Below the pieces are notes generated by a model. It saw only the letters and a program-made list of their open reading frames with translations. It was not told the DNA's origin and searched no databases. This document shows, piece after piece, positions 1-64,000 of a stretch of DNA of 64,000 nucleotides. The stretch is from Bactericera cockerelli. Lineage: Eukaryota; Arthropoda; Insecta; Hemiptera; Triozidae. The stretch is taken from NCBI GenBank assembly GCA_024516035.1, contig CM044967.1, forward strand, positions 3,714,859 through 3,778,858. Reading direction: 5' to 3'. Each line of letters starts with the position of its first letter. The first letter of the stretch is position 1. The position numbers were made by a program, and so were the translations under genes.

Positions 1-392
1 CCTAAATATTCATGCGATCAACTAACCTCTCTATTTTAATCAGTATAAACAAAAAAGTGAGAAGTTGTACTAGATGTTCATGAATATCAGAACATACCTG
101 GACAGCTGTTTCGAACTTATTTGCTCTCATCAGCAGGTAATAGTCCTAAATATTCATGCGATCAACTAACCTCTCTATTTTAATCAGTATAAACAAAAAA
201 GTGAGAAGTTGTACTAGATGTTCATGAATATCAGAACATACCTGGACAGCTGTTTCGAGCTTATCTGCTCTCATCAGCAGGTAATAGTCCTAAATATTCA
301 TGCCATCAACTAACCTCTCTATTTTAATCAGTATAAACAGAAAACTGAGAAGTTGTACATGAATATCAGAACATAACTGGACAGATTTTAAT
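1..392 (+). repeat. 144-bp tandem array, about 2.7 copies
   Basis: CCTAAATATTCATGCGATCA-type units start at 1, 145 and 289. Each contains GTGAGAAGTTGTACTAGATG and ACAGCTGTTTCGAGCTTAT-like segments. Dispersed single copies occur near 12837-12990, 26190-26330, 26548-26662 and 50205-50250, so the unit belongs to an interspersed family. It lies upstream of the first visible DAAM exon. Confidence 0.9.
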
Positions 393-411
393 TAAATGTT
401 AGAAAGGACAC

Positions 412-600
412 TTTCCGGCGCACTCCTCTAGACATAGCATCTAAATTGGAAGTAAAGTTTCACATATTGACCATCAAAGGGGAGGCTACGTACTACGGGA
501 CGGGCAAGCTAAAACATAGACCACAGATGCAGCCACTGTTACGATAGCTGCTATTCAATGGCTATGAAATAGAAAAGGCTGTAAAACACTCATCTTAGAG
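412..600 (+). repeat. SINE-F, diverged 3' body
   Basis: Matches the body of the copies at 45142-45432 and 49920-50200 (CTTCCGG.GC, AGGGGAGGC, ACATAGACCAC, GGCTATGAAATA) with many changes. The tRNA-like head is missing. Intronic to DAAM. Confidence 0.6.
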
Positions 601-959
601 TGAACAGCCTACAAACAAAAGTACCTCAGTATTCGTACATAAAATATTAGTTGTGGTAATACCTATTTTTTTCTTATTTTAGGTAGGGACAGGAATAGGA
701 CATTTAATGTAACAGAGGTCGGTGTGATGATTCACACCTTATGGGATTCCAACAATTCTGTATTGATAAAGCGGAAACAAGAGCACACTTAAACTGGAAC
801 TATTTTGTAAAATGAAAGATATAGAATGGAATGAAGAACTATGGGGAAGTATAGAAGCTCATTCATACTCGAAAAGCCCTTTAAGTCAAAAAGCTCATTT
901 AATATCGAATAATTTTGTTTTTTTTTTAATTTCGTCTTGAACTGAAATCTTGTTCATAG

Positions 960-1077
960 GAATACATAGAAACCAGAAGCGCTACCAGTATGTTCAATAT
1001 CCTCCGAAGAAAACTCGGCCACACCGCTGCCTACCCTCATTTCCTATCCGTGCTGCAGCATTGTATTCTCCTGCCTC
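960..1077 (+). CDS. DAAM: DAAM exon: end of FH3/dimerisation region
   Basis: First visible coding exon, phase 0 in and phase 1 out. It follows a T-rich tract and CATAG, and ends at CTGCCTC before GTAAGT. It encodes [20 protein letters not shown] and on through [18 protein letters not shown], a stretch characteristic of DAAM proteins. The leftover C joins TT of the next exon to make Leu, giving [13 protein letters not shown]. It has no long ORF and would be missed without homology. Confidence 0.88.
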
Positions 1078-4000
1078 GTAAGTGGAACAACTAACATTAT
1101 TATTTTTTTCATATACATCTCCACCATCATCATTTTCATCACCATCATTGGAATCTGCATCATCATGTTTTACTTTTTAATGTTTTTACTTGGGTGGTTT
1201 TACTTGCTATTTATTACCTATAAGGAGTATAAGGTATAGAAAGTATTGTTTTTGGTCGATTTTTTTTTTTTTTGAAATTGACCTGATAACATTACTGGAC
1301 GAATTAGACTCTCCTGATTTAAAAAAAGTGATTTTTATCAAATGGTTCGTTCGTATGTATGTCTCGTAAACTATAAGAGTTATCAAAAAAAAAATATTTG
1401 AATTGCAGACATAATCTTTGTTACAGTTAAATCTGTCTCAGGTATCACCAATCCATTTATAATCCCAGCGAGGGAGTTCTTAACTTCAGTGATTCGATGG
1501 TAAATGGTATATCTAATGTATAACCTATCCTGGTTTTATAGGCTGTGTCCGAAAGGCAACTACAATTTCGTAGCAGTCCGTTAAAATAATAAATGTTTAT
1601 TGTTTCTCTCTCTTATTTGAACGAAATTGACGGTTGAGAGATAGATAAGGGGATTTTGAGAGTGAGAGTGTTTTCTGGAGTGAAAAATTGGTATTCAAAG
1701 TAGAGCCAAACACTATTAAAAGCAGAATAAATTTAATAAGGGTCGGGTGGAAGAGATTGCCTAAGGCAATAACCCCGCCCTTTAGTTAGGACATATATTA
1801 TGTATGTATTTATTTCTTTATTTTTTTCTTCTATTATATTGTATATTGTATTTTCATTTGTAATTATTTTTATTGTATATAATATATGTCCTATTACCTA
1901 ATAAAGTGTAAATAAATAAATAAATAAATAAGATGTACTATGTATTATAATTGATTCTTTCAGTTGGTTGTGGTGGGCATCCGCAGCACTGGCTTCTATT
2001 AGATCGTCTGGTTCAACAACTGACCCAGCAGACAGACACTGGAGAAGATTATGACCACATTCTCATCAAGATCAACGTCAAGAAAATTGTGCATCTTCTT
2101 GCCAAGGTAATTTTCTTACAGAAAATGTTTTGGTCTTTTCTTACAGAAAACCCCATGTGCTGCGTCCTCTATTTAGAACTATTGTCCCCCAAGCATACGC
2201 ATGATTCACTAGGTTTTGACGTATGACGTGGACTTAGACGAAATGGAAAAATAATTGTTATTAAGTTCATATTAGAAATCCAAAGTAATGTTAGGTATAT
2301 GTAATATTTTAAATAAAACTAGAATTCTTTAAAGAATTCTTTAAAGAATCCTAGTTTTATATAAAACATTACATATAACTGAAATGTGAAATGCTAGAGC
2401 TGGGATACCACAGAGAGCAAAGTTTTAACTCACAGCGTTGCGAGGTGTTTCGCAACGTTTCATGCTCAGTTCTTCCTTTAGAATTAACTGAGATCCAATG
2501 ATTGAAACATTGCTCCGCATCGCTTTGTAATTAAAAAATGAACACAAAATGTTGCGAAACGTGTCAAACAAAATGTTGCACTCAGTGGAATCCCGGCAGA
2601 GATCTGATATACCTAATAGTAAAAAATAAAACATTCATGAGATGATGGTGACGGAATAAGTGTCAATAACCCAGAATAGCTCTAGAGTCTAGAGCCTCGG
2701 TCGGCAATTAGCGGACCGCGGTCCAAATCCGGACCGCGAAGCTCATTTGTCCGGCCCGCGAACAAAATTTTAGGTTCGAAAAATAATATTTTTTTTTTCT
2801 TTCTTAAAAAAAAATTGATTTGCAAGAAGAAGTAGTCATAAAAATGTGCAAAGAGACAGTATCGACAGAACAGTTTTGGTGTAAGAAAGTTCCAAAAGAC
2901 TGTAGGTTCCTATTAATCCGGACCGCGAAGGTTTTTCTCATGTTAATCCGGACCCGAACAGGATTTTATTGCCGACCCCTGCTCTAGAGCATCTTTAATT
3001 CTGAAACCTACAAGCGTCACGCATTTTCTTGACAAGAATCTATCCCTTTAGATAAGTATCAACAACCCAGAATAGCTCTAGAGCATCTTTAATTCTGAAA
3101 CCTACAAGCGTCACGCATTTTCTTGACAAGAATCTATCCCTTTAGCGGCGTCGCGCGTCGGAGGGCGTGTGAAGTGTTGATTCCGCAGTTCTGAGTTCCC
3201 TGCTACAAGTGCTACATCACTATTTTCTTGAGTGTCTTAGAAGTTCTTTTCTCTCTCTCTCTCTCTTCTCTCGTTCCATCTTTGTCATTCGCTGTCTCTA
3301 AATCTTTCTTATCTTTCTTTTAAATTTTGCTGTTGAATTCTAGACGTGAAACGGATGGGAGAGGAGGAGTGGAGAAAGTGAGGAGAGGGGTTCTTTATCT
3401 TCCTAAATTCTGATCTTGAGAATTTCTGCAGTTTTCTTAGAATTATAATCCACCTTTTTTTAATTACCTTATCTTATTTTTGTATTCCATCTAGTATTCT
3501 TATTTATGTATTCCATACATACTGGTACGAATGCTGGGGGTATAGTAGTATGTAGTGGTTCTGTCTGAGTATGTGTGTGTATTTTCTTTGAACTACGTTT
3601 TTAATACTGACGGTTAAGACTAGAGAGTCCCTCTATGCCAACAAACAGTATAAGTCTCTTTAAAAAAAGTAATGAGAGTCCCTGTATGCCCCAACAAATA
3701 GTATAAGTCTCATTTTATTGTTAAGTTAGTAATAAGCACATAGAAGTTCAACAATACTGGTCACAAAAAGCTTACAATACTCGTACGATACAACTTGATA
3801 TGTTCTTATGTACCTTATGTGTCTGGCCTGGAGGGTATGTTGCCTCGTGGGTAATAGGAATACGATATTCTCATGCCAAACATAGTTTGTATGGATCTAA
3901 AAATGTCAATGGTTGTCTAAGACTGCGGTCGGCAACCTTTTGAACTACGCAGACCCCTAGCTTATCTCGAATTTTTTTAAGGGACCCCCACATTACAAAA

Positions 4001-7000
4001 GCATGGGGGGGGGGGGGCGTATGAAAAAAAGTAGGTAGATATGTAAATGGTTATTAAGATTCTTAATGGATTTGGTTCTTTATTGAAACAAGAAAACGAA
4101 AATAAAAACAAAGATAAAACGAAAAGAAAATTATTCACTGACCTACCACCTACCTAACGCACAAATCAAGGAGAACTAAACTTAATAAACATTCAGTATG
4201 AATTGGGATTATTGGGATTCCCGAGACTCGGGAGAAACAACAGAAAACTCAGGTTTGGACTTGCATGGGGATGCTAAGACATAGAGAGTTAGGGGGGAGC
4301 TATTTTTCTTTTTTAAAATCCTGAAATGGCTTCGCGGACCCCAGGTTGCCGACCGCTGGTCTAAGAGGTATGCACACTTTTCATTTATTTCATAAACAGG
4401 AGGAAAATGTCCATGGTTGTCTATAAGACTTATAAACACTTTTTATTTATTTCATAAACAGGAGGAAGAGATTGTTGCAGCGAAAAAGAAGGCTGATGAA
4501 CTGGAGATGGAAAATGTCGACCTCTCCAACAGACTGGCCAAGAAAGAGCAAGAACTGGATGTAAAGACTCAAGAAAACGTGAGTGTCGGGTGCATTTCTA
4601 TCATGATCATAGGGTGGCGTCATCGTGAACGATGGTAGCCAGACAGTGGAGTAATGACTCAGCACTTCTACCACTGTCTATACAAGGAGCCTAATAATTT
4701 ACAAGGGCCCCCAGAACTGAGCCAATGCTGGTCTACTCCCTGTTTATAGTCCCCCAGCCAGACTATAATTGGTAATGGACATTTTTAGTTATGAACTTAA
4801 CGAACTTTATAAACAATCAAATGTCCAATAACCAATTATGTGTCTCCTGGCACATATATTATGAATAAAAATAATATGCTTTACTTACTTTTTTAGAATG
4901 GCGCAAAGCTTCTGAAAATAAATCAAAGGCGCCTTAAATGGTTTTAATTCTAATCTCTTCCTTAAATGGTTCTAATTCATGAAGTATGACACCTAAAAAA
5001 ATAGCCACCACGCAAATCTGGGCGCCCAAATACTAATTGAAAAGTGAATTACTGTACCTTTTTCATCATCACATGCATTCAAACTTTGATCAATTACCTA
5101 CTGAAATATTTTCTATGATTTTTTGTTGCAATATAGTATAGAAATATCTCTTTTTTTACATTCGGTAAATTTCTAATATTAGAACCTGAAAGAATTTCAA
5201 TAAATTCATAACGTCTGGTGACGGAATTGAAAGTGTCTCCAATAATACCAATATATTTTCAACAATTAATTAATTGAAATGATGCTTTTCAGGAAGACCT
5301 ACAAGAAAGCTTATCACGCATCAAGGATCGACTGGAGAAGGAAACAGCAGGACATTTGGAAGCCAAGCAGAAGGCTACAGAGTTGGAGGATCGGATTTCA
5401 GAACTGAAGCTGAGGGCAGACTTTGAGAAGGACGAGAGAGAGAGACTGGAGAACCTGATCAACAGTGGAAGTGTGCCGGATGATACCAAGGTGACAAAGA
5501 ATAATAATAATACTTTCTAGTGGAAGGTATAAAACCTCAGCAACACGCTGAATTGGAATACTATTAATTCTTGTTAATTTATTTTTTAATTGTAACTTTG
5601 TATTTAATTTATTCCAAATAAAGGTTTATTTGTTTACTTAGTGGAAGGTAGCCACCAGGCGAGGTTAATGCTCAAAGCATTTTCTACCATCTACCCCTCA
5701 AGAATGATCTTGTATATGGCCCTTAGAGTATTCAGCAGAGCGTCGGTCCAGAAATAATAAAAACAAAGAAATAATAATGAAAAAAGAGCCAACAAGAAAT
5801 GTATGTGATAATATTTCTCTTATTTCTCGTCCCCAGGTCGTTGGTCAGACCCGGTTCGTCGGGCGAGAAGACAGCCCGGCGCCTCCGAAACCCGAGCAGC
5901 CGCCTCCTTGTGCTCCTCCCCCTGCTTCTCTCCCTCCCCCTCCTCCTCCTCCTCCTAACATTCCTCCTCCATGTCCCATCCCGGCGCCTCCCGCTTTCAA
6001 AGTCGAAGCCAAATACGTTCCTCCCGCGTCTGTGCCCCTGAAATCCTTCAACTGGGTGAAACTGCCCGACACCAAGGTGAGAAATTATTGATTGCAGCAA
6101 GTTCCAGTAGCTTAGTTTATTTAAATGTAAATAAAACAATAATAAAATTAGAGATCGTAGACTTCTACAAACTCAGCTGAGGGAAGAGCCGAAAACATAC
6201 TTGCTGCATTCCCCCGCTGCACCGCCAGGCTATCCAGTAGCTTGATCGATAAGGCTGCGGACTTGTAACCTGGAGGTCGGTGGTTCAAGTCCCGGTTTCA
6301 GCGTAGATTTAGTAAAGCGAGTTTGAGTAGTTGTGATATCACGAAAGTGATTAACACAAATATGATAACTTTTTTTTTAAGTTCCAGAACCAAAAGCGTG
6401 GAACGGCAAAGTCGAAACGATGTACGGCAATGCCGCATAGTGTAGAATAGGAATAAGAAAAATAAATATAAGCCATGCCCCGGGCCAACATTTGGCTGTA
6501 GTCCGCAGGACAGTATGTGAATACGTTAGGTAGCCTTATGTTCTGCAGCCAGAGTTGATGGCACGTTAAAGACAAGTTAAAGTTCTTGTTCTGTTACTGA
6601 AGTTAAGACGTGCACAGAGGTGAGGATTTGGATGGGTGCATTCAAATTTGAACCCTCGTGTTGCTGGATATTCCTGGCCCAACCAGACAAATTTGGGTAA
6701 AATCCCCGTTAAGAAAGGGACTTTAAACTCAAATATGACTTAGCTAATGTAATTTTAAAGTTCTAGGTTATAATGATCAACCAAAAAATTGATGATACAT
6801 CGAGCACTTTTTTTTGTAACTGGACTATGATAAAACCATTGTAAAAAATTGTAAATTTACGACGGAATATGAGTATTTAATGATATGTGATTCAGAACAA
6901 GCCAACTAAAGTTGGCTGGAGAAAATCACTCTCACCCCAGCTGTAGCCACGGGGGAGAAAAAACAACAAAGGATCAAAGTATTATTATTAAACACTTTAT

Positions 7001-10000
7001 TAGATAAAAAGGCATATGTACAGTACAAATAATTACTATAACAATGAACCAAAAAATGTAAACAAAATATACAATTAAAAGGAAAAATAAAAGAAAAATA
7101 TATCTGTACCCTAGAGTTAAAGAGTCGTAACTCCAGTTTTTCAAATTTTACAGGAAAAGCAAAATAAGATTTCAACTTTTTGCATTTGTAAATTCTTCTC
7201 CTTAGTTTATTTCTAAAAACAAAACTGTTTTTTTGTTTTATACTGAATAAAAGGAAATATTATCCTCTAGTAAAATTGCCGTACGATAACAAACTGTCTT
7301 TTACCATGAAAATCCGTAATTTTGGAATTACGATTTTCTTAATTTTATTTTTTTCCTTTTTTCTTATAAGGAATGGATCTGCGGTCTTTTTCCATGTTAC
7401 AAAATAAATCATGGTGAATCCGAATATGAACTTAACTCAATTTCGAAAAAAATTGGAGTTGCGACTCTTTAACTCTAGGGTACAGATATATAGACATATG
7501 TCCTAACTAAAGGGCGGGGTTGCCTATGGCAATCTCTTCAACCCAACCTTCCAACCAAAAATGTAAAAATGTTCCTTCTGTTCATTGGTCAGGTGAACGG
7601 CACCATCTGGACAGAGCTGGACGAGAGCAAACTATTCGCCAGCATGGAGCTGGAGGTGGTGGACAAACTGTTCGGGGCATACCAGAAGAACGGAGTTCCG
7701 GTGAGTATGATGGCTGGGGTTTTTTTTCTTAAATAATAATAATAAATTATATCGCCTTATTTATACTGCCCGATTAGGACTATTAAGCCCCTTTATTCCA
7801 GCAGTAAGCCCAAGACGCATTATTATGTGGTAAAAATCCCAAATGGGAGGATAACTTGTCATGTCCCGGCTGGGTTTCGAACCCGCGACCTCTGGAATCT
7901 CTGGATTCACAGAGTGCCGCCTTTACCACCGAGCTTCTTTTCATTTTTTTGTATACAGAGAGGACCCATCCTAAGCCATTTTTATTTGGCTTCTAAGATG
8001 TTGAAGATCATATTATCATAGGGAATCATGAAAGGGATATTTAGACCTGTATTTGAACGGAGTTCCGGTGAGTATGATGGCTGGATTTTTTTGTATACAG
8101 AGAGGACCCATTCTAAGCCATTTTTATTTGGCTTCTAAGATGTTGAAGATCATATTATCATAGGGAATCATGAAAGGGATATAATTATAGACCTGTATTT
8201 GAACGGAGTTCCGGTGAGTATGATGGCTGGGTTTTTTTTTCTATACAGAGAGGACCCATCCTAAGCCATTTTTATTTGGCTACTAAGATGTTGAAGATCA
8301 TAATATATCATAGGGACTCATGAAAGGGATATTAAGACCTGTATTTGAACGGAGTTCCGGTGAGTATGATGGCTGGGGGTTTTTTTTTGTAAACAGAGAG
8401 GACCCTAAGCCATTTTTATTTGGCTTCTAAGATGTTGAAGATCATATCATAAGGACTCATGAAAGGGATATTTAGACCTGTATTTCCACATCAAGGAGCT
8501 TCAATATTTCTTAAATAAAACCCAAGACTTGTTTTAGGAGAGAAAAAAAATGATCGCACATCGTTCAGAACGAGCCAACTTTTCAACCAGCTGTAGCCAA
8601 GCTGGTTACAACAACAACAACAGCAACAACAATATCAACAAAAAAGACATAATCATAGTTAATCAAGTTGCATTTAAAATTTTTAAAAAGTATTAGATTG
8701 TATGGATTTTTACTTTCTAGGTATTGCTTATAAGCATTAACCTCGCCTGGTGGTTGCCTTTCACTAAGGAGTGTTATTATTATAAGATATCGGTAGAAAG
8801 AATTGTTTTTTTTTTAATTTGTGTCTTATTAAATACTAGCCGTTTGCCCGTGCTTTGCAACGGGACTAAATTTCAAATTTACTAAGGCATGGCCGTACTG
8901 CTGGACAGCAATGCCTTTTTCAACTTTTTATAATTTTTCTGGACAAAGCGATAATAGTTTTGAGGGGGTCAATTCTGAGACATTTTTCGCCATCTCTTAC
9001 CGTTTTGGCTAAACAACTCCGGACAAACAAACAAACATAGGTAGTTAGTCCTTTTTTCTGTTTTAGAGATTTTAGCTAGACTTGAAGATAAATATTTTTT
9101 ACTGTCAGAAGTCGTTCGTTTGAAGTGATTATTCCAAACTTTAGATCTCAGAAAATCTTCTGAAGATTGTATCTGTTTAATGACATTGTAATTAAGTTTT
9201 ACGTTTTAGATAAGTTAGGGACACTTGTAAATTGGATATCTCTCGTCAGCTTATAAATAATAATAATAATAATAATATTTCCTTCCTAGGCGGAAGGCTC
9301 CATGGAAGATCTCACTAAGGCGGGGAAAGTGAACAAAACCAAAAGCTTATCTGTGATAGACGGGAGGAGAGCCCAGAACTGTACCATTCTTCTCTCCAAA
9401 CTCAAGATGACTGACGAAGAAATATCCAAGTAAGTAAATTAAAAGTAAATATTAAACAATTATACATACTCAAGTTTTGTTTCTGTAAAGTAAAGAATAT
9501 TCCTGTTAAAGATGTATTACACTACATGTGACTTATGGGAGTAATCACCTACTCTCAGATGAAGAATAAGAAAAAAATAAAAGAAATAGATAAAATTGAT
9601 AATCAAGTACAAATATGAAAAAAATACTGAATTATAAAAAATACTTCGGTAGAAAAAAACATAATTACAGAAAAGATAATAATAATTTCGTGTCCGTGAG
9701 ATTGGTATTGATACCTAAATCACGGTGGTGAGAGGATTATATGGACGCCCAGATCCAATGTCTAGGCCCCTTTCATGTCCATTGATTCTATTTGGTTTTA
9801 ACGTTCTTGAGGTAAACAGGACGGGGGTATTACCCTCCATTCGCTGGGAATCGTACCAGCTACCCACATATACCTCACCCAGCCTGGGTAGTGCCGGAAG
9901 CGCCAGCCTCACATGTTCGGAAGGAAGAGAATTTTCTGTGCGAAAAGTCTGCTCCAACCGGGAATCGAACTCAGGATCTCTGGACTACGTGCAGTAGTCA

Positions 10001-13000
10001 CAACCGTTACGCCACGGAGGCTGGCTACAGTAAAGATAATTCGACATTATGATTATTATTAAAACCAATCGTTCTTTTTTTTTCGATAGGGCCATTCTGA
10101 GAATGGACAGGGAAAACCAGCTCAACAGTAAATTACAGAAAAGATAATTCGACATTATTATTATTATTATTTTTTGTTATATTTGTGTTAATCACTTTAC
10201 TCAAACTATCACAACTACTCAAACTCGCTTTACAAATTCTACGCTGAAACCGGGACTTGAACCACCGACCTCCAGGTTACAAGTCCGTCGCCTTATCGAT
10301 CAAGCCATTGAAGTCGGTATTATTATTATTAATTTTCAATTCAATTGTTCTCTTTTTTCAACAGGGCCATTCTCAGCATGGACAGGGAAAACCAGCTCCC
10401 CCTGGACAGTTATCCTCTCATTCGTACCACATAGTAATAAGTCCTGGGCTTACTGCTGGAATAATGGGACTTTAATAGTCCTTATCGGGCAGTATCAATA
10501 AGGCGATATTATTATTATTATTATTGATCAGTAGCTTGATCGATAAGGCGGCGGACTTGTAAGCTGGAGGTCGGTGGTTCAAGTCACGGTTTCAGCGTAG
10601 ATTTAATAAAGCGAGTTTGAGTAATTGTGATAGCACGAAAGTGATTAACACAAATATGATAACTTATATTATTATTTTTAAATTCAATTGTTCTCTTTTT
10701 TCACCAGGGCCATTCTCAGCATGGACAGGGAGAACCAGCTCCCCCTGGACATGCTAGAACAGCTGCTCAAGTTCACTCCTAACGCGGAAGAGGCGGCACT
10801 GCTAGAGGAACATAGTGCCGAGACCTTGGCCCGAGCTGATAGGTTCATGTATGAGATATCCAAGTGAGTGCTTGTACTTCTTTTCACATCTGTGGAAAGT
10901 TGTAGTTTGTAATTTTGTAATTGTTTTACAATTGACAAAGTGATATTGTTCATGTATGAGATATCCAAGTGAGTGTTTCTACTTCTTTTCACATCTGTGC
11001 AATGGGTTCATGTATGAGATATCCAAGTGAGTGTCTCTACTTCTTTTCACATCTGTGCAATAGGTTCATGTATGAGATATCCAAGTGAGTGTTTCTTCTC
11101 TTTATTTTTTATTCCAAACTTTAAATATTTTTATTATATTTTTTTTTTACAAAAGTTAAACATTAATGCATCATTCTTCTACTCGTCCCATTCCTGCACC
11201 ATCTTCACATTCAATCCCTCTGATCCTCCGTCTCGCTCCTCTCACTCTCATGGATACTGCTCTCACTATCGAAATTTGTATTTTCACTTTGAGCCAACAT
11301 AGCATTGTACTTCTTTTCACATCTGTGCAAAGTTGTAATATGTAATTTTGTTATTGTTTTACAATTTACAAAGTAATATTGTTCATGTATGAGATATCCA
11401 AGTAAGTGTTTGTGTACTTCTTTTCACATCTGTGCAAAGTTGTAATATGTAATTTTGTAATTGTTTTACAATTTACAAAGTGATATTGTTCATGTATGAG
11501 ATATCCAAGTGAGTGCTTGTACTTCTTTTCACATCCGTGCAAAGTTGTAACCTGTAATTTTGTAATTGTTTTACAATTTACAAAGTGATATTGTTCATGT
11601 ATGAGATATCCAAGTGAGTGTTTGTACTTCTTTTCACATCTGTGCAATTATTGGTATAAGTAGGGCTGTCGGCTACGAAAGCTCTTGATGAGGAAGAAAG
11701 TGCGGGATGAAATGAGGAAGAAATGAGGGGGATGAGGAAGAAAGTGCGGGGTGTTGAATGTGAAGATGGGGCGGGAATGTTATTATTTGAAAGTTGTTAA
11801 ACATTGAAAAAAAATATATATAATAAAATCTTGTTAATAAAAAAATAAAAAAAAAGTTAGACAACCTCTGATATTATATCAAAAAAAAAAAAAAAAAAGC
11901 TCTTTGTCACTGCGACCTTAAATAGATCTTTTGTGACATGCCCCTGTAACTCTAAAAGAGATTAAAGCTATTAATGTAGCTTAAGATTCTTTTAGGACTG
12001 ATTTCGGTAACTTCTTTAGGTGTTAGAATCAGCCTTGAGAAGTGTTTCAGTCGAGCGTGTGAGGCTGCTCCACATTCACAGAGAATGTCTTTTGCTGTCT
12101 CTGGGGCCTCTTTACAGAGACTACATTTTAGGTCTTAAGCAATGTCCATTTGTTCAGACGGTAGTTGAGGCTACAGTGGCCTGTTAAAAAGCCAGTAAGG
12201 ATTCCTCTTTACTCAGACAGAGCATTTCTTTTGCTCTCTCATCTGTGCAAAGTTGTAATATGTAATTTTTTCACTCTTTACAAAGTGATAGTAGTAAAAA
12301 AGTTATCATATTTGTGGTAATCACGATGTGATTTCACAATGACACAATCCCGATTGTGCCAGTTTGTAAGTTTTCTCAGATTATTTTAAGTTTTCTCTTG
12401 TTTAGTCTGTGATTAAATGTTAAACTGTCTCTTCCACCCCAGAATTCCTCACTATGAGCAAAGGCTCAGGTGTCTTCACTACAAGATGCGGTTCTGCTTT
12501 TGGATCAGTGACATAGAGCCAAAGATCAAATCTGTGATGGAGGCATCGCGAGAAGTGACACGGTCGAGACGATTGAGAAAGTTGCTTGAACTGGTGTTGG
12601 CTTTGGGTGAGTAGTAAAACTCCTTCTGTCTGATTTAAAAGTTTCATTCCTTCACTTAGTTTGCTAACAGTAGAGTTCATTTCAGATACCGACAACATTT
12701 TTTTCTGTGTGTTTTACTGATTAAAATAGAGAGATCAGTTGATGGTATGACTATTCAATAGCTGGCCTGTTAAGGAGAGCTAATAAAACTAACTAATTTA
12801 AAATAGAGAGGTTACTTGACGGATTAGGTATTCAGAAGTATTACCTGCTGATGAGAGCAAATAAGCTCGAAACAGCTGTCCAGGTATGTTCTGTTATTCA
12901 TGTACATCTAGTATAACTTCTCACTTTTCTGTTTATACTGATACTGAATTAGGTCGAAACAGCTATCCAGGTATGTTCTGATATCTATCTGCATCTAAGC

Positions 13001-15433
13001 TCTACAAATCCATTTTTTTCTCTTTTAACTGACAGTTTTCTGTTTTCTTTTTTAAGGCAATTACATGAACAAAGGTGCCCGGGGCAATGCAGCTGGGTTT
13101 CGCCTAACTTCCTTGAATAAGCTCGTTGATACCAAGTCTTCATCTTCTCGAGGCGTTACTTTGCTGCATTATTTGGTAAGTTCGGAACTTTACTTTATTA
13201 ACTTTTTATGTTAATGAAATCTGCATTTTATTTCAAACAGAGATTTGCTATGGCCGTCCAAAGAGGCAATGCGGCGGCCATACTTGACACATTTCCTGTC
13301 AACCAAGGGCTCGATGAGGCCTTTGTTCTATGATTTATCAATAATAAATTTCATGAAGTAATTACAAATTTATCTTTGTAAGGTACTTTTTATGGAGTTT
13401 AGGGAAAAGATCTTCCAGACTACCGAATTTCTTTGAATAGTACTATGCCTTTGAGTATAATACGGATTTATATTTATTTAATAAATATGATTGATAAACA
13501 CTTTGGTGAGAGGAAATTCAAGCATACCTTGACTTAGTCAGGTAAAAGTAATCTTAAATAAAAATTAAAAAAAATCTGTCTCATAAAAAAGTTTAGTTGC
13601 ACAATTTGTATAATTTATAATTATGCACCTAGTATTTCTGTTTGGTTATGCAACGCGCAATATAGATTAATGGTGTTACTTTTGAAAGTCTGATGCGACC
13701 TGCAAAAACTCTAATAGCCAATATGTCTCTGAAGTGATCTCTAGCTAATAATGGCCTAAGTGTTGTAACGGAGCGACCTAGATGATAATTTTCTTTCACC
13801 GTTCTGTGATAGGTCACAGAACAAACCCTTTTGAGACTGAAGTGACGTAATTTGTGAAGAACATGGGTCTTTCAAGACCTTTCAAAAAACCAAAGGTTCG
13901 TTCGTTAGAGGTTGATTCTTTCTAAATTAACAGACTGATTATGACCAAAATATGATTATCTAGAATAGACAAGATATGAGAGTTGATCAACCAACTACAT
14001 AAGTTGGTTAGGTTAAGAGGAAAAGCGTTTAACGTAATTACTGTAAATTTCCCAGGTTGAACTGGCTGAAAAACGCTTCAAAGAAGTTCTCAAACTGGAA
14101 GAAGACCTGATTCACGTGAAGGAAGCTTCCAAAGTGTCGATGAAGGAACTCGAAACCGACATGATCCAACTGAGGAACAACCTGAAAGAGGTGTCACGAG
14201 AGATAGAGTTCCAAAGGGTGCAACCACTGGTCCCTGGAGATCGGTTCCTGTTAGTCATGATGGAGTTTCTGTCCTCAGCCACTTGTCGGTTGTCTGAGAT
14301 TGAGGATCTGTTTCAGGATATGAAGACAAGGGTATGGAGCAATGTATCTTATGTGGTCATATAATGTGCACTTTTTCATTTATTTTTTATTTTATTCTCT
14401 TAATATTGTTCTAACGAAGTTTTTTTTTTTTTTTTTAGTTCCACTTACAGAGGACAAAGATAAAAGAAGTAGTGAAAGTTGAAAGTTGAACAATTTTAGT
14501 TTTTCATGTTTCAACTGATATTCACATTCATCTAGGTCCTAGGAGATACAATTTCTCACTTTTCTGTTTTGACTCAAGTATTGAATCACTTAACTAATAC
14601 AACTTCATGACAATTTCGTAATCAGGATAAAATTCGCGAAAGTGGATATGTGCCTGACAAATATCCGTTTTTGGGGCCAAAAAGCCCATACAAAATGTAT
14701 TTGACAACACACAAAAAAATTCAAATTAAAAAAAGTTGACAATATTATGGAGAATTCAATGATCTGATATCTGCGCTGAGAACTGGAGATGTGTTTGTAG
14801 AGGAAAACAAATAAAAAAAATCATATTTTTTTAATAAATACCTTTGATTTTTTGAAAAATTCAAAAATTAATCCACATTTATATGTTTTCCCCAATTTCA
14901 GTTCCACCGGGCGACGCGACAGTTTGGCGAGGACAATCCAATGATTCAACCCGAGGACTTCTTTGTCATCTTTGATACGTTCCTGACAACACTTAACGAG
15001 GCCAAACTGGACAACGAGAATATGAAGAGGAAGAGAGAGGAGGAGGAGAAACGGGCCAGGCAAGATGCAGAGGTAAGTGAGAGGAAAGATAATTATAAGA
15101 GTGAGAACATTAATACAGGTAAAAAAAGAGCCTTAATACTGGTTAAGATTTCCAACTGAAAAGAGAGAAGACAGCCACGACTGACCGACCAATTTTTTAC
15201 CTACTTTTCAGATGAAGAAAAGAACAGTGGATCGAAAGCAGGCGGCCATCAAAGAGAACGGGGTGGTCACCAGCAACGGCACAGTCAAGGGAGAATTCGA
15301 TGATCTGATATCTGCGCTGAGGACTGGAGATGTGTTTGGAGAAGACAGCTACGCCAAGATCAAGAGATCCAGGCGGTCCAGACATTCACCGTCTTCTGCA
15401 AGGGGGGATAGCAGGGAAAGGGTCATCAAATAG
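960..15433 (+). CDS. DAAM: DAAM formin, 3' part (13 exons, 723 residues visible)
   Basis: Diaphanous-related formin of the DAAM family, which nucleates and elongates unbranched actin filaments downstream of Rho GTPases and Dishevelled. Exons: 960-1077, 1964-2106, 4462-4578, 5293-5490, 5837-6076, 7593-7700, 9290-9429, 10708-10863, 12443-12606, 13057-13175, 14056-14331, 14902-15072, 15212-15433. All have AG/GT borders and matching phases; the sum is 2172 nt, an exact codon multiple. Visible residues 1-87 are the end of the FH3 region ([34 protein letters not shown]). Residues 88-192 are coiled coil. About 193-245 is a short proline-rich FH1. About 257-640 is FH2, with FNWVKLP at the start, a conserved Ile in QNCTILL near 341 that matches the actin-contact Ile of other FH2 domains, and GNYMN near 462-466. 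The DAD is [13 protein letters not shown] from about 677, followed by a basic KRSRRSRH segment. [10 protein letters not shown] and the DAD form favour DAAM over Dia. The 5' exons are outside the window. Confidence 0.95.
1440..1540 (-). repeat. SINE-E-like remnant with 5S-like stretch
   Basis: Contains TCTTAACTTCAGTGATTCGATGG-type sequence that resembles the 5S-like segment of 45552-45655 and 63090-63130. Degenerate. Confidence 0.35.
1738..1932 (+). mobile_element. LINE-type 3' end with A-rich tail
   Basis: GGTGGAAGAGATTGCC, then AGGCAATAACCCCGCCC, a T-rich stretch and (AATA)n. This is a layout seen at the 3' ends of insect non-LTR elements. A minus-strand relative is at about 7495-7550. Ends just before the acceptor of the DAAM exon at 1964. 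Class is inferred. Confidence 0.45.
1964..2106 (+). CDS. DAAM: DAAM exon: [10 protein letters not shown] region
   Basis: Acceptor TTTCAG, donor GTAATT. Encodes [18 protein letters not shown] and then [12 protein letters not shown]. Phase 1 in, phase 0 out. The region links the FH3 armadillo repeats to the coiled coil. Confidence 0.93.
2295..2378. repeat. Near-perfect 84-bp hairpin
   Basis: Arms of about 40 bp read from GTATATGTAAT to ATTACATATA, with AACTAGAATTC / GAATCCTAGTT inside and CTTTAAAG around the centre. Loop is almost nil. Probably a tiny MITE in a DAAM intron. Confidence 0.7.
2396..2605. mobile_element. Degenerate TIR element
   Basis: Left end GCTGGGATACCACAGAG and the reverse complement of the right end (CTGCCGGGATTCCACTGAG) match with gaps. 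GTTGCG/CGCAAC-type internal inverted motifs also occur. Non-coding. Confidence 0.4.
2658..3145 (+). repeat. Tandem duplication: one copy filled by a MITE, one empty
   Basis: The unit runs from ATAAGT.TCAA.AACCCAG to AATCTATCCCTTTAG (about 95 bp). Copy one is 2658-3050 with the MITE inside; copy two is 3051-3145 without it. Confidence 0.85.
2695..2981. mobile_element. hAT-like MITE (287 bp) with 8-bp TSD
   Basis: Right end TTATTGCCGACCCCTG reads inverted as CAGGGGTCGGCAATAA and matches the left CCTCGGTCGGCAATTA. The right flank is CTCTAGAG (2982-2989); the left has CTCTAGAG at 2680-2687 followed by an extra TCTAGAG. An 8-bp TSD and CAGNGGTC ends are typical of hAT. A tandem copy of the flank at 3051-3145 lacks the insert. 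Confidence 0.75.
3240..3275. repeat. CT microsatellite
   Basis: (CT)n run inside a DAAM intron. Confidence 0.9.
3923..4358. mobile_element. hAT-like MITE (436 bp) with exact 8-bp TSD
   Basis: TIRs are CTGCGGTCGGCAACCT on the left and, inverted, CAGCGGTCGGCAACCT on the right, with one mismatch. The TSD GTCTAAGA is at 3915-3922 and 4359-4366. The interior has a G12 run and no ORF of note. Inserted about 100 bp upstream of a DAAM exon. Confidence 0.9.
4400..4469 (+). repeat. Duplicated splice-acceptor segment before DAAM exon 4462
   Basis: CATTTATTTCATAAACAG followed by GAGGA occurs at 4382-4404 and again at 4444-4466. The true exon follows the second. After the first AG the frame reads into TAA within nine codons. 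Confidence 0.85.
4462..4578 (+). CDS. DAAM: DAAM exon: coiled coil, part 1
   Basis: 39 codons, phase 0 on both sides, starting [15 protein letters not shown] and ending VKTQEN before GTGAGT. Heptad-rich and highly charged. A duplicated copy of its acceptor lies 62 bp upstream at 4398-4399, but that copy leads into an early stop. Confidence 0.94.
4604..4770 (-). repeat. Repeat G, single copy
   Basis: Reverse complement of the family at 35140-35305, 46280-46497 and 49400-49755 (GGGTGGCGTCATCGTGAACG, GGGCCCCCAGAAC, CTACTCCCTGTTTATAG). It starts 25 bp after a DAAM donor. Confidence 0.85.
5293..5490 (+). CDS. DAAM: DAAM exon: coiled coil, part 2
   Basis: 66 codons, phase 0 on both sides, starting [20 protein letters not shown] and ending SGSVPDDTK before GTGACA. 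The donor is weaker than its neighbours (no G at +5). Confidence 0.93.
5640..5705 (-). repeat. SINE-A tail fragment
   Basis: AGTGGAAGGTAGCCACCAGG, then GTTAATGCTCAAAGCATTTT as in the full copies at 44517 and 48333. Confidence 0.75.
5837..6076 (+). CDS. DAAM: DAAM exon: FH1 and start of FH2
   Basis: 80 codons. Proline runs, including one of eight Pro, form the FH1 profilin-binding region; it is short for a formin. The exon then runs into [14 protein letters not shown], the FH2 lasso with its conserved Trp. Local G+C is much higher than in the flanking introns. Confidence 0.95.
6236..6372 (+). repeat. SINE-B, full-length-like
   Basis: tRNA-like head AGTAGCTTGATCGATAAGGC, B box GGTGGTTCAAGTCCC, body AGTTGTGATATCACGAAAGT and end ATGATAACTT. 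Intronic, same strand as DAAM. Confidence 0.9.
7097..7491. mobile_element. TIR element with about 45-bp arms
   Basis: TATATCTGTACCCTAGAG and on through GTCGTAACTCCAG (7097-7142) is inverted at 7446-7491 (TTGGAGTTGCGACTC to GGGTACAGATATA). About 300 bp lie between. Sits in the intron before the first full FH2 exon. Confidence 0.7.
7495..7550 (-). repeat. LINE-type 3' end fragment
   Basis: AAGGGCGGGGTTGCCTATGG then CAATCTCTTC is the reverse complement of the segment at 1745-1795. Confidence 0.5.
7593..7700 (+). CDS. DAAM: DAAM exon: FH2 lasso/linker
   Basis: 36 codons, starting [20 protein letters not shown] and ending YQKNGVP before [15 protein letters not shown] matches the second conserved Trp of the FH2 lasso. 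Its last 13 bases and the donor recur at three intronic sites downstream. Confidence 0.95.
7689..8492 (+). repeat. 146-bp tandem array that copies an exon end and donor
   Basis: GAACGGAGTTCCG followed by GTGAGTATGATGGCTGG is the exon end at 7688-7717. It recurs with decoy donors at 8068, 8214 and 8360, spaced exactly 146 bp. The first gap is 367 bp because a SINE-C of about 221 bp (7728-7937) sits in unit one. Confidence 0.92.
7728..7937 (-). repeat. SINE-C
   Basis: CGCCTTATTTATACTGCCCG to GTTTCGAACCCGCGACCTC and CCGCCTTTACCACCGAGCT; the tRNA-like head is on the minus strand. Inserted in unit one of the 146-bp array. Confidence 0.9.
8733..8782 (+). repeat. SINE-A 3' fragment
   Basis: GCATTAACCTCGCCTGGTGG then a (TTA)n tail. 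Confidence 0.7.
8835..9048 (+). mobile_element. ACTAGC-type element, solo
   Basis: Starts ACTAGCCGTTTGCCCGTG and ends near GGACAAACAAACAAACATAG. It shares GGCATGGCCG with the copies at 40661 and 61481. Class uncertain (LINE-end or MITE-like). Confidence 0.5.
9290..9429 (+). CDS. DAAM: DAAM exon: FH2 actin-contact helix
   Basis: Phase 0 in, phase 2 out. Starts [13 protein letters not shown] and includes [20 protein letters not shown]. The Ile of NCTILL corresponds by family knowledge to the conserved FH2 actin-binding Ile. Confidence 0.95.
9722..10024 (-). repeat. SINE-E with tRNA-like head
   Basis: Minus-strand head near 9950-10024 (GTGGCGTAACGGTTGTGAC; B box GAGTTCGATTCCCGG). The body contains CCTCACCCAGCCTGGGT and GACGGGGGTATTACCCTCC. 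Confidence 0.85.
10090..10128 (+). pseudogene. Partial copy of DAAM exon 10708, copy 1
   Basis: GGCCATTCTGAGAATGGACA then GGGAAAACCAGCTCAACAG, preceded by a T-rich tract and AG. 39 bp resemble the start of the true exon. Confidence 0.85.
10175..10318 (-). repeat. SINE-B
   Basis: GTTATATTTGTGTTAATCAC to GACCTCCAGGTTACAAGTCC, ending at GATCAAGCCATTGAAG. Confidence 0.88.
10365..10409 (+). pseudogene. Partial copy of DAAM exon 10708, copy 2
   Basis: 45 bp, GGCCATTCTCAGCATGGACA through CCCCTGGACAG, with a duplicated TTTTTTCAACAG acceptor. Then it is cut by a SINE-C fragment. Confidence 0.9.
10410..10522 (+). repeat. SINE-C 3' fragment
   Basis: GGGCTTACTGCTGGAATAAT, CTTATCGGGCAGTATCAAT and GGCGATATTATTATTATT, the plus-strand view of the SINE-C tail. 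Confidence 0.85.
10530..10670 (+). repeat. SINE-B
   Basis: AGTAGCTTGATCGATAAGGC, GGTGGTTCAAGTCACGG, ATGATAACTT. Its 3' end is about 37 bp from the true acceptor of DAAM exon 10708. Confidence 0.9.
10708..10863 (+). CDS. DAAM: DAAM exon: FH2 knob/coiled-coil part
   Basis: Phase 2 in (AA+G gives Lys), phase 2 out. Encodes [20 protein letters not shown] and then [20 protein letters not shown]. Partial copies of its 5' end lie at 10090-10128 and 10365-10409, and six partial copies of its 3' end lie between 10949 and 11620. This exon is the only complete one. Confidence 0.94.
10840..11640 (+). repeat. Tandem array copying exon end and donor (six decoys)
   Basis: TTCATGTATGAGATATCCAA then GTGAGT marks the true donor at 10864 and decoys at 10969, 11027, 11085, 11402 (GTAAGT), 11509 and 11614. 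Spacing is about 105-107 bp or 58 bp. 11100-11305 interrupts the array with a T-rich, then TC-rich stretch. Confidence 0.93.
11681..11898 (+). mobile_element. Retroposed 3' tail with poly(A), nested
   Basis: GATGAGGAAGAAAGTGCGGG to an A18 run. AAGCTCTT stands on both sides (about 11673-11680 and 11898-11905), which I read as a target-site duplication. The sequence resembles 54490-54600 (AAGATGGTGCGGGAATG). Confidence 0.6.
11898..12240 (-). pseudogene. LINE ORF2 C-terminal fragment
   Basis: The minus strand reads [14 protein letters not shown] and, after a frameshift, [20 protein letters not shown]. This is the Cys-rich tail at the end of I/Jockey/R1-type LINE polyproteins. It carries a stop and a frameshift. 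A second copy of its downstream end is at 50525-50580 on the other strand. Confidence 0.75.
12443..12606 (+). CDS. DAAM: DAAM exon: FH2 core
   Basis: Begins [17 protein letters not shown] and ends [11 protein letters not shown]; phase 2 in, phase 1 out (G+GC gives the Gly of GNYMN). Acceptor CACCCCAG, donor GTGAGT. Confidence 0.95.
12837..12990 (+). repeat. Copy of the window-start 144-bp family
   Basis: TATTACCTGCTGATGAGAGC, AGCTCGAAACAGCTGTCCAGG, then GTGTACATC-type sequence, in the opposite sense to 1-392. Confidence 0.75.
13057..13175 (+). CDS. DAAM: DAAM exon: GNYMN motif
   Basis: Encodes [20 protein letters not shown] and then [19 protein letters not shown]. This is the most conserved FH2 block (GNYMN, G.A.GF, DTKS, LLHYL). 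Ends at a GTAAGT donor. Confidence 0.96.
13241..13333 (+). pseudogene. LINE reverse-transcriptase C-terminal fragment
   Basis: Encodes [20 protein letters not shown] and ends EAFVL plus [15 protein letters not shown] matches the C-terminal tail of many LINE-type polymerases and resembles AIQRGNSSSIRGTLP at 15838. It follows TTTATTTCAAACAG, which looks like a splice acceptor inside the DAAM intron. Confidence 0.65.
14056..14331 (+). CDS. DAAM: DAAM exon: FH2 C-terminal helices
   Basis: 92 codons, the largest exon seen. Starts [18 protein letters not shown] and ends [12 protein letters not shown]. Mostly helical and charged, as expected for the FH2 coiled-coil and post subdomains. Confidence 0.95.
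14902..15072 (+). CDS. DAAM: DAAM exon: end of FH2 and basic coiled coil
   Basis: 57 codons. Contains [19 protein letters not shown] and ends [18 protein letters not shown], the charged helix between FH2 and DAD typical of DAAM. Confidence 0.95.
15212..15433 (+). CDS. DAAM: DAAM last exon: DAD and stop
   Basis: 73 codons plus [19 protein letters not shown] is the diaphanous autoregulatory core, which binds the N-terminal DID to hold the formin inactive. The [10 protein letters not shown] basic patch strengthens that contact in the family. Ends DSRERVIK. Confidence 0.95.
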   Translation: MKKRTVDRKQAAIKENGVVTSNGTVKGEFDDLISALRTGDVFGEDSYAKIKRSRRSRHSPSSARGDSRERVIK

Positions 15434-15539
15434 AGGAGGAGAGCTGTGATTGTTTTACAAATACGCAGAATTGAGTACAACTTCTTACTTTTCAGATTGT
15501 ACTAATACTGATATAGCCAACGAGAAACTAACTGAGAAC
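15434..15539 (+). other. DAAM 3' UTR, proximal
   Basis: Sequence between the TAG stop and the LINE insertion. It includes a short CTTCTTACTTTTC piece also found in the 144-bp family. No AATAAA lies before 15919, so transcripts may run into the LINE. Confidence 0.55.
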
Positions 15540-15933
15540 ATGAGTTAGGAGAGGGGACGTGCGCTCGTGTGGGATGCGACCTGTTCTGATTCGCTAGCGA
15601 GAACTAACAGAAACGATGCTGAAGGACTTGGATTTTTCTCTGAGAACGCTGCACGCCAAAGGCACTTGAAATACTCAAGGTTAAAAGACAACTATAGCTT
15701 TCTTGCGTTCTCAGTTGAAACGTTGGGTCCTTGGGCAGCTGAGTCGATATCTTTTCTTAAAAAAGATTGGCTCTGCCCTTCGGAGCGTTTCCGGAGATTC
15801 TCGCTCGCATCAGTTCCTGATTCAAAAAATATCACAGGCCATCCAAAGGGGCAATAGCTCGAGCATCAGAGGCACGCTTCCTCTCGGTAGTGAGTTTGAA
15901 GAAATGTTTTACCTTTGAAATAAATACAAAAAA
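15540..15933 (+). mobile_element. 5'-truncated LINE with 10-bp TSD
   Basis: AACTGAGAAC flanks the insert at 15530-15539 and 15934-15943. Inside, WDATCSDSLA, KYSRLKDNYSFL and FSVETLGPWAAES, then after a one-base shift at the A6 run near 15758, FLIQKISQAIQRGNSSSIRG and FEEMFYL plus TGA. This is the C-terminus of a LINE polymerase. The 3' tail is only AATAAATACAAAAAAA, so the element has almost no 3' UTR. AATAAA is at 15919-15924. Confidence 0.85.
15919..15924 (+). promoter_or_regulatory. AATAAA polyadenylation signal in the LINE tail
   Basis: First AATAAA after the DAAM stop. It belongs to the LINE but could serve the DAAM mRNA. Confidence 0.4.
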
Positions 15934-15943
15934 AACTGAGAAC

Positions 15944-16702
15944 TGTATATCTCATGGATAATGAATCTGTCTCACAATATCGACCATTTTGTGTAGTTAT
16001 AACACAGAGGAAATCACAACAATTACAAATAAATTCTTCTTCTTTACATGTTTTAGAAGTTAATAACGTAGCCATATTGAATAGTTTCCATGTGTATTAC
16101 AAGCTCTCCATGGCTTATTCCTCAATGGATAAATCTATTATTACCTATACGTATTATTTTCAATTCAAAATCGACACGTTTTCCATGTAACTGACTACTG
16201 ACTTGGGTTCCCCTTCAACATTATTATCATTTATTATTATTGCTACTATTTTTTTTTTTATGCATAGTATGAATTTAATGATAATGCAACAAATCATGAT
16301 ACCAAACTTAATGTTGAAGGGGCCATTTCCATGGAATACAAGTAGTATATAGTTCAGGTAAATTTCACATTTACAAAAGCTAAAATATATTCTATTTTAA
16401 TTTAGCATTTTTAGTACTTTTCATTCGTGACTATGGACAAGATATTTTATAATAATTATAATGATAACCCAAGTAACTATACATACATTTATACATAGTT
16501 ACTTAGGTCTTTAATAGGTATATGTAAATTTTAAATATTTAAATCAAGTACAAGTCAAGTAGTACAGGGACCATTGTAATGCAGCGAAGGGATTCATTGG
16601 GCAGTCTGAAAAATGTACTATTTTCGTCGTTTTTTATATTTATATTTTAATTTAGCGTAACAATTCCATTCTGTATATTTTTAGAATATCACTACTTGTG
16701 GA
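15944..16702. other. Intergenic; one short TIR pair
   Basis: A/T-rich with no coding signal. GGTTCCCCTTCAACATTA (16206) is inverted as TAATGTTGAAGGGGCC (16310-16326), a probable 120-bp MITE. Otherwise I see nothing. Confidence 0.6.
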
Positions 16703-16704
16703 TT

Positions 16705-16913
16705 AATATAATAATAATATTGCCTTATTTATACTGCCCGATTAGGACTATTAAGTCCCATTATTCCAGCAGTAAGCCCAAGACGTATTATTTTGTGGTA
16801 AAAATCCCAAACGGGAGGAAAACTTGTCATGTCCCGGCTGGGTTTCGAACCCACGACCTCTGGAACTTCTGGATTCACAGAGTGCCGCCTTTACCACTGA
16901 GCTACCGGGACAG
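16705..16913 (-). repeat. SINE-C
   Basis: TGCCTTATTTATACTGCCCG to TTTACCACTGAGCTACCGGG; B box GTTTCGAACCCACGACC. Well preserved. Confidence 0.92.
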
Positions 16914-17705
16914 ACTGGTTTATTGCTTTCTATTACCTGAAAAGTATAGAAAGTATTGTTTTTTTCTCTGTAATTTCATACAGTAGACATGAAAATCTTT
17001 TAATAATATTAAGAATCCTGGCCTAGTATTTGGGTTCAGACTTTCTCAGGGGACACTGGATTTTACGGTTCAGAAGTCGTGAGCACGAACTTGGCTTGTT
17101 GGTTCAATTTAATATTGGTTTCATCTCATAATGTTTTAATTTAATAATGGTTTCATCTCATAATGTTTTAATTTAATAATGGTTTGAGGAAATGAAATGT
17201 TTTAACATTTATACCAATCAAATGTATATAAATAATGGCTATTAGGTATTGACGATATTTTGGTAAGAAATCATATTTTTCTCTGGCAAATTGTAAAAAG
17301 CCTACACTACAACAACATAAACAAAGATTAATTCTATTTGAGATGAGTATTTAGAATTAAGTATGTAGATATCACTTATGAAATATATTTCCCATCTCAT
17401 TGGAATTCCATGAAATTAATAATTAAAGAGGAATTATTCCTCTTCCCAGGAGTGAGTATTTGTAAAGGTTAACTGTGTTATGATGAAATAATTATGAACT
17501 AAGCCTCAGCCAAAGATAGTTGGTCGCCATTTGTTTTTTAATTAGTCTTTTTGAAAATATTTGTTTTTACAATTTTATTTATACCTAAGAAAGGTTATTA
17601 TTGGAATAAATATCTTTATACTGACGTAAAAAATGTGGATGCATGATTTCTTATTTCAACCTTTTCAGTAGAAATTTCTGTGGTTGATTTTTTTCCTCAC
17701 GAGCT
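16914..17705. other. Intergenic, A/T-rich
   Basis: Contains three short repeats of TTTAATTTAATAATGGTTTC near 17105-17185. No gene or RNA signal seen. Confidence 0.6.
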
Positions 17706-17709
17706 TACT

Positions 17710-17960
17710 GGGTGTGTGGGTGTTTGTGTGGGTGTGTGGGTGTTTGTGTGGGTGTGTGGGTGTTTGTGTGGGTGTGTGGGTTTGTGTATGGCGTGATGTG
17801 TGTGCGTTGTGTGTGTTTGATGGGCTGGCGAAGCTGTGAGTGTAACCCGCTAGTGTTATAATTATAAATTCAATAGTGTCTGGTGGGGGAAAATGAGTAT
17901 AGTTGTGGAAAATGGGTATTGTGGGGCAAAATGGGTATAGTGGGGGAAAATGGGTATATA
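17710..17960 (+). repeat. GT-rich and GGGGAAAATGGGTAT minisatellites
   Basis: GGGTGTGTGGGTGTTTGTGT repeats four times (20 bp). A second array of about 20-bp units ending in AAAATGGGTAT lies at 17881-17960. Confidence 0.9.
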
Positions 17961-18049
17961 TATTTATGAAAAAAAATCTTTCACTGTTTTTCAGAACGCG
18001 GGGATAGAAAAAATATTTGGAACATAACCTTTTGTACAATGTCTAGTGA

Positions 18050-18395
18050 TTCCAAAAACTTTCAATACAGAGGCCTGTTAAGACTGTTAAGATGTGGGTG
18101 TAAAAAGGTCAACATGTAGAAAATGAACAAAGTTGAAAATCTGTTTTACACTGCCATTAGGAACTATATTAGGTTTCAGCTTAATCGGATGTTTAGTTCG
18201 CGATATGGGTATACTTGAGATATGGCAGAGCTTCAAGATGCTCTTTAAAAGCTCATTTTTTGAAAGTGCATAACGCCAATTAGCCTGTCATCGGTAACTA
18301 TGCGAAATATCAGCTCAATCCGACTTGTGGTTCTCGAGTTTTACGAGGACAAACATACACACACACAAACGAGTCATTTTATAATATAAGATTAC
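18050..18395 (+). mobile_element. ACTAGC/AAGATTA-type element, 3' part
   Basis: ATATCAGCTCAATCCGACTTG, then ACAAACATACACACACACAA and an ATTTTATAATATAAGATTA end. The layout is common to invertebrate LINE-end elements. Class uncertain. Confidence 0.4.
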
Positions 18396-19016
18396 CGAGA
18401 AATTTTTTGGGATACATGGCACGTTGCATATCTACATAGTACCTGGGCACTTATACAAAACAAAAGATTGCTTATGTAACGAAACTACTGTGTTTTTAGC
18501 TCTATTTCCCCTTTGGGGAGAGGGAGCTATTGTTCTTTACACAAAGTCAAAAGTTTGGGTATGTTTTTCCATCATTATGGGTCCATCATTCACCCATTGC
18601 ATGATTTTTTCCTCATTAATTTGAGTTTGTGACCACATAATAATAGTAATAATTATAACATTAGAAATTAGTCTAATGACAAAGAAACAAAAAGAGGCTA
18701 ATTAGAATTGAAAAATCCCACTTAAATTTTATTATATCGCAGGCGGGTCTTCTTATAACTAAATTTTATATAAATGTATGTATGATTTTATTTGTGGTTA
18801 AGCACAAGGCCTCTTCACAATTTTTGTGGGTAGCGCAGCATTATTAAGAGTCTCCTTCACTTTTCGAATTCTATTACATTAATTTATTTTATAATACATA
18901 AACTACCCCACAAAACAAGACGACTGTATCCCCTTAGTGTGGGGTAGTCGCATTAAATAAATGTTACCTATTATGTACAATTATTAATGCAAATAAATTA
19001 CAAATTACAAATTTTT
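18396..19016. other. Intergenic with one small dispersed repeat
   Basis: 18897-19000 (ACTACCCCACAAAACAAGAC and on) is also found inverted inside the SINE-C at 60165-60265. No coding signal. Confidence 0.6.
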
Positions 19017-19017
19017 A

Positions 19018-19198
19018 CTCTGGTAATGCCGCCACTGGTCGTTACTCATACAAGTAACTACTCATTTTTCCTCACGAGGTATGAGGGGACCCCGATCATC
19101 CAAGTACTGAGCAGAAACATTCCTCCCCCACTGGGGATCGAACCCAGGGCACCATGCGTGCAATGCCTCGCGCGCTAACTCACTCGGCAACGGTGACT
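19018..19198 (-). repeat. SINE-D
   Basis: TGGTAATGCCGCCACTGGTC, TTTTTCCTCACGAGG, GGGATCGAACCCAGGGCACC; head on the minus strand ends GTTGCCGAGTGAGTTAGC. Confidence 0.9.
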
Positions 19199-19859
19199 AC
19201 CTAAATGTTTTAGTCTTAAAACTTAGCTATTTCCTGAACCATTTCAATGTCGAATTCTTTTTATGGCTTCCACATTTACACGTTTTGGTCATATTAAATA
19301 AGTTCAGACTAGGTCATTTTTTATCACGAAAATCACAGTTTCAAGTAACACTGTGTTGGCCCCAGTGTTTTCCTACCAATACCACATGGTTGACGTGTCT
19401 GTCAGTTTCTGCTAGTCGAATTGTTCAAGTTTTACATTGTTTTCTTGTACATCAACTACAACTTCTCACTTTCTTTGTTACTGACTGACTAACTGAAATA
19501 AAAAATAAATAAACACAACATACATCAATATAAAATAGATAGGCATACACAGTTTTATATAGGTGCTTATGAAAAGAAGCTTTCTAATAAAATTATATTA
19601 ATTTAAATTAATTTTGCAAAAGTAAATTCAGTAAACTTCATTGCAAAGTGCTTTATTTAGACTATCAGCGCAAGACAGGTAGTCCCATTATGCCAACAGT
19701 TTAACAAAGCACCTCTTTATTGGTACACTTAAGGTACACCAATATTTTTTAGTGTTCAATACCCCGACATCAAATCCGGTGTAAAACTCAGCATCCACCG
19801 TTTAACATCCATTTAACAAGACCCAAGGCAACCAAATTCATGACCTACCAACACGTTAC
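19199..19859. other. Upstream region of the first zinc-finger gene
   Basis: A/T-rich. A piece of the 144-bp family (CAACTTCTCACTTTC) is near 19450. No clear TATA-plus-initiator pair can be called with confidence. Confidence 0.4.
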
Positions 19860-20248
19860 ATGAAAACAATAATCCACGGGTTGGTTTTCATCAGCTTGTG
19901 CCAACACCTGACAGCAATGTCGGTCAAAAGAAACAGAACCTCACGAAGAGTATTAAGACTGAAAACTACATCAACCACCGACCAAAATGCCACAACTCAC
20001 AGTGATGCGACAAACACATCGAAGAACACTACAATCTACTCAATGTATGAACCAAACAATAAGGAATTCACTCAAGTAGCAAATAATTCAAGAGATCTTG
20101 CTGTACAAAGTTGGTACACGACCTATCAAAAGCGATATGTACCCAACACTAGATTACATGAAGTTGTCCTGAGGACACCTTTCGTTTTATCTTATGATCA
20201 ACGGGATACTCTGGCGAGAGTTGTGAAGAAGCTGTGGTGGAATTGTAG
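19860..20248 (+). CDS. Zinc-finger gene 1, exon 1
   Basis: Signal-like N-terminus through VVKKLWWNC; donor AG|GTGAGT, phase 2. The reading frame would stop two bases after the donor, which supports the splice. Confidence 0.75.
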
Positions 20249-21889
20249 GTGAGTACTGCAATGTATTGATTAATCTCAATTGGTAACTAAAGTTAAAATA
20301 ATTTTCCGAAATCACTTACCGTTTTACCAAAACCACAAATAGTCAAAAACGGTCAATTCCCGCCACTGGCGACTCAACGGTAATAGCTGTTCGCAAAAAA
20401 AGTAAGATCTCATTTGTTTTGAGCACCTAGAAACAATGGGTTTGATAAGCCACAACCACCGTGTGTGACGAAAAAAATTAAAATGAAAAAATATATGAAT
20501 GATTTGTGGTGAACCCAGAGCTTCTTCACATTTTTTGTTTGTGGCACATCTTGTGCTGGAAATTCCAAAGGCTTGACAATAAAATTAATAATGTCTCAAT
20601 AACATCGTTCATGAATGATAATGTTAATATTATAGGTATCACATCATCCTTGTCAGGCCAAAAACCAAAAACTCATTAATGTTGTTAATGGGGTTTCTTT
20701 ATTTATTTTATGCATACACACGCAATAATACTATTGCATTTACGTGTATGATAGGGTATACCTACAATATTATGATAAAATATACATACTTTAGTATTAC
20801 ATAATACATTAGGTAAAAGGGTTAGTTAGGAAGGATATCCAGCTGTAAAATGAAGAAAAGTTAGTGCCAGAACCAAATAATCTCAACCATGTTTCAAATA
20901 ATCTCAACCATGTCTCTACTTTTATACTTACAACTTTTGCCCAAAACAAATCAACAAAAATCTCACTCCATTCCAGGTTACTCTCCCGATTCATGAGGGA
21001 GCAAAGCGTCACCACCTTCACACCGTCTAGTCTAGAAAAACTTCGGATAAAGCAAATTAGAGAGCAGCTAAAACCTGAGATGCAAAAAGAGCTGTATTAC
21101 TGTGATCAGTGCAACAAATCCTTCAAGCTTTTTCTGGGTAAGAGCGGCGACACTTCGATTTTCTTTTAGAGATAAAGACTCTTTAAATGGTTGATTCCAT
21201 GTCAAATCATTTTAAAAAAATGTTGTTGTCTAAGAAGCTTGTCACGGTGGGAAACGTTGCTGTGGTCTTAGAGAAGCTGAGAATAGCTCAATGTGGGTTA
21301 TTCATCAGTATGAATAGAAGAGTGAGAAGTATTGCATATTGCATTGCATATGCGTAAGTTCCATGTCTATTGACTTTCATGATACCTAAGCCGTATTTTT
21401 CTTTCTAACCAAAGTTAACTAAACTGGAATAAAATGAACTAAAGTGGAAGCAAGTCACTTTTCTATTGGAAGAGGAAATTTCGTTAACCAAAATGGAAGT
21501 AGAAAATTCTTGCTTCCAGTTCTTTTACAGGTTAAGTCCATTGTTTATCTTCAAAAGTACCGAAACGCATTTTTCTTTCACGAATGTGGTGAAGCTGACC
21601 TTGGAATAAATGGAAATATTTGGATATATAGAACCTGGAATTTTTTTTTTTTATCCAAAAGAAAAATACCCCTCTACCCCTTTAGATACTCTAGAATCAC
21701 CAAAATTCTATTTCTAGAGCAAGTTCTAAACTTTTTTCCACAGGAATTTGGAATCACATGAAGAGTATACACAAGATTGTTGTGAAACCCACCAGGATTG
21801 TATCGGGACAGATCCGAGGAACGTACAACATGAAAAATAGGTATACGACTTTGAAAGATTACTACGAGGCGCATGATGATCGAAGGTAG
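19860..21889 (+). CDS. Putative secreted single C2H2 zinc-finger protein, 231 aa
   Basis: Three exons: 19860-20248, 20977-21137, 21744-21889 (join phases 2 and 1; 696 nt including TAG). Residues 1-20 look like a signal peptide (MKTIIHGLVFISLCQHLTA). Residues 22-60 are Ser/Thr/Asn-rich with several N-X-S/T sites. A basic, helical middle follows (SSLEKLRIKQIREQLKPEMQ). The only zinc finger is C172-x2-C175-x12-H188-x4-H193, with core FLGIWNHMKSIH. The tail is short and basic, ending YYEAHDDRR. The start ATG is the first in frame before the hydrophobic segment. A paralogue lies 1.5 kb downstream. I do not recognise the family. A signal peptide and a single C2H2 finger rarely go together, so the role (secreted factor, or nuclear protein with a false signal) is open. 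Confidence 0.75.
20255..20975 (+). other. Intron 1 of zinc-finger gene 1
   Basis: A/T-rich. Contains a short segment (TTTGTGGTGAACCCAGAGC near 20500) resembling 18790-18830, and a tandem AATAATCTCAACCATGTTTC pair near 20875-20910. No other feature seen. Confidence 0.55.
20977..21137 (+). CDS. Zinc-finger gene 1, exon 2
   Basis: Acceptor ATTCCAG; AG+G makes Arg, then LLSRFMREQ to CDQCNKSFKLFL. Donor G|GTAAGA, phase 1, so the intron splits the finger between its Cys and His halves. Confidence 0.78.
21140..21743 (+). other. Intron 2 of zinc-finger gene 1
   Basis: Includes GCCGTATTTTTCTTTCTAAC near 21390, shared with 57035. No other gene signal. Confidence 0.5.
21744..21889 (+). CDS. Zinc-finger gene 1, exon 3
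   Basis: Acceptor TTCCACAG; G+GA makes Gly, then IWNHMKSIHKIVVKPTR, ending DDRR plus TAG. Joining it to exon 2 restores FLGIWNHM, matching FLGLWKHM in the second gene. Confidence 0.8.
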
Positions 21890-21892
21890 TAG

Positions 21893-22525
21893 CTTTAAGA
21901 GTATCAGAAAGTGGACATTCTTCAGGAAAATTCTGCGTGGACATTCTTCAAGAATATCAGAAGGTGGAAATTCTTCAAGAATATCAGAAGATAGACATTC
22001 TTCAAAAATAGCAGGAGGTGGACATTCTTCAAGAATATCAGAAGGTGAAAATTCTTCAAGAATAACAGAAGGTGGAAATTCTTCAAGAATATCAGAAGGT
22101 AGATATTCTTCAAGAATATCAGAAGGTGGAAATTCTTCAAGAATGTCAGAAAATAGATATTCTTCAAGAATATCAGAAGGTGGAAATTCTTCAAGAATAT
22201 CAGAAGGTAGATATTCTTCAAGAATATCAGAAGGTGGAAATTCTTCAAGAATATCAGAAGGTAGATATTCTTCAAGAATATCAGAAGGTGGAAATTCTTC
22301 AAGAATATCAGAAGATAGATTATTCTTCAAGTATATCAGAAGGTGGAAATTCTTCAAGAATATCAGAAAGTGAAAATTCTTCAAGAATAAAAGAAGGTGA
22401 AAATTCTTCAAGAATAACAGAAGGTGGAAATTCTTCAAGAATATCAGAAGATAGATATTCTTCAAGAATATCAGAAGGTGGAAATTCTTCAAGAATATCA
22501 GAAGATAGAACTATTTTTTCTAATT
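21893..22525 (+). repeat. 27-bp minisatellite, about 22 units
   Basis: Unit TTCTTCAAGAATATCAGAAG plus seven variable bases (GTGGAAA or GTAGATA alternate, giving a 54-bp higher order). It begins a few bases after the zinc-finger stop. As 27 is a multiple of three and the unit is poor in stops, several frames on both strands stay open (ISEGGNSSR, ILQEYQKVE; on minus ILEEFPPSD). I treat these as repeat by-products in a likely 3' UTR, but translation is not excluded. Confidence 0.93.
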
Positions 22526-22625
22526 TGAGGAGATATAGATTCACACTTGGAAACTATCACTTCATACAAATTCAAATTATTTACATCAGATTTTTGGTTG
22601 AATTTTATTCTATATCGATGTAATA

Positions 22626-23444
22626 ATCATATGAATTTCAGGGTTTAAAATTTTCGATTAACTGGGATTGAAAACCACGTTATTCTGTTTATTTATTTAC
22701 CAGTGAAACTTTAAGTTCGACTGAAGATATTATACTTAGCTGTCACATGTTACCTACCTACTAGATTAAGATAATTACCTAATAGCTAAAATGGAAATGT
22801 TTTAACAGCTTTAAGAGGTTCTTTTATTAATTTTATATTCCGTAGTTTAGTAAATTCTAGGTATTGTCACTGAAAACTTGCCTTATTCGCTAAAACTAAT
22901 AATTATGAATTGATAAGAAATTATTGTACTACTTTCGGTCATCACTGTTTCTTAGTATTGAGCTACGGTTGAATGCATTATTGTTTGTTAAGTGAAATAA
23001 CAAAGTCATCATTATTTTACTAAATTGAAGCATTTATTTAATATTTTGTACTTTAAAAAAGTCAGTTCTGGTGAATTGTATACATAAAATGTAAAGTGAA
23101 TAAATAAATAAATCGTCAGCATAAAATAAACACTTATTTTTAGTAAATTCACTGATAAGTCTTTTATTTATTTATTTATTTATTTTAAGTTACAGACCAT
23201 CAGTTACTGATACGAAAATAAATATTAAACAAAATTCATAATTTTTATTTACAGTAATAAGATACACAATGAGTTTATCTTACTGTAAGTTTATCATTAC
23301 AAACAAATTGATTTTTCAATAGAAAGACTTGATCAAGAGTTAATACTATCAGAATTATCTTCCAACATGATAAAAATATCATAAAACATGATAACAATAT
23401 TCAGCCGGATCATACATTCTTAATTTTCAATAGTATCAATAACG
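22626..23444. other. Gap between the two zinc-finger genes
   Basis: A/T-rich, with (AATA)n at 23097-23112 (possible poly(A) signal for the upstream gene) and (TTTA)n at 23163-23190. No coding signal. Confidence 0.55.
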
Positions 23445-23897
23445 TTGAATTTTCTGATGTTCAACACATTTTCTTTCTCAATAATCCTAATGACAGTACT
23501 AGAAATAAATGCACTCGACTATAACTTCCGAAAAGAGGGCGAACTGAAACAGTCTTTCGGCAAGCTGAACATATTGGTGAAGAACATGCGAATTATTTTG
23601 CGGACTTTGATGGAATACAAAAAGGACAAATACTTGAAGCAGCACAAACTGCCCTTGGACGAAGTAAACAACCGAGTTCCTGACGATATGAAGATCATTC
23701 CACAGCTGCGCCGAGTGCCGTTTCAATGCTCGGAGTGTAATTTCAATGCCACCGCCTTCCTTGGGCTCTGGAAACATATGAAAAATGCACACAAAATTGA
23801 CATCAGCAAAAAGTGGCTGAATTTGATAGTCGCGAAAACCACTACTGATATGGTCATGGATATGGAGAGATATACGATGAAAAATGATAAGTGTTGA
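23445..23897 (+). CDS. Putative secreted single C2H2 zinc-finger protein, 150 aa, intronless
   Basis: One uninterrupted exon. Residues 1-23 form a hydrophobic signal-like segment (MNFLMFNTFSFSIILMTVLE, then INA). The middle is basic and helical (LNILVKNMRIILRTLMEYKK). The single finger is C95-x2-C98-x12-H111-x4-H116 with core AFLGLWKHMKNAHKID. The C-terminus is helical, ending MKNDKC. Spacing and core match the upstream gene, so the two are probably paralogues. This one lacks the intron that splits the finger in its neighbour, which suggests intron loss or a retrocopy. Poly(A) signals AATAAA lie at 23986 and 24012. I do not recognise the family; finger binding to DNA is not shown. Confidence 0.72.
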   Translation: MNFLMFNTFSFSIILMTVLEINALDYNFRKEGELKQSFGKLNILVKNMRIILRTLMEYKKDKYLKQHKLPLDEVNNRVPDDMKIIPQLRRVPFQCSECNFNATAFLGLWKHMKNAHKIDISKKWLNLIVAKTTTDMVMDMERYTMKNDKC

Positions 23898-23930
23898 TTT
23901 TGTGGTCGTAATAATTGACAAAAAAAATTA

Positions 23931-23965
23931 TTTTTACCGCCCAATTAGGACTTAAGTCCTTTAAA
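23931..23965 (-). repeat. SINE-C scrap
   Basis: TTTTACCGCCCAATTAGGAC resembles ATACTGCCCGATTAGGAC of SINE-C. It would fall in the 3' UTR of zinc-finger gene 2. Confidence 0.4.
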
Positions 23966-23985
23966 TTGCATTGGTTTTAAGTGCA

Positions 23986-24017
23986 AATAAAAGCAGTCGT
24001 TAGACTTTGTAAATAAA
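23986..24017 (+). promoter_or_regulatory. Two AATAAA poly(A) signals after zinc-finger gene 2
   Basis: AATAAA at 23986-23991 and 24012-24017, 90-115 bp past the stop. Confidence 0.55.
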
Positions 24018-24019
24018 AG

Positions 24020-25465
24020 TAGGGAGTATGTTTATCTGATTTCAATAAGATGCTATGAGGAATAGTGTGTTTTCTTCACTATTCACTCAGCTGACCTGTC
24101 GAGGCTGTATATTATAAATAAATTAAATAATAAGTAGTTTGTATTATAAATAAAATAATATAAGAGGTACATCTACTCAAAAATTTCTTTTAACCTTCAC
24201 CAGTAATAGATAGTCACTATCCTTAAAAAAGAAGGGGGTGGAAGATATTTTTATTGTATTTATTATGATATGAAAGCAAATAAATGCCTAAAAATGCATG
24301 TTTGGGAAGACCCTTGAGGCATACATTTGTATATTTATGAAAGTATTCAAATGCTTTTAAACAATCCATTCTTTTCATTGTTATTTGGTAGCTTTGGAAA
24401 ATCGGATTCTGTGAGAAGTTCCAGTTCACTTTTCACTAAATTTTCTCGAAACTTCAGATATCTCTCAACTTAATCAAAAGCTTTTCGTACGTCCTGGAAG
24501 ATCGTGCCTAAAACCGCGATCCAGCACTTGACACATAATGATGACAACGCGGGCTCTGAGCTTCGAACAATGCGAACATCAGAATTATGTGATTGTATTT
24601 TAATGAACCAGTGGCTTGGGGGAGGAGAAAGAAGGGGTGATAATTTCAGAGCATGGGAGAACAATGGGCTTCGCTGAGGTCTCCTTGTTAAGCAAACAAA
24701 ACCCCCCGCGGTAAAAAAAAATAATAATAATAAAAAAAGTGAATGAATGAATCCCTTCCTCTTTCTATCTCTCTCTCTCTCCTCCTATTTATCTAACTCT
24801 CTTTATGTTTCTTTCTCTCTCGCACACATACTATTATGATAATACATGCTCTCATTCTTATAATTCTCTGTCTCTCTCTTCTCATCCTTATCACTTCCCT
24901 ATGTATAACTTTATCTCTTTCTCTCTTCAATTGAAGAATTTAAAATTACAGCTTTCATTACAAAGGAGCATGAGAGTACATATTATAATAATGCTGGTGG
25001 CAATTACAATTAGCTTTCGAAATATTGATTACAAAATTGTGTATTTAATGTGTCAATTATTGTAGCGCTCATGTTGGTGATAAGCCGTGTAAGACTGGCG
25101 TATTGTGTTTTTTAATACTAGGGATTTGTATTTGAGGTTTTCTTAAATTGAATGGAACCAGATGGTTAAATGGTTAGTTGATGCAGTCATTAGTGTTGCG
25201 TCTAACCCCTATAGTTTTGCCCTAACCACACATCAGCCATTAAGCCCATTCTAAGGCCTAGCCTTGGTTTGGAAAGAAAAAAGACTGCTGACTGAGTTTT
25301 TAGCGCCGTCTAGTTTAGTTTTATAGTTTAGCACCGCTTGAAGCATATTGAAACTTTGGGACTCTAAACTTATGGCCGTATTATGTATGAAACATGATTT
25401 GTAAATCCAAGCCGACCCTAAGATTTTATCAGCTGACCAATAGGTATTTTAAAACAAGGATTTAC
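24020..25465. other. Intergenic; CT-rich tract at 24750-24930
   Basis: Interrupted (CT)n run. No gene, tRNA or TIR element that I can support. Confidence 0.6.
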
Positions 25466-25469
25466 TTTG

Positions 25470-25722
25470 GTTTATTTGGTTTTAACGTTCTGATTGAGAT
25501 CAATAGTCAGGACGGGGGTTTTACCCTCCATTCGCTGAGAATCGTACCAGCTACCCACATTAACCTCACCCAGCCTGGGTAGGGCCGAAAATACCAGCCT
25601 CACGTGTTTGGAATGAACAGAATTTTCTTCTAAAAAACTGCTCCAATCGGGGATCGAACTCGGGATCTCTGGACTACGGGCAGTTGTCTCAACCGTCACT
25701 CTACGACAGAGGCTGGCTACTC
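25470..25722 (-). repeat. SINE-E with tRNA-like head
   Basis: TTTGGTTTTAACGTTCTGAT, GACGGGGGTTTTACCCTCC, CCTCACCCAGCCTGGGT, B box GGGGATCGAACTCGGG, head at 25680-25722. Confidence 0.88.
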
Positions 25723-26189
25723 AAAGTTACGACTCAAACAGATGACTCAATGAAACGAATCAAAGAGATGGCTCAGAGAAACGACCCGAAGAACATTGTA
25801 CCACTAAATTTTCATTTTAATATTTACTTTAATCGGAGACTTTGAAGTATTAATACACAAAAACTTTTAATTGGCGAGAAGCCCCAGGGAGACCATAATT
25901 AGCAGAAAATTAAAATACCTGTGCACCAAAAGAAGTTCTTTCACAGAATAATTTTTTTGTGAGTATTTCGCTAAAAAGGGTTTTTTTTTTTTTGTTGACA
26001 TTTTTCCAGTCTAGAAATGGTATGGTAAATATTATTCCCTTTATTTCAGACTGCTGTTGGTATTTACAGGCTGGAGGAGGTTTCACTCGGTTTTGTGACT
26101 CTTTGTTCAATTCATTTTAGGACAAAGGCTGTAAGAATATATTATAATGACTAGTAAACTAGTTCATGGATTTATATGAAAAATACCAG

Positions 26190-26330
26190 TATATCAGTAT
26201 AAACAGAAAAGTGAGAATTTGTATTAGATGTAAATACATGAATATCATAATTGTACATGAATAACAGAATAAACTCGGAAAGGTGTTTCGACCTTTTTTG
26301 CTTTCTTCATAATATTAGGAATTTAAAACT
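26190..26330 (+). repeat. Copy of the window-start 144-bp family
   Basis: TCAGTATAAACAGAAAAGTG, then ATGAATATCA; followed by a diverged GGTGTTTCGACC segment. Confidence 0.7.
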
Positions 26331-26370
26331 GAAAGAATCTTTAGACATGACGGGAGTCTAGACATTGGTC

Positions 26371-26545
26371 AATGGACGTAGGCGTCCATATAATCCTTCC
26401 ACCACTGCGTACGAAAAGAGAATATTATCTGAGTCATTTTCTACAAACATACTTTTCTTTACTTTCTGAGTCCATGTGTGATGTCATGGTGGTGGAAGGA
26501 TTGATATGGGTGAACCCTTTGGACACCCAGAACCAGTGTCCGGTG
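26371..26545. repeat. SINE-E ends in inverted arrangement
   Basis: GGCGTCCATATAATCCTTCC at 26383 and GGTGGAAGGATTGATATGGG at 26489 are inverted relatives of the SINE-E 3' segment GGATTATATGGACGCCC. Confidence 0.5.
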
Positions 26546-26547
26546 TA

Positions 26548-26662
26548 TATCAGTATCAGTATAAACAGAAAAGTGAGAAGTTGTACTAGATGTACATGAA
26601 TATCAGAACATACCTGGACAGCTGTTTTGAGTTTATTTGCTCTCATCAGCAGGTAATAGTTC
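26548..26662 (+). repeat. Copy of the window-start 144-bp family
   Basis: ATCAGTATAAACAGAAAAGT, GTACTAGATGTACATGAAT, CATCAGCAGGTAATAGT. Close match. Confidence 0.88.
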
Positions 26663-26863
26663 CGAGTGTATATGTAGTTTGTTGAGATTATGCACTTAAA
26701 ACTGACAAATTTGAAAATATTTCTTAAGATTTGATAAGATTTTTTTAAATAATATCAATTTTTAATAACAATCTACAAACATCAAGCGCAACTTCTCACT
26801 TTTCTGTATTGACTGACTGAGAACACTTTCACCCTGTTCAGGAAGACTTTACCCGAGTTACGG

Positions 26864-27235
26864 TCCGAGGCATGGCCCTATATTAGCTTTTCCTAACCCT
26901 ACTCTACACAATGAGGCATTGCCGTACTTCGTTTCGATCCAAAACTCGGCGCCACCGGTTAAGGAAATCAGGCATTAGGATTCCGAGGCATGGCCCTATA
27001 TTATCTTTTCCTAATAACCCTAATACTCTACACATGAGGCATTGCCGTACTTCCTTTCGGGTCGGAACTCGGTGCCACCGGTTAAGGAAATCAGGCATTA
27101 GGATTCCCAGGCATGGCCCTATATTATCTTTTCCTAACCCTAATACTCTACACAATGAGGCATTGCCGTACTTCGTTTCGATCTAAAACTCGGCGCCACT
27201 GGTTAAGGAAATCAGGCATTAGGATTTCAAGAAGA
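26864..27235 (+). repeat. About 121-bp tandem array, three copies
   Basis: GAGGCATGGCCCTATATTA starts near 26866, 26985 and 27108; each unit also has ACTCGGCGCCACCGGTTAAG. Related GGCATGGCC words occur at 40690 and 61510. Confidence 0.92.
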
Positions 27236-27334
27236 AGAAGAAAAGTTTGATTTGATGTCGGATTTTCGGGATTTTCCGAAACATGTAAATCGACCTGGAC
27301 TTCGAGAAGGTCACTTAGTAACCAGTTAATTATA

Positions 27335-27605
27335 GGGGTTGAAAGGAGAGAGAGAGACAAAGAGATGTAGAACGAGAAAGAGATGGTTGAAACGAGAGGG
27401 TAAAGAAAGAGAAAGAGAGAGAGTGAGAAGGAAGGTGATCGTCCGCCATTTTGACAGGTTTTGCACTTATAACTTAGAAAGCCTTTTGCTCTCCCCATCG
27501 CTATCTCTTTTGGTCTCCCCTCTCTCTCTTGAAATGCACCCTTTAGCCGTGGGCAAGAAACAGATTATTGTGTCCTCTCTTCTCTCTCTCTCTCTCTCAC
27601 GCACA
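27335..27605. repeat. GA-rich then CT-rich low-complexity tracts
   Basis: GAGAGAGAG-type run at 27347-27430 and (CT)n at 27515-27600. Long ORFs here are low-complexity artefacts. Confidence 0.85.
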
Positions 27606-27852
27606 ATCCCTTTGCACCCTCTTTCCATGGTATATTTTTTACCGTCGATTTTTTTTTTTTCAAAACCATTTTTCCAATACTCCATCAACCGTTCGAAAAT
27701 GCAAGAGGGGAAGTGAAAATCAGAGAGTGGAAAGTGTAAAACAAAAACAAATTTCAGGTTCAGCGTCAGAGCAAGCCTGGAAAAACCAACTGCTGTTTTC
27801 CTAGAGATTTTAATATGATTTGTTGTGTATGAACTTTTTTTTCTTGTATGTG

Positions 27853-28113
27853 TAATAATAATAATATCGTCTTACTTATACTGCCCGATTAGGACTATTA
27901 AAGTCCCATTATTCCAGCTTAAGATGTATTATCATGTGGTAAAATTCCCAAATGGGAGGATAACTTGTCATGGTTTTCCAACTGTGGTCAAAGAACAAAA
28001 TTACCAACAATGTCCAGCCATTATGGTTAGATCCCGACTGGGTTTCGAACCCACGACCTCTGGAATCGCTGGATTCACAGAGTGCCGCCTTTACCACTGA
28101 GCTACCGGACAGA
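27853..28113 (-). repeat. SINE-C with 60-bp internal insert
   Basis: CGTCTTACTTATACTGCCCG to TTTACCACTGAGCTACCGG. 27972-28030 (TTTTCCAACTGTGGTCAAAG and on) is extra compared with other copies and is found inverted at 30834-30894. Confidence 0.88.
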
Positions 28114-28224
28114 ATAGTTTTCTTCACATGTTTGCCCCGAGGACGTTTATTACTCCCCCCCCCCCCCCTTTTCTTCCTTTTTTGGGCTTTCGGGCCCAAC
28201 ACAAGTCCCCAGAGGTGTAACAAC

Positions 28225-28322
28225 AATGTCTAATTATTTCGCGCTAAAAGTCGCCGTGCTTGGGACTCGAACCACCGACCTCCAGGTTACGAGTCCGTGA
28301 TCTTAACGATCAAGCTACTCTA
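28225..28322 (-). repeat. SINE-B-like tRNA head
   Basis: GGGACTCGAACCACCGACCT and GATCTTAACGATCAAGCTAC; the body differs from other B copies. Confidence 0.7.
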
Positions 28323-28981
28323 TTTACCACAATGTCAACATCAGTCAACAATACGAGTAAAAACTGTTAGCGTAATGGGTCTTTTTGTCTTATACCGACA
28401 GTCTAAACCCTAAATAAAGCAGTACTATGTATACCTATCTGTGTACATATTATAGTACGTACCTATCTGTGTACATATATACTTTTGTTCATGAGTACTA
28501 TACAATATCTATATACTTTTTTTCTATACGAGAGGGCTACCAAGGGTCGAGTATGTGTACACCCCTTCCACCCCCTGCCTAATAACCCAACAGTGTCATA
28601 CATATTAAAAATTAAACAACCATGAAACTTTCCAAATAAAAACAAACGCTCTCCCTTTGTAGAACAAATGCGGATAAAAAACGAGAACGACCAAAGGAAA
28701 TGTCATTTGAAACAAGGGAAAATGTTAAGCCTTTTTCCCATAGCGAATATTATTTGGCCAAGATAGCGTCGGGTATCGCGTTTAGATTCAACTGGGCTGA
28801 TAGAGATTTGGCCGTAGGCTGAACGCAATGAGACCTGTGCCACTGAAGATAATTTTATTTTGCAAACATTACGCTTTTATTTCCGAAACGGTGAAAGATT
28901 TTAAACCAGCATGAAATTTTAAATGAAGAAATTAGAGGCGGAAGGCTTAAGAGACCATAGACTTAACAATGCCGACAATAA
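28323..28981. other. Intergenic; nothing recognised
   Basis: A short ACCTATCTGTGTACATAT doublet lies near 28432 and 28461. No coding, RNA or element signal. Confidence 0.55.
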
Positions 28982-29113
28982 AAGGGCAAAATTAATAAAC
29001 AAAATCCATAACTTAAGTAATTGCTTAGCGTCAGTGTTCTCCATCTAAGACAATATGCAAGCCGAGACTAAGCGCCACAGAGGTATTACAAAAACGTATA
29101 TTTATTTCGCCCT
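28982..29113. mobile_element. MITE family H, about 130 bp
   Basis: Ends AGGGCAAAATTAATAAAC and, inverted, AGGGCGAAATAAATATAC. Interior AAGCGCCACAGAGGTATTAC is shared with 34065-34155 and 41968-42107. Confidence 0.65.
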
Positions 29114-29149
29114 AAATTTGAGAAAACGTGATCTGAATAAAGACAAAAA

Positions 29150-29222
29150 ATTATTTTTTTATGCTTGGTACTCGAACCAAGTACCTCCAGATTACGAGTC
29201 TGCTGCCTTCGTGCTACTAAAG
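29150..29222 (-). repeat. tRNA-like SINE head
   Basis: TTGGTACTCGAACCAAGTACC and GAGTCTGCTGCCTTCGTGC; resembles a SINE-B-type head with B box. No full cloverleaf assured. Confidence 0.45.
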
Positions 29223-29224
29223 AT

Positions 29225-29815
29225 GGTATGGTCAATCATTTTTCTATAAATTATTTTAGAAGTTTCAATTCGGGAAACCACTTAACCACCGACCCATATA
29301 ATTCATAAAAAAATATTGAAAACGGTCTTTCAGTCTTTGTTCACATTATTAAACATTCTGAGGAAATTAGGTTATTTTCTATAGAATATACCAACGTAAT
29401 AATAGAGTAAAGCCACGATCGTTTTGAGATCCAACTTAATTGAACGCTCTATTAAAGTCCAAAAACCCCCACACCGTGTCTGACTTGGTATTTGTTCTAA
29501 GTCAAGTGCTTTGAGAACTAAAATGATACAAGGGATCCGCTCTATATGATTTAAAAGCCATTTAATACGCCTATTATGTGATAAAAAAAATACTCCAACC
29601 CTCTGACCAGAGAATTGTAATCATGTATAAAAAAATTGTTAATCATTTTCCCCTTATACAAAAGAGTGTACAGGGTTCGGGAGAAGTTAGATGAGATAAG
29701 ATCTTATTCAAATAGAAGAGAAGGGCGAGGGAGGATTTTTGGAAAGCCAAATCTTTCAAGGTCTGTTTTGCCTAGTGTGAGATGAAAGAAGTTAATTAAG
29801 ACGGTTGTAAGTAAA
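29225..29815. other. Intergenic; nothing recognised
   Basis: A/T-rich single-copy-looking sequence without a coding signal. Confidence 0.5.
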
Positions 29816-29953
29816 GTTATCATATTTATGCCAATCACCTTCGTGATATCAGAACCACTCAAACTCGCTTTACCAAATATACGCTGAAACTGGGACTTGA
29901 ACCATCGACCTCCAGGTTACCGCCGCCTTATTGATCAAGCTTCTGAGGTCGGT
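29816..29953 (-). repeat. SINE-B
   Basis: GTTATCATATTTATGCCAATC, GACTTGAACCATCGACCTCC, GATCAAGCTTCTGAGGTCGG. Confidence 0.88.
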
Positions 29954-31790
29954 TTTAGAGAGTTGTATGGGGTTTTTCATACGGTTGATACGGTGGGTGT
30001 TACCATAGATGTAGGACCAGACCAGGATAGATGTGTCGGACTTATCAGTCCTCATCAGATAACCTTTTGGTAGCTCTTGATATACAATGAGATCATTAAA
30101 CTTTATCATAGGTTCTTACAATGTTGGTACTATTTATTCGTCACTTTTACCCTCTATTTCTCTCTGAGTATGAGTAGAAAACTTCCACAGTAAAATATTT
30201 AAAAAAAATTTAACACAGTCGTAATTCGAACCTGGGTCTCCAGTATATTAATCAGTGTCAATAGGCATACCCTCTGACTAACAAAAGTTAAATATAGAAA
30301 TGATTTGTTCAGTTCTAAAATAGTGTAACAATACCCTCAACCCTCATCTCGAGTCAACAATCGAACCCTGTAGAATACCTTACCCAGAACATAATGAACC
30401 CTATAATAGTTATAGACCCATCTGTCATTTTTGAACTTGCTTCAAAAAGAATAAAAAAGATTACGTCTAAATCGCTCTCTCATTTTGTACTCTTTTAATT
30501 CCTGATAACGGTATTGCTCTATTTACATACAGATTGAGACGCGATCGAAAGCATTGTATGTATCCTTTTTTTTCTTTCGTTGTTTGATGTGCAGCTCATC
30601 ATCCTTTGTAACTTCGTTAAATAGGCTTAAATATTTCATGGTGGGGGATTGTATTAGCTAATGGAGCTTTTGAATGACATTTTAGATATTGGCATTTTGT
30701 GTGAGGAATAATTAGGAACCTGTGAGGTTCCCATGTCACGAACACATTTCTTTTGGTATTCAATTTTGATTTCAATTGTAACTTATAGTTTAGCAACTAC
30801 ATAATGAGAGACTGCATGGTGATAAAGAGAGTTAGATCTAACCATAATGGCTGGAAATTGTTGGTAATTTTTGTTCTTCGACCACAGTTGGACCATTTTA
30901 TTGGTGGTCGAGTTATGAGGCGCTAGTCTGGTAATCCAAGGAAGTAGTTTGAACTTTTTCCCCATAATATTTTAGAATTTGACGACATTTAATAATGTCA
31001 CCGGAAACAACTGCTTGAATAAAAAGACTCGTTAGCTCTACTCAAACACTCATAAAAATACTTAATACATTATTATTACACTGTCTAATGCAAAAAAAAG
31101 TATTTGAGGGTAGTAAAACTAAGGAAAAAAAAATATACTGAAAACATGTAACTCAATGCTATTAAATTTACTCTATTTCTACAAAACAAGATTACTAATT
31201 TTACCATTTCTTTAACATACATACATGAAACCAATCCTCAAAAATTACCTCTCCCTTTTTGCTGAAATTTTGTTAAGTAAGAGGTCAATGGAGATGATCT
31301 CTCGCTCTCTCTCCCTTTTATCTGCCAGATATCAAGTACAAGATCACGTGCTGAAACTCTATATTGACGTAAAAACATATTTCGTCGATTTTCTCCACAA
31401 CAAAGTGAAAAAGATTTTTTAATACTTTTTTTTACGTTTTGTTTTGAAGTTTTCGATGAAAACAAGGTTCGTCGGAAAGCGCACTTTGAGCTTGTTGAAT
31501 GCAGTGAATCTGACGGGACCTTTGAAGGAAAAGTTCTGCTAATGAGATGATACGTCAAGTACCGATACCTAATCTGTGCACCACGTGGCTTCCACAAGTC
31601 TTTCCATCAGTCAGTCAAAATGTATAAGTGAGAAGTTCTAGTAGATGTAAAAAGTTACATATAGGATAGCTAGGTACTATGCTGTACAGGTTGTTCTCAT
31701 AGACTGAGCAACCAACCTGATGAACCTGAGTTACTCACTATCTCACTAACTGCAATTTTTTATAAGTAGTCCGCATGAAATAATATGAAG
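29954..31790. other. Intergenic; tRNA-like scrap and shared 57-bp piece
   Basis: 30225-30290 has CGTAATTCGAACCTGGGTC, a tRNA-like B box on minus. 30834-30894 is shared, inverted, with the insert in SINE-C 27972-28030. ORFs near 31225-31597 on both strands overlap and have no motif I recognise. Confidence 0.45.
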
Positions 31791-31794
31791 AAAA

Positions 31795-31890
31795 ATCGAC
31801 AAACTATGGGATTCGAACCGACGGATCCCCACTCTACGTGGATGACCAGACCCAAATGCTTAACCACTCGAACACCCAAATGCCCAGATG
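31795..31890 (-). repeat. tRNA-like head related to SINE-A
   Basis: GGGATTCGAACCGACGGATC and ATGCTTAACCACTCGAACA correspond to the SINE-A B and A boxes. No SINE-A tail. Confidence 0.6.
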
Positions 31891-31894
31891 TAAA

Positions 31895-32720
31895 TGCATA
31901 GATTATTATTCAAGTTTGTTTTCAAACTTGAATTATTAAAATTTGTTTCGATATCTATGATAGAGATCAAAACAAACTTGAGAGACTCGGATGCATTTGA
32001 GCACGCATTGATAGAAATGTGTCAAGAGTTATACCGAAGAAAAGTCGACATTTCTTTCTTCTGAGAACAAAAGTCCATTCTGTCAAAGTCCGGCTTTTGT
32101 TTTTCTTGACTGATGAAACAGAAATTCCTGGAGACAAATGAATAGAGATAAACGGCCCTCTTCTCTGTGGCTTTTTTCAGTAGTATTAAAAATAGGATTT
32201 CTATGTCTTTATTGTCAAGGGGCTGATTATTGTGTGGTGTCACTAACTGTTTGTGAGTTTGATCGGAGTGTGCTATGTGGTGTTCAAGTGTGGAATCAAT
32301 GTCAAAGATTTTTGTGATATCATCAGTCTTTTTCTTTGTCATAGGAATTAAGACTTCTTGTAAAGGCTCATTGATTTCTTTCGTCTTCTTCATCAACATT
32401 AAAAGGCACTAGGCACTAGTTGAGGGTAAAAAACTCTTTCGGTGATAAATTTCTGGGATTGAGATAGTTTTATTAAATGTTTTTTTTTACAATTCGCGTT
32501 AGACTAGAAATACAGACTACAATAAAGAGACTACATTTGAATTATAATTTTACATAGATAGACATAATCTTATAGAAATATTCACTATAATTCCTGGGTT
32601 TCTTAAGTAATTTAAGAATGGATTGAAAATTCTTGAATGATGTCATCAGAAATCAATCTGTACCTAACAGGTATCAAACCAACGTCAATCTTTCTCTGGT
32701 AGGTATTTATAGCTATCCAT
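31895..32720. other. Intergenic with one 125-codon minus ORF (32022-32399)
   Basis: The ORF reads KKTKEINEPLQEVLIPMTKK and on, Lys-rich with no motif I know. Length is near what chance gives in A/T-rich DNA, so I do not call a gene. 31910-31985 holds a short inverted AAGTTTGTTTT pair. Confidence 0.35.
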
Positions 32721-32724
32721 AAAA

Positions 32725-32865
32725 ACACTCTCCACTCTGATAATCCCCTAATCTCCATTTCAACGGTCACACAACGCACTCTGATTGGTTATTGCTTTCA
32801 AATAAATCAATCAGAGTGCATTGTGTGACGGTTGAGACGGAGATAATGAGAGTGAGAGTTCTTTC
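32725..32865. mobile_element. Hairpin MITE, about 60-bp arms
   Basis: CACTCTCCACTCTGATAATC and ACGGTCACACAACGCACTCT read inverted as CAGAGTGCATTGTGTGACGG and ATAATGAGAGTGAGAGT, around a 20-bp centre. Confidence 0.8.
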
Positions 32866-33780
32866 TGAAACGGGCTACAGGTAATCCTTCAATCAATTTC
32901 GATATTCAAAATAATATTAATATTTAAACCAAATAGTATTCTGAGTACACAATATGATTGTAAATAAAATAAATTAGAATATAATCTAAGGTGATTCTAA
33001 TGCCTACAGCATTCTCTCTCGAACGCCATTTTCTGCATCATATTACCCTCCTAGTACCTCTCAAGCAAACTATTCTTCATAGAACACATTCATTTACATC
33101 AGTTTACGATACATAATTTCACACAAAAGGAAGATCTCTTTGTATTCCTTCTACAATGATACAGACGATACAGTATCATTTATAAACAGAAGCAGCATAC
33201 CTATGCACCCTTCAACTCTCCCTAACAGCCCTCCCATTCGAGAAGGGATGTTTAGCCAGCCAATGAAACTGTTATTTACCCCCCATCTCTTTTTACCCCC
33301 GCTAAAAGCGTAACTCGTAGCGGGGAAAATTTTGCCCCGAAGGAATGTAGCGCTCCCCCCTGATCCATCCTTTGGAATACTTCGTGTAGGTTCTGTATTG
33401 TTCGCAATGTAGGTAGATTTGTTTTATACGAGTATCTTTATTTTATCTCATAACATGTTCTTTTTTTTTATTTAAAAGGAATTTAATTGTGAACACGAGT
33501 TTTTAACACAATTAAAAAACAAAAGCTATACAGAAACCAATGGTCAACCTTGAAATAATAGATTGTTCCTAGAAAGCCCCGAAGGAGTGGGTAAATAAGT
33601 GCAAATGCTGAAGAGCTTTGCTCAAGACCTGAATTAATCTGCAGGAGAGAAAAAAGTTTGTTTGTTGGAGGTCTTGGGTCCAAGCGACCTGTAGGAACCT
33701 GCATCAAGACAAGACAGGACACAATCACGAGTGTTTGCCACAATGGTCAATGGTCGCTCATCCATAATATTTGTTTTTTA
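32866..33780. other. Intergenic with a possible minus-strand secreted ORF (33483-33743)
   Basis: The ORF starts MWQTLVIVSCLVLMQVPTG, signal-like, and runs 86 codons. A strong CTTTTTTCTCTCCTGCAG tract inside it on the minus strand might instead be a splice acceptor. No family recognised; kept as a possibility only. Confidence 0.25.
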
Positions 33781-33782
33781 AC

Positions 33783-33845
33783 ATAACCTAGGACTCGAAC
33801 CCTAACCTCTAGAAATCTACTGCGCTAACAACTTGACTACTGAAG
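33783..33845 (-). repeat. tRNA-like head
   Basis: AGGACTCGAACCCTAACCTC and CTGCGCTAACAACTTGACTA; B and A box pattern on minus. Confidence 0.5.
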
Positions 33846-33954
33846 AGTGTTCAATAATGTTTTGTTTATTATAGCGAAGTTATTGAGAGAGGTAACTAAC
33901 CAATGGTGAATCGTTGTTTTAAATTGTCTTTGGGCATCCAAAATATAGAGTTGG

Positions 33955-34022
33955 AAATGAGATTCGAACCCCGTACTTACATCATCACACCCAGTGTGCT
34001 ACCCAGCCAGCTATATGACCAA
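33955..34022 (-). repeat. tRNA-like head
   Basis: GAGATTCGAACCCCGTACTT to GTGTGCTACCCAGCCAGCTA on minus; differs from the other heads. Confidence 0.5.
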
Positions 34023-34054
34023 GGTCGAAATTTATAGCAAAAATAGAGTTCTTC

Positions 34055-34155
34055 CCCGATTTTGAGTACTGGTTTTCCCCATCTAGGACAGTACGCAAAT
34101 CGAGTCTTAGCGCCACAGAGGTATTACAAAAACGTCTATTCATTCCGCCCTTAAA
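34055..34155. mobile_element. MITE family H copy
   Basis: GAGTCTTAGCGCCACAGAGG and TTACAAAAACGTCTATTCAT, as at 28982-29113. Confidence 0.6.
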
Positions 34156-34159
34156 GTTT

Positions 34160-35135
34160 CAAATATTATTTTATTAGTAAAATAAACAGCACCACACATC
34201 GACTGTCATTGATAAGATTAATCTCCAATTTACAAATTACATCTTACCCCAAAAAAAGTTTTTTCGGCTAACTGATAAAATATTCTGCGACATTTAAACC
34301 ATTTATTTACTTAAAATTAGGAACATTTTTCTGCTAAATTTGGGTATTTTTCTATTGATAATAGAATTAGTGTCATCCAATGAGCACCCTCAATTTACCT
34401 TTTTCTTTCAGAATTGAGATAATTGGATGAATTTTACACACATATAGCCCAGACAGCTTATTAGCAAAAAATGCCGTTCACAGCTGATTGAAGACCTGCT
34501 AATGTTACTTTCTAAAACACTTTAGGTTTCTGTAGTGGACTAAATCATCATCATACTCTAATATCATCGTGTACAATGGTTATAATCCATTTATTTTGGC
34601 GGGAGCTGAACTCACAAATCTTTATTCCTTTGGTTCCCAGTACATTCTTCTGATAGCACGGCTAGACCACCAATACAAAATAATATTATTGTAACAATAC
34701 TTATTAAAATCTGAATATTCCTTTAAATCTGAGAATTTCAATTGATGGGGTGAAAATATTTGTAAAAAGTACATTGCACCAAAAGAGCATTGAAAATGTC
34801 TAAAATAAAAAGAAAGGTAAATTGCACGTAATACATATACCCTACAATAAAAATAAATAAAATAAAAGTGAGACTAAATAAACATACCATAAAAATAAGG
34901 AGGAACTCAGAGAAAAAAAGAAGAAAAAAAAAACAATCAAAACTAAGATTAGATTTGTTCCGGTGTTGCGAAGGGTAAAAATCTATTTTTTAAGCCCCAG
35001 AAAAATACAAGTACCTCACTTTTTTTCTGCTCTTTCATGTTACATTTGAAATGTTAATTTTTCATATTAAGTGTATCGTATGTTTCCCTTGAAAGTGGTG
35101 GATAAATATATTTTTATGCTACGATTTTTATATTA
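34160..35135. other. Intergenic; A-rich stretch 34800-34940
   Basis: No gene, RNA or element boundary that I can support. Confidence 0.5.
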
Positions 35136-35139
35136 TAGT

Positions 35140-35305
35140 GTCTGGCTGGGGGACTATAAACAGGGCGTAGACCAGCATTGGCTTGGTTCTGGGGGCCCTT
35201 GTCAATTATTAGCCTCCTTGTAAAGACAGCGATAGAAGTACTGAGTCATTCCTCCACTGTCTGGCTACACATCGTTCACGATGACGCCACCCTATGATGA
35301 TGATT
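35140..35305 (+). repeat. Repeat G
   Basis: GTCTGGCTGGGGGACTATAA, GACCAGCATTGGCTTGGTTC, CATCGTTCACGATGACGCC. Only one 37-bp unit, unlike 49400. Confidence 0.88.
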
Positions 35306-35399
35306 TTTATATTTGCTTTAAAATATAATGGTTAAAATTACAATGGCATAGTTTTCATTTCCTGGTGAACTGCTTTATTATTATTGAATTCTCACAAGA

Positions 35400-35470
35400 T
35401 TAAGGACCGAATTGTAAAACAGGATTAAAGTCAAGATAAGCCAAACTGTCACTCAACTCGAGCTTTAGTG
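35400..35470 (+). mobile_element. Left end of the GGCCGAATT MITE family
   Basis: GGACCGAATTGTAAAACAGG then ATTAAAGTCAAGATAAGCC. The right end was not found; a SINE-D follows. Confidence 0.5.
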
Positions 35471-35513
35471 CGCTCTCATTTTAATATCACTTGCCCTTTA
35501 CTTCACTGTTTGC

Positions 35514-35690
35514 TCGTGATGCCGACACTATTGGTTACTCTTACAAGTAGCTACTCATTTTTCCTCGCGAGGTATAAAAGGAACCCAGACATCCAAGTAC
35601 AGAGAAGAAAATTTTCTACCCTGCTGAGGATCGAACCGAGGTCACCGTGCATGCAAGCCTAGCGCGCAACTCAACTGTGCCATGGTGACT
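35514..35690 (-). repeat. SINE-D
   Basis: GATGCCGACACTATTGGTTAC, TTTTTCCTCGCGAGG, GGATCGAACCGAGGTCACC. Followed by (TTA)n at 35711. Confidence 0.88.
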
Positions 35691-35739
35691 AGTTCTAACA
35701 ATAATTTGGTTATTATTATTAGAATAGAATATAGTAATA

Positions 35740-36220
35740 TACCTTATTAATTATACTGCCGAGAGTGCCGAGGTAAGACTGAAAAGTCACTTTACTCCAG
35801 CAGTCAATCAGGTCTTGTATATTTTATGGGATAAATATTTTACAATTTAATATTTATAAAAAACATGTTCATTAAAAAAACTGAAAAGAGATACCTAACA
35901 TTAAAAAAAGAAATAATTTGAATTGCAAGAAAAAGACATCAGTGAATATCACCCTGTATACACTATACACCTAGTCTCATGTCTTCGTTTACTGTCTAAA
36001 ACTTAAACCTGTACAAGCTTTACAAAACTTCTCACGTCTTTATTTATTGTGTTAACCGAACCCTGTATAAGTTTTTATTATATTTTTTAACAAAAAGAAA
36101 AATGGAAGGAAAATCGTAAAAAAGAAGAGAAAAAAACAAATTATAGAAAATCTCGGTAATAAATGGGGAAAATGTTTGCCATGGGTACGAATATGGAATA
36201 GTTCACTCAGTCGAAATATC
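35740..36220. other. Intergenic; SINE-C-like scrap
   Basis: 35735-35825 has TACCTTATTAATTATACTGCC and CTTTACTCCAGCAGTCAA, shared with 48865-48930. Otherwise A/T-rich. Confidence 0.45.
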
Positions 36221-36221
36221 G

Positions 36222-36300
36222 AATTTCGCCTGGTGAATGGTGTGGTTCAGAAAGTGCTGGACTGATTGGAACCGAGTTCGATTCTCGGCCAGTTCAGCCA
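36222..36300 (+). repeat. tRNA-like head
   Basis: GCCTGGTGAATGGTGTGG and GAGTTCGATTCTCGGCCAG; A- and B-box-like on plus. Confidence 0.45.
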
Positions 36301-36724
36301 GTTCTTACATTTAAAAGCTATGCAATATTTTTTTATAAATATTTTTTTGTAAGTTTCCATGTACAACAATTGAACATCATCAACAAATATCGAGGGTTTT
36401 TGTTGATGTATTTGGTATTTGTACCTTACCGAGGGTATTTGTACCTTCAAAAGATAAAAATCTTGTGCTGAACTGAAGGTGGAAAAAAATTGTTCATTTG
36501 TCATCTGTATTTTTCTTTTGTTTCCGATTTATCTATATCCTTGTACCACACATGTATTATGTTTACTGTGCAAATAAAAGTTCAACGCATGCTCAAGCTT
36601 CTGGATAAAAAGACGAGTACCTTAACCACTTCCAGCACCAATGTGTATTCTACTATTTTAGTACCGTTTCAACATTTGGTAACATTTAAACATGACACCA
36701 TTTAGTACCATTTAAACATGACAC

Positions 36725-37270
36725 CAGACATGTATTGTGAACAGTTTGCCTGGCGTAGAATTCAGTATCGACACAACACCGGTAAAATTGTCATCTCCAC
36801 CATTTCAGTAGGTTTTGTGAACAATTTGCCTGGCCTAAAATTAAGTATCGACATAACACATAACACCGGTAAAAATGTCGTCTCCACCATTTCAGTAAAT
36901 TTTGTGAACATTTTGCATGGTCTAGAATTCAGTATCCACATAACACCGGTAAAATTGTCGACTCCACCATTTCAGTAAGTTTTGTGTACAGTTGACCTGG
37001 CCTAGAATTCAGTATCGACATAACACCGGTGAAATTGTCGTCTTCACCATTTCAGCAAGTTTTGTGAACATTTTGCATGGCCTAGAATTCAGTATCGTCA
37101 TAACACTAGACACAGGTGAAATTGTCGTCTCCACCATTTCTGTATGTTTTGTGAACATTTTGCATGGCCTAGAATTCAGTATCGACACAACACCGGTAAA
37201 ATTGTCGACTCCACCATTTCAGTAAGTTTTGTGTACAATTTGCCTGGCCTAGAATTCAGTATCGAAGGAC
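36725..37270 (+). repeat. 80-bp tandem array, about 6.5 units
   Basis: CACCATTTCAGTAAGTTTTG recurs at about 36801, 36888, 36968, 37048, 37135 and 37215 (spacing 80, or 87 where ACATAAC-type inserts occur). Each unit also holds CCTAGAATTCAGTATCGACA. It stays open in one frame for stretches, but the peptides just repeat. Confidence 0.93.
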
Positions 37271-38180
37271 AGTCTGAAGTCTATTTGTACGCAAGAGCGT
37301 ACTTTCTGCTTGCGGATAGGTTATCAGCAAAAACGAAGTACTTCCCCTTTAGGATATTGAGCGGTCGCCTTCAGCTATGAGTCAGGGTAAAAGTGCATTT
37401 ATTTTCGACGATCAAGACGGGAAATACCATTTCGCTTTCATAACAAAGAAATTCTTTTGAAGTGCCAAAATATTTGAATAATTTATCTGTGAAGATTATT
37501 TTTGCTTTTTTATACTTTCTGTTGAGTTTGCTGAAAATCCTGTTTTGGAATCTGAATAAATTTCAGCTTTTTTTGTGCGTTTCGCGAAGACCGATTATTT
37601 TGTGTGGTGAAAAATGGTGTAAAGTTTTGAGTTTTGAATATTTGTTGAGCTCCGACAATATGATGTTCACGCAGTATGGAAACGCTTTAACTGTAAGTCC
37701 AAATTTGACTTTGAATCATCGTACACTCATATTTTTCCTTCAATTTTCGCACAAGTTGTATAAAATTGTGCCCATATGTATTTCTTTCAATAGACGTTAT
37801 AACTCCATGATCTCGACAGTTTCTATGTTTTCTAGCGATATAGTCAGAACAAAAACAGTCTTCAAACTACCTGCTCAAATAAAATTATCCAGTTATGAAA
37901 AGTTGTGTGAAATAGCTCAATTTTTTTTTTAATTTGACGAGAACAAAAATATATAATTGAGTAACATTTACACGATGAAGCCAAACTTTGGAACGGTACC
38001 AACGATAGTCTATTGGAATGCTTACCAGGCTACACCAAAATTGTTTATTTTTACATAGTTTCAACCTGTTCACACAAAAATTCTCGGTGTTGCATTCCTT
38101 TGCAGGAATTAAATCATTAACTTAACTGACCATTAGTTATTGTGTGCTGTATACATTTGTGCAATAAGTTATAATAATAA
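37271..38180. other. Intergenic with a 156-codon plus ORF (37462-37932)
   Basis: The ORF starts MPKYLNNLSVKIIFAFLYFL, hydrophobic at the N-terminus, with no known motif. Codon use looks like the A/T-rich background. I do not call it a gene, but it is the longest non-repeat ORF in this part. Confidence 0.25.
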
Positions 38181-38376
38181 CAGTCTTAAGTGGAAAATAT
38201 CCACCAGGCGAGGTTAATGCTTAAAGCATTTTCTACCACCTAACCCTCAGAGTCTTATTATTATGTGATCATATACTCAAATTAATGAGTGGGATTCTGG
38301 GTGGGATTCGAACCAACGGATCCCTACGCTACCTGGATTACCAGACTAGCTCGTTAACCACTCGACTACCAGTTCT
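38181..38376 (-). repeat. SINE-A
   Basis: AGTGGAAAATATCCACCAGG, GGGATTCGAACCAACGGATC, TTAACCACTCGACTACCAG. Confidence 0.9.
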
Positions 38377-38699
38377 TGATTCAATCCTTTATTTCTATTA
38401 CAAAACTACCTATCAATGCAACTGAGGGTATCGCATGCAAATTACATACAGGTGGAAAACCATCGCTTTTTAGTATCAGTATAATCCTGCGAAGGACGGG
38501 GTTCGTCTCTATTTAAAAATGTTAATTACCTATTATTGCACTCTGAAGGTGTCTACGTCATCATAAGGAGTCTGCACTACCATTATAGAAATCTCAACCC
38601 TAAGAAAAAACTGAAATACTGCTGTCACCGCTACCCTTAAATACTACAAATTAGCATTTTCTAACACCTTGCTTAAAGCATTATCTACCACCCAACACA

Positions 38700-38843
38700 T
38701 CACAGTAGCTACTCATTTTTTCCTCACGAGGTATGAGTAGACTCCGAACATCCCAAGACGGAAAATTCCCGACACCGCCGGGATTCGAACCCAGGTCGCC
38801 GTGCGTGCAAGCCTCATGCGCTATACCACTCGACCACGGTTCG
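38700..38843 (-). repeat. SINE-D
   Basis: GTAGCTACTCATTTTTTCCT, GGGATTCGAACCCAGGTCGC, TATACCACTCGACCACGG. Confidence 0.85.
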
Positions 38844-38998
38844 GTGGAAGAGAAAGCCACAGGCTTTACCCTCGCCCCTTGGTTCACTACATATTCTGTT
38901 GTGTTCTTTTTTTTTCATGTTATATTTTGTCGAATGTATCATGTAGTTGACCAATAAAGTGTTAAATAATAATAATAATAATACAATAATAATACTAC

Positions 38999-39178
38999 AG
39001 GAGGGCCGTACAGCGGGATCGGTAGGCCCAATTAGCACTGCACTTGAAGTAATGAAATTATTCCGGTTCCAAGTGCAGTACGCTATCAGGAAAGGTGGCT
39101 TTTTAGTGGGTGGAAATCCCACATCCCAGGCTAAGACCTGGGTGTCTTTAAAAGATTTTTCCCCGCCCATCCTTAAAA
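38999..39178 (+). repeat. Repeat J
   Basis: CTTGAAGTAATGAAATTATT, CGGTTCCAAGTGCAG, TTTTTAGTGGGTGGAAATCC. A second copy is at 43045-43195. Flanked by (AAT)n on both sides. Confidence 0.8.
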
Positions 39179-39179
39179 T

Positions 39180-40538
39180 AATAATAATAATAATATTAAC
39201 CCAGATAACGCGGTGAAATTTTTGTTTTATTTGTTTGGAGTGATATAAATTGAGTCCTGAATCAAAATAAGTGCTGTCAACTTATCACTCGGACTCAAAA
39301 CAAAGAGCTTAAGGTGTCGCCAACTAACCTCAACAAGCTGAGTTAATTAGAAAAATCCACAATGTAGTACCTTTCACCAGATGGGGCTGACGTCCTTCAG
39401 CCCTTCAGCCCCATCTGGGTTAAGACTCCTGGGAAAATAGTTGGCGAGGAAGCATTGACATCTGTATCGTGCTCGCCGCATTCCGCCAGAGTAAAGCACA
39501 GCCCAGGACCTCGGAAACCAATATCTATCGGTTGTGCGGGTGCTTTTGACACGCAAGAGATTACCCGAAACCCCCCGAAGACATTTCTAAAAGTAAAAGA
39601 AAATCACGCGATCCGAGTTCTTGAAATGTTTTCATGCGAAGACGTCGACCACACTATGGCATTAGTTCCAATTTCGAACCGATAAAAAAAAATCCCAAAC
39701 TAATTGGTCCAATCATAAATTTTCCCATAGTTTCATGTTTTTTTTTTCTTCTTCTCGAAATCCGAAATTGTTTTTACCTTGTAAAATGTGGTTCGATGAT
39801 TTAAGAGTCAAATAATTTATTAGGAACGTCAAGAATCTTGAAAGATATACAGTTAGTTTCGTACCCTTTTTTTTCGAGAGTCAATTATCATGTGACCACC
39901 ACACCGGTCTGAATACATAATGTTGCTGTATATTAAATATTAATTGTATAAATATATAATGAGATGGATAGAAAATAGAATGAGATAGATTGGATTTGAA
40001 GTCGGCTTCAGAGGTTGAAAACTAGATATTTATTTTGTTGAACGATACGACCTCCTGCAGTAGTATTAATCTAATGTTGCGGGGAAATTAAAAACTAAAA
40101 TTACACCATATTTGCCATAAACTCGAGTCCTTTTTCTCAATGTAAAACAATCACAAAAGCAAACAATCCTTTTATTTTGACACAGAATAGTCTTCAGACC
40201 AGTGGGCAGGAAGGAGGAAAAATCTCTTTTTTAGAGATACCCAGGTCTAAAAGTACAGCATTTATGAGAATCCTGGTTATCTGCAATATGATTTGAAAAC
40301 ATGTAATGACTGAAGACCGAACGATATAAACATAATGTAAATGTGAAATTTTCCTAGGTATCGACCATAGGTCTCTGGGTTGTCCAAATATCAGAACGAA
40401 ATTTAGCTATAGTTACTGTAATACTAGGCTCAATGCTTACATATTCCTACAGCCTTTAGCTTATTGGAAATTTTCACCCTTCTTTGTAAAGCCTCAGGCT
40501 CTTTGCAAAAATCCTGCCATCCCTTGTCAAAGGGCCTA
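39180..40538. other. Intergenic; short perfect inverted repeat at 39377-39417
   Basis: CCAGATGGGGCTGA is inverted as TCAGCCCCATCTGG with a 13-bp loop. 39366-39685 is G+C-richer with an open frame of about 106 codons but no motif I recognise. Confidence 0.45.
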
Positions 40539-40539
40539 A

Positions 40540-40652
40540 AATTACAATTACTCAAACTCGCCTTTCTAAATATTTGCCCTATTTGGGACTTGAACCACCG
40601 ACCTCCAGGTTACGAGACCAAGGCCTTATCGATCCAGCTACTCAGGTCGGTT
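40540..40652 (-). repeat. SINE-B
   Basis: AATTACTCAAACTCGCC, GGGACTTGAACCACCGACCT, TATCGATCCAGCTACTCAGG. Confidence 0.85.
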
Positions 40653-40660
40653 ATGCCTTA

Positions 40661-40908
40661 CTAGCGGGCTGTCGCCCGCTTTGCGGACCGAGGCATGGCC
40701 GTTAAGCAAAAAATCCTTTTTCGCCAATGGCAGGTGTTGTAATGGGAATTTCGAAAAATCCCGTCTTATTGCACATCTAGACTATAAGACAAAGCTACCT
40801 ACCAAATTTCAGCTTCCTAGGACTTACCAGTTCGGAGAAACAGTGATGAATCAGTCAGTCAGTCAGTGAGTGAAACTCTCTTTTATAAGTATAGATTACC
40901 TAAGTCTA
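40661..40908 (+). mobile_element. ACTAGC-type element, single-unit form
   Basis: Starts ACTAGCGGGCTGTCGCCCGC and ends CTTTTATAAGTATAGATT. Inside, one GGCATGGCCG word and one GGTGTTGTAATGGGAATTTC unit, then TCAGTCAGTCAGTCAGTGAG. Same ends as the expanded copy at 61481. Confidence 0.9.
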
Positions 40909-41053
40909 CTGGTACAATCCAATTAAAAAAAGAAAAGATCTAGTTAATCGTGTTATTGTGTCACAATTTTAGTGGGTAGTATCGACATTACGAGAACTAT
41001 ACTTATGCCTTATGCATCATATCTCCAACTAACCATCATCTTCCAATATCAAT

Positions 41054-41229
41054 CTCGTAATGCCGCCACTGGTCGTTGCGCACTCTATAACTACTTAAAT
41101 TGTCCTCACGAGGCTAGGGTATGCCCCGACATCCAAAGTACATAACCGAAAAAATCCGAACCTGCCGGGATTCGAACCCGGGTCACCTGGAGTGCAAGCC
41201 GAGCATGCTACCGCTAGGCCAAGGTGACT
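41054..41229 (-). repeat. SINE-D
   Basis: CGTAATGCCGCCACTGGTCG, GGGATTCGAACCCGGGTCAC, GCTACCGCTAGGCCAAGGTG. Confidence 0.88.
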
Positions 41230-41967
41230 ACTGTACAGTCTGTACAATCCAATAGTTTACTTGTCAAAGTAGTCAAGTGTTTTTTAAGATGAGTGTTTCA
41301 TATAGCCTCTTTTATCGTCATGAAACAGCAGCTATTATTGTAGACCCCAATTTGTATTTGATAATTGTAATTGACATGGTAACTACACCAAAGGGATTAC
41401 AAATTTTTCACCAGAAAAAAAAATGTAAGTTAGGTACTTACTTAGCCTATTGTATCTTTCAAACCCCTTGCAGGTTTTTATTGTACAGATGACAATACGA
41501 CATCGGTAAACATTATTTATTTAGTCACAACAATATGTTAGGTACATTACACTGTACGATATGACATTATCACTGTGACCAAGTGAATTGAATTAAAAAA
41601 TATGGGTTCGAGACCCATAAATGACAAAGAGATACAACTGTAGATCAAGGACTTCCCTAATAAACCCTTATTGAAAAGATGCTTTTCAAAATATTTATTC
41701 AGTATTTTTTTTATTACAAAAAACAGAAAAATTGGATCATCCTTTGAAAGAATTGTTGTGTTTATTAAGTTCTTGTTACCGCAATTATTGGAAATTGGAA
41801 CATCTAAAAATTGCATGACCACCCAATAAAACCCTTTGAAAAGAATATGTTTTGGGGTTATTATTTTCTATCGAATAATAACCCCACAACAAGTCCTAAG
41901 CGGCTCAATGTGTTTTTTATTAGGGCACGAAAAAGTAGATTTGGTGCCAATCAGTCTATTCAGATTC
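41230..41967. other. Intergenic; nothing recognised
   Basis: A/T-rich; a short direct repeat of AATATGTTTTGGGG-like sequence only. No coding signal. Confidence 0.5.
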
Positions 41968-42107
41968 TAAGGGGAAAAATAGACAACATAGATAACTTAA
42001 GTCATTGCTTATCGTCGGTTTTCCCTATCTTACACAGTACGCAATCCGTGACTTAGCGCCACATAGGTGTTACAAAAACGTCTTTTATTTGCCCCCTAAA
42101 ATTTTAA
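41968..42107. mobile_element. MITE family H copy
   Basis: AAGGGGAAAAATAGAC at the left and GTCTTTTATTTGCCCCCT at the right, with GACTTAGCGCCACATAGG inside. Confidence 0.65.
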
Positions 42108-42390
42108 AGAACATCTGCTTATGAAAGATTAAAAATATAAATAGCCAATCAAATATTTGAGAACTGTATTACATCCTTTATCTGCAAATAGGACTTCATA
42201 GAATCTAAATTTTCTTCTTCTAAAACTTCTTCTTGGGGCAAGGACTCTGAAGGGGCAAGGACTCTGAATGCTACAGACTTCTCTAATCCTCGCAAGCCCA
42301 CCCATAATGTTGGTGGAAAAGCTTGTTTATAGATAATCGTACACAGAAAAGAAAGCCAAAGATAAATAAACTCTAAGACCTAAAGTTAAA

Positions 42391-42534
42391 GTTATCATAT
42401 TTTTGTTAATCACTTTCGTGATATCGCAACCAATCAAACTAGCTCTACAAAATCTACGCTGAAACCCGGACTTGAACCACCGACCTCCAGGTTACAAGTC
42501 CGCCGCCTTATCTATCAAGCTACTGAGGTCGGTT
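42391..42534 (-). repeat. SINE-B
   Basis: GTTATCATATTTTTGTTAATC, GACTTGAACCACCGACCTCC, ATCTATCAAGCTACTGAGG. Confidence 0.9.
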
Positions 42535-42539
42535 AATAA

Positions 42540-43044
42540 CTTACAAGAGCTCACCACGACACAAGCCACCACGCAATAAATTGTAGATCTACAATTTTCG
42601 ATACATCTTCTGACAGCATCCGAGATTTTTTCAAATAAATCAAAATTCAAACGTGCTGTATCTTTTTCTCCTTTTTTCTAACAAAACAAAACGAGAATAA
42701 TAATGTGAAAAATAACAATCAGAAATACAAAAGAACTGTGGAGGAGGGGAACAACAAGGGTTAACAAATTAAGCTCTCAAGTAGGTACCTACTCAATTTG
42801 AAAATATTGGTGATTCTTTTTTGTGATTGTAATTTTTTTTAAATAATATTATAAACTCTTTCTGGTGATTTCAAACAGGAAAATTGAAATGGGGTGTTGG
42901 AAAAGTTGAGCTATCTTTTGATCTTGGTGGATTACAAGGGGCACAGTGTAAGAATAATTGTTACCCGAGTTAAAGAACCAAGCTTTCGACGGAAAATTTT
43001 CAATTTGAAATCATTGAAATATTCAAAGCTGTCCTCTTTGTTCT
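42540..43044. other. Intergenic; nothing recognised
   Basis: A/T-rich, single-copy-looking. Confidence 0.5.
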
Positions 43045-43195
43045 TTAATTTCAGCCGATCCTTGAAGTAATGATATTTTTCGGTTCCAAGTGCGGTTAGC
43101 TTTTAGAGAAGGTGATGGGTTTTTTAGTGGGTGGAAATCTCACACCGCAGGATCTGGGTGGGTGTCTTTGAAAGATTTTTTCCTGCCTTCCATTA
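43045..43195 (+). repeat. Repeat J copy
   Basis: CTTGAAGTAATGATATTTTT, CGGTTCCAAGTGCGG, TTTTTTAGTGGGTGGAAATC. Confidence 0.8.
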
Positions 43196-43265
43196 GAAAA
43201 AAAAAAATTCAGCCGATGTTACTGTTGAGTGTTGAATGTTCCGGCTCATTAATATAATCTTTCCA

Positions 43266-43626
43266 AGGTGGTGGAAGAATTATATGGACGCCCTGAACCA
43301 TTTTTTACAAACCTGCCATGTCCATTGTCCAATGATGATTTTGGTTCAACTTCCCTATATGAATTAATCAGGACGGGAGTTTTACACTTCATCATTCGCT
43401 GGAAATAGTACCAGAAACACACCCTCACCCAGCCTGGCTTGGGCTGGAAATGACGACCTCACGTGTTATTTAATTTTTAATTCGAGTTTATTTGTTATTT
43501 AATTCGAGATTGTCACCTCCGAAGTATTTTATTTTTTAAGAAGATTCTGCCAGACCGGGGGATCGAACTTGAAACCTCTGGACCACAACCAGTAATCACA
43601 ACCGTTACAGCGCAGGCAGACTACTC
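43266..43626 (-). repeat. SINE-E with tRNA-like head, enlarged
   Basis: GGTGGTGGAAGAATTATATG, CCTCACCCAGCCTGG, GGGGGATCGAACTTGAAACC. About 55 bp are inserted in the body near 43465-43530. Confidence 0.8.
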
Positions 43627-43719
43627 AGACTACAAAACATGAACGAAGAGTTTTAACTGTGGGAGGATTAAAGCCTTTGAAGAGCAACCAAGAGAAGAAA
43701 TTTAATGTGTATTGTCTCT

Positions 43720-44515
43720 TTGACCCCCCCCCCCCCTCCCCCTACCTCTTTTCACATGTCCCTGCAATTAGCCTAGACATTTTTAAAAAAATCACACTTC
43801 TACATATTGTAAATTCAACCTAGGCTTCTTGTAAATGGCTTAATTTAGAATAAGCTTCTTCAAACATAAAAAATTGACGTTTTTGATATCAGTTCTTTTT
43901 AATCATTCCAACACTGGACGACTATTTTTGGGGTAAGCTTAAAAAATACTCAGTGGCCTCATCAATATCGATGGTTATAGAATTTTTTTTATTGTTTCCA
44001 CTTCTTCAAATTCAAGCGAAAGTGCCTTAGGCTTAAAATACGAAACAACTGAAACGTACAGTACCTACAGAGTTATAGTTTTTCAATAAAATTGCGCAAA
44101 TAAACAGTGGCAAGACATTGTTTGAGACATCAACAGTGAATCTGTACAAATATTCAATAATGGATCTGTACAAATAGTCAATAATGGATCTGTACAAATG
44201 TTCAATAGTCGATCTGTAGACATACTCAAACATTTGTAAAACCTTGGTGGTATTTAGAAGTAGGTAGAATGGTTTTGCTGTGAAAGGGATGAGAAGTGCT
44301 TTCAATCAATGGTTGCATTGTTCAATTGTTTAGGACTTAGCAAGTACTTGTTTATTTTTGCAAATATGTCATGAGTGAGATGCAGTATATTTTTCAGCGT
44401 CGAGAAGAACCCTTTTAAAAGACACGAATGCTGTAACGAATTGAGATCTGAAAACCATTGAAGTTTCAACCAATCACTGCGCTTCATAGTCTGACTTTAG
44501 GGAAACATTTGCCTA
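43720..44515. other. Intergenic; C-run and short tandem near 44150
   Basis: GGATCTGTACAAAT.TTCAATA repeats about four times (30 bp units, 44120-44225). No gene signal. Confidence 0.6.
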
Positions 44516-44516
44516 T

Positions 44517-44708
44517 AATAATAATAACACTCCTTAGTGGAAGGTAACCATCAGGCGAGGTTAATGGTCAAAGCATTTTCTATCACCTAACCCTCAGAGT
44601 CTTATTATTATGTGGTCACAAACTCAAATTAATGAGGAAAAATTCATGCACTGGGTGGGATTCGAACCAACGGATCCCACCGCTACCTGGATTACCAGAC
44701 TAGCGCGT
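44517..44708 (-). repeat. SINE-A
   Basis: AGTGGAAGGTAACCATCAGG, AATTAATGAGGAAAAATTCA, GGGATTCGAACCAACGGATC. The head ends at CTAGCGCG, so the A box is lost. Confidence 0.9.
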
Positions 44709-45141
44709 CCGGAATAAACCATACTCCTTTGACGTTAATATGTATTCAAATTAACGCCAAAGTCTGACTGCATTCAAATTCAAACTCCGAACTTTCATTA
44801 TTATTATTATTATTTCTGCGTAAAATAAGAGCAACAGAGCTCACAAACTTTCAATTTTCGTTTCACGAAGGGGTTGTAACATCTCATCTCTCTCACCCTT
44901 ACCTCTTCACGGCTGATCCCGATGATTGCATTCGTAATCAAGTTATTTGCGGCCGCTAAACTTTTCAATCATACTTTTTTAATCGTGCAGCGAAACCTAA
45001 TATTATTTTGTTTGCTTTTTTTTCCAACCTTCAAAAAAAAAAAGAAGAACCTTCAAAGGAAAAAAGGGGACTGTTGAAGAAAACTGGCAAGAAATCATTT
45101 CACCCATATTTGAATTTGAAATTTGTTTTGAAAAAAAAAGA

Positions 45142-45432
45142 GTGCGATTAGCTCAGTGGTTAAGCATTTGCTTGCCATGCGGAAGGTCCCGAGTTCGATC
45201 CCCCGTGGCGACAAAAATTTGTGTTCATAATCCTACAATTGTTTGTAAGGGATACCTTCCGGTGCGTTCATGTTGACGCAGCACCTAAATAGGAAGTATT
45301 ATTGTGTCACTTCTCGCCCATCAGAGTTGAGGCATACTATGGGATGGGCAGGTTTCTACACAGACCACAAGCGTCTACAGTAGCTCCTGTTTCATGGCTA
45401 CGAAATAAAAACGGCTAAGAAACACTCTTCCT
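45142..45432 (+). repeat. SINE-F, full-length-like
   Basis: Head TTAGCTCAGTGGTTAAGCAT with B box GAGTTCGATCCCCCGTGG, body CTTCTCGCCCATCAGAG and ACATAGACCAC(A)AG-type block, end AACACTC. Confidence 0.9.
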
Positions 45433-45469
45433 TTAAAAAAAATCTTATTATTTTTATCATACTCATACC

Positions 45470-45655
45470 ACGACGGGGGTGTCACCTTCCATTCGCAGGA
45501 AACTCACAAACCTGCAACCTACACTAACCTCACCCAGCCTGGGTTGGGCCCGAACGCCATCACGAAGTCTTCACGTCGCTGGACGTTGCTTAACTTCGGT
45601 GATCCTACGCGAACCGTTGCATTCAACGCGCCATCGACGCTGGCCATTATTATCC
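45470..45655 (-). repeat. SINE-E body with 5S-rRNA-like head
   Basis: Body GACGGGGGTGTCACC and CCTCACCCAGCCTGGGT as in the tRNA-headed copies. On minus the head at about 45552-45655 reads GATCACCGAAGTTAAGCAAC, then GTCCAGCG, which is the universal core of 5S rRNA. So it is a 5S-derived (SINE3-like) promoter. Confidence 0.75.
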
Positions 45656-45659
45656 CATT

Positions 45660-46015
45660 TTAATTAGATCTTTGATGAATATAAAATGCATAACGTTCCT
45701 TCAGGCGGCACACTTTTAGTGTAAACTTGTAGGGAATTTATAACTTTCTCCTCTTAAGTTTTTCATTTCGGTCGCACAATAATATTTCTTTTGAGATGAA
45801 AGTTTGGTTTCTAAGGCGACCTCCGGGAGACACATTGGATTTGAATGCAGGAACCCGAGTTCAAATCCCAGATAATTTTTTTTTTTTACTCTCTCCTTAT
45901 TTTTTTATTATTATTATCAACTTACAGAATATATGTATAATAATAACATATCTAGTTTATATTTGGATCTTCTTTGTATGTGGAGTTGTGGAGCAGTCCG
46001 ATTTCAATTATCGAC
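45660..46015. other. Intergenic; tRNA-like scrap
   Basis: 45810-45880 has GGCGACCTCCGGGAGACAC and GAGTTCAAATCCCAG, A/B-box-like. Otherwise T-rich. Confidence 0.4.
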
Positions 46016-46016
46016 T

Positions 46017-46108
46017 GTGGATGATCGCTATCCTTACAAGAAGCTTCTCATTTTTCCTCACAAGGTTTGAGTGGACCCTCGAACATCCAAGTACAGAGCA
46101 GAAAAAAG
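46017..46108 (-). repeat. SINE-D tail fragment
   Basis: CTCATTTTTCCTCACAAGG and ACATCCAAGTACAGAGCAG; no head. Confidence 0.7.
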
Positions 46109-46279
46109 TCTACTCTACAGGGGATTACTGTTCCTCTATTATTTTTTGGTGTTAATCACTTTCATGACTAGGACATAGGTCAAGTTTATTTTTCTTTTTA
46201 TTCTTCTCGAGCTTCCATTTTTTACAAAAGAGCTGAACATAAAAACTTGATTCCTGACAATATTATAAAATCCATAATG

Positions 46280-46497
46280 CAGTCTGGCTGGGGAACTATA
46301 AACAGGGAGTAGACCAGCAGTCTGGCTGCCATGGGGGACTATAAACAGGGAGTAGACCAGCATTAGCTTGGTTCTGGGGGCCCTTGTCAATTATTAGCCT
46401 CCTTGTACAGACAGTGGTAGAAGTGCTGAGTCATTCCTCCACTGTCTGGCAACCGTCGTTCACGATGACGACCCCCCCCCATGATGATTACAGTCGA
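46280..46497 (+). repeat. Repeat G, two 37-bp units
   Basis: AGTCTGGCTG...ACTATAAACAGGGAGTAG twice, then TTGTCAATTATTAGCCTCC and CCATGATGAT. Confidence 0.88.
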
Positions 46498-46814
46498 ACC
46501 TGTATGAAATCTTTGTTTTGTTTGCAAAGATGTAAAGCTTCAATTTCAATTGAATTAATAAAAATAATGATCACACAAGATTCGTCATTATAATGTCCAC
46601 ACTAAAAGCTCTCCCGTGTCGTTCTCGAGATAATGAACTCAACGAGTTGCTACTTGCACGACCCAACAAGTACATCCACAAGCTACACACAACAATGCCC
46701 CGGCGAAATCTTTGTTTTGTTTGCATTCGGCTTTCTGGTCTCTTCGCCGAAAGCAAATAACAAAACTAATAAAGTGGACACGTGACATCTCCCCCTTTTA
46801 TACCCCCCCTTATC

Positions 46815-46925
46815 CCATTCCTCCTCCTCACTCTCTCTCTCTCTCTCTCTCTCTCTTTTTCTATCTTCTGCCCAACCTATGTATATAACTCTCTCTTTCT
46901 CTCTCCCCCCCCTCTCTCTCCCATT
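46815..46925. repeat. CT microsatellite
   Basis: (CT)n and C-runs; ORFs on either strand here are artefacts. Followed by (GT)n at 46930-46945 and 47104-47150. Confidence 0.9.
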
Positions 46926-47247
46926 GACTGTGAGTGTGTGTGTGTGGGAGAGCCCGGGACATTTGTCAATAAGAGATTTCACGGTGGTGGCGGATTTATC
47001 AAGTACATAATTGCGCTCAATGATGTCAACCCTTTTATCTCCTCGCTCTCATCTGAAGAAACGCGTCTCACTCATTATTCCTCACCCGCGAGTCAAGAGG
47101 GAGTGTGTGTGTGTGAGTGTGAGTGAGAGAGAGAGAGTGTGTGTGTGTACAGTGGTGAGTGTGTAGATCATTACTATCTATTTTTAAAATACCCATTTTG
47201 TTCTTAGGTAGGTAAACTATGCCAAGCAAGTGATAATTAAACCTACG

Positions 47248-47460
47248 TGCACTGGTAGTCAAGTGGTTAAGGCTCTAGTCTGGTAATCCAGGTAGCGTAG
47301 GGATCCGTTGGTTCGAATCCCACCCAGGGCATGAATTTTTCCTCATTAATTTAAGTATGTGACCACATAGTAATAAGACTCTGAGGGTTAGGTGGTAGAT
47401 AATGCTTTACCTCGCCTCGCCTGGTGGTTACCTTCCACTAAAGAGTATTATTATTATTAA
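47248..47460 (+). repeat. SINE-A, full-length
   Basis: GTGCACTGGTAGTCAAGTGG, GGTTCGAATCCCACCCAGG, GACTCTGAGGGTTAGGTGG, CTTCCACTAAAGAGTATTA with (TTA)n tail. Confidence 0.93.
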
Positions 47461-47540
47461 AAATAGAGAGTGTACAGTGGTGAGTGTGTAGATTATTACT
47501 ATCATCATCTATTTTTAAAATACCTATTGTGTTCTTTGGT

Positions 47541-47712
47541 AGGTAGTCAAGTGGTTAAGGCGCTAGTTTGGTAATCTAAGAAGCGTTGATTCGAATCCCA
47601 CCCAGTGTGTGAATTTTTCCTCGTTAATTTGAGTATGTGACCACATAATAATAAGACTCTGAGGGTTAGGTGATAGAAAATGCTTTAAGCATGAACCTCG
47701 CCTGGTGGTTGA
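47541..47712 (+). repeat. SINE-A, second copy in tandem
   Basis: AGGTAGTCAAGTGGTTAAGG to CGCCTGGTGGTTG. The segment between the copies (47465-47540) repeats GAGTGTACAGTGGTGAGTGT from 47145, so a block of about 300 bp with the SINE inside was duplicated. Confidence 0.88.
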
Positions 47713-47799
47713 TATAAAATAAATATACGGCCATGCCTCGGGCCGAAACTCGGAGGCAGCCAAGGTGGTAATCCCTCTTTTCACCATGCTCTTTGAAAC

Positions 47800-48330
47800 A
47801 TAACAAATCGTATACCCTAGTATATTTTCGTTCAGTGCCTCGATTCTACAGAGAAGTTTCTTGGGTAGCATAATTATTAGCCAGTACTAAATCTATATTC
47901 CTAAATATTTAGTGAAATATTTGAGTAATTTTTAAATTGGTTTCGAAATTCCAGTAGTCGTTTAATCGGTATTTAATTTCTGAAGATTGTTCCTTTTTAA
48001 TTCTTCACAAAAATTTAAATTATACGTTTTGAATGAAGACCGTTTATTGAGAGATCTTGATATAGTTGTGAATAAAAATGTGGTTCGCTGGTGTTGTAGT
48101 GTGTGTTTCTGGACAGCTCTACAGCAGTGAATACCTATTAAATAAATAAAATAAATATTAACTATACATTAATTATAGGCAAATGAAAAAGTGGACTGGT
48201 ACGAATATCACACGAATCCACCGAAAAAGCTACCGAATTCCACCACTAGTGACTAAACTTAGGTACGACTTTTATTATCGAAATATTTCGAAACAAAGGG
48301 TTTATGAAGTAATCATATGTTTTGCGGCAT
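47800..48330. other. Intergenic; nothing recognised
   Basis: A/T-rich. No coding or element signal. Confidence 0.5.
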
Positions 48331-48332
48331 AA

Positions 48333-48553
48333 CAATAATAATAATAATACTCTTTAGTGGGAGGTAACCACCAGGCGAGGTTAATGCTTAAAGTATTTTC
48401 TACCACCTTACCCTCAGAGTCTTATTATTAAGTATGTGATCACAAACTCAAATTAATGAGGAAAAATTCATGCCCTGGGTGGGATTCGAACCAACGGATC
48501 CCTACGCTGCCTGGATTACCAGACTAGCGCGTTAACCACTTGACTACCAGTGC
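48333..48553 (-). repeat. SINE-A, full-length
   Basis: AGTGGGAGGTAACCACCAGG, GGGATTCGAACCAACGGATC, CGTTAACCACTTGACTACC, AGTGCAC. Confidence 0.92.
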
Positions 48554-48556
48554 ACA

Positions 48557-48733
48557 GAACTGCCTAATCCTCCAAGAAACGGTTGAATTCCTCACATAAT
48601 TATATTTGTTGCCATACACAATCAAGCTCCCGAGGTCGGTGAAAATACTTAGTATGACAAGTTCAAGTATGTTGCCATACATAGGTAATATATATGGTGA
48701 ATTCGACCGCTTTCCGGGGATTAGGCAGTTTTG
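48557..48733. mobile_element. Hairpin element, about 45-bp arms
   Basis: AACTGCCTAATCC, ACGGTTGAATTC, ATAATTATAT on the left read inverted as ATATATATGGTGAATTCGAC and GGGGATTAGGCAGTTT on the right. A GTTGCCATACA doublet lies between. Confidence 0.75.
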
Positions 48734-48734
48734 C

Positions 48735-49395
48735 GGCAAAACAATTACAGATATCCAGAAATTTTCGAGAGATGACCCCATTGATAAATACAAAACAAAA
48801 TGTCATTTGAAAAAGAATTGCAGGTCTCAAGAACATTGAAAATAAATCAAATTGAAATAGAATAGAATATACCTTGTTTATACTGCCGAGGTAAGAATGA
48901 AAAGTCCCTTTACTCCAGCAGTCAAACAGGTCTTATATATATCTCACCAAAATGAGAAATAGATCTCACCAAAAACATAGTAGAAAATCTTATAAGGGCA
49001 AAGCTTTATAAGTAAAGCTTTTAAGCCCAGAACAAAATTATGAGGTTATGTTGTACAATTGATGCTAAAAAAACAAAATATCATTTGAAAAAAATTGCAG
49101 TTCTCAAGAACATTGAAAACAAAATCAAATTGAAATAGATCTCAGCAAAAACATGGGAAAGTTGAGAGAGTGAGAGTATACAGTGGGGTGCCGGGTTGTC
49201 TCGGGATTATTAGACCCACCACACGGTGTGTTTGTGTTGGGGAGACAGGGACATGATTGTGAATTTTCCACTCGACTTGTGCCTGTCCGTCACCCCTCGT
49301 GTTTACTCTCCTGATGACACTTCATGCTCCGCTGAAACCTATCTCCCATTGGAGGGTTGATGTCTTCAAGCCGCAGTGACACTTTTTTTTTGCAG
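48735..49395. other. Intergenic with a local duplication
   Basis: ACAAAATGTCATTTGAAAAA and CAAGAACATTGAAAA occur near 48796 and again near 49070. Confidence 0.55.
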
Positions 49396-49399
49396 AAGA

Positions 49400-49755
49400 A
49401 GTCTGGCTGAGGGACTATAAACAGGGAGTAGACCAGTAGTCTGGCTGGGGTACTATAAACAGGGAGTAGACTAGTAGTCTGGCTAGGGGACTATGAACAG
49501 AGAGTAGACCAGTAGTCTAGCTGGGGGACTATAAACAGGGAGTAGACCAGTAGTCTGGTTGGGGGACTATAAGCAGGGAGTAGACCAGCAGTCTAGCTGG
49601 TCGACTATAAACAGGGAGTAGACCAGCATTGGCTTGGTTCTGGGGGCCCTTGTCAATTATTAGCCTCCTTGTAAAGACAGTGGTAGAAGTGATGAGTTAT
49701 TCCTCCACTGTCTGGCTACCATCGTTCACGATGACGCCACCCTATGATGATATGA
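49400..49755 (+). repeat. Repeat G with expanded 37-bp units (about seven)
   Basis: AGTCTGGCTGGGGGACTATA-type units run from 49400 to about 49625, then the single-copy tail (GGGGGCCCTTGTCAATTATT, CGTTCACGATGACGCC). Confidence 0.93.
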
Positions 49756-49919
49756 TTTCAGGAGAGCAAAATTTGCATCAAACATCAGCGTAGGTTATTG
49801 CCTGTGAGCCGGCGAGAAGGTGTTTTACCGTCTAAAAACCTCTTCTTGGTTGTGTTTCTATTATTATGTTGCCCCGGGACCGCCGTGTGGCATTACTTCA
49901 GCGGGCAGTGTCACTAGAC

Positions 49920-50200
49920 GTACGATAGCTACTACATTGCTCTCCATGCGGAAGGTCCTAGGTTCGAACCCCTGCGCTGACGAAAATTTGTATTCTTAAT
50001 TTGGTTACAATTGTTTATACCTTCCGGTGCGCTCGTGTTGACCCAGCACCTAATTGGGAAGTAATGTGTCACTTCTCGCCCATCAGAGGGGAGGCATACT
50101 AAGGGGTGGGCAGGCTACAACATAGACCACAAGGGGCTACAGCAGTAGCTCCTGTTTCATGGCTACTATATAAAAAAGGCTGTGAAACTTCATCTTTTTC
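49920..50200 (+). repeat. SINE-F
   Basis: CCATGCGGAAGGTCCTAGG and GTTCGAACCC, CTTCCGGTGCGCTCGTGTTG, ACATAGACCACAAGGGGC. The A box is degenerate. Confidence 0.85.
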
Positions 50201-50204
50201 ACAA

Positions 50205-50250
50205 AAAAAAGTGAGAAGTTGTAGATATGTACATGAATATCAGAACATAC
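50205..50250 (+). repeat. Fragment of the 144-bp family
   Basis: AAAAAAGTGAGAAGTTGTAG and ATGAATATCAGAACATACC. Confidence 0.75.
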
Positions 50251-50524
50251 CTATAGTCTAGGGTGGGCCGTCTTTGACAAATTTTGGATTTTGACCTTTG
50301 GTTACCCCCCACCTATGGATTACCTGACTGACGCCATGACCATTGAGCTACTGGGAAAGACCTTATGTTCCTGATGACAATGTCATGCTCGGCTAAAACC
50401 TATATCTAAGTATAGGGTGATTCAAGGAGCAGTATAGCTAGATCTGCTATAGACATGCGATAGTAAATTAGGGCCAAATCATGAGACAGGATAAAAGCAA
50501 GTTAAGATAATCGATGTCACAAAA

Positions 50525-50580
50525 GATCTATTTAAGGTCGCAGTGACAAAGAGCTTCGTAGCCGACAGCCCTACTTACCT
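50525..50580 (+). repeat. LINE 3'-end fragment shared with 11650-11940
   Basis: GATCTATTTAAGGTCGCAGT and GACAAAGAGCTTCGTAGCC are inverted relatives of the sequence around the nested insert at 11681. Confidence 0.65.
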
Positions 50581-50618
50581 ATACCAATACCAAGTTAAGA
50601 TAATATACAAACTTTTTA

Positions 50619-51945
50619 CTTTCCTTATCCTATAATAAGGAAAGTATTGTATTCGTCGAAAATTTGACCTACCCAGTTCTTCACATTTCTGGACGAATTA
50701 TAGCCTCAGGATACCAAAAAAGTTGTTTTCAGCCATTGGTCCGTGCGTCTGTCTGTGTGTCTGTGTGTCTGTATGTCTGTGTGTCTGTGTGTAAACAGGA
50801 TATCTCAAGAACAGTAAGAGCTACAGACTTGAAATTTGGTATACAAATTAATTTTATACACCGGACGAACCACGAAACTTTTGGTTGCAATCGGCCGCAG
50901 ACTGCGGCCGCAGGACCGCAAATATTGGCCGCAAGTGCCGCTTCTTTGAATTGGTTAAAGATACAAAAAAATATTAGAGAACAATTATGTCTTAGATTAA
51001 AAAAATAATAGGGGTCTCTTCTGATCATTTTTTTGATATCTTGAACTTTTTGGACCTCGGCCCCAATTTACCGGTATTTTGGGGGGACCCGCTTTGATTA
51101 ACTTTTTTATTATTTATCGTAGATGGGGGTTGTGACATATCAAATCCAATGATTTTGAGGTGCTGATTACGAATTTGATATTGATTTTTAGCTAAATGTT
51201 ACCTTTGAGTCACCAGTGGCTTTTGGTCCTGTTCCAATTCCTTATAATTATGATAAGGAAAGTCGTGTGATGTTTACACCAGATTTTTTACTTTCCTTAT
51301 CCTATAATAAGGAAAGTATTGTATTCGTCGAAAATTTGACCTACCCAGTTCTTCACATTTCTGGACGAATCATAGCCTCAGGATACCAAAAAAGTTGTTT
51401 TCAGCCATTGGTCCGTGCGTCTGTCTGTGTGTCTGTGTGTCTGTATGTCTGTGTGTCTGTGTGTAAACAGGATATCTCAAGAACAGTAAGAGCTACAGAC
51501 TTGAAATTTGGTATACAAATTAATTTTATACACCGGACGAACCACGAAACTTTTGGTTGAAATCGGCCGCAAGATGCGGCCGCAGGGCCGCAAATATTGG
51601 CCGCAACCGACGCTTCTTTGAATTGGTTAAAGATACAAAAAAAGTTAGAGAACAACATTTTCTCGGATTAAAAAAATAATAGGGGTTTACTCTGATCATT
51701 TTTTTGATATCTTGAACTTTTTGGAACCCGGCCCCAATTTACCGGTATTTTGGGACCCGCTTGGACTAACTTTTTTATTATTCACCCTATATGGGGGTTG
51801 CGACATATCAAATCCAATGATTTTGAGGTGCTGATTACGAATTAGGCACTGATTTTTAACTATCTGTTACCCTTTAGTCACCAGTGGCGGAATTCGACTT
51901 CTTTTTGGGGGATAAGGAAAGTCGTGTGATGTTTACACCAGATTT
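50619..51945 (+). repeat. 672-bp segmental tandem duplication
   Basis: Copies start CTTTCCTTATCCTATAATAA at 50619 and 51291 and end GATAAGGAAAGTCGTGTGAT, so each copy also has a terminal inverted CTTTCCTTATC. Interior: (GTGTCT)n, GAAATTTGGTATACAAATTA, GCCGCA-rich block. Copies differ mainly in that block. Confidence 0.93.
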
Positions 51946-52011
51946 TTTTTTGACAAACTTTATCCATCTTGCTGCAAGACAGTTCTACTAAGGATATTTT
52001 CGTCTCACCCA

Positions 52012-52137
52012 TTAATAATAGTAACAATGTTTAGTGGAAGGTAACCACCAGGCGATATTAATGCTCAAAGCATTTTCTACCACCTAATAACTATCAAAGA
52101 CATATTATTATGTGGTCACATTCTCAAATTAATGAGA
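52012..52137 (-). repeat. SINE-A tail
   Basis: AGTGGAAGGTAACCACCAGG, CTCAAAGCATTTTCTACCACC; head absent. Confidence 0.8.
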
Positions 52138-52250
52138 TAAGCCCTCAAGTCGGAGTTCCGAACACTTAAGAACACTCAGCACACCATACCCCGAGTTGTG
52201 TAGTCTGGTTTATCTCAACTATAACCCTGTTTTATAATTCGGCCCTTAGA
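52138..52250 (-). mobile_element. Right end of the GGCCGAATT MITE family
   Basis: Ends CCTGTTTTATAATTCGGCCC; interior CCCTCAAGTCGGAGTTCCG is shared with 56270. Confidence 0.55.
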
Positions 52251-52254
52251 ACCT

Positions 52255-52900
52255 TTGCACAATTATTATCAACTCACCTTATTATATTGAGCTAGTGAGC
52301 TCGGTTGACCACAATTTATAAATTAGTAGGTACCTATCTGATTTAAAAATTACATCAGTTCATTCATTGGTAAGGAATTTAATTCCAGAACCACAAAACC
52401 ATTTAATTTGGAGTCATTTAGAAAGCCATGGTATTTTCCAGTAGCAAACTTCATAAATGATCTTTGTTATCGATCGAGAATCAATATTTAAATGAGGAAT
52501 ACCAGGCGAACCACCTAGCAATGAGATTACGCTGTATAATCATATCTAGAATGCTTAACCAAACTTGCTGGGTAAAAATTGCCCCCTAGAGCAATCACAT
52601 TTTTAAGAAATCAAACAAAAAATTCGAGATTCCTCCACCGAGGTAGTAATTTGAGATCGAAAATTAACGGCAGCTACTGTTATACGCCTAGAATTTCCAG
52701 CGCCTCTTTGATACCAAAAAGCTTAAGCTTCAAGCGCTGATTCCCGAATTGAGTTTTTTTTTTTTTTTTTTTTTAATGAGCTTCTAGAATTTTTCTTTTT
52801 AGAGCATTACTGTTCAAGGGTGGTCAAGAGTAACATAAGATATAAAAATTCCATTGCAGATCATTGCATATAAAAAGGCGTACTGAGTAACTGACAAAGT
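52255..52900. other. Intergenic; nothing recognised
   Basis: T18 run at 52757-52774. No coding signal. Confidence 0.5.
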
Positions 52901-52903
52901 GAC

Positions 52904-53092
52904 CATGTGCACTGGTAGTCAAGTGTAACGCGCTAGTCTGGTTATCCAGGTAGCGTAGGGATCCGTTGGTTCGAATCCCACCCAGTGCACGAATTTTTCT
53001 TCATTAAATTGAGTTTGTGAGCACATAATAATAATACTCTGAGGGTTGGGTGGTAGAAAATGCTTTGAGCATTAAACTCGCCTGGTGGTTTC
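52904..53092 (+). repeat. SINE-A
   Basis: ATGTGCACTGGTAGTCAAGT, GGTTCGAATCCCACCCAGTG, CTCTGAGGGTTGGGTGG. Confidence 0.9.
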
Positions 53093-53117
53093 CGACAGTA
53101 TTTCCGTAGACTGTTGG

Positions 53118-53428
53118 TAAAGGCCGAATTTTACAACAGGATTAAAGTTAAGTTAATGCAACGTGATTGGTGGAAACTCTGACTTGAGGGCGTGTCTGTT
53201 CCATTAAGGGCGTGAGAGCAGTTCAAACAAAGTCTCATTTATTGGTTTAATAAACATAAGAGGCTACGGATGTCTGGATCCTTAAAGATCAAGCTACTGA
53301 AGTTTTTTGGAAAGAATCAATTTGAAAATTAAGATCTACAGTTTAGGAGTGCGCCGCCATAGCCCCTCAACTTAAGGGATAGTCTGGCTGATCTTAACTT
53401 CAATCCTGTTTTACAATTCGTCCCTTAG
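53118..53428. mobile_element. GGCCGAATT MITE, complete
   Basis: AGGCCGAATTTTACAACAGG then ATTAAAGTTAAG is inverted at the right as CTTAACTTCAATCC then TGTTTTACAATTCGTCCC. No ORF. Confidence 0.75.
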
Positions 53429-53579
53429 GGCCAAATAATAAAATAGGATCACAACAAAGATAAGTGAAGATCGTCCCTAATCCAAGATTTGGTGAACTGG
53501 TGATTGGTGAAAAGTCCAATTTAAGAAGGGTCGGTCCTCCCTTATCTCTGTTGTAATACATTTTTTATAATTTGACCAT
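53429..53579. mobile_element. Short GGCCAAAT MITE, abutting
   Basis: GGGCCAAATAATAAAATAGG / CACAACAAAGATAAG inverted as CTTATCTCTGTTGTAAT / TTTTTATAATTTGACC. Confidence 0.7.
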
Positions 53580-53857
53580 AGCGTGCAGAATTAAGAAGTG
53601 TGGAAACCACCCCCCGCCGGCCTACATCGTGGCGTCCTCAGCGCTAGTATCGCAAAGGAGTCTCCTCTCCTCGTCCCTCACCCGTATCAAATGTAAACAT
53701 AAATATATCAAATGTAAACATAAACATAAATAAATCAAAATGTAAACATAAACATAAATAGACTGCGAGAAATTCAACTCATTAGCGATGGTGTCCCGCT
53801 ATGTGGCGTTTCCATGCAACTGGGGTTCGTTTCCACACTTCTTAAATCTACACGCTA
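53580..53857. mobile_element. Third TIR element, AGCGTG ends
   Basis: AGCGTGCAGAATTAAGAAG then TGTGGAAAC is inverted as GTTTCCACACTTC then TTAAATCTACACGCT. Interior has AAATGTAAACATAAA repeats. Confidence 0.8.
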
Positions 53858-54175
53858 TGATTTGAGTCTAAAATGCGTCTTTCCTCTTACTTTACGAGGA
53901 CGCAAGAGGCAAACTTTCAACAATGGCATTCAGTAACACAGTAGTCGCCATCAGAGCTCTATTAAGATTGGTTTTATAAAGTGCTATATTATTATTTATA
54001 ATTTGGCCGAATATAAATACCAGACCGGATCTTCGAAACATAAATTGGACTTGAAAAAACTCTTGATAAGATCAAGGAACCCTTTTTTCTAAGAGTAGGT
54101 ATGCAAAGTCTGTACCAGTTTTTCGTGGGGTATTTGTTGTTAAAAGTTAGCCAGTAATAATTAAGAGACCTTTAA

Positions 54176-54423
54176 TGAAGGGAAACCTGTGGCCTCTGGG
54201 TGAAGTTAATGCTTCAAGCATTTTCTACCCTCCTATACCATTAGAGTGGTATTACGTAGGTATTATGATCATGATCAAAATATCTACTACATAAACCAAA
54301 GGATCCCCACGCTACAGGGATTACCAGACTAGCGCTTTGACCATTATGTTGGGTTGTAGGAAATGCTTTGAGCATTAACCTCGCCTATTGGTTACCTTCC
54401 ACTAAAGAGTGTTATTATTATTA
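54176..54423. repeat. Two SINE-A pieces head to head
   Basis: A degenerate minus copy (54176-54345) abuts a plus tail (GTTGTAGGAAATGCTTTGAG to CTTCCACTAAAGAGTGTTA). Confidence 0.75.
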
Positions 54424-54484
54424 TATATTATGTCTACCAATGCTGTCCAATTAACAATTATTCGATCATAAGAGCAACATCGCT

Positions 54485-54605
54485 TAGGCTCAGAGGATCA
54501 AGAAAGAGAGTGATGGCCCTTCCTCATGAAGATGGTGCGGGAATGCCCGTATTTTATTGTTGACTTTTTTATGTATTATTTATAAATAAAATAAAGTTTA
54601 TATTT
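54485..54605 (+). mobile_element. LINE-type 3' tail
   Basis: CCTCATGAAGATGGTGCGGG, then a TTTTATTGTTGAC tail and AATAAAATAAAG; related to 11681-11898. Confidence 0.45.
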
Positions 54606-54689
54606 ACCATCCTGTTCCCGATATTTACTTCTCTCAGAAGAAATTATGGCAATCTCTTTCACCCAACACTTGTTTAAGTAGATAGTAAT

Positions 54690-55330
54690 TCGGAGAACCG
54701 AGAGAAAGAGAAAGAGAAAGAGAAAGAAAAAGAGAAAGAGATAGGGAGAGAGAGAGAAAAAGAGAGAAATGAAGAGAAAGAGAGAGTGAGTGAGAGACTG
54801 AGAGAGACTGAGAGAGAAAGAGAGAGAGAGAGAGACAAGGGAGAAGAGCACGGGTGTCCCTCGGGTGTATTTAGCTTGTGTGGACTTGTCACTGAAATGC
54901 AATCGACGGGCCTTTCGCCGCAACAGGATTAAAACTTGAAAAGGATATTCGATAATGAAAATTGAAATACAACCCACCTCACGAGGATTTCCCATCTCTC
55001 TCTCTCTCTCTTTTCTGCTCTCTCTCTCCCTCTCTTCGGCTCTCTCTCTCTCTCTCTCTTTTTCTCTCTCTCCCCCCCCCCTTACACAAAATTTTCTCGT
55101 CAAGAGTTGTGCTTTTTTCGATCTCTCTTGATCTCTCCCTCTCTCTCTCTCTCTCTCTTGTTCTTCTTCATCATCTATCTGTTTCACCAATATTATCTCT
55201 CTCTCTTCTTTCCGATATCTCGCTCTCTCTATTTTCATCCGCCTTTCTCGCTCTAAAGCTCTTGCATCTTAACAGGTTTTCCTTATTCTTTCTCTCTCTC
55301 TCTTTCTCTCTCTCTCTATCTCTATCTCTC

Positions 55331-55365
<35 letters not shown>

Positions 55366-55395
55366 CTCCTCTCTCTCTCTCTCTCTCTCTTTTGA
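54690..55395. repeat. GA tract followed by CT tract
   Basis: Purine-only runs (GAGAAAGAGAAAGAG-like) fill 54697-54840; (CT)n fills 54990-55390. The 158- and 220-codon ORFs here come only from these runs. Confidence 0.93.
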
Positions 55396-55709
55396 CATTT
55401 TCATGTCTTTGCTCTGGCACATAACCAAAATTATGTGACGAAATTATGTAACGAAATTATGTAACGAAATATTGAATTGTAAAGGGAGAGAACAGGGAAA
55501 GTGTGTGTCATGCGCACAATGGCGAAGTATTGAATTGTAGAGGGAGAGAAGAGAGAAGGTATGTGTCATGCGCACAATACGAAATTTGGTCAGTTGGGTT
55601 TTGGACCTTGAATAGTAAAGATGAAAATGTCCCAATGGTTGCAGACTCGTATGCAAGCGTTTTTTTAACCAAAAATTTAAGATCGCTTTCAACTGCATGG
55701 TCATATCAG

Positions 55710-55792
55710 TAGTCACCGTGGCAGAGTGAGTTAGAGCGCTCGGCATTGTACGCATGGTGACCTGGGTTCGATTCCCAGCGGGGCAGGAATTT
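55710..55792 (+). repeat. SINE-D head
   Basis: AGTCACCGTGGCAGAGTGAG, TTAGAGCGC and GGTTCGATTCCCAGCGGGG; tRNA-like, followed by a CT-rich tail. Confidence 0.85.
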
Positions 55793-55892
55793 TTCTCTCT
55801 GTCTCTATCTTCCTCTTTCTCTTTCTTACTTTTTTCTCTTTCAGCTTGTTGATTGTTGATCACTTTTCCATTTAGAGTAATTAAGACACGTC

Positions 55893-55990
55893 ATGACCAC
55901 TTTTTACTTTCTATTACCTGAGAGATATAGAAAGTATTGTCTTTATACCTCTCATTGCATGTCCTTTCAAAAATGATAAGGAAAGTAATA
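55893..55990 (+). repeat. TTTCTATTACCT element fragment
   Basis: TTTCTATTACCTGAGAGATA, TAGAAAGTATTG, and GATAAGGAAAG at the end; resembles 1205, 16925 and the 672-bp duplication. Confidence 0.5.
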
Positions 55991-56173
55991 ATAATAATAT
56001 CGCCTTATATTATTCTACTGCCCGATTAGGACTATTAAAGTACCATTATTTCAGCAGTAAACCCAAGACATATTATTAAGTGGTAAAAATGTCCCGGCTG
56101 TGTTTCGAACCCGCAAACTCTGGAATCTCTGGATTCACAGAGCGCCGCCTTTACCACTGAGCTACCGGGACAG
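55991..56173 (-). repeat. SINE-C
   Basis: CGCCTTATATTATTCTACTG, CCCGATTAGGACTATTAAAG, TTTACCACTGAGCTACCGGG; a short deletion removes part of the body. Confidence 0.9.
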
Positions 56174-56246
56174 GACATAAAACATTGTCTACTTGAACTT
56201 CAGAATATTTTGATGGAGCAGTCTTTGTCCGAAACTAATTCGTTTA

Positions 56247-56332
56247 GGGCCGAATTATTAAACAGGATTAAATAAAAGATAAGCCAGAATCCTCAAGTCG
56301 CAGTTTCAACCAATGAAACCTCTCTATAGCCC
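56247..56332 (+). mobile_element. Left end of the GGCCGAATT MITE family
   Basis: GGGCCGAATTATTAAACAGG then ATTAAATAAAAGATAAGCC; the right end is replaced by SINE-B. Confidence 0.55.
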
Positions 56333-56456
56333 GAGTTGAGCTCGGTGGATTGGAACCTGGAGGTCACCGTGTCGAGTCCCAAGTTCAGCAAAAAGTTTAG
56401 TAAAGCTAGTATGTTTGATGTGATATTACATCGTGATTCACACAAATATGATAACC
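56333..56456 (+). repeat. SINE-B with (A)nCC tail
   Basis: GAGTTGAGCTCGGTGGATTG, GGTCACCGTGTCGAGTCCC, CACAAATATGATAACC, then runs of A separated by CC to 56535. Confidence 0.75.
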
Positions 56457-56539
56457 TGAAGAAGAAACAAAAAAAAAACCAAAAAAAAAAAACAAAAAAA
56501 CCAAAAAAAAAAAAAACCAAAAAAAAAAAACGATAACTA

Positions 56540-57115
56540 ATGAGTAATATGCAATCACTATGTACAATTGCACATGGTACCTATGTTAGGTAAAAAAAAC
56601 TATTTGATGATAAATCAAATTGAAATTTCCGAAAACAAGTCAACAATCTTTCAACGAAACTTGTCCAACGAACATTGAAAGGGTTAAAAAAGTTGATTAT
56701 ACTTTCGATTTGAAATGAGTTTAATTCTGGATGACAGGACTTTATTTGGTTTCCTTCGTTTAATTTCTCAATCTCGCTTACCCTTCAGTTTACGTTTCAA
56801 GTCACCTGTTATTGCTTTCTATTTTTTTTTATTATTTTTTTTTTTTACTCAGTAGGCATTAATTTTCAATTTGCTAATGACTTTTTAAATCCTTAAAAAG
56901 AATAAAATTGAACTGTTTGTACACTGTGTTTCGCTCATTTCTCGTTATTAGACTTAGGACGAAATTAATAGAAAAATTCTACACCACAAGTCATTGCTAA
57001 GCCTCAGTTTTCCCTATCATACACAGTTCGCAAGCTGTAGCCGTATTTTTCTTTCTAATCAAAGTGGATTCAAATGGACGAACTGGAAGTTTTTTAACCG
57101 ATTTTGACACTCGAA
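56540..57115. other. Intergenic; MITE-H scrap
   Basis: 56946-57060 has AGGACGAAATTAATAGAAAA and CTAAGCCTCAGTTTTCCC, a diverged relative of MITE H. Remainder A/T-rich. Confidence 0.45.
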
Positions 57116-57116
57116 C

Positions 57117-57338
57117 CACCAATAATAATAATAATAATAATATCGCCTTATTTATACTGCCTGATTAAGACTACTAAAGTCCCATCATTCTAGCAGTAAG
57201 CCCAAGACATATTATTATGTGGTGAAAATTCCAAATGGGAGGATAACTTGTCGTGTCCCGGCAGGGTTTCGAACCCACGACCTCTGAAATCTCTGGATTC
57301 ACTGAGTGCCGCCTTTTACCACTGAGCTACCGAGACAG
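57117..57338 (-). repeat. SINE-C
   Basis: CGCCTTATTTATACTGCCTG, GGTTTCGAACCCACGACCTC, TTTTACCACTGAGCTACCG; preceded by (AAT)n. Confidence 0.92.
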
Positions 57339-57455
57339 ACAGGTTACAAGTCCGACGCGCACGGCCTTATGGATCAAGCTACTAGGAATCGCACAATCCA
57401 TCCAAAATAACCTCACCCAGCCTGTGTTGCGACGGAAGTGCCAACCTCACTTATT
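57339..57455 (-). repeat. SINE-B head and SINE-E body scraps
   Basis: CAGGTTACAAGTCCGACGC, GATCAAGCTACTAGG, then ATAACCTCACCCAGCCTGTG. Confidence 0.6.
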
Positions 57456-57459
57456 AATT

Positions 57460-58485
57460 ACTTGGAATACCCAGAATGCTGCCTTCAAATGGTGAAAGAA
57501 ATAATGTTGTAATAAGTTCTAAAGTTATTACCAAATGGGAGGTACCGGTACCGTCCCTCATAAAGCTTCTTGAGTCTTCTCTCGTCGGAAGCTGTCCGTA
57601 TCTGGTATGCAGCAAGGCAGTGGCTTGGGCCCCTTATCTAAATTGGACACGTGTTCAGAAGGCTTCTCATTGCATTCGGTAGTCCAACTGAACGCAGGTC
57701 CTATTAATTACAAAAAATAGTTGTTATAATAATACTCAGATACTTATGTATAATAATATCTGGATTCAGAAAATAGTTGTTATAATAATACTCAGATACG
57801 TATAATAATATCTGGATTCAGATATGTACTCGTATAATATCTGGATTCTGGAGTTTTAATTGTGAAGATGATAATAATCTTGTCTTGCTGATGTAAAGAT
57901 GATGTAATGATTTCATGATGGCAATGATACTGATACTATTTTGGTAACGAGAGTAATTTTAGTTTAAAAAAAATGTAACCGACCTCAGTAGCTTGAAGGC
58001 GGCGGACAGTCGAACCTGGATAAAAAAGAACCCGATATAAGAGAAACCTGGATGTTATAGAAAAAAATCCAAGTCAAATTTATCTCTCTATAAGAGAACA
58101 TAGCCTCTATATAAGAGACACCTGGATATAAGAGATTTTTCCGGTCTCTCGATTCCCCTTATAAATAAATAAATAAGTGTTTTTATTGTGAATAAGTTTA
58201 AATAAACAATTACAAAGTCAAATATATGAAAAGTGAAAATAAGTAAAATATCCAGATTCGATTGTATTAGAAGAAAAATCTGTAGGTATAGATAGGGTGA
58301 TGATGATGATACTATTAATATTAAGTAAAAAGTGAAAAATGTGTATCGTAAGTTTTGGAGATGAGCATAGAGAATTCCTATCGAGACGGTTAGAGCGTTT
58401 ACTTCTAGAATGGATGGTTCGTTACTTTTTAATTAAAAAGTTTAGCTCACAGAATTAACCCTCATCAGACAGAGAAGAGAAATGA
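57460..58485. other. Intergenic; short 70-bp duplication
   Basis: CAGAAAATAGTTGTTATAAT or its tail ATAATATCTGGATTCAGA repeats at 57735-57830. 57990-58010 holds a SINE-B scrap. No gene seen. Confidence 0.55.
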
Positions 58486-58486
58486 G

Positions 58487-58720
58487 TTTTTTTAAGTTAT
58501 CATACAAGTGTTAATCACTTTCGCGATGTCACATCTACTCAAACTCGCTTTACTAAATCTTTGCTGAAACCGGGTCGCTGCTAATTTTTCCTCACGAGTT
58601 ATGTGTGGATCCCGAATACCCAAGTACAGAGCAGAAAAAATCCTCCCCCGCTTGGGATCGAACCCAGGTCACCGTGTGTGCAATGCCTAGCGCGCTAACT
58701 CACTCTGCCACTATGACTAC
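58487..58720 (-). repeat. SINE-B/SINE-D chimera
   Basis: SINE-B tail (ATCATACAAGTGTTAATCAC, CAAACTCGCTTTACTAAATC, GCTGAAACCGGG) joins directly to SINE-D (TAATTTTTCCTCACGAG, GGGATCGAACCCAGGTCACC) at about 58575. Confidence 0.8.
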
Positions 58721-58749
58721 TTATACCAACATCTTACAGAGAAACATGA

Positions 58750-58850
58750 GTCACCGTGACCAATTGGTGTAGCGCAGTCGGCTTGCACGCGGTTGACCCG
58801 GTTTCGATCCCCGGCTTGTTAGAAGTTTTTCTGCTCTTCATTTGGATGTT
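58750..58850 (+). repeat. SINE-D head, variant
   Basis: AGTCACCGTGACCAATTGGT, TAGCGCAGTCGGC, GGTTTCGATCCCCGGC. Confidence 0.7.
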
Positions 58851-58993
58851 CATTTTGTTCAAGGTCCATTCAAACGTCGCGTCGTAACGAAAACTTCACT
58901 AGCCGTACCATGTTTTGGTTGCTATAGTAACTAAGGGTTAGTCATTGATTTTTTACCTAGTCTATTTTAAAAGCTTTTTACCCATATAATGTA

Positions 58994-59862
58994 TACAGGG
59001 TGGGGCAAAAGTCTGGAAACCCCTGAATAACTTTCGAATGGCTTCTTTGGTAAAATTAATATTTTGTATGGTAAACCGGGCTTATAAGACCTTCTTATAG
59101 AGTGGGGTCGATTTTTGTTACCGGCCCCCATGTCGGGGCCAGGGGGGCCAACTTCATTTTTTTAAATACGAACCCCTACCTTGCGATACATTTTTGAAAA
59201 GGTCTTCAAATAAGAAATACATTGGTGCAAATTTTATTTTTTTAATATTAACTGTTCGGAAATTGCGTCCAACTTTGTGTATGCAGTAAAGTCTGGAAAC
59301 CCCTGAATATCTTTCGAAAGAGCTTTCTCAGTAAATTTAAAATTGTGTACGGTAATCCTTGGTAATTAGACCTTATATTAGAATGGGACCGAAATTTTTT
59401 TACCGGCCCCCATGTCGGGGCCAGGGAGGCCAACTTCATTTTTTTTAAATACAAAACCCCACCTTGCGATACATTTTTGGAAAGCTCTAACTACCCCGAC
59501 TTACCGTGCATAGTTTTCAATTTACTGAGAAAGCCCGTTCAAAAGATATTCAGGGGTTTTCAGACTTTACTGCATACACAAAGTTGGACGCCATTTGCAA
59601 ACAGTTAATATTAAAAAAATAAAATTTGTACCAATGTATTTCTTATTTAAAGACCTTTTCAAAAATGTATCGTAAGGTGGGGGTTCGTATTTAAAAAAAT
59701 GAATTTGGCCCCCCTGGCCCCGACATGGGGGCCGGTAACAAAAATCGACCCCACTCTAAAAGAAGGTCTAATTAGCCCGGTTTACCATACAAAATATTAA
59801 TTTTACCGAAGAAGCCATTCGAAAGTTATTCAGGGGTTTCCAGACTTTTGCCCCACCCTGTA
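58994..59862. mobile_element. 869-bp near-palindromic Tc1/mariner-like element
   Basis: Ends TACAGGGTGGGGCAAAAGTC and, inverted, the same; flanked by TA on both sides. The left arm to about 59360 and the right arm from about 59500 are inverted copies for some 360 bp, including CCGGCCCCCATGTCGGGGCC. The central 140 bp holds a further copy of that GC-rich motif. No transposase frame. Confidence 0.9.
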
Positions 59863-60042
59863 TAAAAGTAACTATATGTCAGTAGTAAGTATATGAATTT
59901 ACACTTGATATTAACTTTCATATACATGTAATCTCATATTATAGTACAGGGATATCAATAACGTACGCCACGTTTAACTATCAAAACATAGATAATATAA
60001 ATCTCTATATGGCCTACATATACAGGGAGTCCCTGATATAAT

Positions 60043-60312
60043 AATAATAATATCGCCTTATTTATACTGCCCGATTAAGACTATAAAAGTCCCATTATTC
60101 CAGCAGTAAGGCCAAGACATATTATTATGTGGTAAAAATCCCAAATGGGAGGATAACTTGTCATGTAATTTATTTGCATTAATAATTGTACATCATAGGT
60201 CTGTAACATATATTTAATGCTACTACCCCACACTCAGGGGATACAGTCCTCTTGTTTTGTGGGGTATATGTCCCGGTTGGGTTGCGAACCCACGACCTCT
60301 GGAATCTCTGGA
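60043..60312 (-). repeat. SINE-C with about 100-bp nested insert
   Basis: CGCCTTATTTATACTGCCCG to GTTGCGAACCCACGACC. Between is an insert (60165-60265) flanked by ATGT and related, inverted, to 18897-19000. Confidence 0.88.
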
Positions 60313-60454
60313 TATAAAATAATAAACACTTATTTAAGTTGCTATTCCGAGTATCGTGGACATCACGTCTGAGGCTACTCAGAGTAGGGTCTCAGGTAGC
60401 GAGGCTAGCGTCTCGCAAAGTCACCCCATCTAAAAATTCATAGGTAAAGTGGTC

Positions 60455-60697
60455 TTCGGCTAGCCATGATTCGAACCTACGGATCCCTACGCTACCTTGA
60501 TTATCAGACTAGCACGTTAACCACTTGACTACCAGTGCACATTTGTCTAAAGGGTCTCTTATTATTACTAATAATAACACTCTATAGTGGAAGGTAACCA
60601 CCAGGCGAGGTTAATGCTCAAAGCATTTTCTACCACCTAACAATCAGAGTCTTATTATGATGTGGTCACAAACTCAAATTAATGAGGAAAAATCTTA
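60455..60697 (-). repeat. SINE-A, rearranged
   Basis: Head (ATTCGAACCTACGGATCCC, GTTAACCACTTGACTACC) comes before the tail (AGTGGAAGGTAACCACCAGG) on plus, the reverse of normal order. So two copies or a rearranged one. Confidence 0.8.
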
Positions 60698-60699
60698 TT

Positions 60700-61078
60700 A
60701 ATAGGCACTAACTGAAAAGTATTTAGATGTTGATACATCGCACAAAATTGCGTAGATAAATCTTAACACAAGAAACATCAGACACCCTATATACGAGTAT
60801 TTAAATGAATGGTTGGCTCTATATTGTAATGTTATAATAACGTCGTCCATCTACCACTCATCCCATAAACGCAGACATATTTTCAATTTATTTTTTCAAA
60901 ACTATTTCAATAAATCACTTGTAAGTTTCTTGTTTTTGATTATTACAACGTATACATTGTACATTGGATGAGCTGATTATTTTCTCCACTTCCAAGAATT
61001 TCATTGGAGATGGTAGACACGTCTGAACTGGTGCACTATAGTTTCTTGTTATGTTTCTTTTACTTTTTTTGTTCTTTT
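60700..61078. other. Intergenic; nothing recognised
   Basis: A/T-rich without coding signal. Confidence 0.5.
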
Positions 61079-61079
61079 T

Positions 61080-61203
61080 TTAACACTTAGACGACCGGGT
61101 GTACCACCGGTGGTACACGCATGTACTACGCCTGTGAATAGCCTAAACATCGCCGGTCCCACGGGAGAATTCACATAAAACATGCCGGTCGTCTATGTGT
61201 TAA
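61080..61203. mobile_element. piggyBac-like MITE (124 bp with TTAA)
   Basis: TTAACACTTAGACGACCGG at the left and, inverted, TTAACACATAGACGACCGG at the right. TTAA is the TSD of piggyBac elements. GTGTACCACCGGTGGTACAC at 61099-61118 is a perfect 20-bp palindrome. Confidence 0.82.
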
Positions 61204-61261
61204 AAAAAAAGGTAGTTGTGCCCCGGAACCACTTTCGAATTGAAACGGAAAAACTCGGTTA

Positions 61262-61347
61262 AATTTTTCCGCGCCGGCCGTGATTCGAACCCGCAACCTC
61301 CGGGTCAGTAACCAATGCTCTTAACCACTGAGCCATGGAGCTCGGCA
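61262..61347 (-). repeat. Well-preserved tRNA-like head
   Basis: On minus: GCTCCATGGCTCAGTGGTTA, GAGGTTGCGGGTTCGAATCA, GGCCGGCGCGG. A and B boxes are intact. The acceptor arms pair poorly, so I call a SINE head and not a tRNA gene. Confidence 0.6.
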
Positions 61348-61509
61348 CTTTTTGATCTGTCAAGATAGCTAATTGAATAGATTTTCAATGGACTTTTGGT
61401 ACCTATCAACCTATTTTTTTCAAAAGTTATATCACGTTATAAACTTCCATTTTTACTTATGACATTATAATTATGTAGAACTAGCGGGCTGTCGCCCGCT
61501 TTGCGGGCC

Positions 61510-61740
61510 GAGGCATGGCCGAAGTGTATTGAGGCATGACCGTAGTGTATTCAGGCATGGCCGTAGTGTATTGAGGCATGACCGTTGTGTATTGAGGCAT
61601 GACCGTAGTGTATTGAGGTATGACCGTAGTGTATTGAGGCATGAACGTAGAGTATTGAGGCATGAACGTAGTATATTGAGGCATGAACGTAGTGTATTGA
61701 AGCATGACCGTAGTGTATTGAGGCATGACCGTAGTGTATT
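61510..61740 (+). repeat. 21-bp tandem array, 11 units
   Basis: GAGGCATGACCGTAGTGTAT plus T, 11 units with few changes. ORFs across it on either strand are repeat products. Confidence 0.95.
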
Positions 61741-61829
61741 GAGGTCCGTCTAATTGAAAATCTAGAGCGTAAAAAAAAACCTACACACCAAATTTGAACG
61801 TTTTTGGACTTACCAATATGGAGTAACAC

Positions 61830-62790
61830 GCAGTTGTTGTAGTGGGAATTTCGAAAAAAAATCTGTCTAATTTCTCTTCTAGACCGTAAATTGAACCTAC
61901 ACGCCAAATTTGAACTTTTGAGGGCTTGCCTATATGGAGTAATAGGCAGGTGTTGTAGTGGGAGTTTTAAAAAAATCCCATCCAAATGCACATCTAGACT
62001 GTAAGAAAACCTACATATCTAATTTGGACTTCTTCGGACTTACCAGTGCGGAGAAAAGTAGTGGAAGTAAATTTTCCTTTTTTGGCAATGGCAGATGTTG
62101 TAGTGGGAGTTTCGAAAAGCCCAATTTTGCAGATTCAGACAATAAGACAAACATATATACCAAATTTGAACTTTCTCGGATTTATCAATGCGGAGAAATA
62201 GCTGTGAAAGTAAAAAGTCCTTTTTCGCTAATGAGAGGTGTTGTAGTGGGAATTTCGAAAAATCCCGTCTTATTGCACATCTAAACTATAAGACTAAGCT
62301 ACCTACCAAATTTGAACTTTCTCGGATTTAACAATGCGGAGAAATAGCGGTGAAAGTAAAAAGTCCTTTTTCGCTAATGAGAGGTGTTGTAGTGGGAGTT
62401 TCAAAAAATCCCGTCTAATTGGACATTTAAACTACAAGACTAAGCTACCTACCAAATTTGAACTTTCTCGGATTTATCAATGCGGAGAAATAGCGGTGAA
62501 AGTAAAAAGTCCTTTTTCGCTAATGAGAGGTGTTGTAGTGGGAGTTTCGAAAAAGTCCGTCTAATTGCACATCTAAACTGTAAGACAAAGCTACCTACCG
62601 AATTTGAACTTTCTCGGATTTATCAATGCGGAGAAATAGCGGTGAAAGTAAAAAGTCCTTTTTCGCTAATGAGAGGTGTTGTAGTGGGAATTTCGAAAAA
62701 TCCCGTCTTATTGCACATCTAGACTGTAAGACAAAGCTACCTACCAAATTTCAGCTTCCTAGGACTTACCAATTCGGAGAAACAGTGATG
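61830..62790 (+). repeat. 146-bp tandem array, about six units
   Basis: GGTGTTGTAGTGGGAGTTTC recurs at about 61950, 62096, 62239, 62385, 62531 and 62677. Units carry AAAAGTCCTTTTTCGCTAAT and CTACCTACCAAATTTGAAC. Confidence 0.93.
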
Positions 62791-62997
62791 AATCAGTGAG
62801 TCAGTCAGTCAGTCAGTCAATCAGTCAGTCAGTTAGTCAGTGAGTGAAACTCTCTTTTATAAGTATAGATGTAAAAATGGTCTGAGTGATTTCGACATTA
62901 CTTTTATGATTAATGCAAATTATTATAAGAATAAAAAAATACCTTGCCTTTTTTGGTTTTAAAGTCGCTTTCAACTGCATTTTCATATTTTACATGT

Positions 62998-63170
62998 ATT
63001 CGCTGGCAAACTTACAAACCAGCTATTCAATTTAACCTGATTGGGACCGGGAATAGGAATAGCCAGCATCATGGTAATCCATTCAAGTCCTAGCCTCGCT
63101 GGACGTTGCTTAACTTCAGTGACTGAATGATAACTGGTATATTACACGTGTCATCGACGCGGGTTGAAAG
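62998..63170 (-). repeat. SINE-E body with 5S-like head, diverged
   Basis: ATTCGCTGGCAAACTTACAA and TTTAACCTGATTGGGACC (body), then CTCGCTGGACGTTGCTTAAC and TTCAGTGACTGAATG (5S-like on minus). Confidence 0.6.
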
Positions 63171-63174
63171 AATT

Positions 63175-64000
63175 TATGTATCCAACGCGACCTTTACTTC
63201 AATGGTGAGAGTGATCAGGCCAAAATCTTGAACATGTTTATTTATTTTTTGGAGGTAAAAATATGTTTTGTATCATAAAAAAATCAAAAACCATGAATAT
63301 AGATTTTTTGCTGCAATAAGGAAGCTTGCCATAATGTTGTTCATATAATAGATCAAATAGTTCAAATGTTACAAATAAAATCATAAAAGAGTTGATCTAA
63401 CAATAAACTCTGCAGACCTTAAAATCTTTTTCATTCCAATTGAGTATAAGTACAAACATAAACATATTCTTTACGGATGAAGAACAGATCTGAACAACCA
63501 AAAATAAACAAAAATGGTTCAGAGGATATTTGTTATGAAAATTTAGTATTGGTTATGAAAATTTAGTGAGGGAATGGTTTAAATATCAAGCTCGCCGAGA
63601 GGCGAGCTCTCGTCAAGAGTAACGCGCCAATATACAGAGAGTCAATGAAATCTTCACAATTGTTTTAGAGAGTGAAATTGTCTAAAACTAACCAATTTAC
63701 CCAATTCGTTTTGTTTTTTTTTTTATATATGCATTATGCAAATCAAAACACCGTCAAGGTAATGATGATATATCTATTACTCTCATTTTTCTCATATCTT
63801 CCTTCTTGCTCCCCAAATGTCTACCTCGTTCTATCTTCCCTCCTCTACCTTGCTCATGTCAAGACCAACACGTGATACCATGTCAAGGATTTGAGAGCCC
63901 ACTTACCTACCCCACCCCTCCCCATCACCCCTACTACCTCTCTCCCTCACTTACCCCCCCCCCCCATCACCCCCTACTAAACACCCCAGCAGCTTCACTG
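63175..64000. other. Intergenic to window end; C-rich final 110 bp
   Basis: AATTTAGT duplicate near 63540-63570. Final part is C/T-rich with a C13 run at 63954. No gene seen. Confidence 0.55.

What the first reader, a model, noticed from the sequence alone, without database searches (positions are those of the whole stretch)
19860..23897. Neighbouring genes for signal-peptide-bearing, single C2H2 finger proteins
Both proteins start with a signal-like hydrophobic segment and carry just one finger, C-x2-C-x12-H-x4-H, with an identical FLG(I/L)WxHMKxxHK core. C2H2 proteins are normally nuclear with several fingers and TGEKP linkers; neither trait is present. The family looks lineage-specific. 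A secreted role (for example a saliva, venom-gland or reproductive protein) is speculation.
Basis: partly seen in the sequence, partly recalled or inferred. Interest (0 to 1): 0.78.

Follow-up and report, generated by a model that had tools for sequence, protein, structure and literature searches.

The report
Psyllid pair of secreted one-finger proteins
Two neighbouring genes in what is most likely a psyllid (jumping plant louse) genome encode small proteins that look built for export from the cell, yet carry a single motif of the kind usually found in DNA-binding proteins; relatives occur in other psyllids, and their job is unknown.

Summary
Gene 1 (three exons, 19860-21889, 231 aa) and gene 2 (one exon, 23457-23897, 146 aa) each have a hydrophobic N-terminus and one C-x2-C-x12-H-x4-H motif with an FLG[IL]WxHM core. 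All homologues with a named source are from Psyllidae. In the 565 Mb genome the exact finger signature occurs twice, in these genes.

Sequence supports export. In gene 2 a divergent hydrophobic leader ends at A/S just before an invariant DYNF; the next 66 residues are 79-89% identical to the window. In gene 1 the fast-changing linker after the leader holds 29 N-glycosylation sequons in seven sequences, 11.4 expected from shuffles.

The finger is C2H2-like but divergent: printed Pfam scores stay below cut-off, and neither AlphaFold model draws a finger. By recalled numbering, the DNA-reading helix positions hold Ala/Leu, Leu, Gly, Asn/Lys, suggesting protein contact. Against this, gene 2 keeps a minimal NLS-like K[KR]xK in all records.

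Best reading: a psyllid-restricted pair of secreted, finger-bearing proteins. Tissue, partner and zinc binding are unknown. New variant of a known kind; moderately interesting.

The parts
19860..20248 (+). Gene 1 exon 1: hydrophobic leader (about residues 1-19), basic sequon-rich linker, conserved PNTRL...WWNC block
20977..21137 (+). Gene 1 exon 2: conserved block (predicted helical, low confidence) and first half of the finger (YYCDQCNKSFKLFLG)
21744..21889 (+). Gene 1 exon 3: second half of the finger (IWNHMKSIHK), conserved C-terminal tail, stop codon
23457..23897 (+). Gene 2, single coding exon, 146 aa, stop included: leader about residues 1-19, conserved DYNF block, finger 89-112, variable tail
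23727..23792 (+). Gene 2 finger, C91 to H112 (C-x2-C-x12-H-x4-H), with an N-A-T sequon inside it that is present in all six sequences compared
23986..24017 (+). Two AATAAA polyadenylation-like signals after gene 2 (23986 and 24012)
   Evidence: sequence match only

Best explanation
These are two members of a small psyllid-restricted family of secreted proteins. A cleaved signal peptide sends each into the endoplasmic reticulum. Gene 1 then carries a basic, probably N-glycosylated, fast-changing linker; both continue with a conserved, probably helical block and one C2H2-type finger. Shown by sequence: gene structure, homologues, conserved place of the leader, sequon enrichment, invariant Cys and His. 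Inferred: that the leader is cleaved and the protein leaves the cell, that the two Cys and two His hold a zinc ion, and that the finger does not read DNA but presents a hydrophobic helix face (F-L-x-x-W) to the helical block or to a partner, as protein-binding fingers do. Because the core is strongly conserved among the psyllids compared, an endogenous extracellular role (haemolymph, matrix, signalling or symbiosis) is judged likelier than an arms-race effector.
For: (1) Gene 2: leaders share 6-9 of 20 residues with the window (3 of 10 for the truncated P0003), residues 21-86 share 52-59 of 66, and residues 87-116 (finger) 25-28 of 30. A or S stands two residues before DYNF in the window, P0002, P0003 and P0004, and three before in P0001 and P0005, in keeping with the small-residue rule at a cleavage site (rule recalled). 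(2) Gene 1: the linker holds 29 N-x-S/T sequons in seven sequences against 11.4 expected from shuffling each linker; 21 against 8.6, reached by 0 of 50,000 shuffles, after leaving out P0008 and the first ten linker residues with the shared first sequon. The part after the linker holds 1 in the window and 0 in the six others, of which four have only 36 further residues. (3) The finger ligands are kept in all 10 sequences that reach it, the two window proteins included; gene 1 has all seven hallmark positions of a C2H2 finger (hallmark recalled). (4) Of 18 Pfam families weakly matched by the nine aligned proteins, 11 are named C2H2 finger models, and where residues are printed these cover the motif. 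The only other own-genome match of gene 2 at E 0.001 or better is an ordinary C2H2 exon (E 2.0e-4; frame). (5) The exact signature occurs 2 times in 565 Mb, reversed control 0. (6) Products that span the introns of gene 1 are recorded for C. melanoneura, C. willieti and D. citri (P0007, P0008, P0006).
Against: No signal-peptide predictor, expression or proteome data were available. The positive charges just after the gene 1 leader (KRNRTSRR) could favour a reverse membrane anchor with the finger in the cytosol. Gene 2 keeps K[KR]xK (KKDK, KRDK or KRTK) in all six sequences, which fits the minimal one-part nuclear import consensus (recalled); it lies in the predicted helix and such short matches are common in basic proteins, but it speaks for a nuclear role. 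No Pfam model reaches its cut-off in the rows that print one (best for PF00096 15.8 bits, cut-off 25.2). Both AlphaFold models are poor overall (mean pLDDT 46.7 and 48.4) and neither draws a beta hairpin at the finger; the gene 1 model runs one helix through 145-189, including both Cys, at block means of 59-75, which is its better part. Gene 2 has Ala where C2H2 fingers have Phe, and its N-A-T sequon lies inside the finger, an odd place for a glycan. The linkers are related sequences, so the shuffle count overstates significance; single P-values run up to 0.19. P0003 has no full leader.
Confidence: 0.58

Rival explanations
1. Salivary effectors: secreted into the plant with saliva, then acting inside plant cells, possibly in the nucleus through the finger, as the C2H2 effectors MoHTR1 and MoHTR2 of the rice blast fungus are reported to do.
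For: Psyllids secrete signal-peptide proteins in saliva (PMC12695838, passages seen). MoHTR1/2 are C2H2 effectors that go to the host nucleus (PMC10669146, passages seen). Both window proteins are basic (net +21 for gene 1, +10 for gene 2 after residue 20). Gene 2 keeps an NLS-like K[KR]xK in all six sequences.
Against: No 'zinc finger' or 'C2H2' in the main text of three D. citri effector or salivary papers (their supplements were not readable). Effectors often diverge fast (recalled), but the core here is conserved. By recalled numbering, finger helix positions -1, 2, 3, 6 hold L/A, L, G, N/K, poor for reading DNA. In gene 1 the basic clusters lie in different places or are absent.
Confidence: 0.17
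2. Bacteriocyte-secreted proteins that act on or reach the symbiont Carsonella, analogous to the novel secreted proteins of aphid bacteriocytes.
For: Psyllids depend on Carsonella in bacteriocytes (PMC12203342, passage seen). Aphids evolved novel secreted proteins for symbiosis (PMC3574423, title and start of abstract seen). A lineage-restricted, conserved secreted pair fits.
Against: The best known aphid ones are cysteine-rich (recalled); gene 2 has only the two motif cysteines conserved. No expression data.
Confidence: 0.12
3. Ordinary intracellular zinc-finger proteins: the hydrophobic start is a signal anchor or non-functional, and the finger works in cytosol or nucleus.
For: Finger hallmark residues; basic composition; NLS-like K[KR]xK in all six gene 2 sequences; positive charges after the gene 1 leader; 1 of 65 other ATG-started frames in the window has as hydrophobic a start.
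Against: The leader is kept at the same place in 9 of 12 homologue records by their own start and 10 with the inner start of P0011, although its letters change; sequon enrichment in the gene 1 linker; one finger without neighbours.
Confidence: 0.14
4. The motif is not a zinc finger: a helical secreted protein whose CxxC pair forms a disulfide and whose histidines sit on one helix.
For: AlphaFold draws helix through the motif in gene 1 at block means of 59-75; the secretory pathway is oxidising (recalled); Pfam is below cut-off.
Against: The models rest on six-sequence alignments and are poor overall; all four ligands and the usual hydrophobic positions of gene 1 are kept; 11 of 18 weakly matched Pfam families are C2H2 models.
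Confidence: 0.25

Closest known systems
Classical C2H2 zinc-finger proteins (PF00096)
   Same: C-x2-C-x12-H-x4-H with the aromatic and aliphatic core positions in gene 1; the only other own-genome match of gene 2 at E 0.001 or better is an ordinary C2H2 exon.
   Different: One finger only, no TGEKP linker, hydrophobic leader, hydrophobic or glycine residues at most DNA-reading positions (recalled numbering), Pfam score under the cut-off.
MoHTR1 and MoHTR2, C2H2 effectors of Magnaporthe oryzae (PMC10669146, passages seen)
   Same: Small effectors (198 and 110 aa) with a C2H2 finger that leave the cell that makes them.
   Different: Fungal; reported to act on host promoters. No sequence comparison was made, and no plant target or nuclear delivery is known for the psyllid proteins.
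Novel secreted proteins of aphid bacteriocytes (PMC3574423, title and start of abstract seen)
   Same: Lineage-specific secreted proteins of a sap-feeding insect.
   Different: No finger mentioned in what was seen; tissue unknown here; cysteine content differs (recalled for the aphid side). No sequence comparison was made.

Membership tests
C2H2 zinc finger (Pfam PF00096 and relatives) | Two Cys and two His at C-x2-4-C-x12-H-x3-5-H | tested here: met
   All 10 sequences that reach the motif, window included
C2H2 zinc finger (Pfam PF00096 and relatives) | Hydrophobic core: [FY]-x-C, F four after the second Cys, L/I three before the first His (recalled) | tested here: inconclusive
   Met in gene 1; gene 2 has Ala in place of Phe in all six sequences
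C2H2 zinc finger (Pfam PF00096 and relatives) | Score above the curated cut-off | tested here: not met
   Gene 1: 15.8 bits against 25.2 for PF00096; none of the 16 rows (table A) that print a cut-off reaches it. For eight of nine members no bit scores are printed (best E among all 0.00092). So it is called C2H2-like, not filed as a Pfam member
C2H2 zinc finger (Pfam PF00096 and relatives) | Beta-beta-alpha fold | tested here: inconclusive
   Poor models show no hairpin; gene 1 model has helix there
C2H2 zinc finger (Pfam PF00096 and relatives) | Binds zinc | not testable with these tools
   Needs purified protein
Multi-finger nuclear C2H2 transcription factors | Several fingers joined by TGEKP-like linkers | tested here: not met
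   One motif per protein where reached; no further one seen in the 12 homologue records, of which 4 are exon 1 pieces
Secreted proteins with a cleaved signal peptide | N-terminal hydrophobic core then small residues near the cleavage site | tested here: met
   By hydropathy and by eye, not by a trained predictor; some gene 1 orthologues have Thr there, less typical; P0003 and P0006 lack it
Secreted proteins with a cleaved signal peptide | Protein found outside the cell | not testable with these tools
   Needs proteomics or expression
C2H2 nuclear effectors (MoHTR type) | Nuclear import signal | tested here: inconclusive
   K[KR]xK in all six gene 2 sequences; no cluster at one place in gene 1
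C2H2 nuclear effectors (MoHTR type) | Enters host nucleus and acts on host promoters | not testable with these tools
   Needs experiment

The most novel reading that the evidence does not exclude
The pair is a founding example of extracellular C2H2 fingers in insects: a DNA-binding fold exapted as a zinc-stabilised protein-binding ligand, sent out by psyllids either to their Carsonella bacteriocytes or into the plant, and kept at least since Psyllinae and Diaphorininae parted.
Probability: 0.15. Interest if true: 0.75.

Novelty: new variant of a known kind. Interest (0 to 1): 0.42.

Why it matters
C2H2 fingers are a very common DNA-binding module in animals (recalled); naturally secreted single-finger proteins seem to be rarely described (in the held library the phrase 'secreted zinc finger protein' gave one paper, on an engineered delivery system). 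If export and zinc binding are confirmed, this shows the module working outside the nucleus. Psyllids carry the agents of citrus greening and zebra chip (PMC10470031 and PMC12203342, listings), so a conserved psyllid-only secreted pair is worth placing in a tissue. It also shows how a probably mis-annotated start (D. citri P0006) can hide a protein from effector screens that require a signal peptide.

Tried and rejected
Third family member in the genome: protein searches found none (two places, the second an ordinary C2H2 exon with a stop inside the match, frame of 101 aa with two fingers; besides the window, 12 matches at E 0.108 or worse). The signature pattern found only these two genes; a diverged or intron-split member could escape it.

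Homologues in prokaryote genome contigs: 38 stretches matched a pattern, none encodes a relative, as expected for an insect gene. The profile search of 1575 candidates gave 12 proteins, only one new (P0012, E 3.0), which is gene 1 exon 1 by its letters.

Common origin of the whole two proteins: the profile comparison aligns only the finger (36 columns, probability 96%, 31% identity). The longer match in the multiple alignment is suggestive and not claimed as shown.

Known structures: the best profile hit, 8qae (E 1.9e-6, no stretch passing on its own; a coiled-coil design as I recall), probably reflects helix composition; zinc fingers follow from E 0.014. Single-sequence searches gave zinc fingers at E 0.019 and 0.088 at best. 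Foldseek on the poor gene 1 model gave 0 of 78 matches at E 0.001 or better. All set aside.

Zinc-finger proteins in planthopper saliva (PMC5935387, one passage of a table seen): as I read the row, no signal peptide; no comparison made. Two psyllid papers with zinc-finger words were looked into by passages: large sets of zinc-finger genes respond to Liberibacter in potato psyllid gut (PMC10275445) and a zinc finger protein class in D. citri (PMC10470031); neither passage identifies our genes and the supplement of the first was not readable.

Species: 565.0 Mb is near the 567 Mbp upper end given for earlier psyllid genomes (PMC12203342, passages), but I did not identify the species; that it is a psyllid is inferred from its nearest relatives.

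For that the best reading went from 0.60 to 0.58, the effector rival from 0.15 to 0.17 and the intracellular rival from 0.12 to 0.14.
Full report
What is there. The window lies in a 565 Mb genome of 1032 contigs (G000:C13). Gene 1 has exons 19860-20248, 20977-21137 and 21744-21889 with GT...AG introns and codes for 231 aa; gene 2 is a single exon 23457-23897 coding for 146 aa. The coordinates of the finding are those of the first ATG and the last stop. Each ATG is the first in frame after an upstream stop. AATAAA signals follow gene 2 at 23986 and 24012.

Who has it. Three searches of 5.8 billion proteins were used. Gene 2 gave 5 proteins from 9 candidates, gene 1 gave 6 from 145, and a joint profile gave 12 from 1575, one of them new. 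The named sources are Diaphorina citri (P0005, P0006), Cacopsylla melanoneura (P0002, P0007) and Cyamophila willieti (P0008), all Psyllidae, the first of Diaphorininae and the other two of Psyllinae. P0001 shares its first 120 residues with D. citri P0005, and P0010 ends with residues 1-99 of D. citri P0006, so both are taken as D. citri. P0003, P0004, P0009, P0011 and P0012 are unnamed. That the UniRef entries of C. melanoneura come from transcripts is recalled, not shown. The search needs shared five-residue words and similar lengths, so more distant relatives could be missed. P0004 (gene 2) and P0011 (gene 1 exon 1) are both listed with a longest contig of 4108 bases, which suggests that the pair is adjacent in that species too; the contig itself was not read. 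Against general linkage, the D. citri locus tags (M8J75_001825 and M8J75_002813) are far apart in number and their listed longest contigs differ (19,899,490 and 20,226,363).

Copy number. Gene 2 matches itself and one ordinary C2H2 exon on C2 (E 2.0e-4; frame with two fingers); gene 1 itself is not among its matches at E 0.001. Gene 1 finds its three exons, gene 2 at E 6.7e-4, and then 12 matches at 0.108 or worse. The degenerate signature (L, I, V, M or F)-W-x-H-M-(K or R)-x-x-H-K-(L, I, V, M or F) occurs 2 times in the genome, in these two genes, against 0 for the reversed control.

Evidence for export. Leaders of gene 2 share 6-9 of 20 residues with the window (3 of 10 in P0003), whereas residues 21-86 share 52-59 of 66 and residues 87-116 share 25-28 of 30; the tail again varies (3 of 23 to 15 of 29). 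A hydrophobic segment that keeps its character but not its letters, ending at A or S just before an invariant DYNF, is the pattern of a cleaved signal peptide. Peak hydropathy of the leader: window 2.37 and 2.32; P0001, P0002, P0004, P0005, P0007, P0008, P0009, P0010 and P0012 score 2.23-3.22; P0011 scores 0.11 from its first Met and 2.77 from the conserved one; P0003 scores 1.0 and P0006 0.3. So 9 of 12 records have it from their own start, 10 of 12 with the inner start of P0011. P0006 is the D. citri annotation that begins 46 residues later than P0010. As a control, 1 of the 65 other ATG-started frames in the window scores as high as either gene (the first count, included the two genes themselves).

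Glycosylation sites. In gene 1 the stretch between leader and PNTRL changes fast (13 of 51, 15 of 62 and 17 of 69 aligned residues identical to P0006, P0008 and P0007) but stays rich in N-x-S/T: 5, 4, 3, 5, 5, 3 and 4 sequons in the window, P0007, P0008, P0009, P0010, P0011 and P0012, in all 29 against 11.4 expected from shuffling each linker. Single P-values run from 0.003 to 0.19. Without P0008, a near relative of P0007, and without the first ten linker residues that hold the shared first sequon, 21 remain against 8.6, reached by 0 of 50,000 shuffles. The sequences share ancestry, so that number is not a true probability; still, P0007 and P0008 have every linker Asn in a sequon. This is what one expects of a linker that passes through the endoplasmic reticulum and not of a nuclear protein. 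P0006 was left out of both counts because its start is truncated. Gene 2 has N-A-T inside the finger in all six sequences (P0003 has a second sequon in its tail); I cannot explain it.

The finger. Both Cys, both His and FLG[IL]WxHM are kept in the two window proteins and in all 8 records that reach the motif; P0009-P0012 end before it. Gene 1 has the usual core (YxC...F...I..H, except that P0008 reads YHC); gene 2 has Ala for Phe. No Pfam model reaches its cut-off in the rows that print one (and table A); 11 of the 18 families weakly matched are named C2H2 models. AlphaFold models built on six sequences are poor (46.7 and 48.4) and draw no hairpin; in the gene 1 model the motif is inside a helix 145-189 at block means of 59-75. 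I read it as a divergent C2H2 finger, with a real chance that it is something else. Numbering by the usual scheme (recalled), helix positions -1, 2, 3 and 6 hold L, L, G, N in gene 1 and A, L, G, K in gene 2 of the window, while positions 1, 2 and 5 are F, L and W in both. That is a hydrophobic face suited to protein contact and poorly suited to reading bases. In P0007 and P0008 position -1 is Q instead of L.

Against export. Gene 2 keeps K[KR]xK (KKDK, KRDK, KRTK) within its conserved block in all six sequences, which fits the minimal one-part nuclear import consensus (recalled). Gene 1 has basic clusters in its linker or tail in most records but at different places, and none in P0006 and P0010. 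The charges after the gene 1 leader could also favour a reverse anchor. These keep the intracellular and host-nucleus rivals open.

How it may work. Signal peptide to the endoplasmic reticulum; a glycosylated basic linker in gene 1; then a conserved, probably helical block with a finger that packs on it or on a partner. The conserved core points to a constant partner inside the insect rather than to an arms race. Saliva, bacteriome and reproductive tissue remain open. The main texts of three D. citri effector or salivary papers contain no 'zinc finger' or 'C2H2' (term searches); their supplements could not be read.

Literature. Ten searches of the open library: psyllid + salivary + effector + zinc finger (20 papers listed; titles and starts of abstracts seen, two opened by passages); B. 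cockerelli genome assembly (7); C2H2 + signal peptide + effector + host nucleus and further terms (8); psyllid + bacteriome + signal peptide + lineage-specific (3); D. citri saliva proteome and effector (42, 12 listed); 'secreted zinc finger protein' (1, an engineered delivery system); psyllid + orphan genes + secreted (10); psyllid + C2H2 zinc finger + gene family expansion (2); C2H2-type with signal peptide, N-glycosylation, insect and secreted protein (0); C2H2 + seminal fluid + signal peptide + insect (4). None of what was seen describes this family. The library lacks most subscription journals.

Verdict. A real, conserved gene pair, restricted to psyllids as far as these searches reach, and most likely secreted.

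Noticed in passing
21893-22504: A 27-base minisatellite of 22.7 copies starts with three bases between it and the gene 1 stop codon; it leaves long frames open on both strands (172, 185 and 278 codons), probably non-coding, as orthologues end near the same stop.
   Followed up: partly
5708-15433 +: Upstream neighbour is a formin gene: the frame 14047-14361 matches the FH2 domain (E 2e-16). Frames at 5708 and 14872 look by eye like its proline-rich and C-terminal parts, but Pfam gave nothing for them.
   Followed up: partly
31238-31606 -: Weak match to the Vps8 central TPR (E 0.0026, 17.7 bits, cut-off 27): possible downstream neighbour on the other strand.
   Followed up: no
47248-47332 + and 48470-48554 -: Two inverted tRNA-Thr predictions 1.1 kb apart, and a third tRNA match just above its gathering score at 16830-16911 -; may be tRNA-derived SINEs.
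   Followed up: no
50604-51008 and 51192-51560: Two frames share a long identical stretch, and two TGTCTGTG arrays lie 672 bases apart: looks like a recent local duplication.
   Followed up: no
G000:C3 10721175-10727014 and C484 95576-101419: Three weak zinc-finger matches on C3 recur, inverted, on C484 with nearly equal scores: C484 may be an unpurged haplotype copy.
   Followed up: no
D. citri P0006 (M8J75_002813): Annotated start lies 46 residues later than that of P0010, which carries a signal-peptide-like start in the same exon.
   Followed up: yes
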